Assembly (NCBI RefSeq): GCF_026210795.1 | Contig: NC_089446.1 | Span: forward strand, 4,121,001-4,185,000 | Length of the DNA stretch: 64,000 bases | Direction of reading: 5' to 3' | From: Rhizophagus irregularis | Lineage: Eukaryota > Glomeromycota > Glomeromycetes > Glomerales > Glomeraceae | Part shown: piece by piece, positions 1-64,000 of the stretch | Numbering within the stretch: position 1 is the stretch's first letter | Layout of the letters: each line of letters starts with the position of its first letter | Notes under the pieces: model-generated | Database searches by the model: none | The model's input: the letters and a program-made list of their open reading frames with translations, nothing else | Told to the model about the DNA's origin: nothing | Position numbers and translations under genes: made by a program

Positions 1-180
1 ATCTTTCAATAGTATCTTTTGAATTTTTATTAAATTCAGTGTATTATTTTTAATATAAAATTACTATATTATACATGTTTATTTTGTTAAATAAAATTAC
101 TATATATGTTTTACTTTAAAATATAATTTCACTACTCACCACTTTGGTTATATCAAATTATCTTTTATGTTTAAGTAAGT

Positions 181-735
181 TTGTTCAGCAAGTTAAATCT
201 ACTTGTATTTTAAGGCTAAGTATGATATTTATATAGAAAAGCATATTTTTTTTAACAGTAATAACTTTTAAATTTTCACTTTTTTGTTTATAACTTCAGT
301 GCGTAATTACACCACTTTAGTCAAATGAAATCGACTTTCTAAATTAATTGAAAGTTGTTCAGCAAGGTCGAAACTACTTATATATTAATTTTCATGAGTG
401 TGGGTATAATACTTATGGAGAAAAGTGCATTTTTCATAACGGTACTAACTTCCGAATTTTTCGTTTCTCCGTTTACAACTTCAGAGCGTAATTACGCGTA
501 ATTACACCTCTTTGGTCAAATGAAATCGACTTTCTAAATTAATTGAAAATTGTTCAGCAAGATCGAAACTACCTACATATTAATTTATATGGGTGTAAGT
601 ATAATACTTATGGAGAAATTTACATTTTTTGTAATAGTATTAATTTTGAATTTTTCTTTTACTGTTTATTAACTTTATTAATTGAATATTGTTAATCTAC
701 TTGTATATTATGTTTAGTTTAGCTTCACAACATAT
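181..735. repeat. Degenerate tandem satellite-like repeat, unit about 175-195 bp
   Basis: Three consecutive copies begin with TTGTTCAGCAAG-type sequence at 181, 355 and about 550. Each unit continues through ATACTTATGGAGAAA, an ACTTCAGAGCGTAATTAC block and GGTCAAATGAAATCG. The second unit is longer, partly because GCGTAATTAC is duplicated in it. A related single copy lies at about 22425-22560 inside another element, so this is a dispersed family and not only a local array. I see no coding sequence here. From 735 to 978 there is only AT-rich sequence in which I see nothing. Confidence 0.7.
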
Positions 736-1679
736 TTAAAATTGGATTTAATAAAATATATTAATTAATAAATATATTTTATAAATTATATGTGTTATAA
801 TAAAAATTTAATTAGGTTAGAAGATTGATTTGCTTATTTTTATATAATTTTTAAGGTTAGATATCAACAATGCTTAGCGATCATAGTAAAAACCTATGCT
901 TAGAGCTACTAATAAAAAATATTTTTGGGACCTTACCTATATAAGTATTTTCCGGGGTCCTATTATGTCCGTATAGTAAATTGAAATCTTTTTTTTTTTT
1001 TTTTTAAAAAACTTTATTATAGATGCGATCATGTCCTATTATAATCACACTTACTTACATATATAAACTTACAAAATATAAGATAAACAAATACATATAA
1101 GAATTAAGCATTATGAAACAAGACTACTTTTCATAAAGAACAAGTCGACCTGTTACCTAAACGATCACATCATTGTTAAAAACTATAATGCGACTTCAAA
1201 TTCAAAGGTGACTATCATGATCTATTTAAAAATTTGCCCAATGACTGCCATGATGGAATGCCAAATCATTTCATTTATTCCAATTACTTTCTAACATATT
1301 ACAGCCAACATTTTTAACACCCACTTCAGTGTGTTTACTATGTGACTTAGCTTTTTTATCTTTAACGCTAATACTGCACCGCTTTTCTTTCTTTATTTGT
1401 AACTCGTTCCTTGGTTCCCAAATAAGCACTTTGAATTCTAATAAAACTCTCCCAGTTATTTGTTTCAGTACCTTATACAACAATTTTTCTTCAGTTATTT
1501 TATAGCACTTTAATAATTCTATTAACTGACAACTAACTTAATTCTTCATTAAAAATGTAAAATCATATAAGCGTCCAATATCCTACATACTAAGCTCATT
1601 AATTTTAACATTTAATTCTTATATATCTATATCATCTCTTGAATACTTCTGTATAATTTTAGCTAAAAAAATTTTTAAT

Positions 1680-3054
1680 CATATGAGTATATCTTGTACC
1701 ACATTTTGAATCTTACTACATTTCCAAAAATGGGCAAAGGTTTCTTCTTCTATTTTGCAAAAATTACATCTCCAATTTTCATCATATAGATCTGGCTTTT
1801 ACTTTTTTAAATTAGCACAAGTTGGTAATTCATTACAACAAATTTTAATCCTAAATGATTGTAAAAAATGATCCTCAAACAATGTATCATATTGATTTAT
1901 GTTATTTAACTTTAAAGATATTTTCCAATCTGATTGTTTATAGACTTCATTACGGTGTAACATTAGGAATTCTTCTATAAATTGAGCGTCCTTTATTCCC
2001 TTTATCATAAGGATAGGGTTACGTTCTATAGGCATATCTCTCCAATAAACCGTACCATTGTGTAATAATAATTTATCCTCTATTATTAATATATTTTTCT
2101 CAGCACCAGATTTAGCGAGCTTATCTGCTTCTTTATTATAATCACAATCACTACTATGCGCTTTAACTTTAGTTATCTTTATTTTGAGGCTATAGATCCT
2201 AATTATCTTAAATAAACATAACCATAAAACTTTATAATTAACTTTTGATTTTTCTATATCTTTAATCGTCAAAAAGTTTAAATCATCAAATGTATTAACT
2301 ACTCATTGAGAATCGCTATATATTTTGACATTTGCAGCTTTAGGACAGGTCATTAAACTTAGAATCACTGCTATTAATTCAGCCTTATTAGATGAAGGAT
2401 TATCTGCAATTCCACAATTAAAACTTTTCTTTATGGGAATGCTAATTACAAATGCATAACCCATCATTATTTCGTTAGTTGCTATATTTTTTACTGACCC
2501 ATCTATATAAATCTCTATATCAGCTTCTTGCGTTAAATTATTTGCAATTTCTATCAACGCATTACGATAATTACTTGGATGTATATATTTGAAAAACCAT
2601 TCACTTTTTCAATAATACATTCATTCATAGACATTTTTCCGTAGTATTTACATTCCGCTTGAGCTAACGCCTTATAAATAGCCATATCTGCTATATAATG
2701 ATCATTTTGTATTGAATTTGCATTAACTTTAACACAATTCTCTATACTAATATCTGCTATACACTTTACTTTAGTGTTACTTCTTTTATTTCTGATCTGA
2801 TTCGTTTTCACTTCACATTTTCCACATTTTTTAAGGATTGGTAACTGTACTGATGGTGATATTTGATCATTTTCTAGATCTTGTATCCAATGTTCTATAC
2901 GAATTTTGTCCTCTTTTGGCTTATCTAAAATACGCCCTATTATAGGTTTACCTATTTGATCATGAAAGGTTGTTATCCAATTTTTTGTTTTTAAACTATC
3001 AATTTTTGTATTTACACTATATATATTATATCCTAATTGATAATCAGTTTTCAC
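1680..3054 (-). pseudogene. LINE ORF2 part 3: tether, RNase H and C-terminal CCHC
   Basis: The segment 2554-3054 is a linker of the type seen before RNase H in the related LINE. The segment 2303-2557 holds IYIDGSVKN, NKAELIAVI and IYSDSQ, the first three acidic positions of RNase H. The segment 1799-2272 has VKAHSSDCDYNKEADKLA, the fourth. Reading on to about 1680 in a broken frame gives CNFCKIEEETFAHFWKC, a CX2CX8HX4C motif that sits after RNase H in the related LINE as well. From here to the poly-A at about 991 is 3' untranslated or unrecognisable sequence, including a short open frame at 1271-1483 with no recognisable domain. Confidence 0.8.
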
Positions 3055-3065
3055 TTTCTTAGATT

Positions 3066-5161
3066 TTAAAGGATCTTCAATAAGTTTAGTTTCTTAGTCC
3101 TATATTTCAAATCTTTATATCTCAGAAGACGTATACCATCTGACGACATTAACTGATTAATAAAATAAACATTTTTCCCTTTCAGTCCCTTACTAATTCC
3201 ATTTGAAAATATTTCTTTATGTGTACATATTTCTACTATTGGTAATAATCCCCCTTGAATCTGATTAACTTTCACACCACTTGATTTTATGGTTAACATA
3301 TTATCATATAAAAGTGTTAAAACGCGGGCTAATAAACAGTGTTTTACTTGTAAGTCTTTTAAACTGATATTCTATGTTGCTAATAGAGATTTATTAGACA
3401 ATAATTTGCTTTGCAATTGTTTACAATCTATTTCAAAAATATCTTTCATCATACCCTTTGATATCACTTGATTATATAATCTACTTAATTGTCTTTGAGC
3501 TTGAATCGTATTAATATCTTTAATAGCGTAACCAATGATGAATATATAATACTATTAGGAGTAGTAAGTGGTAATGACGCTTTTCTTTTAAACATATATC
3601 TACAGGTAGAATTTAATTTTTCTGTTTGAGAATTTGTCCAAACTAACAATTGTGCTTTATAGTCAATACGAGGAATGATTACGTGATTATATATATATTT
3701 CATCTGTAAATCCGTTATTTGTTTGAAGCTAATTGTTTTATTATATCTTTTAATGATATCCTTGCACTGATTAAAGACATAATTAGTTTTCAAATCTAAA
3801 TTAATCCAAACACCTAAAATTCTCACAGATTCTTTTGATGTTGATGGTTTAATCATTCTTTTTGACGATCCAAAATTAACTTCAATAATATCTTTATCTA
3901 ACTTTTTGTTCGTTATCATTTCAAACTTATCATAATTTGTTTGTATATTATTCATAATGTTAAATTCATCTGCAATTTTCAAGATCTGCTCTAACTGACC
4001 TTTACTTTTAGTAATCCATGTGACGTCATCCATGTATGACTGTGATGATATATTGATCTTGAGTTTTTCTTCTTGGTCTGATTGTACATTACTTTTAAAG
4101 CAATGCTCAATTTCATATCCCATTTTTAATGAATTAATTTCTGCAAGCAATGGATTATAATAAATTATCCATAGCAGTAGTGAAATAACCTCACCTTGAT
4201 CTATTCCTATGATAGACGTATATTGTTTCGTTATTCCTTTTTCTTTTATAACACTTTTTTTACTATTCGTAAATAAGTTAATTATCAAACAGATCAAAAC
4301 CTTTGGGATCTTAATTCGTTGCAATGCTAATTTAAGCATCTTAATATCTACCCTATTATAAGCTTTAGAGAGGTCCTGAAAAGTCAACCATAACTCTTTA
4401 TTATTCTTCTTTGTATCTTCGATATAAGTATTAATGATTCTTAGAGGCACCTCTATAGATCCACCAGGTAGTTCCGCATGATTACCTCCTTTTAATATAT
4501 TACATTTCGCAATAACTTTAGATAATCTTTTTGTAACAATTTTTACTAACACTTTTCTCAAAGTTTCTAGGAGTATTATTGGTCTAGTTTTTGTTAATGA
4601 GTACTCCCAATCCATTGTCTTCGGAATAGAATACAATAACGCATGTCTCCATTCTTCAGGGATATCACCAACTTGTAAACATAAATTTGCTAATTTTAGC
4701 GTAGCACTTTTCATTAAAGTTCCCATATGTTTGAGCATTTCATTCGATATCTGGGAGATTCCTGGCGCTTTATCATTTGCTAGCTGTCTAATCATATGGT
4801 CCCATTCACTCTCACTAATAGGTTAAATAACCTCGTTATACCAATATTCATTTATATCTTGTTTAGGACTATATTGACGAATCCATCTTCCTTTTAACGT
4901 TTCATTTGAATTCAACTTTTTTCCCGCAAATGATTTGAAATGTTCGATCAACTTATTTTCTATCAATTCCTCATCTAAAATTAATTGTTTTACTGAATTT
5001 TTTTCTATCACTATTTTATCCAGGACAATTTTACTTCTTTTTCTATTCAACGTAGAATCTAGGAACCTTTTTTTATTGTCTTGTAGATCCTCACATCGTC
5101 GTTGGATATAAAACTTCATTTTCTCATCTTTATATATTTTACTTTCTTCAGCAAAATTCAC
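3066..5161 (-). pseudogene. LINE ORF2 part 2: reverse transcriptase
   Basis: The fragment 4823-5161 is the region before the polymerase. The main fragment 3485-4795 has NDKAPGISQISNEML, TRPIILLE, the finger/palm motif DLSKAYNRVDI, GIDQGEVIS and the catalytic box YMDDVTW. Aspartates in DLSKAY and YMDD are kept, although TFQDLSKAY already departs from the usual context. Fragment 3066-3299 continues the thumb/tether region in another frame. It belongs to the same ORF as the endonuclease upstream and the RNase H downstream. At least three frame breaks make it non-functional. Confidence 0.88.
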
Positions 5162-5246
5162 CTGGACTAATTTAAAAGCTATCTTAACTATTTTTTTGAA
5201 CTCTTTTATATTTTTATCGAGCAGTCCATCTATGTCTATTGCAAAT

Positions 5247-6412
5247 TTAAAACATATTTCTGATATAATGCTTTTCTATAAATTTTTTACACTCTCTATA
5301 ATTAGTTAAGTTCAAACTCATAATCTTTTTTTCCGTTAAATTTGTTAAGATATATGATAATTTATGTAAAAATCTCTTATAAAACACGATAGTTTTTGGT
5401 AATACTTCTTTATTCGGATTACCTTTCTTTTTTGGCAATTCATTATTAGCTTTTTTAAATGTATCTCGAATTGTGTTCCATATTCTATTTATATTATTGA
5501 TCGAAATTTTTACGTTATCAATTATATCTTTTTCTTTATCCAATAACTTTCCTATTTTTTTTTCATATGTTTCCCATAATTGATTATCTATTTTCTTATA
5601 ATCTACTTTCAAATTATTATTGTTATGTTTTTTCTTTTTAAATAATTGTTTTGTATGAAACAGATCATCTATTTGGAAATATACCGTAACAGCTAAATGA
5701 TTAGTTTCAAATATGTGGACTTTATTCGTAGACGCGTAAATAGTATTTGGTACTATATCTTCTATGACCCATATGTAATCAATTCTAGATTTTTTATCTG
5801 ATCTATTCCATGTATTCAACGGTTTATCATGGTAAATTAAATTAATATCAATCATAATGTTTTTTTTAAAATCTGAAAAATTCGATCTTTCCAGAAAATT
5901 TTTCGATTTGCTTTTTGTTGAGCTATCGCTGTATCATAACTTGCATTAAAATCTCCAATACAAACTATTTTAGCTTTTAATTTTTTCTCAGCTGTTAAAA
6001 TTTCTTCTAATTTCGTATAAAATTCCAAAATTTTATTTTTATAACTATTATTCAAAAAGTTATAAATTGCGATAATTGTAAAACGAATCTTTCCTTTCAA
6101 AAGTAACGTAAGTTTTAGAGCTCGTCCTTCAATAATATCTTTTTTAATAACATATTTTGCGTAATCATTATTCATTATAATTCCAACTCCAGACGAAAAA
6201 TAGTTGTCATCGTCGTATGACCACCAAGTCGTTATATCCTTATAATCTTTATAAATCATTTTCACACTAGCAGTTTGAAGTTTTGTTTCTGTAACTATTA
6301 AACAACTAATCTTATTAATTTTCATATAATTTAAAACTTGTTCTTGCTTAAGTGTTGTATTTAGTCCTGACACATTAATTGTTGTTATCTTAAATGTATT
6401 TTTAATGTTCAT
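5247..6412 (-). pseudogene. LINE ORF2 part 1: APE-type endonuclease
   Basis: The piece at 5852-6412 starts with ITTINVSGLN and VTETKL, the N and ETKL motifs of exonuclease-endonuclease-phosphatase domains, and carries IGDFNA further on. The second piece (5247-5855) is in another frame and holds the C-terminal SRIDYIW and TNHLAV motifs, the latter in place of the usual SDH. This is the nuclease that nicks the target site in LINE retrotransposition. The two pieces overlap by 4 bp in different frames, so the gene is broken here. It continues downstream into the reverse transcriptase. Confidence 0.85.
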
Positions 6413-6453
6413 AATACCATCAATAGATGGTCAAATATCTATAGGTTGTACTA

Positions 6454-8414
6454 TCATTTTTGATTATATTGGGGGTTGGTTGTTCCGTTATTGAATTCCC
6501 TAGCCCTATCTTCATTGATATATGGTGTTTGATTATTCATATAAAGGTCAAATTTTCCTGTCATATTTGTTAACATACTAAACGCCTGATCCATTTTAGC
6601 TTCAAAATTGTCTAATCTTTGTGTATTTCCTTCTTGACTACTTGGAGACGAAGGTGATGTATCCAACACAGTTGATGGTTCATATATGAACTTTTCTGTC
6701 TCAACTGTTTTATTTACTTTATTATCTTCTTCCATAGAAAATAATGTATGAGTTTGTACATTTGGTGAAACATTTTTTTCAGTATATACCTCACGTGTTT
6801 GTTGAAATTCTTTTACCCTCTTATTATTATTATTCATGAACGTATTATCATCTTTAGCGAACCTTAGATCTACTTGTCTATTACTCAACATCTCAGCTTG
6901 ATTAATATGATTAATTTCTAGATTTGAAACTCTCTCATTCAATCTCTGTATCATATTCATAAATTTTTCCATCTGTCGTTCCAATCTATCCAGCCTATCA
7001 CCCTCATTATTAACTGGTATAGGATTAATATTCTGTTGATTTCAAGGTTTTCTTACTGGTTCTCGTGTCTCTTGTTGTTTTCCTTTTCCTTTGTAAGATT
7101 GAGATGGACCTTGACTTGATGTTAAAACATTTGCTCATACATTAGGTACTGTCTTAATTTTCTTTGCAGCCTCAGCATAATTTGAGGGACCTTGTAATGG
7201 CATTTCTTGTTCGACTTGCTCATTCCAATTGTGCATACCTTCTGACTCATCAGATTGATATTGTGAATTTCTAGGGAATAATGGTCTGAACCCCATACTT
7301 GGTCTGGGTGCTTTTACTCCGTATCTACTATATAAATCTGTTGATATACTTCATGTGTTGATGACAAGTTTCTTTTTCTTTGATTTTCTGGACATGTTCT
7401 AACTTGATGATAAGAAGAACCACATATGTGACACGTGACTGCATCATAATTAACAAAAACTAAACCTTGATTGTTAAAAGAGAATTTTTTTCCTAGGGCA
7501 TTATTAAAGTCATTCTTATTATCAAAAAAGACAAATGCAAACCTTTCTTTCTCATAATTTTTTGAAAACCTATTCTTAAGTATGAAACATGATTTTGCCT
7601 TTATTTGTATAATAATATCTTTCAAATCTGCAGCGTATGTACCTACAGGTAAATTAGCCAATTTCAACCCATATTTAAAACGTAAATTCCTTTCGTCCTT
7701 GGTTAAATTAGATGGAAAAATCCTAAACGCGTACTTGCAAAATCTTAATGACCATAAGTCTTTAAATTTTTTTTCTACTTGTTTACCGTTGAATCTAACT
7801 ACTACTTCATAGTATAAATTTTTTACATCAAATTTGATGTTTTTAATTGGTCCAAAACTTTTCAAATATACTTCTAACATCTGCTTGTCTACATCTAGTG
7901 GAATATCCCAGATTTTAATTTCATAATCATTAAGATTATCATGTTGCTGATTGTTGATTACTTCCAATTTATTAGCAAATCTTACATCATTATCATCTGC
8001 AATTTTCTTGGCACAAACTTCAGCCACTTGTGCTTCTATTTCATATGTTGCTCGAATCACCTTAATACCTTTAATGGAAGTTGGTGCCAATGAGATTAGC
8101 CCAAGTACATCCGAAATTTTCCTATAGACAAAATTTTTCTTAGCAATAATATTATCGCCTGAAAGACTATCTTAAGGGATTAAGATACTAAAACATTGAG
8201 TCTTTTTAATAATAGTCCAACTATCGTCTTTCTTTGTTTCTTTAGAAGTTGTATTCTGACCAGTGTGACTTTCGTTAGTTTGAGCATGCATAGAGGTCTC
8301 GAGCCCTACGTTAATATTACTATTCGTCTGTATAGATTGCTGAGCTATTGAAGAACTCGTCGAAGCAGCTGAAATGCTACTTCCTGAAGGTTGGGTAAAT
8401 TCTACCCCTTCCAT
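6454..8414 (-). pseudogene. LINE ORF1 remnant: nucleic-acid-binding Gag-like protein with CCHC knuckle
   Basis: Three pieces in shifted frames make up one ORF1. The first (8172-8414) is a Ser/Thr/Gln-rich N-terminus ending in WTIIKK. The second (7314-8090) has two RRM-like stretches, IKIWDIPLDVDKQ and LKLANLPVGTYAAD, followed by a zinc knuckle CHICGSSYHQVRTC with CX2CX4HX4C spacing. The third (6454-6984) is a helical, coiled-coil-like tail. The intact ORF1 at 32575-34707 has the same order, which supports the assignment. In LINEs this protein coats the element RNA (family knowledge). Between 6984 and 7314 the frame is broken, so no product is expected. Confidence 0.8.
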
Positions 8415-8639
8415 ATTACTCTTCCCAAATTCTATAATGAAAAAACAATATTTTCTATGACTTTAAATGATAATAAATGAAAAATATTTCTTCAAACTAC
8501 TAGTGCGAAATTTGTGACTAAACGATCGGTGGGAAGAGTTTTCTTGGAAAGTTCAGTGAATTGAAATCTTGATAGTGATCGGTATCTAAATTAAATTTTG
8601 ATAAATAAGAAAAACCAAAATTATTAAAAAATATAAAAT

Positions 8640-10572
8640 TACCATACCACTTGAAATTTGTGGGTCTGGTATAAAGTGTAATTGATTAAAAATCTCCTGT
8701 GATAATCAAATACGACCACAAATAACACATTCATTTTTTCCGTACTTTTTGATCTTAAAAATAGCCAATATAAGTAAAAGTAATAATTTCAAAGAAAATA
8801 AATAATCTATAATGTAAAATCATACCTGGAATGAATATTCTCGAACTAAACAATGAGATTTAATAAATTCTTGTAAATCAACACAAGTATGAAGTTTATT
8901 TTTTGAAGTATTATTTTGAGTAACGGTAGGATCAACCTTCTTTAAAATCTATATTTTTACCCAATAAAATAGCAAAATTAAGCATGTATTGCTCATGTAT
9001 CCATGTAAATACAAATCAAAATACTTACATCAAATAAATTATTAATTTCTTTGTGAGTAGCTGGGTCAATACACTTAAATTTCTGATTATGTAATTTCAA
9101 TCAGGTAGTTCTATTTTGTAAAATTTCTTGAGTATCTTTGATAGCTATTTTCATTTCCTCGCTTAAAGTTTGATTGTATAATGCTGCATTTCGAATTTCT
9201 TTCATTGTTCCCAAATTTTTAAAAACTTTCTCAGAGTCAGAACTCATATCACTTCTCTTTAAGGCTACACCTTGTAATCCAAGATTTATAATTGACATTA
9301 TACATTCTGCAGGATTTGACCATAAATGATATGGTGCTGTTCGAACTGCTGCTAAAAAATCAAAATTTCCTTCTAAAAACAGACAAATCATTGCAAGTTG
9401 AACAGAACCAAATGTAGTTCGATGGTCAGCACCACCATCAGTATAAATAACTAGCATTTCAAGCAAAATAGTATATTTTTCATGTAAACACTTTAACCAT
9501 TCAGCAGAATGCCTAAGTGCTGAGCTAAGTTGAAAAACAGAGTCCTTATAGGATACATATACTTGCCCTTGATAGAAACTTTTGCTGATATCTTTAGGAA
9601 TGTTACATAATAATGAAATCGATGGTGTTATTGAAAGTTTTGTAAAATCATGATCACATGATGTTAACTCCATATCAGCAAATGCTAATGTAACTTTATT
9701 GCGAACTCCTGTTAATGTTTCAACTATTTCTCCGATTGGAACTTTATGTTTGTCATCTGCAGATATAAAGCAGGTGAAATTTCGAAATTTGATAACAAAA
9801 AGCCTTGTATAACGAAATAATGCAGCACAATAATGTGCATCAGGATGAGATTTTTGGAGAAGTCTACTTTGCACTTTGTAAGAAATGTTAAATCATCCAG
9901 AATATTGTATAGCAGTTTTTGTATAGATGTTTTTAGGCCAAAATTGGAGTCTAATCCACTCACTGCTTGGATCTGAAATTGTTAAAAATTTTTCTTCATC
10001 ATGCTTAGCTTTTAGGCATTCTATAATACTTTCACGTAGTTTTTAAATTGATATTGCAACTGGCATATACAAATTTGAGGTATGTCATCGATCATTACAG
10101 GTCGAAATGCTAAAAATCGGCAAAAAAAATAGCGCGAAAAGCAGTGGCTATTCTTGGCTATTCTTGGCTATTCTTAGCTGTTTTTGGCTATTTGCGAATT
10201 AACCTATACTATTTGTAAATAGTTTATACAAATTTGCGAATAGTTTATGCAATTCGCGCCATTTTTTTTTGCCTATTTTTGGTCATTTGACGTGTGCATG
10301 TACTGCTAAAACAATCTTTAAATAAAATCAAAATATTCATATTAATACTTTTAATATTAAATTGGATTATTAATTAAATTACTTACTTCATTAAAATATG
10401 CATCCATTTCGTTCCAAAATTCATCAAATTTAGTTCCTTTAAATCCTCCATTTTTTCGTAAATCAAATACAATATTTGGATCTTGAGTTTCATACATCAA
10501 TTTTATGCGTTCTTGTACTTCTTGAGATATTAAATTTGAATTGTTTATCGCATTTCCAGTAAGATCTTGCAT
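8640..10572 (-). pseudogene. Broken DDE-like transposase gene of a Rhizophagus repeat family
   Basis: The central exon 9101-9874 contains SADDKHKVPIGE, LVIYTDGGADHRTTFG and LWSNPAECIMSI, which read as a D...D...E triad of an RNase H-fold transposase. A probable upstream exon lies at 10357-10572 (QDPNIVFDLRKNGGFKGTKF). Downstream exons are visible near 9000-9080 and 8830-8945, the latter ending at a GTATGA donor. A last piece near 8650-8730 has an in-frame TGA. The 5' end stops at 10572, exactly where a TTACG-rich repeat begins, so the gene seems to have been cut by that element. I do not recognise the superfamily with confidence. Similar proteins are, from memory, common in Rhizophagus genomes. 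Confidence 0.55.
10140..10300. repeat. Short simple repeats GGCTATTCTT and TTTGCGAATAGTTTAT
   Basis: Three to five tandem copies of a roughly 10-bp GGCTATTCTT unit at 10145-10190 are followed by related CTATTTGCGAATT and AGTTTATRCAA units. The stretch lies between exons of the broken transposase gene. I see no coding content. Confidence 0.6.
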
Positions 10573-11100
10573 CAGGAAATTTTATAGCGCAAAAATTGCG
10601 TAAGTTTACAATTTTGTAAGTTTATGAAAGTTTATGGCATAATATTTCGAAAAATTTCAAAATATTACGTAAGTTTATAATTTCGTAAGATTTATGTGAT
10701 ATTACGGTTAAAATATTACATAAGTTTACAATATCGTAAGATTTACGCAATATTACGGTCAAAATATTCTGCAAATTTATGAAACTGTAAACCTGCGTAA
10801 TATTACGGTTGAAATATTTCGAAAATTTACGAAACTGTAAACCTGCGTAATATTACAGTTGAAATATTTCAAAAATTTATGAGACTGTAAACCTGCGTAA
10901 TATTACGGTTGAAATATTTTGAAAATTTACGAGACTGTAAACCTGCGTAATATTACGGTTAAAATATTTCGAAAATTTACGAAACTGTAAACCTGCGTAA
11001 TATTACGGTTGAAATATTTCAAAAATTTACGAGACTGTAAACCTGCGTAATATTCCATTTCGAAAATTTACGAGATTGTAAACTGCGTATGCAGTAGAAC
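10571..11100 (+). repeat. TTACG-rich tandem array, 50-bp period
   Basis: The regular part (about 10740-11095) repeats every 50 bp. Each unit has GCGTAATATTACGG, GAAATATTTCGAAAATTTACG and GTAAACCT segments, and CGTAATATTACG is itself a palindrome. The first 170 bp are a more diverged version. The array starts with CATCAGGAAATTTTATAGCGC. The same start occurs on the opposite strand at about 20020, at the end of another TTACG-rich array, so the two arrays form a very long inverted pair around 10.57-20.02 kb. Confidence 0.75.
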
Positions 11101-11104
11101 GTAT

Positions 11105-11185
11105 ACAAGGGGCATGTGATACTATTGAATAATCAAAAATAATATAAACACCTTTTCTTTTATATAAACACCTTTTTTTTTAAGT
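11105..11185 (+). repeat. Fragment related to the MULE inverted-repeat end at 54.9/59.3 kb
   Basis: GCATGTGATACTATTGAATAATCAAAAATAAT resembles the sequence GATACTATCGAATAATC and AATAATCAAAAATGATAC found at the inner ends of the MULE arms. It is followed by two copies of TATATAAACACCTTTT. It is probably a piece of a related non-autonomous element. Confidence 0.45.
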
Positions 11186-11452
11186 TTGGGAAAGCAAATT
11201 TATTTTTATTTACGAATTTTTTATTATTTACAATTTTTATGTTAAAAATTAAAGTAAATTCTAATTTTTATTATAACTTAATAAAAAAATATACATTTGA
11301 TACTTGTTCGCTACTATTTTATAAAATAGTACGAGGCTGTACAGGCGTGGACGTCAGTATCAGTCACAGCCCAAAAAAACGTGAGTCTCCAGCCGATATT
11401 TGGTACGGACTGGGCCTAGCTACTCACTTAATAAATAAAAAAATAAAAATAA

Positions 11453-12094
11453 TTATCTTCTACGATACGTAGGTAAGTTTCTCCTTCTCCTACGATCATC
11501 ACGCGTATCTAAAATTGATCAAATTTATCAAATTTAAAATGTGAACGTAAAATAGAATGTAATATTAATTATAAAATTTTATTATAGTATAATTACCCGG
11601 CCTCTCCCAAAATCTCGTTCTAAATTCGCGATAATATCTTTTGGCCGGTACGCGTCCACAGCCACCGCTCAGGCCGATCAGGGGTACCATTACGATAAAG
11701 GACATAGTTCTAAATATCAAAATCAGTTTGAATATTCGGTAAATACATTTAATTTAAATGAATGTAATTTTATTTATTTACTTACATGGTAATCCCTGAC
11801 GAGGTTCCTCCACTTTTGGCTGCACTGTTGTCCGGAAACCCTTGTTCGAAATATTCTATTTATTCTGATTCAATTAAATGGATTGGTTAATTTGAATTTA
11901 AATTCTTTCTTAAAGAAAATTATAGATATTAGTCATATGAACCTATTGGCAACAGAGTCCCAAAAATCATGGCGGCTTCTACCATTAATATTATGGTAGG
12001 CGCGGTTTCTGTCGCGGCGTATGTCGACAAGTTCGTCCATCATAGCCCAGTTCCAATGGACATTATAGGAACGACGACGTGTTTGGCGAGGCAT
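11453..12094 (-). pseudogene. Myb/SANT-like DNA-binding protein, four exons, one frameshift
   Basis: Exons can be read at 12094-11943, 11840-11786, 11709-11597 and 11508-11453, all with GT donors and AG acceptors. The junctions keep phase and give 124 residues if one extra base is removed from the T run at 11639-11642. Exon 1 gives WNWAMMDELVDIRR and HDFWDSVANR, exon 2 gives QQCSQKWRNLVRDYH, and exons 3-4 give YYREFRTRFWERPG and a basic tail DDRRRRRNLPTYRRR. The spaced tryptophans and the QCxxKWxxLxxDY pattern fit Myb/SANT (trihelix-like) DNA-binding domains. Such genes accompany PIF/Harbinger transposons, but no transposase of that type is seen here. The single indel in a homopolymer may be a sequence error, in which case the gene is intact. 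Confidence 0.6.
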
Positions 12095-12605
12095 TATTAG
12101 ATTTGATTTGATTTTTATAATTTGATTTTGGGATGAGTAAAAATTTGAAAGAAAGTCGTAAAATGTCACTTTAAATAAAATTTGAACAATACCTTTTTGG
12201 TTTGATTTTATTTCTCGTTTCAATTAAAATTTAATTTATTAGACTTTTCATCATTAAACATATTAATTAAATCTCATGCGGATATGGATTATCTAAATAT
12301 AAATATCATGATTCTAAATATAGATATAAATCACTTAATTTATTTTAATTTTTTTTAAAAAAAAAAATCTTAGTTTGATTTCAATTAAAAATAATTAAAA
12401 ATCATGTACATGTTTTGGTTATTTAAATATAAATATCAATATATTATATTTAAAAATAAAACAATTTATTATTAGCACATTCTATTGAATTTTAAAAAAA
12501 AAATCATCAATATATCATATTTAAAAATAAAACAATTATATTCTGATTAAATATTTTGCGTACATTTCTTAAAAAAATCATAAAAAAAATCTTGTACGTC
12601 GTACA
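12095..12605. other. AT-rich spacer with no recognised feature
   Basis: This stretch lies between the Myb-like gene start and the inverted end of the Plavaka-type element. It contains duplicated short segments such as AATATCAATATATYATATTT and ATTTAAAAATAAAACAATT at about 12420-12540. No gene or RNA is visible. Confidence 0.5.
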
Positions 12606-12607
12606 TG

Positions 12608-12802
12608 CAATTACTAAATATCATCCCCTTGTGATAAATAAAAAATTACGCAACACAAATTCAACACAAACTCAACACAAATTTAACAAATTTAACGAAA
12701 TTTGGCCAAAATTAACAAATTTTTTACCAGAATTATCAACACAAATTGAACACAAATTTCAGTTACGATTTATTTATGTCACGCCCGTGTTGTTAATAAT
12801 TA
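12608..12802 (+). repeat. Left inverted repeat of the Plavaka-type element
   Basis: This is an about 195-bp arm, the reverse complement of 18528-18711. It contains runs of AACACAAATT-type short repeats and ends inward near GTCACGCCCGTGTTGTTAAT. The short repeated ACAAATT motifs are of the sort that could be transposase binding sites (inference). Confidence 0.8.
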
Positions 12803-12905
12803 AATAAATAAATCTGCATTTTATTTATGATATGGAAAACGTGACCATAAATTCTTTTAAGGATATAATTTTATTAAAATAAATCAAAACTCCTATATCA
12901 AGTGA

Positions 12906-15900
12906 CTAAAAAATATATTTATTTACGAAATATTCATTTTGTTTATCAAATCGGGGTACTATGTGAACGACACCATGTATAGACTCTATAGCTACAAAGT
13001 TATATAATTCTATCAATTTTAAGTGAGGACATCCATATAAATATGGGTTCCTTTTAGATTCAAAATCGTACCATTGAATTAATGCGAGATTTAGCGGTGG
13101 GTCTGTTAATACTTCTGCTAACAATAAGGCCTATAAATAATAAATATTTATTAATACTTTTATAATAAATTATTACATAAATTGGAAAAATACCTGTCCA
13201 TAACAAAGTCCTTTGTCTGATATATAATCATTTGATTCTTCAGAATCCATTGAAATAGCTATGTCGCTAAACCATACTTTATTATGATACCTGTTTGTGG
13301 CACGCATTATGGCACCATTTTCCAGTGTTACCGATCCGTATATGTTTATTCGGGTTTCACCAATAATTGTGAAACCATCAAGTAAATCTAGATATAAATC
13401 CAGACAACTTATAAATCTAGCAAAACCAGTCTGCATTTTATTGTCTACGAAATCTTTTTTTTCATTAAAAAATGTATTTGCATCTTGTAAAGAGAATTCA
13501 AAGAGTCTTGCAGAAAATTTACAAGTGCGAGGTGTTTTTGCCGGATTCACTGAATGTTGAGACATTCTAATAGATATTGCTTGACATTTTATCTATTAAT
13601 TTAATTTCCATCTTAAGTTATATAATAAATATATACAATAAATAAAATTTTCAAATACTTACAGTTCGTAAAATCTGAGGTTCGACATCTTTTTTATTGC
13701 TAATTCGGTAGGGTATTTTAACGAAATATTTGTGAAGACTTTCGTAAGTTTCTGTAGTATAGCCATTTATTGCGCCATAAGATCGTATTGAGTCAATAAT
13801 ATGATAAACCCATGAATGCAATTTAGGTAACTTCAAATTGGAAGGAGAAACAAATTTAAAAGCCTTGACAAACATCCGGGCCCATCTATGTATTGCATTC
13901 TAAAACTTAAATGTTAATTTAATTTATTTAATTTAAATTTTTAATTTTACTAAAATTTTAATACATACATTAAATTTCTCCAAGTCACTTTCACTAAATT
14001 CTTCATATCTACTTAAAATATACATTTCATTCCAATATTCGTACAATTTCGTAAGATCATCATTATTTACAAAATTATCTACTTCATTGTTATTTTCATC
14101 ATATAAATTATCAATAACAAATATCATGACTTTCATCAAACTTTGATATTCATTAGCAGTTAATCTTGCAATTGACTGCAGTCCATTGGAAAAAATTTTA
14201 ATGGCGGGAAAACGTGGGATTGCTGCTAGACGGCGATCTACTTCTTCAACTAATTTATTACCATTAACATGTTGCAATTTTAAGATATCGCACGTGAAGA
14301 TAATTTGATAACGAAATAAACCTAAATCTAAATGATGCATTCTGTCAGGAACAGTAGCCAAGTAGATATTTATATTCCTTGATAATATAAATATTTATAA
14401 TTAATAGATATATATGTTATTATAATTATTTCTACTTTTGCATACTTACGGTAAATCCCAAAAAAAATTATGTACAGATTTTATGCAAACAGATCTTTGT
14501 GTATCATTTTCAAAATGTTTACGCATTTCATCATGAGTTCTTAGTATTACATCGTTAACCGATAAGTCTATATTTGCAAGATTTTCCCTTTTAACTAAAC
14601 AGGAGTGACATGGAAGGTTTGAATTGGAGGATTTATAAACTAAACAAAAACTTGCGGCCTCCGGCCAATCTGCAATAATAGTTGAAACTCTAGGATAAAA
14701 CCAGGTATTTTCATTATTTATAAAAAGGTCTATACCATCTTTTAATAAAATAATAGGTTCTAGTAAATGACGTAAAGATTTATGAAAGGTATCACGAACC
14801 AGATCTTTATTTGCAGCTTCTAAAATTGGTAAATATCCCAAAAATTGCTTTGCATCCTGTTTATTACGACGCCATATTGGGATATTACCTAATGTAATAT
14901 ATATTGGATGCAATTGACTTTTTCCTAATGTATCTGTAGTTGTTGCATCTGAATATAAAATAATTGATAATAATTTGGAACCAGTAGGTAAGGATTCTTG
15001 CGTAGTTTTCCACCATTTTCCAGTGTTTTGTTCACTGTAAATACTTTCTCTATTATACTATAAAATAATATAAATAAATTAAAATAAATATTATTTAAAT
15101 TATTGAATTAACTAATATTTACTATTTACCTAATAGTTTTCGTAAGATAGCGCAAAATTTTGTGTTATGTCAGGAACAGTTAAGATATTTTTGATGCACT
15201 GTATTAAGTTTTGATAATAAAGAAAATAATCTTTATCTTTATGTTTTGTTATAAGAACTTTACTAAATTCTAAATTAGAAAACTTCATATTATTCATAAA
15301 TGCTCGTCCCTATTCGATATTTTTTGGTAATGGTGATTCTGTAAGATTTGAATGTTTATTAAAAAAACGTATTATTTCATTACCACCTTTATTATTTATT
15401 TTATATTTCGTTACTAATAACATTAGATCTTTATAAGCATCATTAGGAAATTCTGTGCAAGTTTTGGTATTGAGATTTTTGGGTTCTTCAAAAATTTCAG
15501 GCTCTTCAAAAATTTCAGGCTCTTCAGAAATTTCAAGCTCTTCAGATGAATCTAATATATTTTCAAAGTTACTATCTTCAAGGCTCATCTCTGATATTGC
15601 ACTTCCAATACTGTCAAATGACATATTTTGTACATCATTATCATCATCCACCTAAAATTATAAACCAAAATGAGTTAGTATAATTTGAGCTTTTTTCTTA
15701 AGAGCTTTAAAAAGAATAATCTGGAATAACATAATTACCTCAACTTTATCATTTTCATATTCACTACTTAGATTACTTCTTGTATCCATTTCACTGCTAT
15801 ATTTTTCACTATCATTATTATCATCATCTTCTTCTACTTCTAATTCTACATTTTTTAAGCATTTTTGGGCGTGTTGAGTATATGCAAAGCGTTGACTAAA

Positions 15901-15933
15901 TATTCGCATACAAAGGGGGCATTTGAAACTCAT
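12906..15933 (-). pseudogene. Plavaka-type transposase, seven exons, two in-frame TAG codons
   Basis: Exons are 15933-15739, 15651-15130, 15057-14450, 14377-13969, 13899-13663, 13592-13194 and 13130-12906. All junctions have GT/AG and keep phase, for 864 residues. The N-terminus has a zinc finger CPLCMRIF...HAQKC and then acidic repeats with EEPEIF. Exons 3-4 carry YSDATTTDTLGKSQLHP, ITLGNIPIWRR, IIADWPEAASF, LPCHSCL and VPDRMHHLDLGLF, signatures I associate with Plavaka-like CACTA transposases. The C-terminus ends HIVPRFDKQNEYFVNKYIF. TAG codons stand at 15310-15312 and 15130-15132; a C-to-T change in CAG would explain both. Otherwise the reading frame is open throughout, so decay is recent. 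Confidence 0.8.
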
Positions 15934-17092
15934 GTTGCTAAATTAACGCGTCAAATTTGATGAAAAGTATCAATTCACTATTCAATTTATAAGATTTTGT
16001 GTGCTAATAAAATTATATTGCAAATTTATTGTAAAAATTTAATGAATTATTGAATGGATTACAATTGATTGAGTTTTTTGAATAGATACAACTACGCAAA
16101 TTTACGCATTAATGAATGGAACTGGCTGTAAGAATCTGATGGCTAATGTCGCGGAATAATTCGCAAATTTACGCATTATAGCAAAATTCAAAATATGCGA
16201 AACACTCAGCAATTTTGCTGCCAGTACAACTACGCAAATTTACGCATTAATGAATGGAACTGGCTGTAAGAATCTGGTGGCTAATGTCGCGGAATAATTC
16301 GCAAATTTACGCATTATAGCAAAATTTAAAATATGCGAAACACTCAGCAATTTTGCTGCCAGGAACTTGCCGAGTTCGTGGGCTGGCAAATTTTGAATTT
16401 GCTGTAACGGGCTGTAAGAATCCAGATGGCTAATACGGCTTATTCAATCGGCTAATCATCTGATAATCAGCCGCAAATTTATTGGCTTAACACATTTTAC
16501 AATAATGGACGGATGATCAGCCACAAATTTATGCAATAATCAGTTATAAGCGTTCAAGATCACTATCAATCTAATCAGCCAAATGAATTCACTCGCTGCA
16601 ACTTTTTTTTGCCATGCATACAAGCCCCAACATGTGTAACATGTTATTTTTTTATAAATGGATGTTGATTAATACTTCAATTGTACTATATGCTTTTACG
16701 AGAGTTTTTTTAAAAATTCTCTCATGAAAGCGTTACAATTTTTTTTTCGTAATATCACAATGCAAAATTTTTGCATTAGTTCATTCATTTTTCGTAATAT
16801 TTCGCATTAGTTCATCCATTTTTCGCAATATTTCACAAGTTTTTTTTCTTTTTTAGTATAGAATGGCAGAAATGACGTTATGACAACTTGCCTCCTTTTT
16901 CTGAATCTCTGGTTCATGTATTCTCCCTTTTTCGTATTTTTAGTTCCTCATTTTCAAATTTCTGATTCATGTCTTTCCCCTTTTTCTCATATTTTTCTCC
17001 TTTCGTATTTCTAGTTCCTCTTCAAATTTCTAGTAATATCTTTTTCTCCCTTTCGAGTTTAGTTCATATCTCCTCCCTCACATATTATCCCA
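15934..17092. promoter_or_regulatory. Spacer between divergent transposon genes with a 138-bp direct repeat
   Basis: This 1.16-kb gap separates the transposase start from the accessory-gene start and must hold both promoters (inference). At 16088-16363 a 138-bp unit is present twice in tandem, nearly identical, with ACTACGCAAATTTACGCATT and GCGGAATAATTCGC segments. Further on are repeated CGCAATATTTC and CGTAATATTTC motifs near 16740-16840 and pyrimidine-rich sequence up to the accessory start. The TTACGC words recur in the arrays at 10.6-11.1 and 19.5-20.0 kb. Confidence 0.5.
16088..16363 (+). repeat. Two tandem copies of a 138-bp unit
   Basis: Copy 1 is 16088-16225 and copy 2 is 16226-16363. 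They differ at only a few bases, for example GATGG against GGTGG after AAGAATCT. Each unit contains CAAATTTACGCATT twice. Confidence 0.85.
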
Positions 17093-18449
17093 ATGGCTAC
17101 AAAACGTGGTAAAAAACGAAATATTGATGATAATGAAAGAATCTCAAGACGTAATACTGAGAAGAGTAGTGAAGCCGAGAAACGAATAAGATTATCAGAC
17201 GATAATGTTGAAGGTATATATGACATGATATGTATCATATTTTTTATAAGAAATTATATAATATATAGTAATTATATTTTATTGTTAAAGTTAATAAAAA
17301 ACAATAGAAAAACTATTAAGAACCAATTCGCAGATAATTTCTAAGCTTGAAATTCTTATTACCGGACAAAAAAATCTTGAAACCCGTCTCTCGGATATAG
17401 AAAAAAAGCTCAACGATGATAACAAAAATAATAATACAATAGATCCGGAGTATATAAAGGTAATAAAGATGAATATTATTTAATGTAAACCTGAAATGCT
17501 AACTTCATTTGATTAGGAGCTCGTTAAGAAGGTGTCAAAAATTTTATTTGAAAATTTTGTTTATCCTTCGCAAGAAGAGTACAGACTTGCTACCGAAAAA
17601 TATTTAAAAGACGAAAATCCAGAATTTATACGCCAGTTCAAAAAAAATCAATGGATTCTTTTTTTCGAAAAAAAAATTGCCCCAACTGTAAGTTAAAGCA
17701 ATTATGAATTTTATTAAATTTCATACTAATATTTTTTTAATAGTTAGTACAACAACATAGGAGTATAAGAGGGACGTTCACGTCCAGAGTAAAAGATGTA
17801 ATGTATTCCGTTTATGAAGCAACTGGGCATAAATTACCATCCATTAACACTCAGGCTAGTCCGTCAAAGATTCAGGAATGGAAGAGTAAGCCGGAGGTGA
17901 AAAGATGTTACAACATCCTATTTAAAAAGGTTAAAGATGGACAACCTACGACATATATGTCGCTGATAATTGATAAGTTGCGAAAAGATAATAAAAATCC
18001 CTCAAAAACACAAATAGCGTATGCGATTAGCATATGTGAAACGTACTTAAATCCTAATAATCAAAACATTCAAATGAGTGAAAGTATAATAAAGTCGAAG
18101 ATAATCAACAACTTAGTAAGTTTTTAATTTACAATTTGCAAAATGTGAATTATTTGAATTACAGTTTATTTATTTATTTGTTGATTTTTAGCAAAAGTTG
18201 GAAAATAGGGATAAATTTACACATTCGGACGACGATTCTCATGATGGTAATGATGTAGATGATGGTGGTAATGGAGCAGCTGACGATGGAGCAGGTGCTG
18301 CGACTAACGATGGAGCAGGTGCTGCGGTTAATGATGGCATAGCTGACGATGATATACTTTCTAGTGACTCTTATAATACAGAGGAGGAAGGTCGGTATGT
18401 AGATAGTTTATTAGAGAATTATGGGTTGCATAGGAAACAAAAGAAATAA
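17093..18449 (+). CDS. Accessory protein of the Plavaka-type element, five exons
   Basis: Exons are 17093-17213, 17308-17459, 17517-17687, 17744-18115 and 18192-18449. All junctions are GT/AG and in phase, giving an intact 357-residue protein. The N-terminus is basic (MATKRGKKRNID, nuclear-localisation-like). A coiled-coil-like stretch follows (ILITGQKNLETRLSDIEKKL), then a helical domain with YPSQEEYRLATEKYL and IRGTFTSRVKDVMY. The C-terminus is acidic with a repeated GAGAA unit (DDGAGAATNDGAGAAVND). It is divergent from the transposase and lies within the same inverted repeats. By position it could play the DNA-binding role that TnpA plays in CACTA elements (inference). I do not recognise a named domain. 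Confidence 0.72.
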
Positions 18450-18527
18450 ATATTATTTTTTATATATATCACACGTAATAGCATTTTTTTTACTATAATA
18501 ATATAGTTTTAATAAATAAAATAGTTA

Positions 18528-18711
18528 TTAATTCTTAACAATACAGGTGTGACATAAATAAATCGTGGCTGAAATTTGTGTTCAATTTGTGTTGATAATT
18601 CTGGTAAAAAATTTGTTAATTTTGGCCAAATTTCGTTAAATTTGTTAAATTTGTGTTGAATTTGTGTTGATAATTTTTAATTTATTACGAGGGGATGATA
18701 TTTAGTAATTG
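18528..18711 (-). repeat. Right inverted repeat of the Plavaka-type element
   Basis: This is the reverse-complement partner of 12608-12802. Its outer end is GATATTTAGTAATTG at 18711. It starts 79 bp after the stop codon of the accessory gene. Confidence 0.8.
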
Positions 18712-19500
18712 TTTTTCTGGCCAATCAAAATTAGGCTGATCCTTGCATGTGATTTAATCATTTAATCATGCACGCGTTTTTTGTCTTATTTATTTTTGTC
18801 TCTTATTTCTTTATTCTTTTGTTCAATATTTTTAATTTTTTTGTCTCTTCTTTCTATTATTTCTTTAATTATATACAAACAATATATTTACATATATTTC
18901 ATAATTTATTGCTTTGCAGGTATAGAAATATTTGTTTATTAATACTAATTATTTTCATTTTTTTTTACCTCTTTGTTACTTTGTATCGTAATACTAACAA
19001 TAATATCCATGTTTTCTTTATTCCTTTTTACTTGTACTTTAATACTAACGATACTAACAATACTAACAATACTAACAACATGTTTATTTTTTCCTTTCTC
19101 TTTATTTCTTTATTCTTTTGTTCAATTACTTTGCAGGTATAGAAATATTTATTTATTAATACTAATTATTTTAATATTAACGCATTTTTTTTACCTCTTT
19201 GTTACTTTATGTCGTAATACTAACAATACTATCTACGTTTCCTTTATTCCTTTTTACTTGTACTTTAATACTAACGATAATATCCATATTTCTTTTACTC
19301 CTTTTACTGTTTCTTTAACTCTTTTTACCTTAATACTAACAATATTTCTTTTATCTTTATATCTAATACTAACGTTACTATAGCTGTTTCTCTTCTTTTT
19401 ACGTCTAATAATATTGTTACTCTTTACTCTTTCTTTTTTTACTTTTATGTATTCTGTATATTAATAAATACTTGTAATTTTTTATGGTTTAATAAAATTA
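18712..19500. repeat. Non-coding repeat tract: 217-bp tandem duplication and ACTAAC motifs
   Basis: A segment starting TTGCAGGTATAGAAATATTT occurs at about 18915 and again 217 bp later at about 19132, followed by matching TTACCTCTTTGTTACTTT and CCTTTTTACTTGTACTTT stretches. Runs of ATACTAACRATACTAACAAT are scattered through it. Open frames across this tract encode only Phe/Leu/Ile/Tyr-rich peptides and are an effect of pyrimidine-rich DNA, so I do not call genes here. Confidence 0.65.
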
Positions 19501-19559
19501 TATCTAATAAAACATACATTATATAAACTTATAGTACAGAAAATGAAGTATTATTTTTG

Positions 19560-20020
19560 AAACATTACGAAATATTAAGTTGTGTAAAATCACAGAATAT
19601 TACGAATCGTCAAATTATGGAGCATTACGCATCATAGAATTTCGAAATATTTTAAAAAGTTGCGAAGTATTACGCAGTAAAATTACGGAATATTACGAAT
19701 CGTAAAATTATGAAGCTTTGCATATAGTAATATTTCGAAATATTTTAAAAAGTTACAAAATATTACGCTTACGCAAACTTGCGGCAGGTCTGAAAACTTA
19801 TGAAATATTATGTAAAATTACGAAATATTGCGAACCGCAAAATTACGGAATATTACAAATCGTAAAATTATGAAGCTTTGCATATCGTAATATTTCGAAA
19901 TATTTTAAAAAGTTACGAAATATTACGCTTACGCAAACTTGCGGCGGGTCTGGAAGCTTACGAAATATTATGATGTGTAAACTTGCGCAACTTTTCGCAC
20001 TATATAATTTCCTGATGTGA
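19560..20020 (-). repeat. TTACG-rich array, 160-bp period, inverted relative to 10.6-11.1 kb
   Basis: AATTACGGAATATTAC occurs at 19681 and 19841, giving a 160-bp period with GAAGCTTTGCATAT and CGCAAACTTGCGGC inside. On the minus strand the array starts at about 20020 with ACATCAGGAAATTATATAG, matching the start of the array at 10571. It then continues with TTGCGCAAGTTTACA, also matching. No genes are present. Confidence 0.7.
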
Positions 20021-20124
20021 TATAGTATACATAATATAGTAGGTGACAATCGTGTATAAAGTGAATACTATACAATATAAAAAAATTTTAAGCATTACAT
20101 TTTGTTAAGATTTACTTAAAAAGT

Positions 20125-21323
20125 TTAATTTACTTTATTAATCACATTTTTTCTCATTTGCTGTGTACAGTATTTTGGTAATGACTCGTGCGCTTTTAGT
20201 AAAGATTGTGACTCTTTAGTTTTATCAAATAACTCAACGGTATCTGGTCTTTTCCAAATCCAATTTAAAGTACCAATATAATTCCCACTATAGTAACGAT
20301 ATAATATAATATTAAATGGAAGTTCTATTCCTTCCAAATATACAGCTTGAAAAACATTATGTGGAATAAGATCGTCAATGCAGATAGGATCATACTCAGC
20401 CTTATCTTGCATTAAATTAATAATATCAGTATATTTATTACTCATTGATGAAGTTTTATTAATATCTAATACTTTTATGTGATCAATCCCATTTCATATA
20501 GGTATACTACTGCTATGAATAATGCGCATCCTATTATTTACATTATCTAAATATTCTACATACTTTTTTGATATCGCACATAATTGAATAACTTTATCGA
20601 TAAATTGTTCCCATTTTTTATCACTTGCCTACGGTTGAATTAATGAATTTTCTAGAACTTCTACATAACTTTTCAAAGTTTTTGCTTGAATTTCTATTTT
20701 TTTATGATGTGAATTATTATAGTATTGATTATAAGATGAACTTGCTTTATATTCTGGTAATTCTTTTATAAATTTTGGAAAATGATATGATTGTTGAATA
20801 AACTTGCTGCAATATAGATCAATATACCAGATAAGGTTACTCAAACAGGATACAAACTGTACCCCAGAAGTTGTGTGAGCGTTCCCAAACCACCCAAGTT
20901 TTTGGATTTTTAAAAGATCAATAACGTGATTATATAAAAGGTTATTTTGGTGGTTAAACCTTGTGCTAGAGGAAGATAAATATTTGTAGCATTACTTATT
21001 AAAATATTAAAGGCATTTTTGTGAATTTCTGCTTGAGAATTATTGATATCATCATAATCATCATTCCATATAAATCTAATATGTGTAGCCTTTAAAAAAA
21101 TTAATATTTCTAAGTTTTCTTGAATTCCTTTTAATATTATATGCCAATCTTTTGAATTATCTTTTTGAAAGTCAACTGATATATTCGCGTTTGGTATATC
21201 ATTAGTAGAAAAAGCCAACTTTAAAAGATCAGATAAAAGTCCAGGAGGTTCAATACTTATTGCTGAAGATTTGACAATTTGTTTCCCGTTTTGATATACA
21301 GAAACTAAAAGGTATAATCTCAT
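20125..21323 (-). pseudogene. Intronless 399-residue hypothetical gene, broken
   Basis: One gene can be followed from ATG at 21323 to the stop at 20125. It reads MRLYLLVSVYQNGK at the start and LLKIQKLGWFGNAHTT in the middle, then WYIDLYCSKFIQQSYH and WIWKRPDTVELFD, and ends at INKVN. A one-base loss near the T run at 20945-20948 shifts the frame. TAG at 20629-20631 and TGA at 20494-20496 interrupt it; each differs by one C-to-T change from CAG and CGA. With the lost base counted, the length is 400 codons. I recognise no domain. It might be a transposon accessory gene or a fungal paralogous-family member; nothing nearby decides this. Confidence 0.5.
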
Positions 21324-21669
21324 GATTTTACACGAAATTTTATACTCAAAAAGGTACGTGTTTATTTAAAGAAATAACAACGAAAACAAAGAACTTGAGC
21401 GAAGAAAGAAAAAAAAATCTGTGAACAAAGAACCAGTAATATTACTTTAACAGGTAACACAACATTGCATAAAGGATAAAAAATGTTCTGAATATTGATA
21501 TGCATTTATTGCATTAGCGATCATGTGAATTTATCAATTTATTGAACTTTTATATTTATTTTATAGTGAAAAAATTTAATATTAATATTTATACTTAAAA
21601 ACTGAATATTCAGGGGGGAATATATTTACTTTGCATTTTTCTAGTATCTATATAAAATGTAAATTTTTG
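21324..21669. other. AT-rich spacer upstream of the LTR-like sequence
   Basis: Nothing coding is visible on either strand. A GGGGGGAATATATTTACTTT segment at about 21613 resembles the G-rich tract at 21670. Confidence 0.4.
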
Positions 21670-22424
21670 AGGGGGGGATTTTGTTAAACATAATTGTTAA
21701 TTGGAATGGCCTAAGTATGAGTTGACTGCAATGTATCCAAGGCTCATGCAAATTGATAGACCACCATAGGTGGTTAGTACTCCTGCCTGTACTATTATAT
21801 CTCCATAGAGTACTAAAATGCTTTTAACAAAGTCATAGGACTATCTGGCATATCAGATATACTAGAATTGCAGTATGGGACTATTATCCCTTGGTTATCT
21901 GAAGTCAAATGACCATTTCTAGGACTCGCTATACCAGTCTACCAATGATCATATCTACTACCTTACCATTCAGTAAACATCATTTCAGCTCTCCCTAAGG
22001 GTACGAGATCTTCAATGCAGTTGGTAGCTGTACACGCAGTAATATTCATAGCAATGATCGTTGGCTGAACGATCTGAACTTGTGTCCTATTAATTGGTCA
22101 GATCAATAGGAAGTGTAGACGCAGGACCCCGAACAATATATATATAGGTCAGATAAAAAATTCAAAATTTACTAAGGTCAATAAGCAAATATTTTTCATG
22201 TCTGCTAAGCAAACTTTTATCTAACCCATAAATTTTTTACACTGCTAAGCAATTTATTTTATGACATATATATATTTATATATAATTTTTTTTATAAAAT
22301 ATGTATATAAAAAAAACTAAAAAAACAAAAATTTTTGAAATAAAGTATGGATAAAGCTATTATTATTTTTTTGTAATATTACAACTTATAAATGTTTCTT
22401 ATTAATATTTCGTATATCTGTTCT

Positions 22425-22560
22425 GTGACTTCAGAGCGTAATTTAGGCACTTTAGTCAAAGGAAACATCCAAAACCTTCTTAAGTAAAGTTGTTCAGCAG
22501 GTTCGAATCTACTTACATATAAATTTTTATCACGATTGAATAGATATTTATGGATTTATT
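22425..22560 (+). repeat. Dispersed copy of the 181-735 satellite unit
   Basis: ACTTCAGAGCGTAATTTAGG, CACTTTAGTCAAA, GTTGTTCAGCAGGTTCG and TTTATGGATTTATTTATG correspond in order to the unit of the first array. In this copy GGTTCGAATCT matches the B-box consensus of tRNA-type promoters. Confidence 0.6.
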
Positions 22561-22622
22561 TATGTTTTTTGTAACGCCACCAATACGCGGAATTTTTATT
22601 TTTAAAATTGGATAAATCTAAT

Positions 22623-22935
22623 TGTAACAGCCTGTTACACGTCTTATTTGTAACAACCCCCAATTTTATCCAATTAAAATTTAAGATCAGACGTAATGTA
22701 AACAAAAACAAAAGATCAGTCGTGTAACTAAGACAAAAGAATTTTTTAAAAAATTTCAAGAAACTGCTTATAACTTAAAATTTTGTCTATGAAACTGTCT
22801 TAAATACATTAAGTAAAAGTTTTCCAAATTAAATTTTGCATATAAAAATTTTATTTGTGAAACACATATTAAATTTATTATTAAAAAAAAATAAAAAAAG
22901 GATGTTACAAATAAGATATGTAACAGGCTGTTACA
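22623..22935. repeat. Nested inverted repeat with TGTAACAGCCTGTTACA ends
   Basis: An arm of about 34 bp (TGTAACAGCCTGTTACACG then TCTTATTTGTAACA) at 22623-22656 is matched in inverse orientation at 22903-22935. The enclosed 250 bp is AT-rich and non-coding. It is probably a small MITE or a hairpin-forming part of the surrounding element. Confidence 0.55.
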
Positions 22936-23842
22936 AATACATTTTTTCTTTAAAATTTACTGTAAAATTTGTCAAAAAAAATATTTTTAAAAAATTTTCT
23001 AAGTAAAAATGAAATAACTTTTACTGATTATTACAAAAAATTATAGTGTAAAATTATAAAAAAAACAGAAAAACACTTATTTTTCTTGCTCTCATTTTTA
23101 ATATATATTTTTTAACTGTTACACGGACGTGTATATGATTTATAATTTTAATGTTACGCGGACGCGTATTTGTTTTATCAAAAACACATTACACAATCAC
23201 GTCTAAAAATAATTCCTGTATTACGTATACAATTAACTTATTCTTTGTATTAAAAATAGTAAATTTTTTTTACACAAACATGTTTATAACTTTGTTTACA
23301 TATTTTATTAAATTTTTTTAATGTGAAAAATGTAAATATATATATATATATTAAAAAAATCTATCCTGCTACACAAATATATATCTGACTATTAATAATT
23401 TAATACTCTGCTACGCATAATTATATCTGACTATTTAAAAATTATGGTATCAAATAAGCAATAATAAATCTCACATAGGAAAAATTTTTATATGTTGGTT
23501 AAGCAAACTCAAAACCTACCTTTATATATATTGTTCGGGATCCTGTAGACGCTTTAGGCCATTACACTAGGAATACCAATCCCTCTATGTAAGAAAAAAA
23601 AAGTTTAAATAAGATTATTAGATTAATATATAGTATCACGTAATGCACATAATACATAATTACAAAATATCGACCAAAAAGTTATTGGTCAATTTTTTTT
23701 CATTAATTTTACCGATTTTTGCCATTAGTCAAAAAATGGTACAAATCACATGACCAATCAGCAAAAATCATGCCAAAAGCTCTTAACAGTTGAAAGTTTT
23801 AATTTCAACCAATAACAAGTATCCAATAGCAATTGGGTTCTT

Positions 23843-24085
23843 TTGGATGTATTTGAAGAAATTACATCCACATTCTTTAAAAGTAAAATGAAAGTTGGCA
23901 CCAATTTTGAAATTTGGCTTAATTTAGTAAGAACAGAACAATTGGCTGATTATAAGAAAGATTCAACCATATGCGAAAAAGAAAAGAAATTTATGAAAGA
24001 AGTTAAGCTTAATATTGTTAAAGCATATTTTAGTGGAGTTGATGAAAATTTAAAGGATTTTATTGCTGATGATGACAAAATGTAG
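23843..24085 (+). CDS. Weak 80-residue open frame, possible gene fragment
   Basis: The frame encodes a charged helical peptide (FKSKMKVGTNFEIWL, FMKEVKLNIVKAYFSG, DFIADDDKM) and lacks an ATG at the position where it opens. Its composition is more protein-like than its surroundings, which are AT-rich. No domain is recognised. It could be the last exon of a decayed gene. From 24086 to 24902 I see no further gene. Confidence 0.25.
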   Translation: MDVFEEITSTFFKSKMKVGTNFEIWLNLVRTEQLADYKKDSTICEKEKKFMKEVKLNIVKAYFSGVDENLKDFIADDDKM

Positions 24086-24902
24086 TTTTAACTCATTTAT
24101 TAATTGTTTCTTTTTATTTGTTTCTTTTATTCTTGCGAAAAATAATGGATGTATCATAAAATTTGTATTATAATACTAAAAATACACCAAATAATTAAAT
24201 AAATAAATAAAAATTTGCTTAATTCACTTTATTACATAAAATTATATATTGTTTATCAAAAAGAAAATTTTACTTTTTGTAAAAAATAATATAATGTATC
24301 AGTTTTTTGCAATAAACTTCATATATATAAAACCTGGTACTTGTTCGCTATCAATAATTACATTAATACCCAAGAAGGATATCAGTACCAACATAACTCG
24401 AAAAAAAAAAATTCATAATTTCTATAAAAGACAATAGCACATTAGTAAAAAGTAAATATCTGTTTCACAAATTTGTAATAATGAAATAATAAAAAAATTT
24501 GGGAGACGTTTAAATTACCCTCCATATAAATAATTTGAATTATGCAATGCATGATTTGTGTGCATTCTCATTTACACGATATTGAATTGTTCAGTGTGTG
24601 CATGCCATATTTTTGTTCTTGTCGAATTTGAATGGTAATGGAAGGTGGTTAGTTATTTATTAAAAAACTTTTAAAAATATCAAAAAAAGGAAAGAGAAAG
24701 TGTTGAAAAAATTAATGAAATAGATACAAAAAGTGATCAGAAAAGAAAAGCGATAGTAAATTAATTTCAAGTTGCAATGCAGCTGAAAAAAGAAAATTTG
24801 AAGATAATATCATGATCATATACACACACATAAATACGGGTTAATTCTACTTTAATATACTAACACGTGATCATATTACTATTGTTACAATTAATTCCTA
24901 AT
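24086..24902. other. AT-rich spacer with no recognised gene
   Basis: Sequence between the weak frame and the hAT left end. It shares TACTTGTTCGCTA (about 24340) with 11302, possibly a dispersed repeat remnant. Nothing else is identifiable. Confidence 0.4.
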
Positions 24903-25333
24903 TAGAGTTCTGCAACCCAGCACATGCCCATGCCTAAAAAAAAAATTTTTAGGTACAGGTATAGGCATTACAATAGGCATTAATACCACAAATGTATCAT
25001 TCTTATACGTGTATGACATACTATCTTATACGACCTATATTATGTGATATATTTGTCATATAAAAATATAGCACCTGATCGTATAAAAATAATATATTTG
25101 CACCAATGCCTGGCAAAAAATGGCTTGAATACTAGCATTGGCATTGATACTGGCACTAATACTTGGGCACAATATTAAGTAAATAGTACATATATTTTTT
25201 ACTCAACAACGAAAAAAAATACAATTTTGCAAGAAAAAAATATTGACAACATCAACAACAATTATTAATACATAAATTAAAGAATATAAGTAATTTTTTC
25301 CAGAGTAATATTACGCTATTTCTGGCAAATTGT

Positions 25334-25795
25334 GTCATCGGGCTGGATGTGGGAGGTGCAAGCACCACCCACCTCCGGGTCTACGACCCGTTGCAGTACC
25401 TATATGGCCCCTACGGGGCTCAGGAATCCCCATATATCCGCCACAATCTGGGACAACATCTGGAACAAATATATATATCAAATAACTAGAAAACAATAGA
25501 AAAGGAAGCAATAACGGATATAATGAGAGGGTTGTCCCGGATGTGGCAGATGTGGCAGATGTTTCAGAAAAATTATGAGAGGACATCCCCCCAGAAAAAG
25601 TTTTATTTTTACCCCCCAGATCCGCCACATCCGGAACATATGGAACAAGTCAGGATTCCGTCTAATAATCTGTTGAAAGCAGTGAGATAGCAAACCAGGT
25701 AAGTTAGCAGGTAAGCCCCTAGAAGGTCTATAGAGCCAGTAAGACCAACCCCGTCCCGCCCCCATCAGAAAAAATAAGTAATTGAACAATGGGTA
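25334..25795 (+). repeat. Left terminal inverted repeat of the Polinton-like element
   Basis: This is about 462 bp, the reverse complement of 47621-48081 with only scattered differences. The homology begins at GTCATCGGGCTGG and stops at GAACAATGGGTA. Open frames inside it mirror each other in the two arms and are not genes. Confidence 0.92.
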
Positions 25796-25825
25796 TACCA
25801 TAAGTAACCTATAAGGACAGATAAC

Positions 25826-26185
25826 ATGTATACCCCGCACGCAGTATCAGTAATCCCTAAACTTGTAGGCCATATCCTGGAACTCATTCCAAGTAGCAAT
25901 TTTGGGCCACATCTTTTAGAAGTCAGCCCAATCTGGAAAGCCGAAGCTGAACGAGTACTCTGGAAGCGGCATAAAAAAGCTGAGGAGGCATACGACAGGG
26001 CAGTAGAAAAGAAGGAAAAAGCAAATGATGCTCTTGACCAATCATTGGATGAGGAGGGTATCCTCTGTGAACTTGAATGGGAGGCGTATCAAAAGGCTTG
26101 TAAAGAGTTAACGGACACTAGAAAAGAGCTAACTATAGTAAAAGGAGCTCTTGAGCGGTTTGGATTTCAGATATATGTAGTTTGA
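25826..26185 (+). CDS. Small helical protein next to the left inverted repeat
   Basis: A 119-residue open frame starts at ATG 25826, 30 bp inside the inverted repeat. After a hydrophobic N-terminus (VIPKLVGHILELIP) the rest is strongly helical and charged (KAEEAYDRAVEKKEKANDAL, KACKELTDTRKELTIVKGAL), which suggests a coiled coil. It is followed by a 220-bp non-coding gap before the helicase. I recognise no family. The reading frame is intact. Confidence 0.55.
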   Translation: MYTPHAVSVIPKLVGHILELIPSSNFGPHLLEVSPIWKAEAERVLWKRHKKAEEAYDRAVEKKEKANDALDQSLDEEGILCELEWEAYQKACKELTDTRKELTIVKGALERFGFQIYVV

Positions 26186-26405
26186 AAAAGGGGAAGGGAA
26201 GATTTAGAGCAGTCGTAAAGGTTCGTGGTTTATAGTTTTTTTTTTACCCCTAGAAGATAACCAGATATAACCGGAGGACCGCAAAATCGCAGGACCACAG
26301 GACTACAGGAGGATAACCTGGTAGGAGTGCAGATCTTTGGAAAAAATATTCGGCAATTGAAGATTAGGTAACTATAAATTAGTACTCGATTTGATAGAAC
26401 AAAAA

Positions 26406-28969
26406 ATGACTGCCCAAACTAGCACTCAAGCTCAAGTTATCCCCAAGTTTGGTGAACAGAAGAAGGCTTTTAGTATTGATGAGCTTAAACGGCTCATTAA
26501 CGCTGCAAAGAATATGAGGGATCTCAATCAAGCTAAAGGTTATCTTTGCAGTTACTTTATCCCCCGCTCCAACCCGCATGGAGTCTTCATGTGGCGATCA
26601 GAAATCAAAAACCTCGAGCACATCCCCTGATAAAAATATTAATAAACTTATCCGTCCAATTACCAAAGTCTTTTACACACAATCTGAACAGGGTCCTTCA
26701 CAAAAGGTTGAATTTAATATCAACAAATGGTTTATGATCGAATATAGTACTGTATGTGTAGCTACCTGCGACCCTCAAAAATCCCGTATCTTTAAACTAG
26801 GTGGCCAACTTTATCTCAATATCTTTCCAGGATTCCTCCATATCCTACGTCCGATATCCACTTTTGAATCTACAACCCACCTCGCAGTTAAATTTATCTT
26901 CTCTCACATTCAGGATATCTGGTGTTCAGGCGATTGGAATCTTACTGAGTATATCATAAAGTGGTTGGCCGGTGTGGCAGCCGGAAGGAAAATGTATTCG
27001 ATTCTCTACCTGAAATCTGGACAGGGTTGGGGTAAGAGTATTATAACAGATTTCATTCAACGTAGTGTCTTAGGTACTCAACTTGTTTATAAGACCAGCG
27101 ATCCTCAAACAATTCTTGGAAGTTTCAATGGGCAATTACAAGGTAAGGTTCTTCTCCTCCTTGAGGAAATGCCTACAGAAAAAAGCCAGTGGAATAATCT
27201 GTATCGATCGTTGAAGGATAAGGTAACAGGTGACATAATGGAAATCCATGAAAAATACAAGACGCCAACACATTACAAAAACTTTATATCCACCATTGTA
27301 CTCACTAATGAAAATGCTCTCAGAAGGAGAATGACGATAGGCGCACAGTGTTTTTGGATGTGTCACCATCCCGCAAGGGAGACCTCAACTACTTTAAGAA
27401 ACTCAGCTGACGCTATGAAATACCCAGGCGCCAGTGAGGCATTCTATGCTTACTTGAGAGCCATTGCAGATGCTTACCCGAGACTTCAATGGGAATCCAC
27501 CACCTATGACAACATCTAAGCAGGATCACATCATATCGACTCTCCCACCCCTATTTCAATTCATAAAGGACACTTACCTCATAGTAAAAAATCATATAAC
27601 CGACCTACCTGTTCAAGAATTTTATAGGGTATATACTTCATACTGTGAAACTCATTGCATTACACCCCTATCAAAGATAAACGCTTCTAGAATCCTATCA
27701 AATGAGTTGGGTATAAATAGCAGAAAAATACGTGTAGGTAAGGCAATACCACGAGTTTACAGTATATCCAGGGAGGACCTTTACAAGAAGTTTTTCACCA
27801 AAAAATGGATCCACGAAACAGATGAAATCAATATAGAAAGAATAGATGTAGAAACTCCTGAGAAGCCCGCATCTGATCCAAATGCCTTGGTGAAGTTCTT
27901 AGCAAATATATATAATCCGGCTAGTAAATCGCAAATAGATCAAGAGGAAGTGGAGCTAGTTGTTGAGAAACCTGTTGAAGAAAAACCTACTGAAGAGCAA
28001 CCAGTTGCCAAAAAGGCTCCTCCACCAGTACCACCTAAACCTGATTGCTTGAAGGTAAAACCTGCACTTGTCATCAAAGAGGATCCTATTCCTGAAGAAT
28101 CTCCAGCTCCCATAGAGTCAGATACTGATGAAATTATAGACAGTTTTTCAGACTGTTATCTATCTGATGAGGAACCTGATCAAGAAAATGAGCCGCCTGC
28201 TAAGGAACCTGCATTTGAAGCTGATGATGACTACGACGTTTTAGATGACTTGCTATCTGACTCAGATCCTACAACTGCAGACCAAGTTCCTGAGCAACAA
28301 CCCGAGTCTCCTGCAGAATCTTCTGCAAAATCCAAATTTCTCGTAGATTCCAAATCTTCTACAGAACCTGTAGTAGAACTGACTCTCAAAGAGCAACCTA
28401 TCCCAGAACCTGACACAGAACTAGAAGTTGACTGGGACCCTGAACCAAAGGAAGGTACTCAAGCACACTGGGCTTGGCATGAAAGGCACCGATGGGATCA
28501 TAAGCCATGGGTCAAGAATTCAAAGGACCAGGTCTTCAATGATTTCTACAATACAGGTAAGGATTTATGGGCTAAGTACCAAAACGCATCAGACGAGTAT
28601 GACTGGGAAATACTTGCGTTTGAAGTAGAGGAATGTCCCACAACGCGTATTGAGGACGAGTACCAGTATTACTTTAGGGAGGTAGTAGACCACTTCAAGG
28701 ACTGGATCGAATATAATGGGAACTCACCTAAAACACCTAGCCGTAAAGAACTCGCAAATCTAATAAGAGTATACAAGGAGGATCGTGATGCCGAGATTAT
28801 CCCTACTACCTCTGGTTATGAAACTATGAAGATGAATAAAGGTAAGGCACGAGAAATCCCAGAGGAACGTCCAAAAACTGATATAGAACGTGAATGGGAG
28901 GCCGCCAATGGAATCATCGATGACTGGGACGAAGAGGATACTGAGGGCGCTATCAACGACATATTGTAA
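26406..28969 (+). pseudogene. SF3 (D5-like) helicase of the Polinton-like element, two frameshifts
   Basis: ATG at 26406. The ATPase core has Walker A SGQGWGKS (about residue 204), Walker B VLLLLEEMP, a sensor-1 motif TIVLTNEN, and further on a winged-helix region LPVQEFYRVYTSYC...SRILSNELG typical of D5/P4-type replicative helicases. Such proteins unwind DNA for protein-primed replication. After about residue 500 there is a long acidic, proline-rich tail (EKPVEEKPTEEQPV, PPPVPPKP) unusual for the family. Two one-base gains in C runs (26624-26627 and 27477-27479) break the frame. If they are discounted the gene is exactly 854 codons. No N-terminal primase motif is visible. Confidence 0.75.
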
Positions 28970-29053
28970 GCGCTATTTGAGATTATTTCTTTTTTTTTCG
29001 TATATATATAGAAAGATATTATTTATAGTTGAAGACAAATCATATACATAAAA

Positions 29054-30910
29054 ATGCAATACTCAAGAATCGCCCGCACTTTACCAACACGACCTGACAT
29101 CAAGGAACTTCAGTATTCCGGTGCCCGCTTTTCCAGAGGAGCTATCGCCAGACTCGGTCAGACTCTCCAGGCGCGATTTCCAGATAGAAAGTTCCAGATC
29201 CTACTTCCCTATGAAAACTGGAAACCCGGTGGATGGACATCAGGAAACCAACCAGCCAGCCTCTTCTCACTCTTGGACCACTATGATGAAGCACAACTAC
29301 CGGATGATACAGATCCTGATTACTTTGAACGATTCATAATTTATGTGAGAGATGCTCCACCGGTTGCAGGGGGATGCAATGGGAAGCTAAATGATTGCCT
29401 GTATGAATGCCTGAAGCATATCTATGGTATATTCTCTAAAATACCTGAAACTATAAAAAAGCCTGAATATATCAAAAAGGCATTAGGTCTCAATCGTGAT
29501 GCTCCAGTTCCAGTCTCATATATGGATAAGGTTGAACAACTTGCAGGAAGCCTTGCACTTAATATTGTAGGGGATTCCACTCGAATTTCTAAGAGCAAAT
29601 CTGACAGACGTGCAACCCTCATCCTGTCTGAAGGCTACTACTCTCTTGCACTGAATCCTGGAAGACTTCACCCTAGTAAATTAGATAGAAAACAAAAGTC
29701 TCCCTTTGTTTATCGTGAAGATGGGGTTAATAATGTAGTAACAATATACAATGGTAAGACAGTTAAGTCTCTTACAGTTGGACAGTTTCAGAAAGGTAAG
29801 AACTCTGATAGTTACTCCTTCATCCCTATTGAGAAGAATCGTAAAACTGGAATATATGAAACACTTGAGGAAACATACCAGAGGATCCATGAAGAGCGGG
29901 ATTCCTTTCTACAGGCTACAAAGAAGTTCGGTCTAGGAATCGACTTATCTTACCACAACTGGTCGTACAAGAGAACTGCTCTCTGGCTTTTTGAACGGTT
30001 TAGTGTAGGAGTTCCAGCTAATGATCCTCTTGATCCAGTCGAAGCAGAGTGGATAAGTGATGCAATGATGGGAGGTCTTATCTGGGCAGATAATGAATGG
30101 AAGGGCTATGGAAGACAATACGACGTGACAAGTTTGTATCCAAGTATTCAGCAATCGAATGCTAACTTTCCAATCCAACAAGGTAAGTTTCAAATACTCA
30201 AAGACTTTGTAGACTACGAGGTTATGCCTTGTATGGATTATTTCAAATGCTAAGGTAAGTGGTAATGACATTCTCTTCCGACAGAATAAGAGGGGAGTCT
30301 ATACATTCATTGACTTACAACGAGCAAAAAGAAACTTGGTCTTGATATACAGTTAATCCAGGATGGAAAGCCAAATGCCTTGATATATGACAGAGAAGCA
30401 AGAATTCCTGGGACTGTAATATTTGGTGAGTATGTTCACTTTCTCTTCAATATAAAGAACCAGGGTGGCGTGGCTGGTCGTGTTGCAAAGAGAGTTCTCA
30501 ATATATTATGGGGAGCACTCTGCCAGAGGAAACGCAATTACAAGACACTCACCACAGATCAAACAGATCCATTCAAGTTTCTGGAAGGCCACACACTTGA
30601 CTCCATCATACCAGTAGGATCTGACCAGTGGCGATTCCAATTCACAAACCCAGGTAGTCCCTCAAGGGTGAGTATCACAGGATTGCTCCATTCTTATTAG
30701 CACATGGACGGAAGATGACTTCAGAGTTATTAGAACCATATAAGGATAAAGTACGACGCATCCATACAGATGGATTTATTCTGAGAACAGCCGAGTAGTC
30801 CTACACTTATCACTTGTCCAGAAAATGCATCCAAAGCATTGAAAGCTCTCAAGTTTGAAACCGCAGGATACTGCCACGTAAAAAATGCAAACAAGGTTAT
30901 CTGGACATGA
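29054..30910 (+). pseudogene. Family B DNA polymerase (protein-primed type), broken
   Basis: The frame 29054-30253 reaches motif A, YDVTSLYPSIQ (about residue 356). After a frameshift near 30245, LFRQNK and YTFIDLQRAK continue. Motif B VAKRVLNILWGALC lies in 30380-30700. A last shift near 30665 leads to HRIAPFLLAHGRKM and the motif C region RRIHTDGFIL. The ending HVKNANKVIW is at 30910. Motif C reads HTDG where DTD is usual. The N-terminus lacks obvious exonuclease motifs and has GGCNGKLNDCLYECL (about residues 105-120), which resembles an OTU-protease active-site segment, but this is only a resemblance. With at least three frame breaks it is probably inactive. Confidence 0.75.
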
Positions 30911-31023
30911 TTGGCAAGAATGCAGTTGGATTTACAGTAGGTATATATATTTTTTCTTGCTTGAATGTAAAGTCAATTTGAAGATTCCTATTTATTACAA
31001 AGTACAAAAAAGTATAAGGAATC

Positions 31024-31494
31024 ATGTCAACATATACCGAATTAGCAAGCATTATTAACCGCACTGACAGCATTAGTGATGAAGTTATTTATGATGCATC
31101 ATGCAATCAGTTCACCATTGTCTCTGATGAAACTGTCCTCAAGATTATCCGTGCATTAAAAGACACTATAGTAGTCGCATTAGTATCTGGGTTTAGCAAA
31201 ACCAGCTACCTTGTCCAGAATCATGTGAAGTATATCAAGAGAATCCAGACAGCAAAGTCTCCTGTATCATATGTGAAGTTCGTGGCCAGAAAACTCTTCC
31301 CAGATAATGCAGCATATACTGCTAAGATAGCAAAGATTCGTGAATCATACAAGAATAAACAAGCTCTTTTAGACAAACTTGAGGCCCTCTTCGAGTTGTA
31401 TTATAATGTAACTAAGGACTCATTAACAGGTCCCCCAAAGCGAGCTGTCACTATGAATGAGGCTGAGAAAACCTTAGCAGAACTTCTTGCATAA
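31024..31494 (+). CDS. Hypothetical 156-residue protein of the Polinton-like element
   Basis: Intact frame from ATG 31024 to TAA. It is mostly helical and basic in the middle (FSKTSYLVQNHVKYIKRIQ, AYTAKIAKIRESYKNKQ) with an ETVLKIIRALKDTIVVALVSG stretch near residue 40. No transmembrane segment or zinc site is seen. It lies between the polymerase and the F-box gene on the same strand, after a TATATATATTTTTT tract. I do not recognise a family; it may be one of the minor structural or accessory proteins of the element. Confidence 0.6.
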   Translation: MSTYTELASIINRTDSISDEVIYDASCNQFTIVSDETVLKIIRALKDTIVVALVSGFSKTSYLVQNHVKYIKRIQTAKSPVSYVKFVARKLFPDNAAYTAKIAKIRESYKNKQALLDKLEALFELYYNVTKDSLTGPPKRAVTMNEAEKTLAELLA

Positions 31495-31587
31495 GCGGCT
31501 CCCGTACGAATTTAGTTTATATTTTTTATCCATTTGTAATGGGCATACAGTAATTGAAGATGGCTATAGTATAAGTAACATAACATC

Positions 31588-32005
31588 ATGTTGGACCGAT
31601 TACCAGTAGAAATAGTCGAACGCATTGTTGCAAAGATCCCAGATACTGACCTTATTGCAGCGAGTAAAGTAGATAGTGTGTGGTGGCGGGAGGTTCGTCA
31701 AGAAGCATATAAGAGATGGAAAAATTACGCTACTACAATTGGGCATGTCCAAGCTCTTGGAAAGCCGTTTGAAAAAGGGAATATTGACTGGATATCATTT
31801 GAAGATGTAAACGACTTCTATAAAAGATGGATAGACCGCCTCACCGAGGATCAGCTTTATATTATGGAGAAAATGCTTAGGAATGGGATGGTTGTGGACC
31901 CCCCAGGAAAGGGAAACCATAGAGCATGCATTAAGTGAACATAGATGGGGAGGCGATCCTTGGAGATTGGACTGGAAGTGGAATGATTGGACTCAACAGG
32001 AGTAA
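31588..32005 (+). pseudogene. F-box protein carried by the Polinton-like element, one frameshift
   Basis: The N-terminus LDRLPVEIVERIVAKIP followed by DLIAASKVDSVWWREV matches the F-box consensus (LPxEIxxxIxxxL, then VxxxW). F-box proteins bring targets to SCF ubiquitin ligases through Skp1 (family knowledge). The rest is Trp-rich (YKRWKNY, DFYKRWIDRL). The frame first ends at 31938, but one extra C in the six-C run 31899-31904 would explain this. In the shifted frame the protein continues to 32005 through GGDPWRLDWKWNDW. The product would be about 138 residues with no substrate-binding repeats visible. Confidence 0.65.
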
Positions 32006-32294
32006 GCATTTTGTACTTGACTTTCGTAGGAATTACCCTGCAGAGTCATATTTTTTAGATCCGGCCGGCATTACCGCGTAATCCCGAATTACCGAAAAAG
32101 GAAATTTATGTTACACAAGGTTCCAAACGCATTCTTACCAAATCGATTTTTTGTGGAACGGGTATCGCCCAAAAAGGAAATGATCTACGTACCGCATGAA
32201 ATCACGTGACACTCTACACATTTGTTCAGGGTATCACGTGACATGAACTCCGTTCACATTTTCTGTAATATAATCCATGAATGCATTCTAGGCC

Positions 32295-32472
32295 AATAAC
32301 CCAGTAACTTATTTATCAGGTATCCTTGCATTTTTTCGACAAGGATTGATGACCATGTAACCTTATCATCAGGTATCCTTGCATTTTTGATAAGGACTGA
32401 TGACCATGTAACCTCATCATCAGGTATTCTTGTATTTTTTGATAAGGACTGATACTGATGATAAGGACTGAT
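32295..32472 (+). repeat. Tandem repeat, about 55-bp unit, at the LINE insertion site
   Basis: About three units contain GATGACCATGTAACC, TCATCAGGTATYCTTG and TTTTTTGATAAGGACT. The last part GATAAGGACTGAT is doubled. The gene resuming at 40647 after the LINE begins with GATAAGGACTGATGACCATGT, so the repeat unit includes a copy of that gene's start region. It was therefore present before the LINE inserted. Confidence 0.7.
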
Positions 32473-32574
32473 AGATCTCTTACCGCCGATCTATTAACCA
32501 AAAATTTTCGGAAAGAAAATTTTATATCTTCGTACTAACAACTCTTATATTTTACCCATCTCATACCTTCTAAC

Positions 32575-34707
32575 ATGACTAGTAGAAACCTTGCTAGAAG
32601 AGGTGGCGGCAGCTATAATCCTAATAGTAATAAGGCTGCTCGTCAAGAAAAGAAAAATAACAAAAAACAACTCTCTGATAATTCTGGTTCTGATAGTGAT
32701 AACAATACTCAAAAACGTTCCCGTATACTTACAAAAGACTCCATGGATGAAGACTATGAAGATTTCATTGCCGACGCGCCAGCTGACGGTGGTTTAGTTG
32801 GTTCAACTTCGACCGCTATTCCTCAACAAAATAATTCCTGCAGCACCGCCCAAGAAAATACTCAAGCTTCTACCCCGAATAATTCTGCTGCGCCTACTGC
32901 GCCTGGCCAAGACGCGTCCTCTGGAGCTAACGCGTCTATTCATGCACCAAGAAACAAAGAAAACAACTCATCCCCTAGCGCGTCCCCTAATATGGACGTA
33001 AATGATGGTACATCGCCCGATCAGGTTGTTGATCCCTCCCCCACCATTACCATTAATCGTCAAGATTTCCTGGCTGCGGCTGCGCCCAACTCCGCTCCCC
33101 AAACTCTAGAGAAACTCAAAACTAATAAGGCAATTATAGATGCCGTTAACAATTTATTTTTAGAAACGTACGAATCATATACCGGTCGGGCTCGTATGAC
33201 TGGTTCAGGGGACGCTAAGCGTCTCATCATACATTTTCATACTGCGGAGGCTCGTGATTTGTGTGTTGGAAGCACACATTCCGATTTTCCGGACCTACAA
33301 TTCCACCTGTACGATCCCAAACAACTCCGGTCCGATGAAGACCTCCGTGCAATTCAAGTTACGGATATACCGTTCTTCATTACTAAACTGCAACTCCACT
33401 CCTACTTCAAGAAATTCGGCAATCTCCTTGCCCTTCATCTCTACTCAAGGAAAGGTGCTAAGATGCAACAAGCTCGCATTGTCTATGATCATGCTGATGC
33501 CATCTCCCGTTTCTCTACTCAATGGGCAGTTTACTGCTTTTCCACCTGCTTACGTGTTACCCCATGCCATTACTCTTTGGATCAAAAAGCTGCTCGTAGA
33601 GTGTTTGTAGCTGTTCTCTCTGGACTTCCCGCTAATACCAAAGATATCCATCTCGCTCCTTTGGTCAAAGAACATGGAGCAAAAGCCATTAACATCCCCC
33701 TTTCCCTAAATTCTTATAAACCCAAACCTTGGGCTTATATTACCTTCAATTCGCAAGAGACAATGGATGCCGCTATGGAGCAGACTATTGGTTTCCAAGG
33801 TCGTACTCTTCGATGGGGTACATCCAACGATTCGAAAGCTCTTTGCCACCGATGTGGTAAACTTGGTTGTGCTTCTACCTCCTGTCCGCTTAACCAACGC
33901 CGTGGTCGTTCACGTACTCGTGACCCTGTGGCTGCTCTTAAAGAACGCTTCAATATTGGCCAAAGGCCCGCCCAACAAAGAACGCCGCGCAATAATTCTC
34001 GATCTCGATCTCGATCTAAATCTCGGGATCGTTCTGCTTCAACTCAACATTCTAATTCCAACTCCAATAGATCTAATAATAATAATTCCAATATTAATGC
34101 TAAGCCCTCCTCCTCTGGCTCAGCTAACTCCTCCTCAACTGCTCATGGACGTACACCTTCCAACAACCGTAAAGGCAAAGATAGATCTGTTTCCTTTTCG
34201 TCCAATGCTCGTGCTCCACTCCCGGATCCGAATTCTCCTAATGCTCTTGAGGCTGCCCTTAAGATTCTTAATGTTTTAAAGGATCTTCAACAAGATGTTG
34301 CTCGAGTGGAATCCCGCATCTCATCCCTTGAACTTAACAACCAACGGCTCTCTGCTATAGAAGCCCATTTAGGTATTAATCCTCCCTCTGCACCTGTCGT
34401 TAATACTGAACCTGATCGAATGGAAGAAGACCCTCCTGAAACCACTGGCACCTTAATCCAGCATCCCAATGCTCCTTTATCTGCTGGTTCAATGAAATCC
34501 TCTTCCCCTACATCTACATCCAACAAAGCCCCACACTCTGCTTCTGCATCCACTTCTAACCTTTCCCCGCAAGACGAATTGAACTCCGTTATTCAAAATC
34601 AAAAAGCGATTAAAGATACTTTACAATCGCTCACTGGTTCCATCCAAGGTTTTATTGCTTCTCTTGGTGGTTCTCCCTCCGATCGAGCTTCAGCTCCTTC
34701 GCAATAA
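32575..34707 (+). CDS. LINE ORF1: RRM/zinc-knuckle RNA-binding protein
   Basis: An intact 710-residue frame. The N-terminal 200 residues are low-complexity Ser/Asn/Ala/Pro. Two RRM-like units follow, around IQVTDIPFFITKLQLHSYF and VAVLSGLPANTKDIHLAPLV. Then comes a zinc knuckle CHRCGKLGCASTSC, in which the usual histidine is replaced by cysteine (CX2CX4CX4C). An Arg/Ser-rich stretch (SRSRSRSKSRDRS) and a C-terminal coiled coil (LKDLQQDVARVESRISSLEL) complete it. It binds the element RNA for retrotransposition (family knowledge). ORF2 starts 47 bp after its stop. Confidence 0.88.
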   Translation: MTSRNLARRGGGSYNPNSNKAARQEKKNNKKQLSDNSGSDSDNNTQKRSRILTKDSMDEDYEDFIADAPADGGLVGSTSTAIPQQNNSCSTAQENTQASTPNNSAAPTAPGQDASSGANASIHAPRNKENNSSPSASPNMDVNDGTSPDQVVDPSPTITINRQDFLAAAAPNSAPQTLEKLKTNKAIIDAVNNLFLETYESYTGRARMTGSGDAKRLIIHFHTAEARDLCVGSTHSDFPDLQFHLYDPKQLRSDEDLRAIQVTDIPFFITKLQLHSYFKKFGNLLALHLYSRKGAKMQQARIVYDHADAISRFSTQWAVYCFSTCLRVTPCHYSLDQKAARRVFVAVLSGLPANTKDIHLAPLVKEHGAKAINIPLSLNSYKPKPWAYITFNSQETMDAAMEQTIGFQGRTLRWGTSNDSKALCHRCGKLGCASTSCPLNQRRGRSRTRDPVAALKERFNIGQRPAQQRTPRNNSRSRSRSKSRDRSASTQHSNSNSNRSNNNNSNINAKPSSSGSANSSSTAHGRTPSNNRKGKDRSVSFSSNARAPLPDPNSPNALEAALKILNVLKDLQQDVARVESRISSLELNNQRLSAIEAHLGINPPSAPVVNTEPDRMEEDPPETTGTLIQHPNAPLSAGSMKSSSPTSTSNKAPHSASASTSNLSPQDELNSVIQNQKAIKDTLQSLTGSIQGFIASLGGSPSDRASAPSQ

Positions 34708-34754
34708 CTGATTTCTCAACTCTTTTCCCCGTTTATAATTATCATTGTGTTCTA

Positions 34755-37700
34755 ATGATTGACAATTTTGATTATGATACGTTTGTTCGAAACCCCCCCA
34801 ACTCTGTAGATATTTATAATTTTTCAGCACATGAATCTTTATTTACTACCTTAAATGTTTCTCCTATCCCTAATTCTTTTAATATTTCATCCTTTAATGT
34901 TAATGGTCTTCGCCATAATAGTCAAGTTAAAATTGAACAAATTTCAAACTTTTTCAACCTTAAACATATTTCTTTTGGAGGTATCGTAGATACCCATTTA
35001 TCCCCCAAACAAATTCATTTTTTATCTAAACGCCTTCCTAATTATACTGTCTTTTCCTCTGACATAGATAAAACTAAACAAGTCAAATCTACTGGTGGCG
35101 TTTCCCTTTTTATTGAAAAATCTCTTGCTCCTCATGTACAAGATTTTGTTTCACATTCCTCACGTATTTTATCTGTTGACCTTTATTTTAAAGGCAACAT
35201 TAAATTGCGTATTTTTGTTATATATATCCCTCCTATTTCTGATTCTAAATTACGATCTGAAACTATTGATCTCCTTTTACAATTATTAGTGCAAACTAAA
35301 CAACAAAATTTTTATCACGCCATTTGTGGCGATTTTAATATGCACTTAGATACTTATTACCCTATTTATTTTAATCGCCCTTCTGTTGCTTCTCAACGGT
35401 CTTATCGTTTGTTGTATCATCTTTTATCTCATGGTTATGAAGAAACCATTCCTGTTAATGCTTCTGATTCCCTAGGCACCTTTCACCGTGATGACCAGAT
35501 TATTCGCATAGACTATGTTTGGTCCTGCCCGATGCTAAAAAGCTTTGCTCTCACTTCCTACATATTCGACGCCCATGATACCTGCTCTTCTGATCACAAT
35601 CCTGTCATCACGTATTTTGATGATTCACTCTTGGTTGCGTCTATCAAGGTTGCTCGTGCTAAACAACTTCAACGTCGAACTCGCCGCATTTTTAAATTTG
35701 ATTCAGTCACTACTCAACAATGGGAATCTTTTTCCACTCACACTGACTCATTTTGCGGCGTTCTTCCTTCTACTTTTTCAACATGGCACATCAATCAACA
35801 ATGTGAATACTTACATTCTCGTATCGTGAAAGCTGCTAATGCTTCTCTTCCATCTGTCACGGTCGGTAATCAACACACACCTCCGGTGCCTAAAGACTTG
35901 GAAGCTTTAACTCAACATTATCGTTTTCTCAGCCGTCTTTTGCATTCAATACGCTTATTGCGCAAATATCCTTCCACATATTTTAATAGATATGAACATG
36001 TTTGGTCCATTCATTTCATTCGACTTCAAAAAATTCTTCATCTTTATAAGAAGGTTATTCCTTCCCCCCTATTTTACCTACTTCTTTAACCACGTGTAGG
36101 CAAGACGGTTTTAATTCTTTATTAGAATCCTTAAAGACTATTTCCAGTGCCCTTTATGGCCTCCTTCTTCTCAAAGAAAAAGATTTTCAAGATTCTTCCA
36201 TTCGTGCCAAATTGGATGATAGGGACAACAATTTTGAATCTGATATTTCCTCATTCATTAATTCAGCTCTCTCAAGGACTCGACGTCGTATCACATTGGA
36301 TCGTGTCTTTATCGACCACCCTACACAACCTAAACTTCTAACGGACCTGCATGATATTGATGACGCTGTTATCAACCACTTCCAGAATTCCGTACCTATT
36401 AAATCATCTCCTCCTGATAACATTTCAGCTCTTCCTGAAAAATGGTCTTCTGCTTATCGCCCTATGGATGATGTGAATTCTTCTATTTATGATTCTTTGT
36501 TGGATCCTCCTACTCTTGAAGAATGGTTGTTTACGGTCTCTTCTATGCCCAATGACAAAGCTCCTGGTCCTTCTATGATTACTTATGAGATGCTTAAGCA
36601 TTTGGGTTCAAACGCTTCTGCTCTGGTTTTAATCCTGGTCCAATCATGTTTCCACACTGCAGACATTCCTGATTTATGGCGTCAAGCTATGGTTTTCCCT
36701 ATTCCTAAACCTCACGAATGGAAATGTCAACTCAAGAATACAAGACCTATTACTTTACTTGAAGTAATTAGGAAATCTTTGGTCAAACTCTTTTATAATC
36801 GTCTCGCTTCCATTTTGGCTTCGAATGAAGTTCTCAAAGGAGGAAACTTCGCCGGTCTCCCTGGTGGTTCTTGTCGCGACCCTATTGTCGTCTTGGAATC
36901 TATTATCCATGATGCTCATGTCAACAAATCGCCGCTTTGGATCCTTTCACAAGATATTTCAAAGGCTTTCGACTCAGTTGATCTCAAGATGTTGCGTTTT
37001 GCTTTAGAACGCATTAAACTTCCTGCTTCTGCTACCAAGTTTATTTTATCCCTTTTTATGAAACGCTCTAATCGCGTTTTTACTGCTCATGGAACTACAC
37101 TTTCTTACCGCGTTCGTATTGGTATAGATCAAGGCGAAGTTATCTCTCCTTTACTCTGGGTTATATATATAGACCCTTTATTGACCGTTCTTAAGAATGA
37201 AATGATGGATCCATATATACTTCATGCTCCTTCTTTATCTGATCCCTTGGCTGAGTCAAGTCCAGATGGATTACGCATCAATAACTTGGTCTTTATGGAC
37301 GATTCTACTTTAATTTCGTCATCTAAATCTGGAATGGAATCGATGCTTTCTATTACAGAAGAATTTTATCAGATTAATAATACTTCCGCTAATCACAACA
37401 AATATGTTTTAATTACTAATTCGTTGCCTCCCACTTCAGCTCCTTCGCCTTCTCCAGTCGTGTTTGACTTGCGATTATCTGGACTGAACAAAGTTCCTTC
37501 CATTTCTATTGTGCCTATTTCCATGAATAGTTCTTTTCGCTTCCTGGGCGTCTGGTTCAATGTCGCTGGATATCGTGATTTTGTCAGAAAGCAAGTTGCT
37601 CGAGAATGTAACTCTTTCGCTGCTACCGTTCGTCCTGCCAAATTATCTGCTAAACATGTAGTTTATTTACACAACACTGTCCTTATTCCGAAATTGGAAT

Positions 37701-40375
37701 ATCGCATGCAAGTCACACACCTCTCTGAATCTGAATGTGTCTCGGCAACCAGCAGTATCCGTTCCTTGGTTAAACATAAGGCCAATTTTTCACGTGTACT
37801 CCCAGATTCTATTTTGTTTTTATCTCAAGGCTTGGGATTGATTAATTTATTTTTTCACCAATCACAAACACATTTAACTAATTTGTTTTTATTAGCTAAT
37901 TCTTCTTCTTTTTTTATGAAAAATTTATTTTTATATAGATTACGTTTAATTCAATTTTCTTTTTTGATTCCCATTTCTCCATTGTTAGTTAAAGATTGGA
38001 CTTTATGGTCTAAACTTTTCGCTTTCAAACAGGATTATATCGCTTGCACTATTGCTCTCCTGACCACCACTCCTTTCAAGTTGTCACGTTCTTGACTTTC
38101 AACCTCGTCTGACCTCGCTATACCTGATGGTCATATGCCTTTATTTGAAGTAATGACTTCAAAAATTTTTATATCTTACTTCCGACGTCTAAGAAGTTTG
38201 CAACTCTATTACCTATCTCAATTCATCACGCCTCAAGGGACCCATATGATCACTTGGAATGTTTATTTATCCAATCTGTCAAGTAGGAAAGGCCATCGAG
38301 TCCTCCCGCATAAATGGTTCAATGACATCCACCAATGCGTCACTGTTCCTAATTCCAATTCTCTGCTCTTGGATCAATTTTCTTCTGAAGCTATCCCTTC
38401 AAACATTGACTTGGCCCCAGCCTTTGGTTCCTCTAGAAAATCCATGAAATGGATCGTGACTTTAGACGAAGATGGCTCTCCTCTTTTTGGAAAACAACTT
38501 AGCAAACAACAATATTCCTGCAAGATTGTCCATTGGACCTCTGATTGTGTGGCTCGACCTAATGATGTTATTACGCTTACTCCTTGTCCCGGTTGCTCTA
38601 AACATGTACCGGTTACCCATACTAAAAGCAACCCAACAGATGTTACTCCTCTATGTATCATCCCAAAACTTTCTCCTCTTAGAGCTTTACTTCTCCCAAC
38701 AACGCAGGAGCGTATTAGACATGACACCACCACTATTACTTCTCCTTTTACTTGGGCGGACCTTGACGAGATTGTAAAATCCTATTATGGTCGTTTGGAC
38801 ATTCTACCTAATTTTTCACAAGAAGATGTAGTTACTCTCCCTTCTCCTTCTCCTTCTCCCTCCTTGGGTTCGGCTGCCTCTCTTGCTTTTGCTGCCTCAC
38901 CGTTAGCGACTCCTCCTGATAATCATTATTGTTTTTATACTGATGGTTCTTTAATTAACCTTGGCACTCCTGAGGTTTCTATAGGTTGGTCTTGGGTACA
39001 AGTCCTTGATGGCGTTGGTTTTTTCCAATCTATTGCTGCTCACGCTCATGGAATTTTTCACAATTGGCCTTCTTCTACAAGAGCTGAAATCGCCGCTATA
39101 CATGCTGCTCTTACAGTCACTCCTCCGTTTTCAACGGTCACTATTCATACTGACTCTCAATCTGCCATAGATGGTCTTCGCCTATGTGCTACCCTTTCTT
39201 ATTCCAATAGTAGGCTTTATTACAAGACCACCAATTTTGAACTTTGGGCTATTATTGAACGTCTCATTTCCTCCAAATCTTTATCCGTCACGGCCGTTAA
39301 AGTGAAAGGTCACTCTGGTAATTTCTATAATGACTACGCGGATTCTCTGGCCATCTCTGCGCATACTTCTTCTTCAGCAATTCTTCTTTCTGATCTGGAT
39401 CAAGTATCTCCTCACGATTTCTTATTAAAATATGATGATATTTTATGCGAATCCAACCCACGACGCCTATTTAAGCAATATTCGCAAATGCTGTGGATGC
39501 ATAGATTAACGCGTTTATCGCGTTTTAACTTTACCATTGCTTTATCTTCCATCTCAGACTTCGTAATCGATTGGGATCTTACCTGGTTCACGTTAAATGC
39601 TGAACCTCAGCATGATGCTTCTTTTACTCGTGCTCATGCTTCCTCTCATCGAACCTTCAAATTCAAACTCTTTTTGGAAGATTTACCTATCTTGGAACAT
39701 CTTAAAAGAATTCGCCCGGACTTGTATATCGACATCTTATTATGTCGTTCATGCCTCGACTCCAAGGAAGATTTCATGCACTTGTTTATGTGCAAATGTA
39801 GACGAATCGCTATAGAACAGATTCTCCTCTCCTACCAACATCACTTTATCAACAAACTTCAAGAAGCTGGTGATCTCGTTAAGAAAGATCCCTCTTTAAT
39901 TATTAACAAATTTAAATCTCTTCCTTGTTGGTCCTTTTCTTCTTCAAATTGGACTTCATATAGTCTTGTTCGTGGCTGTCTTCCGAAATCCTTTGTCGAA
40001 TTTTTTGAAGAACTTTCTATTCCACGTAACTCTGCGATGAAGGTTATCTCTGCTATCCACAATCACTTTATCCAAAAGATTAGAAAACGAATTTGGCTAC
40101 CGCGCTCCTATGATAAATCTAAATGGGAAGACGCGATGAATATTACTCATAAACTCAAACTTTCTCGGCCTTCTAATTTGCCAAAGTCCACGTACTTACC
40201 CTTCTCAACTTTACCTCCTCCGACCCTTTCCGATGCCGCACGTGACTCTGACGTTGATTATTTAAAGAACTCGATGAAATATGGTTTGCCTTGGTTTAAT
40301 CACTATTCAGGTTTTATGGGTCATCTAACGGTGCAACTTACTAACAGCTTTAGCAGGGTGGTGTGTCAATTTTAA
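34755..40375 (+). pseudogene. LINE ORF2: endonuclease, reverse transcriptase and RNase H
   Basis: Endonuclease (34755 on): SSFNVNGLR, ICGDFNMH, RIDYVWS, SSDHNPVI. Reverse transcriptase: NDKAPGPSMITYEML, TRPITLLE, DISKAFDSVDL, GIDQGEVISP and FMDDSTLIS. RNase H: FYTDGSLIN, TRAEIAAIHA, IHTDSQSA and NDYADSLA, with all four acidic residues present. A CX2CX8HX3C motif (CRSCLDSKEDFMHLFMC) follows. One missing C in the six-C run 36064-36069 shifts the frame, and one in-frame TGA stands at 38093-38095. Counting the base, the gene is exactly 1874 codons. It is therefore two point changes away from a full-length ORF2. Confidence 0.88.
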
Positions 40376-40657
40376 CAATGGGCGCATTGTTCGTTGGTTT
40401 GTTTGCATAGTTGCCTCTTCTTAGGTTGAAATATATTTAGGCGGGGGATCAGGATAGTTTTAGTGTTATGCGATTTTTTCCTTTTCGAATTAATTTTATA
40501 GCTTTATTACTGTTTTGGAGACTATATAGTTTTGTTTTTAGTTAATTTTTATTTTTCTTTTTTGTACTTTGAAAATTTCATTTTATTTTTGTAAGTTCGA
40601 TAAATAAATTTAATAAAGATAAAGGCTACTATGCCATATTTGCCTTGATAAGGACTG

Positions 40658-41275
40658 ATGACCATGTCACTTGGTTATTATAAATTGAAGAAAACTATTA
40701 GGTATGTAGACACATACAGAAAAAAAGATATGTCTTACCCTTATATAGCTAACCCTATAACTGGACGTCCAATTATTATCGGTGGAGATACCTTTAATCG
40801 AATAGTTATGGAATCCCATGATTATATTGATGGAAGGCTTGTCCGTAGACAAACTGCACCTCCACCTGAAGAGCAACCTGTATATTTAAATACAGATACA
40901 GGACGTTATGTTCGACATGGTACTAGAACATATCATAGACTGATTGAGAGTGACTATGAGGTAGTTGAGGATTACTACCTTGTCCATTATGAAGAAGAGG
41001 CGCTTATAGAGGAAATCATCAATGAAACACGCTATAATGAGGAAAATCTTGATGGGCAGCGGTTAACTTTCAATGATATACAACAAATCAGGACCGCTAT
41101 TCAGGCTGACCAAGATGAATATGATGATTTTATCTTACAGCAAGATACGACTAACGGGACACCTTCCTCTGGTCCTTCCGGTCATCCACGAACTTTGGAG
41201 GACCATACCCCGAGACTTGCAGAGCTTAATATTGAGTTGTGTAGGGAATGTCTCATGCCTGTAAGTCCCAAGTGA
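40658..41275 (+). CDS. Protein with two NPxTGR-type repeats resembling large-DNA-virus adaptor motifs
   Basis: Intact frame of 205 residues (ATG 40658; a second ATG at 40664 is equally possible). NPITGRPIIIGGDTFNRIV (residues 32-50) resembles the NPxTGRxIxxGGxxYxxL motif of 2-cysteine-adaptor domains found in poxvirus, iridovirus and related proteins (family knowledge). A second, weaker copy is NTDTGRYVRHGTRTYHRLI (78-96). The flanking cysteines of that domain are missing. The middle is very acidic, and the C-terminus has CRECLMP. It is the first gene after the LINE and its start overlaps the LINE target-site repeat. Confidence 0.6.
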   Translation: MTMSLGYYKLKKTIRYVDTYRKKDMSYPYIANPITGRPIIIGGDTFNRIVMESHDYIDGRLVRRQTAPPPEEQPVYLNTDTGRYVRHGTRTYHRLIESDYEVVEDYYLVHYEEEALIEEIINETRYNEENLDGQRLTFNDIQQIRTAIQADQDEYDDFILQQDTTNGTPSSGPSGHPRTLEDHTPRLAELNIELCRECLMPVSPK

Positions 41276-41357
41276 CTTAACGGACAAGTTGTGCAAGGAC
41301 TGCTCCGAATAGTTACTTAATTTTGAATAATTCTTTTTTACATAAAGAAAGATAGCC

Positions 41358-41769
41358 ATGTCAACATCAATCGTAATAAACCAGTGCCAAAACTATGGAG
41401 TAATCACTCCAAAAACAGCACATAGAGGATTATCCAGTGTATTATACAGACAGATTATAAAGAAGATTAGTGATGAGAATGGCCCTCTGACAAGCCTTGG
41501 GACTTGCTAGGGATAAGTTAGTTCAGATCATTCGTCGGGCAAGTAATGTGGACTTTACACAATTGTTTACACAAAGACTGGATATGAAAATTATGGATGG
41601 AGAGCCATATGAAGATATTAGGAAGTGGCTTCTCGAACAGCTTATAGCCATAGGTTGTGATAGTGGAGAAATTGCCTTATATCAATTTCTAAGGGATACA
41701 TATCCAGATGGTATCGACGAGCCTTTCAATACATTCTATGAGAACTATGTAAATCATATAAGTAATTGA
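41358..41769 (+). pseudogene. Hypothetical 136-residue protein, one frameshift
   Basis: The frame from ATG 41358 (MSTSIVINQCQNYGVITP) runs to 41510. One extra G in the run 41499-41501 explains the break, because the next frame continues smoothly as LARDKLVQIIRRASNVDF to 41769. With the correction the length is exactly 137 codons. The protein is helical with LFTQRLDMKIMDG and IRKWLLEQLIAIG segments. No family is recognised. It is followed directly by the next small gene (TGA and ATG adjacent). Confidence 0.5.
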
Positions 41770-41919
41770 ATGACTAAGAACTTTGCTTCTGCGTCCTTAG
41801 GAGCAATAGGGTTGAAGGCTAAGATGTTAAGGATTGACTTTGAAGGCCGTAAAAAAAGTGCTATGATTCTTAGAGCTTCTGCAGACGAATTACTTGATAT
41901 TCTCACAAGATACTATTAA
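41770..41919 (+). CDS. Small 49-residue open frame, TGA-ATG coupled
   Basis: ATG at 41770 directly follows the stop of the upstream gene. It reads MTKNFASASLGAIGLKAKM, then a basic-helical stretch with FEGRKKSAMILRA and an end ILTRYY. The tight junction and the even composition suggest a real small gene, or the distal part of the upstream protein. It converges with the minus-strand frame ending at 41903, overlapping it by 17 bp. Confidence 0.35.
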   Translation: MTKNFASASLGAIGLKAKMLRIDFEGRKKSAMILRASADELLDILTRYY

Positions 41920-42271
41920 TCCCTACTTGTAATGCTCGACGGTCCATGTGGCTCTTAGAAAAGATCTGTAAAAGGACTTCAATACCTTCTATTATTTTTT
42001 TATTATCCAGAGGGCGACTAGACTTCAGGGCTTCATATCGGGAGAATAACTCCTTTACATTCTCAGTTTTCAGAGTTTCAGTCTTTGCAGTCCTACCCTG
42101 CACTTTTGCTAAGAAGTCCTGAAAGTCAGCTCCTAGGGTCTTACCAGAGAGTCCATAAGCTTCCCGAAAGACAAATTTAATCCAGGTATCTGTATTCTTG
42201 GCTAAGACACCAGGTACAAGTAAATGTTGACGCTCTTTAGGGGATGGAAATACCTGAGCAAATTCAATCAA
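41903..42271 (-). CDS. Hypothetical 122-residue frame downstream of the ATPase
   Basis: The frame opens with IEFAQVFPSPKERQHLLVP and continues through WIKFVFREAYGLSGK, DFQDFLAKVQGR and LFSRYEALKSSRPLDN. Upstream in other frames lies a repeat-coded stretch (42290-42450), which may belong to the same protein, so the start is uncertain. I recognise no family. By position it could be either the distal part of the ATPase transcript or an independent virion-like gene. Confidence 0.45.
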   Translation of the reverse strand: MIEFAQVFPSPKERQHLLVPGVLAKNTDTWIKFVFREAYGLSGKTLGADFQDFLAKVQGRTAKTETLKTENVKELFSRYEALKSSRPLDNKKIIEGIEVLLQIFSKSHMDRRALQVGINSIL

Positions 42272-42294
42272 GTGTCCACCTTTTTTGCTTCAGA

Positions 42295-42440
42295 TACAGC
42301 TTTCGACCATAGGGATAAACTTGGATCGAACTGTGATTAAACTGGGTTCAGACTGAGATCGAACTGGGTTCAAACTTGGATCAAACTGAGATTGAACTGA
42401 GATTGAACTAGGATTGAACTGAGATTGCTCTGTGATCAAA
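42295..42440 (-). repeat. Short degenerate repeats, GAACTGRGATT-type
   Basis: About ten copies of a 10-12-bp unit related to GATTGAACTGA and GATCAAACTGG. Read on the minus strand in one frame they encode FNPSS, FDPSLNPV and SEPSLITV-like peptides, so the repeat is probably in a coding region. It lies between the ATPase C-terminus and the next frame. Confidence 0.6.
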
Positions 42441-42459
42441 CTGAGACTAGTATCCCATC

Positions 42460-43125
42460 TTACTCGAATGGACAGTGGATCACTTTTAGACCGTCTAGAT
42501 CAAACACTACAAATTCACGTTGCAAAGTAAGATCATCAATTACTGGTGCTAATGACTCTGATTCTTCTGTATATAGGCGAATGATTCTCTTAGTATCTGT
42601 AAGGCTCCCATGAGCCTCCATGCAGTGAGATGTAGTTAACATTTTCTCGGAATAGCGCTTAGGAATGGCGAAAGAATCTTTGATTTCAGCCAAATACATG
42701 AAATATTTTTGTGTCGTCATGTGTAAAGTAACCAGTGATGAGATCCTGGATTTTTTTAGGTGCATCCATCAGATCCTCAAAGATTACCACAGTAGCTTGA
42801 GTAGGGTCGAAGGAGTCAATCTCTGGAATCTCACTATGGGTTACTGCAGTGAATGGGATCTTCTCCTCTTCGAAAAAATCATGTACAATGCCCACTTCGG
42901 CTCGTCAAGATATCTGCCAACTAAAAGTACTGCATCACATAGTACATACCGATTACCATCCTCCTTTGCCTTCTTGTCACCCATTAACAAGTTAATGATC
43001 ATAGTTGTCTTACCTGAGTCTGAGCTACCTGCTACGGCTAATCGAAAGGGCCATGATGGAGCAAACTCATTGCCTTGTCTTGAGTCAGTCGTGTACTCGT
43101 CCAAATTGTATATATAAAGATCCAT
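42460..43125 (-). pseudogene. Packaging-type ATPase (FtsK/HerA, A32-like), two frameshifts
   Basis: The N-terminal piece (43125-42841) has WPFRLAVAGSSDSGKTTMI with Walker A GSSDSGKT at residues 33-40. The middle piece (42895-42686) has Walker B ATVVIFEDLMD. The C-terminal piece (42765-42460) has LAEIKDSFAIPKRY. Together they make about 220 residues, the usual size of Polinton genome-packaging ATPases. One shift lies at the six-A run 42873-42878 (plus strand), the other near 42705-42715. The start is 31 bp from the divergent start of the coiled-coil gene. A packaging ATPase implies a capsid partner. Confidence 0.72.
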
Positions 43126-43156
43126 TTGAATTTTATTCTTACTTAGTTTAAATATT
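43126..43156. promoter_or_regulatory. 31-bp divergent spacer between ATPase and coiled-coil gene
   Basis: Only 31 bp separate the ATG of the minus-strand ATPase from the ATG of the plus-strand coiled-coil gene. It is AT-rich (TTGAATTTTATTCTTACTT) and must hold both 5' leaders. The core promoters probably extend into the coding regions (inference). Confidence 0.4.
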
Positions 43157-43954
43157 ATGTCGACATCAACACCAATTCCAGTTTATACTCCTTCAGAACC
43201 TACTGGACCGCCTCCTGCACACTTGGCTAATGAAGAAGACGATGATGAATTAGTTAGAATACTAAAGGCTCATGCAAATTTATTGACTACCAGGGGTCGT
43301 TTAACTGTTGATTCAGAGATACAGGAGGCAAATAATCAAATCAAACATATTATTAATATATTAATGTATCGCCGTAAAGCAAAACATGAAGAACTTGGTA
43401 TTACAAAAGATTTGTTAGTTTTTGACAGCAGTAAGATAAATGCATTTGATGAAACGTTTACTAATTTAGAACGTCAATTAGTTATTATACGTGCTGCCAA
43501 TGATAATTTCATAGAAGAAAACCATAACCTGCAAAAAGATTATGATACTATGGTAGAGCTTCGTCGACGGGCTATAGGTGAACGTAATCAGGCACGACAT
43601 GAACGTAATGTATTACAAGCAGATTATACTCAAGCAGTAATGGATCGTAATGAGACTCAAAATGCTGTGAATCGTGGTAATATCCTTCTAAATCATTGGC
43701 GGCTGAGGGCTACTTGGACTGGAGGACAACTTGTATTGGTTAATGCGCAACTTGGACAGGTTAATGCACAGCTAGCACATGCTAATAATAGGGTGCGTTT
43801 TGGAATTCAGACATTAGGGAGACTTAGGAATAGACTTTTCCAACAGATAGCTGCTCTTAGAATTCAGGTACAATGGTTTCGAATTAGACAATTGAACCCT
43901 CCTCCACCTCTTTTAAACAATCCACTAGAGACGATATGGCTACCACTGCGATAG
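43157..43954 (+). CDS. Coiled-coil protein directly upstream of and overlapping gag
   Basis: Intact frame of 265 residues. After a Pro-rich N-terminus (STPIPVYTPSEPTGPPP) the rest is long charged helix with coiled-coil-like heptads (RRRAIGERNQARHERNVLQ) and tandem VNAQLGQVNAQLAHANNR. It ends FRIRQLNPPPPLLNNP. Its last 19 bp overlap the start of the gag frame in another frame, an arrangement that would permit coupled translation. Helical domains before capsid are common in retrotransposon Gag proteins, so this may be the N-terminal (matrix-like) part of Gag (inference). Confidence 0.6.
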   Translation: MSTSTPIPVYTPSEPTGPPPAHLANEEDDDELVRILKAHANLLTTRGRLTVDSEIQEANNQIKHIINILMYRRKAKHEELGITKDLLVFDSSKINAFDETFTNLERQLVIIRAANDNFIEENHNLQKDYDTMVELRRRAIGERNQARHERNVLQADYTQAVMDRNETQNAVNRGNILLNHWRLRATWTGGQLVLVNAQLGQVNAQLAHANNRVRFGIQTLGRLRNRLFQQIAALRIQVQWFRIRQLNPPPPLLNNPLETIWLPLR

Positions 43955-45100
43955 GATTGCCGATTTTTGAGGGTAAAGCTACTGATGATATTGATACATT
44001 TGTTAGGCTTTATATGGGTTATCTTGATACTATTAATCTTAACCCATATGCTGCTGGAGGGCCACCAGAGTCTTGGAAAAGAGCTATGGGTATACTTAGA
44101 AGCTGCATGGCCGGTGAAGCGGCTGAATGGTTTGATCGAGAAATTACAGGAAAAAATTGGGAACTTTCTGGTATCTTCAGCTGGTGGAGCTAATTTAGCT
44201 GCTTTTGTAGCATTAGTGATACCAGAAGGTGTAGGAGGACCGAATGTAGGTACCTATGTAAATGGGTCTGAAGCACAAATCTATTCAAGAGATCCAGTTA
44301 ATGCATTAGTAACTATTAGAGCAGCATTTATTCCTACTCATGATTTAATGGGTGGAGATGAAGCTTGGAAAAGAGCTGGTGCTCGTCCCACGGATAGAGC
44401 TGCTCCAGCTACTGCAGATGCTGGTGTTGCTGTTAATAATAATCATCCTATAGTTTTTCCAGGTATTAAACCTAATCAGGCGCTTTATTGGCTTAGAACA
44501 CAATTTCCAACTGTTTTAGATGAAAAGAAACGTATCCGTTTTAACAGTCTTTACCAGGAAAATGAGCCAGTTGATGCATTTTATAGAACTGTAAAGAGGG
44601 CTGGAAAATTACTAAGACTAACTGATGATTTTATTATCGACCAGTTCTTTAGAGGTCTTTCGGCTGATAATATTTTTGAAGCAGAAAGGTTTCACAATCT
44701 TAATCCTGATGACTTGGTTAAACATCTGAGAAATTTAGAACGGAGAAGGGCTGAAATGCGCTTGGGGTTACAAGATAGAAATCGGCGACTTCGAGCAGAT
44801 TACAGTGATGTAACTCAACCTCCATTAGGAAAACAGGAACCTGTCGTACTGACATCAAAGTCATCTGGGTTACTCAAGAACAATTACAAGAGTTACTTAA
44901 GGCTCAGGCTGAAGAACTTACCAAGAATTTCCAGGTGCAATTTAAACAATTACAGGCTCGGCCAGTTCGTAATCCACCAGTCTATAGACAGCAGATTAAA
45001 CCTGTTCGACCAAAACCACAGAGACGTGTTGTTCAGGGATCTCAGGATCACTGATTGGGATGATGGTTATGTAGATCGTGATGTTGGTGATGGACCCTGA
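43936..45100 (+). pseudogene. Retrotransposon-type Gag capsid protein in a Polinton-like element
   Basis: The first part (43936-44190) holds LPIFEGKATDDIDTFVRLY, SWKRAMGILRSCMAGEAAEWF, the W...A...M.G.A..WF pattern of retrotransposon Gag capsid N-domains. After one extra T near 44172 the second frame continues to 45100 with RIRFNSLYQENEPVDAFYR and TDDFIIDQFFRGLS, the capsid C-domain pattern. With the correction it is exactly 388 codons. No CCHC knuckle is seen. The next frame starts at the stop (TGATG). In this element it occupies the place of capsid genes. No reverse transcriptase is found beside it. Confidence 0.68.
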
Positions 45101-45511
45101 TGCTTCCTGAATGGACTTTGGATGATCATCAAAATGCTATTGATCTTATTATGGGATATAAACGTGGGACGTCTAAAATACTTACAAATCAACTTCAGAA
45201 GGCTAAAGATAGACGTGATGATCTGGATTTGGCCCGAGCAATGAGAAACCTTGATCTTAACGATGATGCTATGGACATTGATACTGTGAGTTTTGGTGAA
45301 AAGGTAGAATTGAGAGAAAAAGATGGTGATGTCTATATGGTTCGTGTTGGGTCAAAAAAAAGTAGGTTCGAGTATCTCAAAACTTCTTAAGTCGTCCCCA
45401 AATAAGACAGCAGTTAGCTCTTCTAGTGTGCCATTGAAAGGCAAAGCAACCCCCTGCAAGATTCCCTGTCGATTCGGTAGTAAGTCTACACCTGCAAAAG
45501 CTCGTTACTAA
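45100..45511 (+). pseudogene. Linker protein between gag and protease, one frameshift
   Basis: It starts at an ATG overlapping the gag stop by one base. MLPEWTLDDHQNAIDLIMG is followed by LTNQLQKAKDRRDDLDLARA and an acidic MDIDTVSFGEKVEL segment. One extra A in the run 45354-45361 shifts the frame; the shifted frame gives SISKLLKSSPNKTAVSSSS and a basic Cys/Lys end to 45511. The total is exactly 137 codons with the correction. I recognise no domain. Position suggests it belongs to the Gag-protease unit. Confidence 0.45.
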
Positions 45512-45528
45512 GAATGACTTATTAAGCC

Positions 45529-46101
45529 ATGTTAAGGTCTGCAGACTTTAGGAAATTACTCCGTGAGATTCTTCAGGAGGAGTTATTGTCTGCTAGAAAA
45601 GTCCCAGAGATTCCGGAGGACCTAGTTGAGGAGGAACAAGAAGAGGATATCAGGGTAAACGATCCTATGGATATTGACATAGCTCGTTTAGAGAATACTA
45701 AAGATCTTTTAGCACTGGATGGGAAGGTTAATGGAATAGCAATTCAGTGTTTAGCAGACACTTGTGCTAATGTGTCTTTTATTCGAGAGAAGCTGCTGAG
45801 GAATTAGGGTTGGATATCGACAAGAGTATTACATACAACATATCTGGCGCTTCAGGAACAGGTAGGACATTCGGCATGGTAAAGGGAGTGTCAATCAAAC
45901 TTACCCCCTGATTATGCTATCACTGAGGATCTTGCAGTTTTAGATGGATACAAGCATAGGGAGATTGGGTTAAGCCGAACGTGTCTGAAACGTTACAATT
46001 ATGATGTCCATGAATCACGTGAACATATAGCCTTTACCTGTGATGGGAAGAATGTTTTTATCCCGATAGTTCCTGATGCTAATCGAGGGGATAAAAAATA
46101 A
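45529..46101 (+). pseudogene. Retropepsin-like aspartic protease, frameshifted
   Basis: After an acidic N-terminus (VPEIPEDLVEEEQEEDI) the frame reads ALDGKVNGIAIQCLADTCANVSFIR, the strand-turn-strand pattern of retroviral-type proteases with DTCAN where D[TS]GAxxxFI is usual. Then, in shifted frames, come YNISGASGTGRTFG, DYAITEDLAVLDGY and REIGLSRTCLKRY, resembling the flap and the second half (ILG-type motif as IGL). Shifts lie near 45793 and at the C run 45904-45908. It would cleave Gag-type precursors (inference). It ends 27 bp from the convergent integrase stop. Confidence 0.6.
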
Positions 46102-46127
46102 GACCCTTTAATTCTTCTATTTTTTTT

Positions 46128-47220
46128 TTATTCCCAAAATTTGCGAATTAAGTCAGGGACATCCTCCTTCAACCAGTCAGCAGGTTCCCAAGTAGCCTCA
46201 GTGTCTGGATAGCGCTCCCACTTAACCAAATACTGGTCTTGACCTTTTCTAATGCGATGCCGAAGTATCTGCTCAGGGAGAACAAATCTTTCAGGTTGTC
46301 CTCTTATCAGCAGAGTCAGGTGGAGGCTTTTCATTAATAGGAACTACTTGCAATTCCTTTCGGGTATATGCACATCGGATACAGTATGTCGACCGATGTG
46401 GTCCATTAAGGAGATATGTAGGAGGCTGTTCGGGTGAGAGTATCATTTTTTTGATTACACGAATGTTTGGGTTCCATCTTATATCTCCTGTACGGAATTT
46501 TCCTGAAGTTTGTTGGGCCAAGTACAGAAATAGGTTCATCTAACTTGACTCTGACACGTGCTCCTTCAAAGAGGAGATCCGTCTTTTTTGACACTTTGGG
46601 TGACCCTGTCGGAATGTCTGGGGGATTTCTCTGCCAGAGTTCATTTACTTTACTCACTATATTATGGAAATCTTCTGACCATTCCACGGATGTCACCCCG
46701 GTTTTCAACTCCTGTGCTACCATTCATTTAAGAAGGGGTTCTTGGATGGCTTGGATAGCTCTTTCAGCATAAGATTGCTGTTTATGCCTTCCTGGCTCTC
46801 CGAACCTCATCATTACACCTAGGCTGTTCAGGAAAAAATCACGTACCTGGTCGTTAGTGAATTCTGATCCAGAGTCCGTCTCTATTCGATGTGTTGGTGG
46901 CTTAATGCGATTTCTTCTGTAGATTTTGACAAACCCGTTTAGAATCCCCCATTTCGCAGTCTTACCTGCGCTCTGCATCAACTCTTCCTGCAACTTCCAC
47001 CACTACGAGAAAATAGCGGAATCCTTTGGGGCCAACTGGCATCTCTGCAAGATCTGCCTGATGTGTTGCATTTGGTTTCCATATAATTACCTTTGGGCGT
47101 TCTGTTGACTTTTCCTTTAGGGGCTTTTTGTATAGGTTGTAATCTTTCTTACCTTTTAAAATTCGTGCTGAGTCTTCTGGATAGACTGTAGTACTTGTAG
47201 TAATTCTCTAATTGTGACAT
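46128..47220 (-). pseudogene. Retroviral-type integrase with C-terminal chromodomain, frameshifted
   Basis: Reading from ATG 47220 with small frame shifts: WKPNATHQADLAEMPVG and FRYFLVVVEVAGR (first Asp), THRIETDSGSEFTND (second Asp) and QSYAERAIQAIQ (Glu, 36 residues later). An SH3-like region VRVKLDEPISVLG with RTGDIRWNP and a chromodomain IRKGQDQYLVKWERYP, ATWEPADWL follow. This c-integrase plus chromodomain is the hallmark of Maverick/Polinton elements. It inserts the element DNA and may read histone marks. Frame breaks near 47200, 46985, 46720 and between 46540 and 46330 make the copy inactive. It sits next to the right inverted repeat and converges with the protease gene. Confidence 0.78.
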
Positions 47221-47222
47221 AT

Positions 47223-47580
47223 TACGACAAATTAAAGGAAAGATTTCAGACTTCAAATCTCAAGATGACACGATTTTACTGTCAAAGTGCAAGAAGGAAA
47301 CTGAGACTGCTAGTGAAATACAAGATATGACTACAAATGGGCGTTATCGGCTACATGGTGACGCACAATTTGTGGTATGCATAAGAATACTTTTACTGGA
47401 GTAGACTGGGTTATCAAAAAGACTATAGGAGAAAAGAAAGAAACCGCTGCTAAGAGACATCAGACGGTTTACAATCGGCAATGCAAAAAACTTGGACAGA
47501 AAATCTTAGATTCTGATGACGCGTGTAAACAGTGTATTGATAAATGCCTTAAGGAAGCAAAAAAGAGGAAAACGGATTAG
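47223..47580 (+). pseudogene. Small Lys/Cys-rich frame between integrase and right inverted repeat
   Basis: The clear part is 47377-47580: MHKNTFTGVDWVIKKTIGEK, RQCKKLGQKILDSDD and CKQCIDKCLKEAKKRK. Upstream, from about 47223 in another frame, SDFKSQDDTILLSKCKKE and RYRLHGDAQFVV look like its N-terminal part. CKQCIDKC could bind zinc. It is divergent from the integrase. I recognise no family. Confidence 0.35.
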
Positions 47581-47620
47581 TACTGTCTTCTAAACTTATC
47601 TGAATATGTTCTATTCCCAA

Positions 47621-48081
47621 TACCCATTGTTCAATTACTTATTTTTTCTGACGGGGGCAGGACGGGATTGGTCTTACTGGCTCTATAGACCTTCTAGGGG
47701 CTTACCTGCTAACTTACCTGGTTTGCTATCTCACTGCTTTCAACAGATTATTAGACGGAATCCTGACTTGTTCCAGATGTTCCGGATGTGGCGGATCTGG
47801 GGGGTAAAAATAAAACTTTTTCTGGGGGATGTCCTCTCATAATTTTTCTGAAACATCTGCCACATCTGCCACATCCGGGACAACCCTCTCATTATATCCG
47901 TTATTGCTTCCTTTTCTATTGTTTTCTAGTTATTTGATATATATATTTGTTCCAGATGTTGTCCCAGATTGTGGCGGATATATGGGGATTCCTGAGCCCC
48001 GTAGGGGCCATATAGGTACTGCGACGGGTCGTAGACCCGGAGGTGGGTGGTGCTTGCACCTTCCACATCCAGCCCGACGAC
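47621..48081 (-). repeat. Right terminal inverted repeat of the Polinton-like element
   Basis: Reverse complement of 25334-25795, starting inward at TACCCATTGTTCAATTACTT and ending GCCCGACGAC at 48081. ATTGT follows directly. Confidence 0.92.
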
Positions 48082-48119
48082 ATTGTTAAGAGAACTAAAA
48101 TTTTTTGATTTTCTTTAAG

Positions 48120-50311
48120 TCATGAATGCATTAGTATTGTGAAAGTAACTGTTTTTTCATTAAGATTTGCTCTGTCATTAGTAATTATAAAGCCAGCTCT
48201 AGAAAATGCTCTTTCACTAATAACGCTTAAAGGTTGAATATTAAGATAGTCACGTGCCATCCTATTAAGAATTGGAAATCAGTTTGATAGTAACTTTCAA
48301 TATAATATTCCATTATTATCATTTTTGAACTCTTCAAGTAGTTCCATTTCATATAATTCCAATTCATAGTCAATTGTATTTGTGTTAACTTAACGTCTTT
48401 TTATGATTCACTAAATGTTTTAACATTATTAACTATTGTAGTTAAAGTGATTGAGAGTGATATTGAATATCTTGTCCTATATAAAATTATTTTTTCATGA
48501 ACACTATTAACATATTGATTTGCTTCATTTTCAGTATATTCTTCAACATCAATAATAGTTGCCCTCAAATATTTCATCTTATATCTTGGATCAAGAACAT
48601 GTGCAATTAAAATGTGATCTGCTATTACATCTTAATATTTTTTTTTAATTTTTTTATCATTAAATTATTACTCCTAGCTTTGCTGATATGCTGTTTAATT
48701 TCTAATATTACTGTCAAATCATCTGAAATTGGATTTGATTGATCCTTAGAGAGGACTGCTGTGGCATCTTCAAATGGTTTGAGAATTTGACAAATTGATT
48801 CAAGTTCAGCCAATTCCTCTGTTTTTAAACAAGGTGGCATTGATGGTTCTTTTAGACACATTTCTTTAATTGCTAGATGCAATAAAATATACCTTTCAAA
48901 CATAGCTAGTATTGAGTTCTAACGAGTATCATTTCAAGTATTGGTCGCAAGAAATCTATTCCAACAATAATTCCAGTCGTCCATTAGCTAAGGAATTAGC
49001 TAAATATTTTACAACCTTATGCACTTTTTATTGAAGTTGTTCTATTTTAATTAATCCTACTTTTACAATAAGATTAAAGATATGACACATACATCCTATA
49101 AATATTATGTTAACATTAGGCAACTCTCTTTGGAGCAATTGTGTAACTGCTTTATTTGTTGTGGTATTATCCATGGTAAGTGCAAATAATTTATTCTTAA
49201 TATCATAATTGTTCAACGTATTCATTATTACTGATGTAATATCTTTTGCAGTTTGGCCTGATTTTTGGAAATTTAAAATAATATTAAGACGTAATCCGTC
49301 TAAGAACTACAGAAAATTACTATATAAATTCGGAAAAAAAATTAAAACCAAAAAAAGGCATTATCTTGTGATCCGGTGATTGGATTTTGATGATCCTTTT
49401 CGAGTTTATAGCTTTTCACGCACTCCTCAAAACAAAAAAAAGATATTCAAAATTGGACTGGTATATCACAATATAATTACAAAAAATGATTTTTTTCAGG
49501 TAAATCTTCCGAAGTTCCAGATAAATCTTCCGCTGCCCAGAAAAAATTATGGTTGCAATTATCTTGTGATGTATCAGTCCAATTTTAAATATCTTTTTTT
49601 TTTATTTTGAAGAGGGTACCATTAGCTACTAATTAGCAAAAGAATCATTAAAATTAAATCACTAGATCACAAGATAATGCCTTTTTTTGGTTTTAATTTT
49701 TTTTTCCGAATTTATATAGTAATTTTCTGTAGTTTTTAGGCGGATTACGTCTTAACCATTCTCCAATCATCACTTATTCATGATCCCGTAACAACAGTGT
49801 AATGACACCTATGAGCAGTTGAGTGCCACCCATCACAAGTTAATGAAATTCGTCCTGGCATTTTTGCTAAAAGATTCTTTATAAATCCAAATCTTGTTTC
49901 GTAAATATTTTCTGAAAGATAACGTGATATTGTTGTTGGATGAGGAACTTTGTATGAATTTGATACACAATGAAGTTTGCTAACCATTCTATGAAATAGC
50001 GAACTATTAAGAACATTAAAAGGCATCCCAGTGCCAACAACCAAATCAATAATTGAACTTCTTCTTTTGTGACTGGTTTAATAGAATTAGACTTTGTCAT
50101 GTTGTTATTCAAACATGATAATGTATGATTTTTTAAATGTGTTCTGCTCGTATTACTTTGAATATTGTTTGACATTACAATGTAAATATAGCCAAATATT
50201 TTGATTACCATGTAATACCTCTGTCCAATGTTCTTTAGTACGGTATGTATTGTTAATGATTGTTTGTGTTATACTATCTTCATTGGCTATGCTATCTTCA
50301 TTTTCTGACAT
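48120..50311 (-). pseudogene. hAT transposase with BED-type finger, interrupted
   Basis: From ATG 50311: an acidic start (SENEDSIANEDSIT), a BED-like finger region (TSRTHLKNHTLSC), then VPHPTTISRYLSENIYE and the catalytic-region motif RISLTCDGWHSTAHRCHYT. After a 464-bp MITE, FQKSGQTAKDITSVIM, LFALTMDNTTTNKAVTQLL and GCMCHIFNLIV follow, then a C-terminal dimerisation motif near 48190 (SERAFSRAGFIITNDRANL). The stop is at 48120-48122. The order is that of hAT (Ac/Tam3) transposases. Several stops and shifts apart from the MITE show an old copy. Confidence 0.75.
49288..49751. mobile_element. 464-bp MITE with TTAA duplication inside the hAT transposase
   Basis: TTAA stands at 49284-49287 and 49752-49755. 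The ends start GACGTAATCCGYCTAA and form inverted repeats of about 85 bp that run through AACTACAGAAAATTAC and CAAAAAAAGGCATTATC. Removing the element with one TTAA rejoins the hAT frame exactly (WRMV to NIILNFQ). TTAA duplication fits a piggyBac-type MITE (family knowledge). It has no transposase; an open frame inside is incidental. Confidence 0.82.
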
Positions 50312-50634
50312 GTTGTTAGGGTATATTGTTGTCAAAGCTTCCATTAGAAAGTAAATATAACAAAGGAATGTAAATATGAGCAAGGGTGGAATATAAATAT
50401 AAAGGAAAAATCAGTTTTATTTGTTTTTTTTTAATTAGATAATTCACGAAATTAGAAGAGAAAAAAATAAAGTGATTAAGTGATTAACTTATTCATATTA
50501 GCTTGGCACGTGTCTAAATGTTAACGTGGCACAGGCAAGGCACATCAGATGCCGATTAAAAAAATGATGGGCACCAGCATCAGTACCCGGCAAAGTACCA
50601 GACAGTGCCTGGCATTGGCATTTGCAGAACGCTA
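50312..50634. other. hAT 5' leader and right end
   Basis: Non-coding sequence between the transposase start and the right inverted repeat. Subterminal GGCACRGGC, GCCTGGCATTGGCATT and related words recur on the opposite side at 24920-25160 (CATGCCCATGCC, GCATTGGCATTGATACTGGCA), as expected of hAT subterminal motifs. Confidence 0.55.
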
Positions 50635-50653
50635 CTCCTGATGTATCCGTAGG

Positions 50654-51474
50654 TAGGGATGGTAAAGTCCTAGGTCCTGGACCTAAAGACCTGGTCCTAG
50701 GACCTGGTCTGCAGATCTTTAGGTCCAAATTTTGGACCAGAAGCGGACCAGGTCCTAAAAAGTCCTAGCCAATAAGGTTATAAGAGATCTATATGTTTAA
50801 ATTATATATGTATAATTTGCTGTAAATTTGATTTTAAGTAATTATAAATTATAAAAAAGTGCACTGCAATATTGCAATACAATTTTTATATTATTAAAAT
50901 CATATAAAAAATGAGTTGCGATATTGCGATTCACATTTTTATATTAAAATCAATATAAAAAAGTGAATCGCGATACCGCAACTCACTTTTTTTATATAAA
51001 ATCAATATAAAAAAGTGAATCGCGATACCGCAACTCACTTTTTTTATATAAAATCAATATAAAAAAGTGAATCGCGATACCGCAACTCACTTTTTTTATA
51101 TAAAATCAATATAAAAAAGTGAATCCCGATACCGCAACTCACTTTTTTTATATAAAATCAATATAAAAAAGTGAATCCCGATACCGCAACTCACTTTTTT
51201 TATATAAAATCAATATAAAAAAGTGAATCCCGATACCGCAACTCACTTTTTTTATATAAAATCAATATAAAAAAGTGAATCCCGATATCGCAACTCACTT
51301 TTTTTGTATTTAATTATTACTAAAATTCATAAAATCTATAAATAACTTAGTCAGGACCAGGTCCTGGGACCAGGTCCAGGACTGGTCCTAACAGGACCTG
51401 GTCCGCAGGTCCGTTCAATAGGACTTATAGGTCCCAGGACCAGGACCGGACCAGGACCGACCTAACCATCCCTA
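50654..51474. mobile_element. 821-bp hAT-type MITE with perfect 8-bp duplication
   Basis: The ends TAGGGATGGT and ACCATCCCTA are exact inverses. TCCGTAGG stands directly outside both (50646-50653 and 51475-51482). Subterminal regions are full of GGTCCTGGACC and AGGACCTGGTCC words in both directions. The core is a 52-bp palindromic tandem array. No coding capacity is present. Confidence 0.9.
50949..51310. repeat. Seven palindromic 52-bp tandem repeats inside the hAT MITE
   Basis: Units begin ATCAATATAAAAAAGTGAAT at about 50949 and recur every 52 bp (51001, 51053 and so on). Each contains AAAAAAGTGA and TCACTTTTTT around CGCGATACCGCAAC, so each can fold into a hairpin. The first copies have TCGCGATACC and later ones TCCCGATACC. 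A more diverged half-unit precedes the array at 50895-50945. Confidence 0.85.
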
Positions 51475-51482
51475 TCCGTAGG

Positions 51483-52002
51483 GGTAACCTTAAAGAAAAG
51501 AGAAAGATTATCTGTTATGATGATCATATAAAATATTATTGATATTATTATATACATATATTCAAATAATTATAAATCATTATGTAATTGTGTAATTGTT
51601 AGACGAACAATCATGTGTACATAACTATTCTATCATGTGTACGAAAAAATTGATAGTTTACTATATACTCAAAATTTACACGTCAGTATCTGCTAGAAAT
51701 ATTAACTCCGATCAAATCATATGCGCGTGTACAATCGATTAGAAAAAAATCATGTGATTTGCCAAGAAAAAAATTTGATTCATTAGTTGTAGTAGGTCAT
51801 CTCGTTATCTTGGATCAACCAAGCTTCGTATCACAATATATTGGTTTAGCAATAAAGTAAAAAATAATTACAAGTTCGGGAAATAGGCAATCAATCCGGC
51901 CATCATACATAATTACATTATTCTATTACATCCTATTATATATTATATCTATTTATTACTTTTCACTGATAACTATCATACAATAATTCTACTTAAAGAT
52001 TA
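51483..52002. other. AT-rich spacer, no recognised feature
   Basis: Sequence between the MITE and the downstream end of the next minus-strand gene. It has a doubled CATGTGTACATAACTATTC/CATGTGTACGA segment near 51612 and nothing coding. Confidence 0.45.
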
Positions 52003-54670
52003 TCACGCAATTTGCAATTTATTTTTCTTCTTTGGGCTTGCTGAAGGTATGCCAAATGATCCAAGTTGCTTATCATGTGCTGAATTTTTCCTCTTGCGAT
52101 CTCTATGTGCACGTGAATTGGAAAGTGAGACATTGTTTGTATGATCGCAAATTGCCTTCAACGTGGCCTAAATGAGATGAACTGATAATGAGATGCTGTA
52201 TAATATCAACTACAATGACAATGAGCATATAGTACCTTGACATCTGACATGATCGCATAAAAGCCTTCAAGAATTGCAAGCGATTTTTGGGTGTTTGGCA
52301 ACCTGGTCTGGGAAAGTCTTCCAAGGCGTAATACGTTTGTGGCCTTACAGTCCATCCCGTACGTTTCGTGAACCCACCCTTAGCATGAAAACTAAAATAT
52401 TAGTTACTAAAATTTTCAAATGTAATCATTATATTTGTCTGCTTACCCCAAGATTGGATCCCGAGAACATACGTGCGGTGGAGATCGTCTCCAGGTGCGT
52501 GCGAATTAGACTTGAAAAAATCATATAAAACGTCACGCATAGCCACGGAAAGATCAATACGATCCTCAAAAATCTTTTTGCGATGGGCGATCGGTAGACC
52601 CCCACTTCTGAGCCCAATAATTGCTTCGAGACTATTAACACTGTTTTTTAACGTACCACGAAAATCACATTTCTGGCCTATTCGTGCGCGAAGGACAATC
52701 AAACGCCCTTCATTCCTGCGTCGAGAAGAAGCCCAGCAGGCGATTTCACCACTACAAAAATTGGAAGAATAACGGGTTAATCAAATGAAGATCAGACCGT
52801 ATTCCTGTCTATATTTACACATCCATTTTCAGATCTCGTTTTTCTAAGAATCGTTTTGTCAGCATGTTCGGAAAATCATTGTCAAAATCGCTCTCTGAGA
52901 TGGGTAGTTCGAGTCCTTTTAGGTTTTCTGTACTGTGACAAGAATTGGAAAATGAATAATCAAAAGATATAAAGTAATCCTACATTGACTAACTTACTAT
53001 GTTATTATAGCACGTCTGATGTTATCAACAATATCTTTCTCCTCTTTTGTTAGCTCAACATGATTATTCTTTTCAATTAATTCCGGAGATAAATTTTCGA
53101 TTTCCCTAACAATGTTTTCGTTTTCTTGTTTTGTTATCTAAAAATGAATTGGTCAGCAACATTTAAAATGCTATAACAAGAAAACCTTACCAACCTTCTC
53201 TACTTCATTGAAAAAATATGTCACAACATCCGGTATATCTGATTCGATTAAAGTAACTTCCTTTTCGAAGCTTTCTGTTATCTCCTGCCAGTCATTCTTT
53301 GAAAAAAAAGATCTTATTAGGCCATCCTCAGTAAGATCAAGTATGTTCCAATAAGCGAGACTACGAGCGAAAAATCCCATGATTAAACATATTCATCAAC
53401 ATCCATTGGCCTTTGACAATTCAATAAACTCACTTTAAACATTTTTGGGCCTCCGGAATGGTTTCCACATATCTTGCTAATGTCTCTCCAACGTTAGTAC
53501 CACTCCGGAGGATCCACGATCGACATGTTTTGACGTTGGTTTATGATCTTCTATACGTTCTACAAAATGATCTCCGGCATTTTCCTCCACTTCTATATAC
53601 AGATCTGACGGATCGGAAGTTTGTGGTCGTTGATCCTGTGCATAAGAGTCATGGAGTAACAAGTGATGGAGGAATATTAACATTGGGATATCATTTTTAA
53701 AATACGAAAAAAAAAATACTTACATTAAGAATAAAATTTCCACTTCCCGGTGATACTTCTAGTACTGCTTTTGGTAGTGATGATGGCGTATTCTTTGTAG
53801 TTTCGGCCTGTCCACACAACAAATAGTAGAAAATGCTCGCATAAAAAATTTTATATCAAAAACTTTATTATTATATCCTAACCTTTGGTAGTGATAGATT
53901 TTTTTTTTCGCTTTTGTTGACGGACAGGCACAGGTTGGAAATCATCATCATCATCGGACTAAATGTATGAAGAAAGAATTATATCAGGCAGCCAAAATTC
54001 TGTCAATTCTCATAAATTACACATTCGTACCTTTTTTGACATAAATTTTACTTCGTTGTTTACACTTTCAAATGTTCCACCATTTATTTCATTTATTACA
54101 GTCCCCGCGTTTAGATTTGGTTGGTGGATATGAACCTGCTTCTTCATACGCTTCTCTTCCCATTCTTTTGCTTTGGTACGATCAGGTCTAGGTTCCTAGC
54201 GTGAAAATTCTGGAAATTAGTATTAAGTATTAATTTTCGACTAATATTTCCTATCTCACCGGAACATCAGCCGGACGAACAGTCCATCTGTGCCCAGTGG
54301 GTCCAGTGCTGGATAGACGAACAGTCTTTTTAGCAACAGACAAGCGAGCAGGTTATCTGCGCCCCATCACTGGTTTTGTGGCTCAACGAACAGTTTTAAA
54401 TGACGAACAATCGAACAGATCCTTCGCCATGCCACATATTCCAACATTTCAAAAAAAAAGTCTTTACTTGCCTTCTTATAATTATCGTGGAGAAACTTTG
54501 CTCTATCAGCCCTTTTGCCTTGTTCGCTATCCATAATTGTCTCGAGAGATTTAAGATATCTATCTATCTTTTGTTTGAAAGGTTCTTCAATGGATTCGTT
54601 TAAAAAATCAACAATACTCCAGTCCTTAGGTGTTCTCTTGAAGTATTCGTGAACTCTTTCGTTAGGCATG
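52003..54670 (-). CDS. Multi-exon gene of unknown fungal family
   Basis: Starting near ATG 54670 (PNERVHEYFKRTPKDWSIVDF), exons separated by short GT/AG introns can be followed to a stop at 52003. Visible exons include TKAKEWEEKRMKKQVHI (about 54200-54040), DDDFQPVPVRQQKRKKK (about 53950), SLAYWNILDLTEDGLIRSFF (53380-53190), SPELIEKNNHVELTKEEKD (53130-53000) and KCDFRGTLKNSVNSLEAIIG with HRKKIFEDRIDLSVAMRDV (52760-52450). VHETYGMDCKATNVLRL (52380-52240) and a basic C-terminus follow. The spacing of D in KCDFRGT and E in LEAIIG recalls PD-(D/E)XK nuclease-like folds, but this is weak. I could not fix every junction, especially around 54240-54480, and the gene may be damaged there. Confidence 0.5.
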
Positions 54671-54756
54671 ATTTTATTGATTATCATTTTTATGATGTAA
54701 TTGATGAACCCGTACGTTCTAGTAAAATTCCCTATCACGTGATCATAGTATAATAT

Positions 54757-54945
54757 TTAGCAAATATATCGTTTTTGATTAAGGAGGTGATGCTTTTTGA
54801 TTATAGAAGTTAGTTGTACAAACTGTTGTATCGTTTTTGATTATTGAAAAAATAAATGTATCATTTTTGATTATTGAAAAAAAAATTCTATCGTTTTTGA
54901 TTATTGAAAAAAAATGTATCATTTTTGATTATTCGATAGTATCAC
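54757..54945 (+). repeat. Left MULE inverted arm with tandem ATCATTTTTGATTATTGAAA units
   Basis: Inverse of 59268-59491. The tandem unit is 27-30 bp and alternates TCGTTTTTGATTATTG and TCATTTTTGATTATTG. Confidence 0.75.
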
Positions 54946-55213
54946 GTTTTATTTATTTAATTTATACTTAACAAGTTAATGTATCATTGTATAACATTTA
55001 ACGCGTTCACATAATACTTTTCACACGACAAATGGTTCAATTCTTTTTCTTTTCCAAAAATTTTGATTTCTCTTTTGATATTTTTTTCTTTATTATATAA
55101 TAGTTTTTATAATATATTTTGCGTTTTATAACCTTGTTTATATTTTTTATGTGATAATTATTTGTAATAATTTTCTTTCTATAAATTTGTGTAACATTAC
55201 TATATATTATAAT

Positions 55214-58200
55214 ATGGAAACTTACGAAAATCAAATCAAATACAACGATGATGGCTCAGTAAATGTACCATTTGGTCGTGCTGCAGAATGGTATATATCA
55301 AATGCAAATCTTTTAAAAAATTATCGCTTAAAAAATCAAAGTAGACAAGTTACTCCTAAACTTGTTAAAGCTGGAATCTTAACGGTAGAACGTGTACAAG
55401 GGGCAATAGATTACTTAGCATGGAAAACTAAAACTGGAACGGTAAAATCAACAAATCGTATTGATGATGTTTTAGTTTTAACCAGTTTAGGAAGAGATCT
55501 GGTTTCTCAAATTGAATTAGGATTAGCCAAAAACCAACAATGTTGGTATTGGGTTATGTATTGTTCAGGTGATGGAGGCAACTGTCAAAGATTATGTGGT
55601 AGTGTTGGAAAATGTAATGAAAATTGCGAAAATTATAATTTACGAAATAATTTGAAAAATGGAAATGATATGCACCATTGTAGTGTCAGAGTTATTTCTG
55701 AATGTCAGTTATCTTGGCTATCATTAGAAAATCCATTGCGAATTACCATTCAAGGAACTCATCGTACATTTTACAATAATAATATTCCTAAAATTTCAAG
55801 AATAAATTTAACTTATTCTGTCAGAGATTCGATAGCATTAAGCAGAAGAGCAGACCACAGGACAGCCAAAGGGATAAAAGCGAAATTATTAACATCACTT
55901 AATGGTGCATCAGAAGAAGTAATTAACAATGCATTAGCAAGCCAACGTATAATATGTAATAATGACAAACTCCGGCAATTTGTTGCCAGAGATGATAAGA
56001 AATTAAAGGATGATACTGGTCCTTGGACTCAGCTTGATAGTTTAGTAAATAATATATTAAAATCTCAAGGTTTTATATTATATTATCAAATAGCAGACAT
56101 TAATCAACCAGCTGATTCACCTGACCGATATTATCAACTTACAATTTCTGATGAGTTTTGGTTAAAAAATGCTCATGATTACGGTAAAATCTGTATCGGA
56201 ATAGATGGTAAATATGATTTAAATTTGGACCGTGCACCGGTATTATCAATTGTCACTGAGAATAGTGCTGGTTGCGGATTGCCTGTTGCATTTGGTAAGT
56301 AAAATTTAACATATATTAAATTATTTAGTATATAATTTATTGTAATTTATTAAATTGTAAATAAAATATATATATTAGCGCTATTTAATAAGAAAAATCA
56401 TCATACTATAAAATTGGCTATTGACGCTATTAAAAAAAATATCCCATGCGATAACGAGTTCTGTGAACACAAGTGGTACTATGAAAATCTTTTATCTGGA
56501 AACGGATTTCAACGAGTTCGTGAATGTCAAAACAATAATTGGAAGCCATATATCTTAATTGATAAGCATAGACCATCTAAACTTGCTATCCAAAATGCTT
56601 CACATAAACCAATTTTATGTTGGTTTCATATTATGAAAACTTTTAGTGAAAATTTAAATAAATGGCAGATACCTGCAAAATTCAGGTAAGTTATATATTA
56701 TATTAATTTTTTTTTATTAAAATTGATAACTAATTAATTATTTTATTGTTTAGATATCAAATAGCATTAGCGTTTAAAATTGTAGGTCGTAGTCGAACTG
56801 AAGAAACTGCCATTGAAATGGCTAAGAAATATATCGAATTTATTAACACTCTTCTATTGGAAAAAACTAAAAAAGATAAATTAATAGATGATTTATCTAA
56901 AAATTGGATGTGCACGGAGTGGAAATTAAGTTTTATTGATGCTGGTCATATTTCCAAAAACATTACAAACAGATTTCCATGGACTACGAACAATTTTACA
57001 GAACGGATCAATAGGACAATTGAAGCAGTATATAGTGGTAAACAAACACCATTGACATTTGTTGAACGAATGTATGGAATAAAATTTCAAAGTGAAACTA
57101 TTGTAAGTCATGAAGATTTAAATAAGTTTGAATCTGGTTTAGTTACTTTATTCAATACTCAAACGATTGAACAGGTAAGAATTTTTTCGTTATCATTTTT
57201 AAATAATATTATTAAATTAATTTATTTTAAATTATTTATAGCAAACTAAAGATGATATGATATGTTGTGATAAACTTCGAAGATTAAATCAAGGAAGATT
57301 AGATTTTCTTCTTAATATGGTTAAGATATCATCAGACCAAAATACTTTTCTTGTTAAAAAAAAAATCTGATGATTTATTCGTATCTTCTTATGATGATAA
57401 GCCTTTGCATCTAGATGAGGAAATTGTACGAAAATTAAATGATATGATCAATTTTCTTATGAAATCTTTATTATCCGAAAATGTAATATTAGAACAAGGA
57501 TTTCATATATGTAATGTTATTACTGGTGAATGTACATGCTGGGAATACATATGGAATAGTTCATTACGTGATAAATGTAGGCACTGTCATGCAGCCACTT
57601 TGCTTATAGAAACACAACAAAAAGGACATCTAGAAGTTGTAAACGAAGCAAAGAAAAATCTTGTTCTCTATTTTCGTAATAAGGAACGAGTAGTTCCCGC
57701 GTCTATAAAAAATAATGTAATATATCAAGGTGACATGGAAGATTCTTATCAAGAAATTATTAGATTATATAATATGCAAGGTAAGATGTTTGAAATAATT
57801 TTTTAAAAATTATTATTGTTATTTATTATATTAATCTTACTTTTGCTCATTAGGTAATAAAATATTTTATCCACTTAAACGGTCATCTCAGGAGATTAAA
57901 GATCCATTTCGGCCAGCAGAATTAAGTGAAAGAACAAAATCAAATTTAGGCGCACCTCCTAAATTATCTGCTAAACCTCGATCGTCCCATAGAATAAATT
58001 TACCAAACCAATCACAATCTGGTAATACGTTTTCTATACAACAAAGGAAAACAAAACAAATTCGAAATCTTAAACGAAAATGAGAAGATAATTTATCTTC
58101 AATTAGTACTGGTAAAGATATATATTTAACGTAATAACATTAATATCTGTATTATTAATTTCTTTACCTATATTTATTTAATAGATAGAAGAAGTACATC

Positions 58201-59018
58201 TTCATTTGCATCATCATCATCGTTTATAATGCCAAGCCCACCCCGCAATGTATTTCAATATCTTTCAGAACTGCCATCTAATGATGATTTAAACTTGGAT
58301 TTAGAATTTGATTTAGTACCTAATTCTCACAATTTATGCCCCTATTGTGATAATATCCTACCAGATATTTTACCAGAAAAGATAAAAGACCAGTTACAAA
58401 ATCTACAAAACAAGCCAATCACGGAAGAAGAACGTTAGTCTTTTTGTATAATGCATCATGGTGAATTGAATATTGTTTCACATGGATTATCAAAAGGATA
58501 TCCTGAATATATCGATTTTAATGTACTTCCATCACGCATAATCAAATTTGAAAAAGATCTCATTGAAATTATTAACGGAAATATTTCAAGTTACTATTGG
58601 GATATTGCATCTTCAATATATAAAGAAGTCGGATATAATAAAGCCAAGGCGCCAATGATGCTCATGAATCGATTTGAAGTTTTTCAGGTTGGTAATTATC
58701 TGTTTGAATATAAATTTTGTTTATATTTTATTAATTAGCTTTACTAATTTACAGCCAGGTTATTATGGGTTTAATGGGTTATATACTATTATTAATACTT
58801 TAATAGAATTGTTTGTTAACTCTAATAATCTCACAAAAGACAAAACGTACCCATTAGACCCTATGGATTTTATTTACGAAGTTCTAGTACCAGAAGTAAC
58901 ATTACGTCTGATTCAAGAGGACCGTAATAATAGTATAACACTTGAAGATGCGAAAGAAATTTTAAATGATAGTATTGAATTTGGAGTTTATATGCATAGC
59001 AATGAAATAGATGATTGA
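55214..59018 (+). pseudogene. MULE transposase with SWIM finger fused to an RTC4-like domain
   Basis: Exons 55214-56294, 56379-56685, 56754-57174, 57242-57780, 57854-58111, 58185-58687 and 58755-59018 join in phase to 1124 codons if one extra A in the run 57356-57365 is ignored. The transposase core shows ICIGIDGKYDLN, YILIDKHRPSKLAIQ with ILCWFHIMKTF, and NNFTERINRTIEAVY (D, D, E). A SWIM finger ECTCWEYIW...DKCRHCHAA follows. The last two exons give CPYCDNILPDILPEK, FCIMHHGELN, YPEYIDFNVLPSRI, PGYYGFNGLY and EVLVPEVTLRLIQED, which I read as an RTC4-like domain. In-frame TGA (58081-58083) and TAG (58436-58438) interrupt it; both fit C-to-T change. Confidence 0.75.
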
Positions 59019-59484
59019 TTAATACTATTGTCTTTTAGTTGTAATAAAGACAAATTTTGAGAAAATAAGGATTAAATTTATGACATATGAATGTTGGCAA
59101 TTCTTTGTTTTAAATGGCTTAATAAAAATATACAAGAAACAGTAAATAGTAAGGAAACAAAAATAACGATTAATAAGTTTAATAATTTGAAATTATTTAG
59201 TGGGTTATTAAAAATAAAGTCTCTGATATGCAAACGCAAGATACAGTATGTCGAATTTATGCATGTGACCATATGATACTATCGAATAATCAAAAATGAT
59301 ACATTTTTTTTCAATAATCAAAAATGATAGAATTTTTTTTTCAATAATCAAAAATGATACATTTATTTTTTCAATAATCAAAAATGATACATTTATTTTT
59401 TCAATAATCAAAAACGATACAACAGTTTGTACAACTAACTTCTATAATCAAAAAGCATCATCTCCTTAATCAAAAACGATATAT
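59019..59484. repeat. MULE 3' region and right inverted arm
   Basis: The first 250 bp are AT-rich with no gene. The arm 59268-59491 has four AATAATCAAAAATGATACATTT-type units, then AAAAACGATACAACAGTTTG and CTCCTTAATCAAAAACG, the inverse of the left arm. Confidence 0.75.
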
Positions 59485-60112
59485 TTGCTAATAGACCAAT
59501 TCGCTTCAGATGAAATGGAAAGGTTTTGGCTAAATTCAAAAAATATCCAGGAATCTACTGTTACTGGATGCGAAGCGTTTCCTGGTGAAATGTTAAGACC
59601 TACTTCTGAAAATGTAGTATTATCACAATCGATGCTCGATTTAATGATCGATTATTATATTGCTATATATGAAATGTATAATTTCCGAAAACCATCTGAT
59701 GCTATAGAGCAAAATGCGATAACTATTCATGTAAAAATGGATAAATTTGGAAGATGTCATATTGGATCTGAGGTGTTTGGCTCTGCGTTGTCATTTCGAC
59801 ATATAAAAAGTTCATATGTATTAGCCAAATTCATAACGACTGATGGAGAAGTCAATCGTTATCCTGGACAAGTCCAGTATTATTTCAAGCATGAAATTGT
59901 ATCATTTTAGTATTGATGATACTGAAGAAACGGAAACATGCAATGTTGAATTATGGAAAACAGATTTTTTTCCTGAAAGTAGGGATTGTATTATTCCAGT
60001 ACACAACATTCTTTGCCGATTTGTGCCCGCTAAATATAAAATTTCTTCTAACCGTAACGCAACTGAATATTTAGCGATAAATCCATTAAATCGCAAGTTT
60101 TACATTCGGTAA
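59485..60112 (+). pseudogene. Truncated C-terminal part of another transposon-borne protein
   Basis: An open stretch begins inside the MULE end (frame from 59485) and continues with one frameshift near 59890 to 60112. It reads QFASDEMERFWLNSKN, FGRCHIGSEVFGSALSFR, IKSSYVLAKFITTDGEVN and GQVQYYFKHEI, then CNVELWKTDFFPESRDCII, VHNILCRFVPAKYK and INPLNRKFYIR. The layout (surface-sensing segment, YPGQVQ, VPxxNILxRF, final NRKFYI) resembles the C-terminus of the Plavaka-type transposase at 12.9-13.6 kb and of similar Rhizophagus proteins. Its 5' part is missing at the MULE border. Confidence 0.5.
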
Positions 60113-60567
60113 TTTACTAAAAGCTACAGAATTTTTCTTTACAATAATTGTTTAACGAATTTTATGGAATTGGTTATTTAATAATAAATAATACGAATAA
60201 ATTGATTTACAATAAAATTTGACGAATCTTTAACTTCAGTGTTTTCTTATTTTACTTATATGTCATTATTATTTATTGATATTAATTAAAATTAATTAAA
60301 AAATCGGTTAAAAATTGTCAAAAAAGTTTTAAGTCGATCGTTGTTATTAATAAAAATCGATAAAAAAGAAGTATTGGTCGATTTATGGTTTTTTTTATGT
60401 TACAGCTCAACCAAAAATCGACCAAAAATCGACCAGTTGATTTATGCTGAAATTTTTCCAAATTTTGTAATTAGCCGAATGTGTGACAAATCACGTGATG
60501 ATGATGACGAACTTTTGACGAAAGGTATTAATGCCGAAAGAAATGATTTTGACCAGTGTTAGCTTTT
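60113..60567. other. AT-rich spacer with AAAATCGACC repeats
   Basis: Contains two to three direct copies of CAAAAATCGACC at 60410-60445. A short frame at 60341-60562 has no recognisable features, and I do not call it a gene. Confidence 0.4.
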
Positions 60568-61072
60568 TACTACAACTACAACATGCTTCTGATTATGAAT
60601 ACATGTAACTACTTTACCATTATATACTACCTAACTATGTAATCATATTTTTTTTTCATGACTACATGAGTACGTGAGCACAAAAATATAATTGACTACA
60701 TTACCTATCATGTACTTATGTAGTTATGTAATCATAGACTACCTCAGCGTACCCTACAAAAATGTCATGAAACGGCCGGCATTAAGAGATTAAGAAATTA
60801 AACTATGTGACAAATAATGTGTGACAAATAGGATTTTATACTCGAAAAAATTCAAAGTCCCTCAGATACTTATGAACAAGGAAGGGTGTGGCGCATGTGA
60901 CAAAAACAGTCACGTGATTTTTTCGTGACATTTTTGTAAGTAAAATTTACGTATAATGTAGTCGCTTTGCAGTATTGTGCTTACATGAGTCTATGACTAC
61001 GGGATATCTATGACTACGTGGGAGTACGTGATATCATGTACTCGTAGTCACAACTGTATTGTAGTTGTAGTA
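60568..61072. mobile_element. Probable 505-bp MITE with TACTACAACTACAA ends
   Basis: The left end TACTACAACTACAACATG and the right end, reverse complemented, TACTACAACTACAATACAG form short inverted repeats. The interior has many TGACTAC, GTACGTGA and CATGTACT words in both directions. There is no coding capacity, and I see no clear duplication outside. From 61073 to 61350 nothing is recognised. Confidence 0.45.
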
Positions 61073-61350
61073 ATTAAATATATAATCTTTTGTGACTGTG
61101 TGGAAGATCTCATGTGATAATTTAGCCGAATTTAACCGAATCACGAGAAACATTATGTTCGGGAACGTAATCAGTGAAATTGCTAAAACTAACTACTATA
61201 ATGGTTTTAAATTCTATAGTAGTTATGATCCAATAATAATATTAATTTTATTATATTATGCTAATACATAATAACTGATAATGAATAATATTATATTGTA
61301 ATAAAAAAATCAAAAAAAAAAACAATATTGGTATCGTTAAATTATAATTA

Positions 61351-63926
61351 TTAATTCTTAACCCTAGCATCTCTTTTCTTCTTCCAAGCTTCAATAATAA
61401 TATTTTTAACCTTTTCCTCAGCGGCTTCTAACCAATTTTGTTTGGCTAATTTAATCATTAAGTCAATTTCCTCTTCATTGTAGGTAAACTTAGTCATAAA
61501 ATATTCGACACAAGGCGCGAAATTTTTCTTGACCTTATCATTAGGTAAATAAGGTATATAGCAAAGTGTGCAAGGGTGAGCGGCGGAGGGTCCATCACTT
61601 TCCACATTTGGTAAGTAATTATAAATTTCACAATATTTACTTTCCAAATCACGTTCTTCGATTTTTATTCCTTTACGTGATGCAAGCTCTTCTTGTTTTT
61701 TTACAAAATCTTCGTGTTTATTTACTGTACCTGAAGAATCAAATGCTATGATTACATCCACTTTTCTACTTGAATGTACCAATGGATATAATGGCAAGTC
61801 GTTTGATACTCCAGAATCGAGTAATTCAAATCTTAATTTGCTAACCATAAATCCATGATAATGATTGTCTGCTGGCAGAAATATACTTGTTTCTTCAATT
61901 TTATCCTTCATATCGTCTCCTACAAGAACGGAAAACTTTAAATAGAGAGAAGAGATTTAGATGTGTTATGCGTATAAGACAAAAGAATTTTTATTACGAA
62001 ACATACATCAGAATATAATTCAATCAATTTCTCCTTTGCCCAACCATCAGTTGCAACCTGTTTAAAAGTTTCAAGATATTCTTTAAAAGGTGCACATGGT
62101 GCTGAGCCAAACATTCTATGAAAAAATAGGGGAGGAAAAATATAAATTTATTGAAAAAGTAACAATTTAACCTTTATACATTTATATACTTACCCAAGTA
62201 ACTGACTAATATTTTGTTCCGGTACTCGATTAACACTCTTTCCGGATTTAAATTCACGTCCAAAAGACCACGTGGGTATCCATGCTAAAAAAAAAAAATA
62301 AATGAAAAATATAAGTTGGTAGAAAATTGTCAAAATTTTTTATCGCTCAAAAATAAAGTTGTCTTACCACCATGTTCTTCACTACCAATTTCAAATGGCG
62401 TAAATTCATACCAATCGTAATGTTTTTTTAATCCCACTTTCTCTGTTTCCGCTTTATGTGATTCCACCCTAAATTAGGTTAAAATTTTAGATACTTTTCC
62501 CTTTAACACCATCTTAAAAATACGTACGCAGTGTATATAGGCATCATTTTCTTGCCATCTTTAAAAAATCGTTTTTGTTGACTTAATTTAAAATCCTGAC
62601 GTTGGGGTTCCAGATCTTTCTCAAGTAATAGCTTGGCAGTTAATAAAGATCCAAAGGTATCAATTACTCTTGCTTTCAAATTTGCATGTTCTTTTTCAAC
62701 CAATCCACCAAATGACAACTCAATCGCTGTTTCAAGTTGTGAAGTTTTTGATATTTCTTTTAAAAAGCCGAATGGATTTGCTATATGATCCGTTAAACGA
62801 ATTTTAAAATCATCTAATAAATCTTGGATAGGATTGTCTTTTGTAGCGTGTAATGAAGAATATTGTTGCGCTAAACTCAAACAACATCCACTTACTCCTA
62901 AAAAAATATAATGGTGCGATTATTAAATGGAATAAAATAAACTTAATGATCTTTGGACTGGTTTATTAACTTACCAGCGAAATAAGTACCACAATCATAT
63001 AATCCGGAGTCTTGCGTTGCTCTTATATAAGCTAGATAAAAATTTTTAAACTCTTAATCAATAAAACATTAGAACATCTTTTTTTCCTTTTACCTGTGTT
63101 GGCAATCATAGCTCTAAATCCGCCACCACTTCCAGCAAACGCAATTACAGGGATATCATCAACATCAATTTCTTTAACATCAACTCCAACATATTTTGCA
63201 AAACTTTCTTTTATATATTCTTTCCTCACTTTCAGAAAATCTTCTTCTTCTTTACATAAATCATTAGATTTTCTAATTTCTACATCCTCTTTAATTTCAG
63301 GATGAACTAATTCATCTTTAAATTTATCCTTAACTGTTGATTCTAATTTACTAAATGCATTAATAATATCAGAAAGATTTGAAATGCTTTTAACTGTACT
63401 TGTAGCTACTTCCATAGCTGCATTTTCAACATTTTCAACTATATCAGTCACTGCATCAGCTGCTTCAGCTACAATAGCCGCATTGGCTATATTTCCAGCT
63501 GCACTTTCAGCCACACTAGCTACATTTTCAGCTGCATTTTCAGCTGCATTTTCAGCTACACTAGCTATATTTCCAACTGCATGCATAGTTCGATCAAGTA
63601 CACCAGATTCTGTTGTTTCCGCTGTTGTGGTAGTATTTTCATCTTTATCTTTGTTGGTTCCTGTTTTTCCATTAATGATGTATCTGCCTTTTTCCTTCGT
63701 TCTGGAATAATTAAATGAAAAAAAAATGCATTTAAAATTTCTTGATCCATTTCAACGAAAAATCATGTATATTATAAATACCCTTCTTTATCCGGGCTTA
63801 TTTGCGAAAATATGTTAGAAAACCATGAATTTTTTTTGCTTCTGGAATAAATTCAATAAAAAAAAAGTTTTAGGAAATTCCTTGGTCAATTTGACGAAAA
63901 ATTTATAAATACCCTTTGTCGGCCAT
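61351..63926 (-). CDS. Cytosolic phospholipase A2 / lysophospholipase-like gene, nine exons, intact
   Basis: Exons 63926-63913, 63841-63782, 63701-63094, 63031-62975, 62897-62528, 62468-62368, 62284-62194, 62115-62007 and 61935-61351 join in phase to 664 residues, with every junction GT/AG. The catalytic pieces of the cPLA2/PLB family are present: oxyanion loop FAGSGGGFRAM (about 213-221), nucleophile GVSGCC (Ser 249), and the Asp region ELLDSGVSNDLPLYPL (Asp 510). The family hydrolyses acyl chains of (lyso)phospholipids through a Ser-Asp dyad. GVSGC in place of GLSGS and DSG in place of DGG are variants. Residues 64-140 are an Ala/Val/Glu/Asn-rich amphipathic repeat (ENAAENAAENVASVAESAA) before the catalytic domain. 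There is no signal peptide. It is the only clearly intact ordinary host gene here. Confidence 0.85.
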
Positions 63927-64000
63927 GTTATTTAATCAATGCCTGATTAAATAAAAAAGAGAATGATGAAAAATTTTTTTTAGGGTATATTTATGTAAAA

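Follow-up and report, generated by a model that had tools for sequence, protein, structure and literature searches.

The window analysed here, a stretch of 64,000 nucleotides of Rhizophagus irregularis DNA (contig NC_089446.1, positions 4,121,001 to 4,185,000), carries an element in a state of decay, one of many that make up a large Polinton-like family in this genome of Rhizophagus type. Elements of this family are probably self-replicating Polinton-like DNA elements, in which a Gag-protease pair of retroelement type constitutes the particle module. The recurring gene set, the gene order, the reading frames and the ω values below 1 are established; Gag is the natural candidate for the shell protein of the element.

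The window copy and its gene plan

The element has exact ends (25334..48081) and is flanked by the 5-bp target duplication ATTGT, which bears out the claim of an earlier note on this DNA that a single pair of terminal inverted repeats (TIRs) encloses the whole gene set (Table 1). The TIRs (25333-25796 and 47620-48082) are about 463 bp long and 96-98% complementary. Among 12 TIR pairs, a 5-bp duplication was found in eight, a 6-bp one in one and none in two, and one pair lacked the end motif. The gag, protease, integrase, ATPase and helicase genes of the window copy are frame-broken, and its pieces matched the Pfam families of ATPase, protease, integrase and Gag below the cut-offs in all cases. 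A nested LINE accounts for the long ORFs at 32575-40375, of which the third matches RVT_1 (E 2e-23).

Table 1. Features of the Polinton-like element, in window positions
Feature	Position	Strand	Remark
Left terminal inverted repeat	25334..25796	+	ATTGT target duplication at 25329-25333
Small conserved ORF, ~125 aa	25808..26182	+	93% identical to ORF in L064
D5-like superfamily 3 helicase, DUF5906, frame broken	26361..28864	+	DUF5906 E 3e-16; intact relative 2.9e-17
Family B DNA polymerase	29051..30907	+	620 codons in family 2 copy L065
Conserved ORF, ~158 aa	31018..31491	+	Sequence comparison between copies
F-box-like ORF, ~131 aa	31579..31972	+	F-box E 0.006, below cut-off
ORF of 219 aa with 2-cysteine adaptor-like motif	40652..41309	+	2C_adapt E 0.001 in L064, below cut-off
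Conserved ORF, ~190 aa	41346..41916	+	ω 0.096 between families
A32/FtsK-type packaging ATPase, frame broken	41906..43125	-	11-bp minisatellite at 42306-42470
Coiled-coil gene	43157..43954	+	96% identical to intact ORF; coiled coil judged by eye
Gag capsid-type gene (candidate), broken	43936..45360	+	Sub-cut-off Retrotrans_gag matches, members of several lineages
Retropepsin-like aspartic protease, DTC active site, broken	45330..46101	+	Pfam match of undamaged copy
rve integrase with C-terminal chromodomain, broken	46128..47259	-	Pfam matches of undamaged copy
Cysteine-rich ORF, ~111 aa	47250..47577	+	Sequence comparison between copies
Right terminal inverted repeat	47620..48081	+	ATTGT target duplication at 48082-48086

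The arrangement of the block described earlier was largely reproduced. The ATPase gene is divergent and starts 31 bp from the coiled-coil gene (43125 and 43157, respectively), and the convergent integrase gene lies 26-27 bp from the block, 27 bp having been claimed. The 19-bp overlap of the coiled-coil gene (43157-43954) with Gag (start at 43936) stood; the 1-bp overlap of gag and protease did not, as position 45100 is a break within the damaged gag of the window copy and was rejected as a gene border. In undamaged copies of the same assembly, the coiled-coil gene is followed by Gag and then by the retropepsin in the -1 frame.

As revealed by Pfam searches with an undamaged copy, the ATPase matches Pox_A32 (E 3.2e-9, 37.1 bits, cut-off 22.8), the integrase matches rve (E 5.5e-9, 36.6 bits, cut-off 32.6) and Chromo (E 4e-17, 62.2 bits, cut-off 25.1), and the protease matches Asp_protease_2 (E 1.1e-8, 36.1 bits, cut-off 24.3) and gag-asp_proteas (30.4 bits, cut-off 28.2). 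The polymerase of L065 matches DNA_pol_B_2 (E 6e-6) with 25.8 bits, exactly at the cut-off of 25.8. It is probably a short family B polymerase, where the exonuclease domain is expected to be absent, judging by length, and it was likened to the TP-vOTU-PALM plan solely from ORF length and from visual inspection, which picked out a Cys motif (NDCLY) and a His motif (GHYSL). The virophage plan given in the available part of PMC11071308 is TP-vOTU-PALM plus S3H. Like Mavirus-type virophages, the element combines a short polymerase with a separate superfamily 3 helicase, but it has no recognised jelly-roll capsid or cysteine maturation protease. With Polintons (Mavericks) it shares the TIRs, the putative family B polymerase, the rve integrase with a chromodomain, the A32/FtsK-type ATPase and the size, about 14.5 kb in undamaged copies. 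Polintons usually encode double jelly-roll capsids and a Ulp1-type cysteine protease and generate 6-bp target duplications, whereas the element has Gag and a retropepsin, no recognised double jelly-roll major capsid protein (MCP) or Ulp1-type protease, and a duplication that is mostly 5 bp.

Gag, the protease and their junction

The Gag gene is a candidate identification, based on repeated sub-threshold Pfam matches and on the architecture. Unlike the ATPase, protease and integrase of the same undamaged copy, its Gag gave no match above the Pfam cut-off. At E up to 1, Retrotrans_gag was matched by 14 of 28 members of one set (best E 0.0047) and by 10 of 17 members of another (best E 0.00029); every match with a score shown was below the 24.1-bit cut-off, and the profile positions, where shown, started at 38-55 and finished at 96. 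At E 0.5, neither the family 2 Gag of L061 nor the whole L069 ORF had a match. Profile and single-sequence searches of the PDB with Gag yielded no Gag capsid and one unrelated match; for an L070-type Gag the best E was 0.03, with DDI1 proteases, nucleocapsid knuckles and Arc1 (E 0.37) among the matches listed. The sister lineage L070 encodes the coiled coil, Gag, a CCHC knuckle and a DTG protease in a single 1075-aa ORF. No CCHC knuckle was seen in the family 1 and family 2 Gag sequences inspected. The separate coiled-coil gene occupies the place that the N-terminal region has in the fused Gag ORFs of L069 and L070. In none of three copies inspected does a slippery heptamer lie between the ORFs of the coiled coil and of gag; the latter, 476-484 codons long in family 1, is therefore likely to be initiated at an ATG of its own.

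In undamaged copies, the protease ORF lies in the -1 frame and shares 34 or 46 nt with the gag ORF, and a canonical slippery A run stands immediately 5' of the Gag stop. A9 was found ahead of the gag stop at 22 of the 33 loci examined (the search motif in 28), and the protease ORF is open in the -1 frame at 16 of these 22. The heptamers A AAA AAA and A AAA AAG occur in the gag frame of all three copies checked; the RNA on the 3' side of the slippery run showed no stable structure (z +1.4 and +1.1). In retroelements, a -1 overlap before the protease is the layout that yields much Gag and little protease. Retropepsins have the active site DTG or DSG; in the element, it was DTC, not D[TS]G, in 99 of 99 matches of the pattern used (169 proteins, many without a match).

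Copies, selection and diverged lineages

The Gag-protease block recurs at no fewer than about a hundred places of the assembly, in two families, and so does not consist of chance ORFs. Gag is convergent with the integrase within 1.6 kb at 97 of the 108 listed integrase places (50 with family 1 Gag, 47 with family 2), as counted from 111 of 132 gag and 108 of 111 integrase entries with second fragments of the same copy omitted; the spacing is near-constant, mostly 1006-1035 bp. These genome counts are lower bounds, the best candidates having been scored. Copies with a jelly roll replacing gag and protease, which the earlier note named as a refuting case, were not seen among the listed integrase places and the ORFs scanned. 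For all 11 genes compared between the two families (NG86), ω was below 1, each value being calculated from one pair of copies, one from each family (L064/L065 for the helicase, the polymerase part and three small ORFs, L061/L063 for the remaining genes): 0.07 for the integrase, 0.08 for the polymerase part, 0.095 for the ATPase, 0.145 for the helicase, 0.15 for the protease, 0.40 for Gag and 0.56 for the coiled coil. Within family 1, gag is intact at 12 of the 31 loci examined, and the pN/pS of these 12 ORFs is 0.39 (66 non-independent pairs).

It was also claimed that no reverse transcriptase (RT) or LTR lies beside gag. Indeed, RVT_1 was found only within the nested LINE, RT was absent from 10 proteins of other copies, and no RNase H was found; the region 40400-47640 contains no direct repeats of at least 40 nt save the minisatellite inside the ATPase gene, and no LTR-like repeats bound the block. 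A Gypsy-type retrotransposon that landed in a Polinton a single time and has since been carried along as debris would fit a window copy broken in many places. The occurrence of the same block throughout two families, the intact gag loci, ω below 1 and the lack of LTR-like repeats and of RT in the block leave this explanation next to no probability, and a one-off insertion was rejected as refuted by the many copies.

In diverged relatives (Gag 28% identical), the partner of Gag is again an rve integrase, joined in some groups by an A32-type ATPase, which argues against a stray Gypsy insertion; a simple insertion of this kind is, as had been stated, insufficient. In L068 and L069, Gag adjoins both the integrase and the ATPase, and Gag was present at their ATPase loci instead of the jelly-roll relatives looked for. 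For 65 Gag places, a set that includes the query itself, neighbours within 12 kb were compared: an rve integrase occurs at 56 and an ATPase at 18 (65 of 121 gag, 57 of 147 ATPase and 109 of 114 integrase entries used, after removal of fragments and of members of families 1 and 2). Where Gag is 49-60% identical, no listed ATPase lies within 12 kb (0 of 37 places, the list being without the ATPases of families 1 and 2, some of which may be close by), and Gag and motor are apparently separable, as this group illustrates. There are 22 ATPase places with an integrase and no listed Gag, one of which (C5, L068) does carry a Gag missed by the search. L066 and L067, two of five weak helicase matches, were rejected as a gag-less Polinton comparison; they have a tyrosine-recombinase-like ORF, judged by eye, and no Gag was seen. 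A pattern search of viral contigs gave 35 stretches, none of them confirmed.

The element resembles Ty3/Gypsy retrotransposons (Metaviridae) in a Gag-type candidate protein, a -1 overlap into the retropepsin, a chromodomain integrase and a 5-bp target duplication. It differs from them in that no RT, RNase H or LTR was found, in the integrase lying on the opposite strand, and in having TIRs, a DNA polymerase, a helicase and a packaging ATPase. A reverse history, where a Gypsy-like chromovirus lost its RT and took over the replication module of a DNA virus, the retroelement thus having contributed Gag, protease and integrase jointly, is compatible with the same mechanism and is quite unlikely. 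The adjacency of Gag, protease and chromodomain integrase, all Gypsy-type functions, and the 5-bp duplication are consistent with it; the strand of the integrase, the L068 and L069 integrases, which have no chromodomain match despite the related Gag, and the A32 ATPase and D5 helicase, which belong to the DNA-virus side, speak against it.

One unlikely alternative is that the Gag-protease is real and selected but does not package the DNA of the element, acting in trans, for instance in RNA-protein granules, in interference with retrotransposon particles of the host or in tethering of the element to chromatin. The protease without a canonical DTG, the Gag group without a listed ATPase and the lack of a visible CCHC knuckle point in this direction. 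They are countered by the position of the block between ATPase and integrase in families 1 and 2, by the recurrence of Gag, ATPase and integrase in L068, L069 and others, and by the retroelement layout of the -1 overlap.

The capsid and the putative particle

No capsid family of Pfam was matched by the element ORFs scanned for a double jelly-roll MCP, and the ORFs without an assigned function have 111-219 aa in undamaged copies. Neither a penton (single jelly roll) nor a Ulp1/adenoviral-type cysteine protease had a Pfam match in the ORFs scanned, though ORFs of a size suitable for the penton are present, and the 111-aa and 173-aa ORFs were outside the scan for the protease. The statement that a jelly-roll capsid and a Ulp1 protease are not visible thus holds among these ORFs. 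A double jelly roll needs more than 111-219 aa. The available text of PMC7805220 counts R. irregularis among hosts with Polintons in which no major capsid gene could be detected, and the MCP is still unfound there; the missing gene prompted the idea that some Polintons turned into plain transposons. In the part of PMC10640383 at hand, searches with models from phages, giant viruses, mirusviruses and herpesviruses recovered no R. irregularis MCP, and no A32 or D5 gene is reported. That negative result for the MCP is weak because of the models used and because the A32 and D5 genes it missed were found here.

An unrecognised jelly-roll or other capsid, whether encoded by the element itself or provided in trans from a different virus, might make the particle, with Gag as an accessory. 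Capsids of the Polinton type diverge strongly, and in other hosts some of them came to light late (PMC7805220, available text), and several ORFs of the element have no assigned function. The shortness of these ORFs and, for what it is worth, the negative search of PMC10640383 make a hidden capsid very unlikely.

The preferred reading remains a Polinton-like element with a Gag-protease particle module. Gag would mostly be made alone; a minor fraction of the ribosomes (or of the transcripts) would slip by -1 on the A9 run that immediately precedes its stop and give Gag-protease. Gag would be trimmed by the protease, and the shell would be assembled from Gag and its coiled-coil partner. The DNA of the element would be copied by the family B polymerase and the D5 helicase, loaded by the A32 ATPase and inserted by the chromodomain integrase with a 5-bp duplication. 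Gag-protease would have replaced the double jelly-roll capsid and the Ulp1 protease of other Polintons. Such a replacement of the virion module had been proposed in the earlier note; the gene plan agrees with it, and that Gag forms a DNA-packing particle is what we infer.

The gene content suggests that the particle of one class of genetic parasite was taken over by another class quite unlike it. There is about an even chance that polymerase-copied DNA, a DNA-virus motor, a Gag shell and a frameshift-made retropepsin are combined here, joining two realms, that this union is old in arbuscular mycorrhizal fungi, with relatives of Gag in both Rhizophagus and Entrophospora, and that the capsid core passes from one element family to another as a cassette. 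With Gag as the shell, the elements would not be capsid-less, capsids would have been swapped between DNA-virus and retroelement lineages in a testable case of replacement across realms, and fungi would gain their own kind of DNA virus-like particle. It would also account for part of a recently expanded repeat class in a major plant symbiont; Maverick is named among recent repeat expansions in the available part of PMC8647823.

Among known systems, the element, known here from its genes, may also be compared with caulimoviruses. These have a retroelement-type capsid protein and an aspartic protease around a dsDNA genome, as the element may have, but replicate by reverse transcription, whereas the element has a DNA polymerase. 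No report of Gag in a Polinton was found in the titles, abstract beginnings and available parts of the open-licence papers listed, the top 6-20 of up to 101 per search. The available text of PMC8547959 deals with a different case, Ngaro retrotransposons that carry a Gag-like ORF and sit within virophage elements.

Boundaries, gene plan and integrase pairing

The helicase, ATPase, gag, protease and integrase genes of the window copy are frame-broken, and the gene plan was read from other genome copies, the sequences of which were taken uncorrected. The gene order of undamaged copies is helicase, family B polymerase, small ORFs, A32 ATPase, coiled-coil ORF, Gag, retropepsin and chromodomain integrase. 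ORFs without an assigned family in the copies read do not exceed 219 aa. The window corresponds to C18:4121001-4185000 of the assembly searched (146.7 Mb, 32 contigs), and its best homologues with an organism name come from R. irregularis (120 of 207 listed). The window copy occupies 22.7 kb with a LINE nested within it; several TIR pairs in this assembly are spaced 14.3–14.9 kb apart. Among 12 TIR pairs inspected in the genome, eight are flanked by a 5-bp target duplication, one by a 6-bp duplication and two by none, while one lacks the end motif. The ATPase ORFs of copies L063 and L061 differ by 11 codons, apparently within the minisatellite stretch.

The gag gene is convergent with the integrase gene, at a distance of up to 1.6 kb, in 97 of the 108 integrase places listed (family 1 Gag in 50, family 2 Gag in 47), mostly with a spacing of 1006–1035 bp. 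In the other 11, gag lies 1.7–11 kb away (six places) or does not appear among the matches listed (five places). Ten of 111 gag places have no convergent integrase within 12 kb among the matches listed, including the window copy, where the integrase is broken.

Features of the element, its relatives and its surroundings (coordinates without a prefix are window positions)
Feature	Location	Description
TIRs of the window element	25333-25796; 47620-48082	ends GTC..GAC; ATTGT target duplication on both sides
Helicase, other copies		823-865 codons; DUF5906 E 3e-17
Family B polymerase		family 2 copy: 620 codons, match exactly at cut-off; family 1 copy read: broken
A32 ATPase, other copies		400-411 codons
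Minisatellite in ATPase gene	42306-42470	11-bp unit
Nested LINE	32575-40375	RT (RVT_1 E 2e-23), a large ORF1 and an ORF judged endonuclease-like by eye
Inverted repeat	12661-12803 / 18528-18670	143-bp arms, 5.7 kb apart
Nested hairpin	49284-49755	
Probable other DNA transposon	54757-59491	inverted repeats ~4.4 kb apart; several ORFs between (55151-57806), transposase-like by eye
gag locus L051	C4:5175011	see text
Second copy with an open frame	C8:3624140	gag inside a 737-codon open frame
L070 ORF	L070:66-3290	1075 aa
L068 integrase ORF	L068:2027-3685	continues into a cysteine-rich, nuclease-looking tail (by eye); no Pfam match over cut-off
Mobile-looking elements	L066:1719-5464; L067:2841-6000	D5-like helicase, tyrosine-recombinase-like ORF (by eye); no Gag seen

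The gag-protease junction

A run of nine A immediately precedes the gag stop codon in 22 of the 33 gag loci examined; six loci have runs of other lengths and five lack the search motif. Read in the gag frame, the run contains A AAA AAA and A AAA AAG as heptamers in three copies inspected. In 16 of the 22 loci with nine A, the protease ORF runs through the gag stop uninterrupted in the -1 frame and overlaps gag by 34 nt (14 family 1 loci) or 46 nt (two family 2 loci). The remaining six show a protease ORF that does not run through the stop, one in a different frame, or no match to the protease motif used. Locus L051 has seven A instead of nine, and its gag and protease form a single frame of 737 codons. 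Four of six metagenome Gag proteins inspected likewise end in KKK, which speaks against an assembly error in the A run. As no stable RNA structure was found 3' of the slip site, slippage during transcription is as possible a source of the -1 product as ribosomal frameshifting.

Relatives and identity of the Gag

In the sister lineage L070, a coiled coil is followed within a single ORF by Gag, then by a CCHC knuckle, for which 15 of 17 relatives gave a match, and then by a protease carrying DTG and LLG; a Gag-protease polyprotein is arranged in this way. Families 1 and 2 resemble such a polyprotein split over three frames, with the knuckle absent. The named sources of 29 L070 relatives include R. 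irregularis (14) and Entrophospora (5), the latter from a different order of Glomeromycota. This lineage is separate and high-copy, with its integrase on the opposite strand, 924–939 bp from Gag in 24 of 33 places with an integrase, and with no ATPase of the list used within 12 kb in any of 37 places; in L070 an F-box-like ORF (E 1e-6) comes next.

Loci L068 and L069, picked because they carry other A32 ATPases, encode a coiled-coil-Gag; opposite to it is an rve integrase, and the ATPase adjoins. Around 65 Gag places found with the L069 Gag (its own place included), an integrase lies within 12 kb in 56 and an ATPase, from a list leaving out family 1 and 2 members and fragments, in 18. Integrase and ATPase counts are 3/3 for both at 85–100% identity to the query, 33/37 and 0/37 at 49–60%, 3/5 and 1/5 at 42–46%, and 17/20 and 14/20 at 34–39%. 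No relatives were found in the IMG/VR viral contigs searched.

Retrotrans_gag matches are below the gathering score wherever a score was shown. Matches occur in 14 of 28 members of family 1 and relatives (best E 0.0047), 10 of 17 L070 relatives (best E 0.0003), L068 (E 0.0009) and pieces of L070 (E 0.0006) and L069 (E 0.056); at E 0.5 there was none for the family 2 Gag of L061 or for the L069 ORF taken whole. The L069 Gag as a query retrieves family 1 Gags at E near 1e-24, and an alignment of seven diverse Gag members contains 21 invariant columns.

Putative capsid function and selection

MCP genes, intact or split, occur in >80% of 72 Polintons according to PMC4028283, and PMC7805220 names R. 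irregularis as a host without any MCP found. No report of a Gag in a Polinton was found in the accessible portions of the literature searched. The polymerase-helicase pair resembles the mavirus plan as described in PMC11071308. Gag would form the shell of the element, the protease may mature this shell despite its DTC active site, and the A32 motor would package the element DNA.

With one copy of each family compared per gene, omega falls between 0.07 and 0.15 in the integrase, ATPase, protease, helicase and polymerase part; four small ORFs have values of 0.10–0.35, Gag has 0.40 and the coiled coil 0.56. In the Gag core, dS is 1.1–1.8 or saturated in most windows (0.24 in the first); it is 0.13–0.80 in the Gag tail (1.3 in the final 15 codons), 0.33–1.1 in the protease and 0.36–0.91 for the other genes taken whole. 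On these values, the core looks older than the sequence around it, as if it had been exchanged between families as a cassette, judging from a single comparison. Within family 1, gag is intact in 12 of the 31 loci examined, and pN/pS among these 12 ORFs (66 non-independent pairs) is 0.39.
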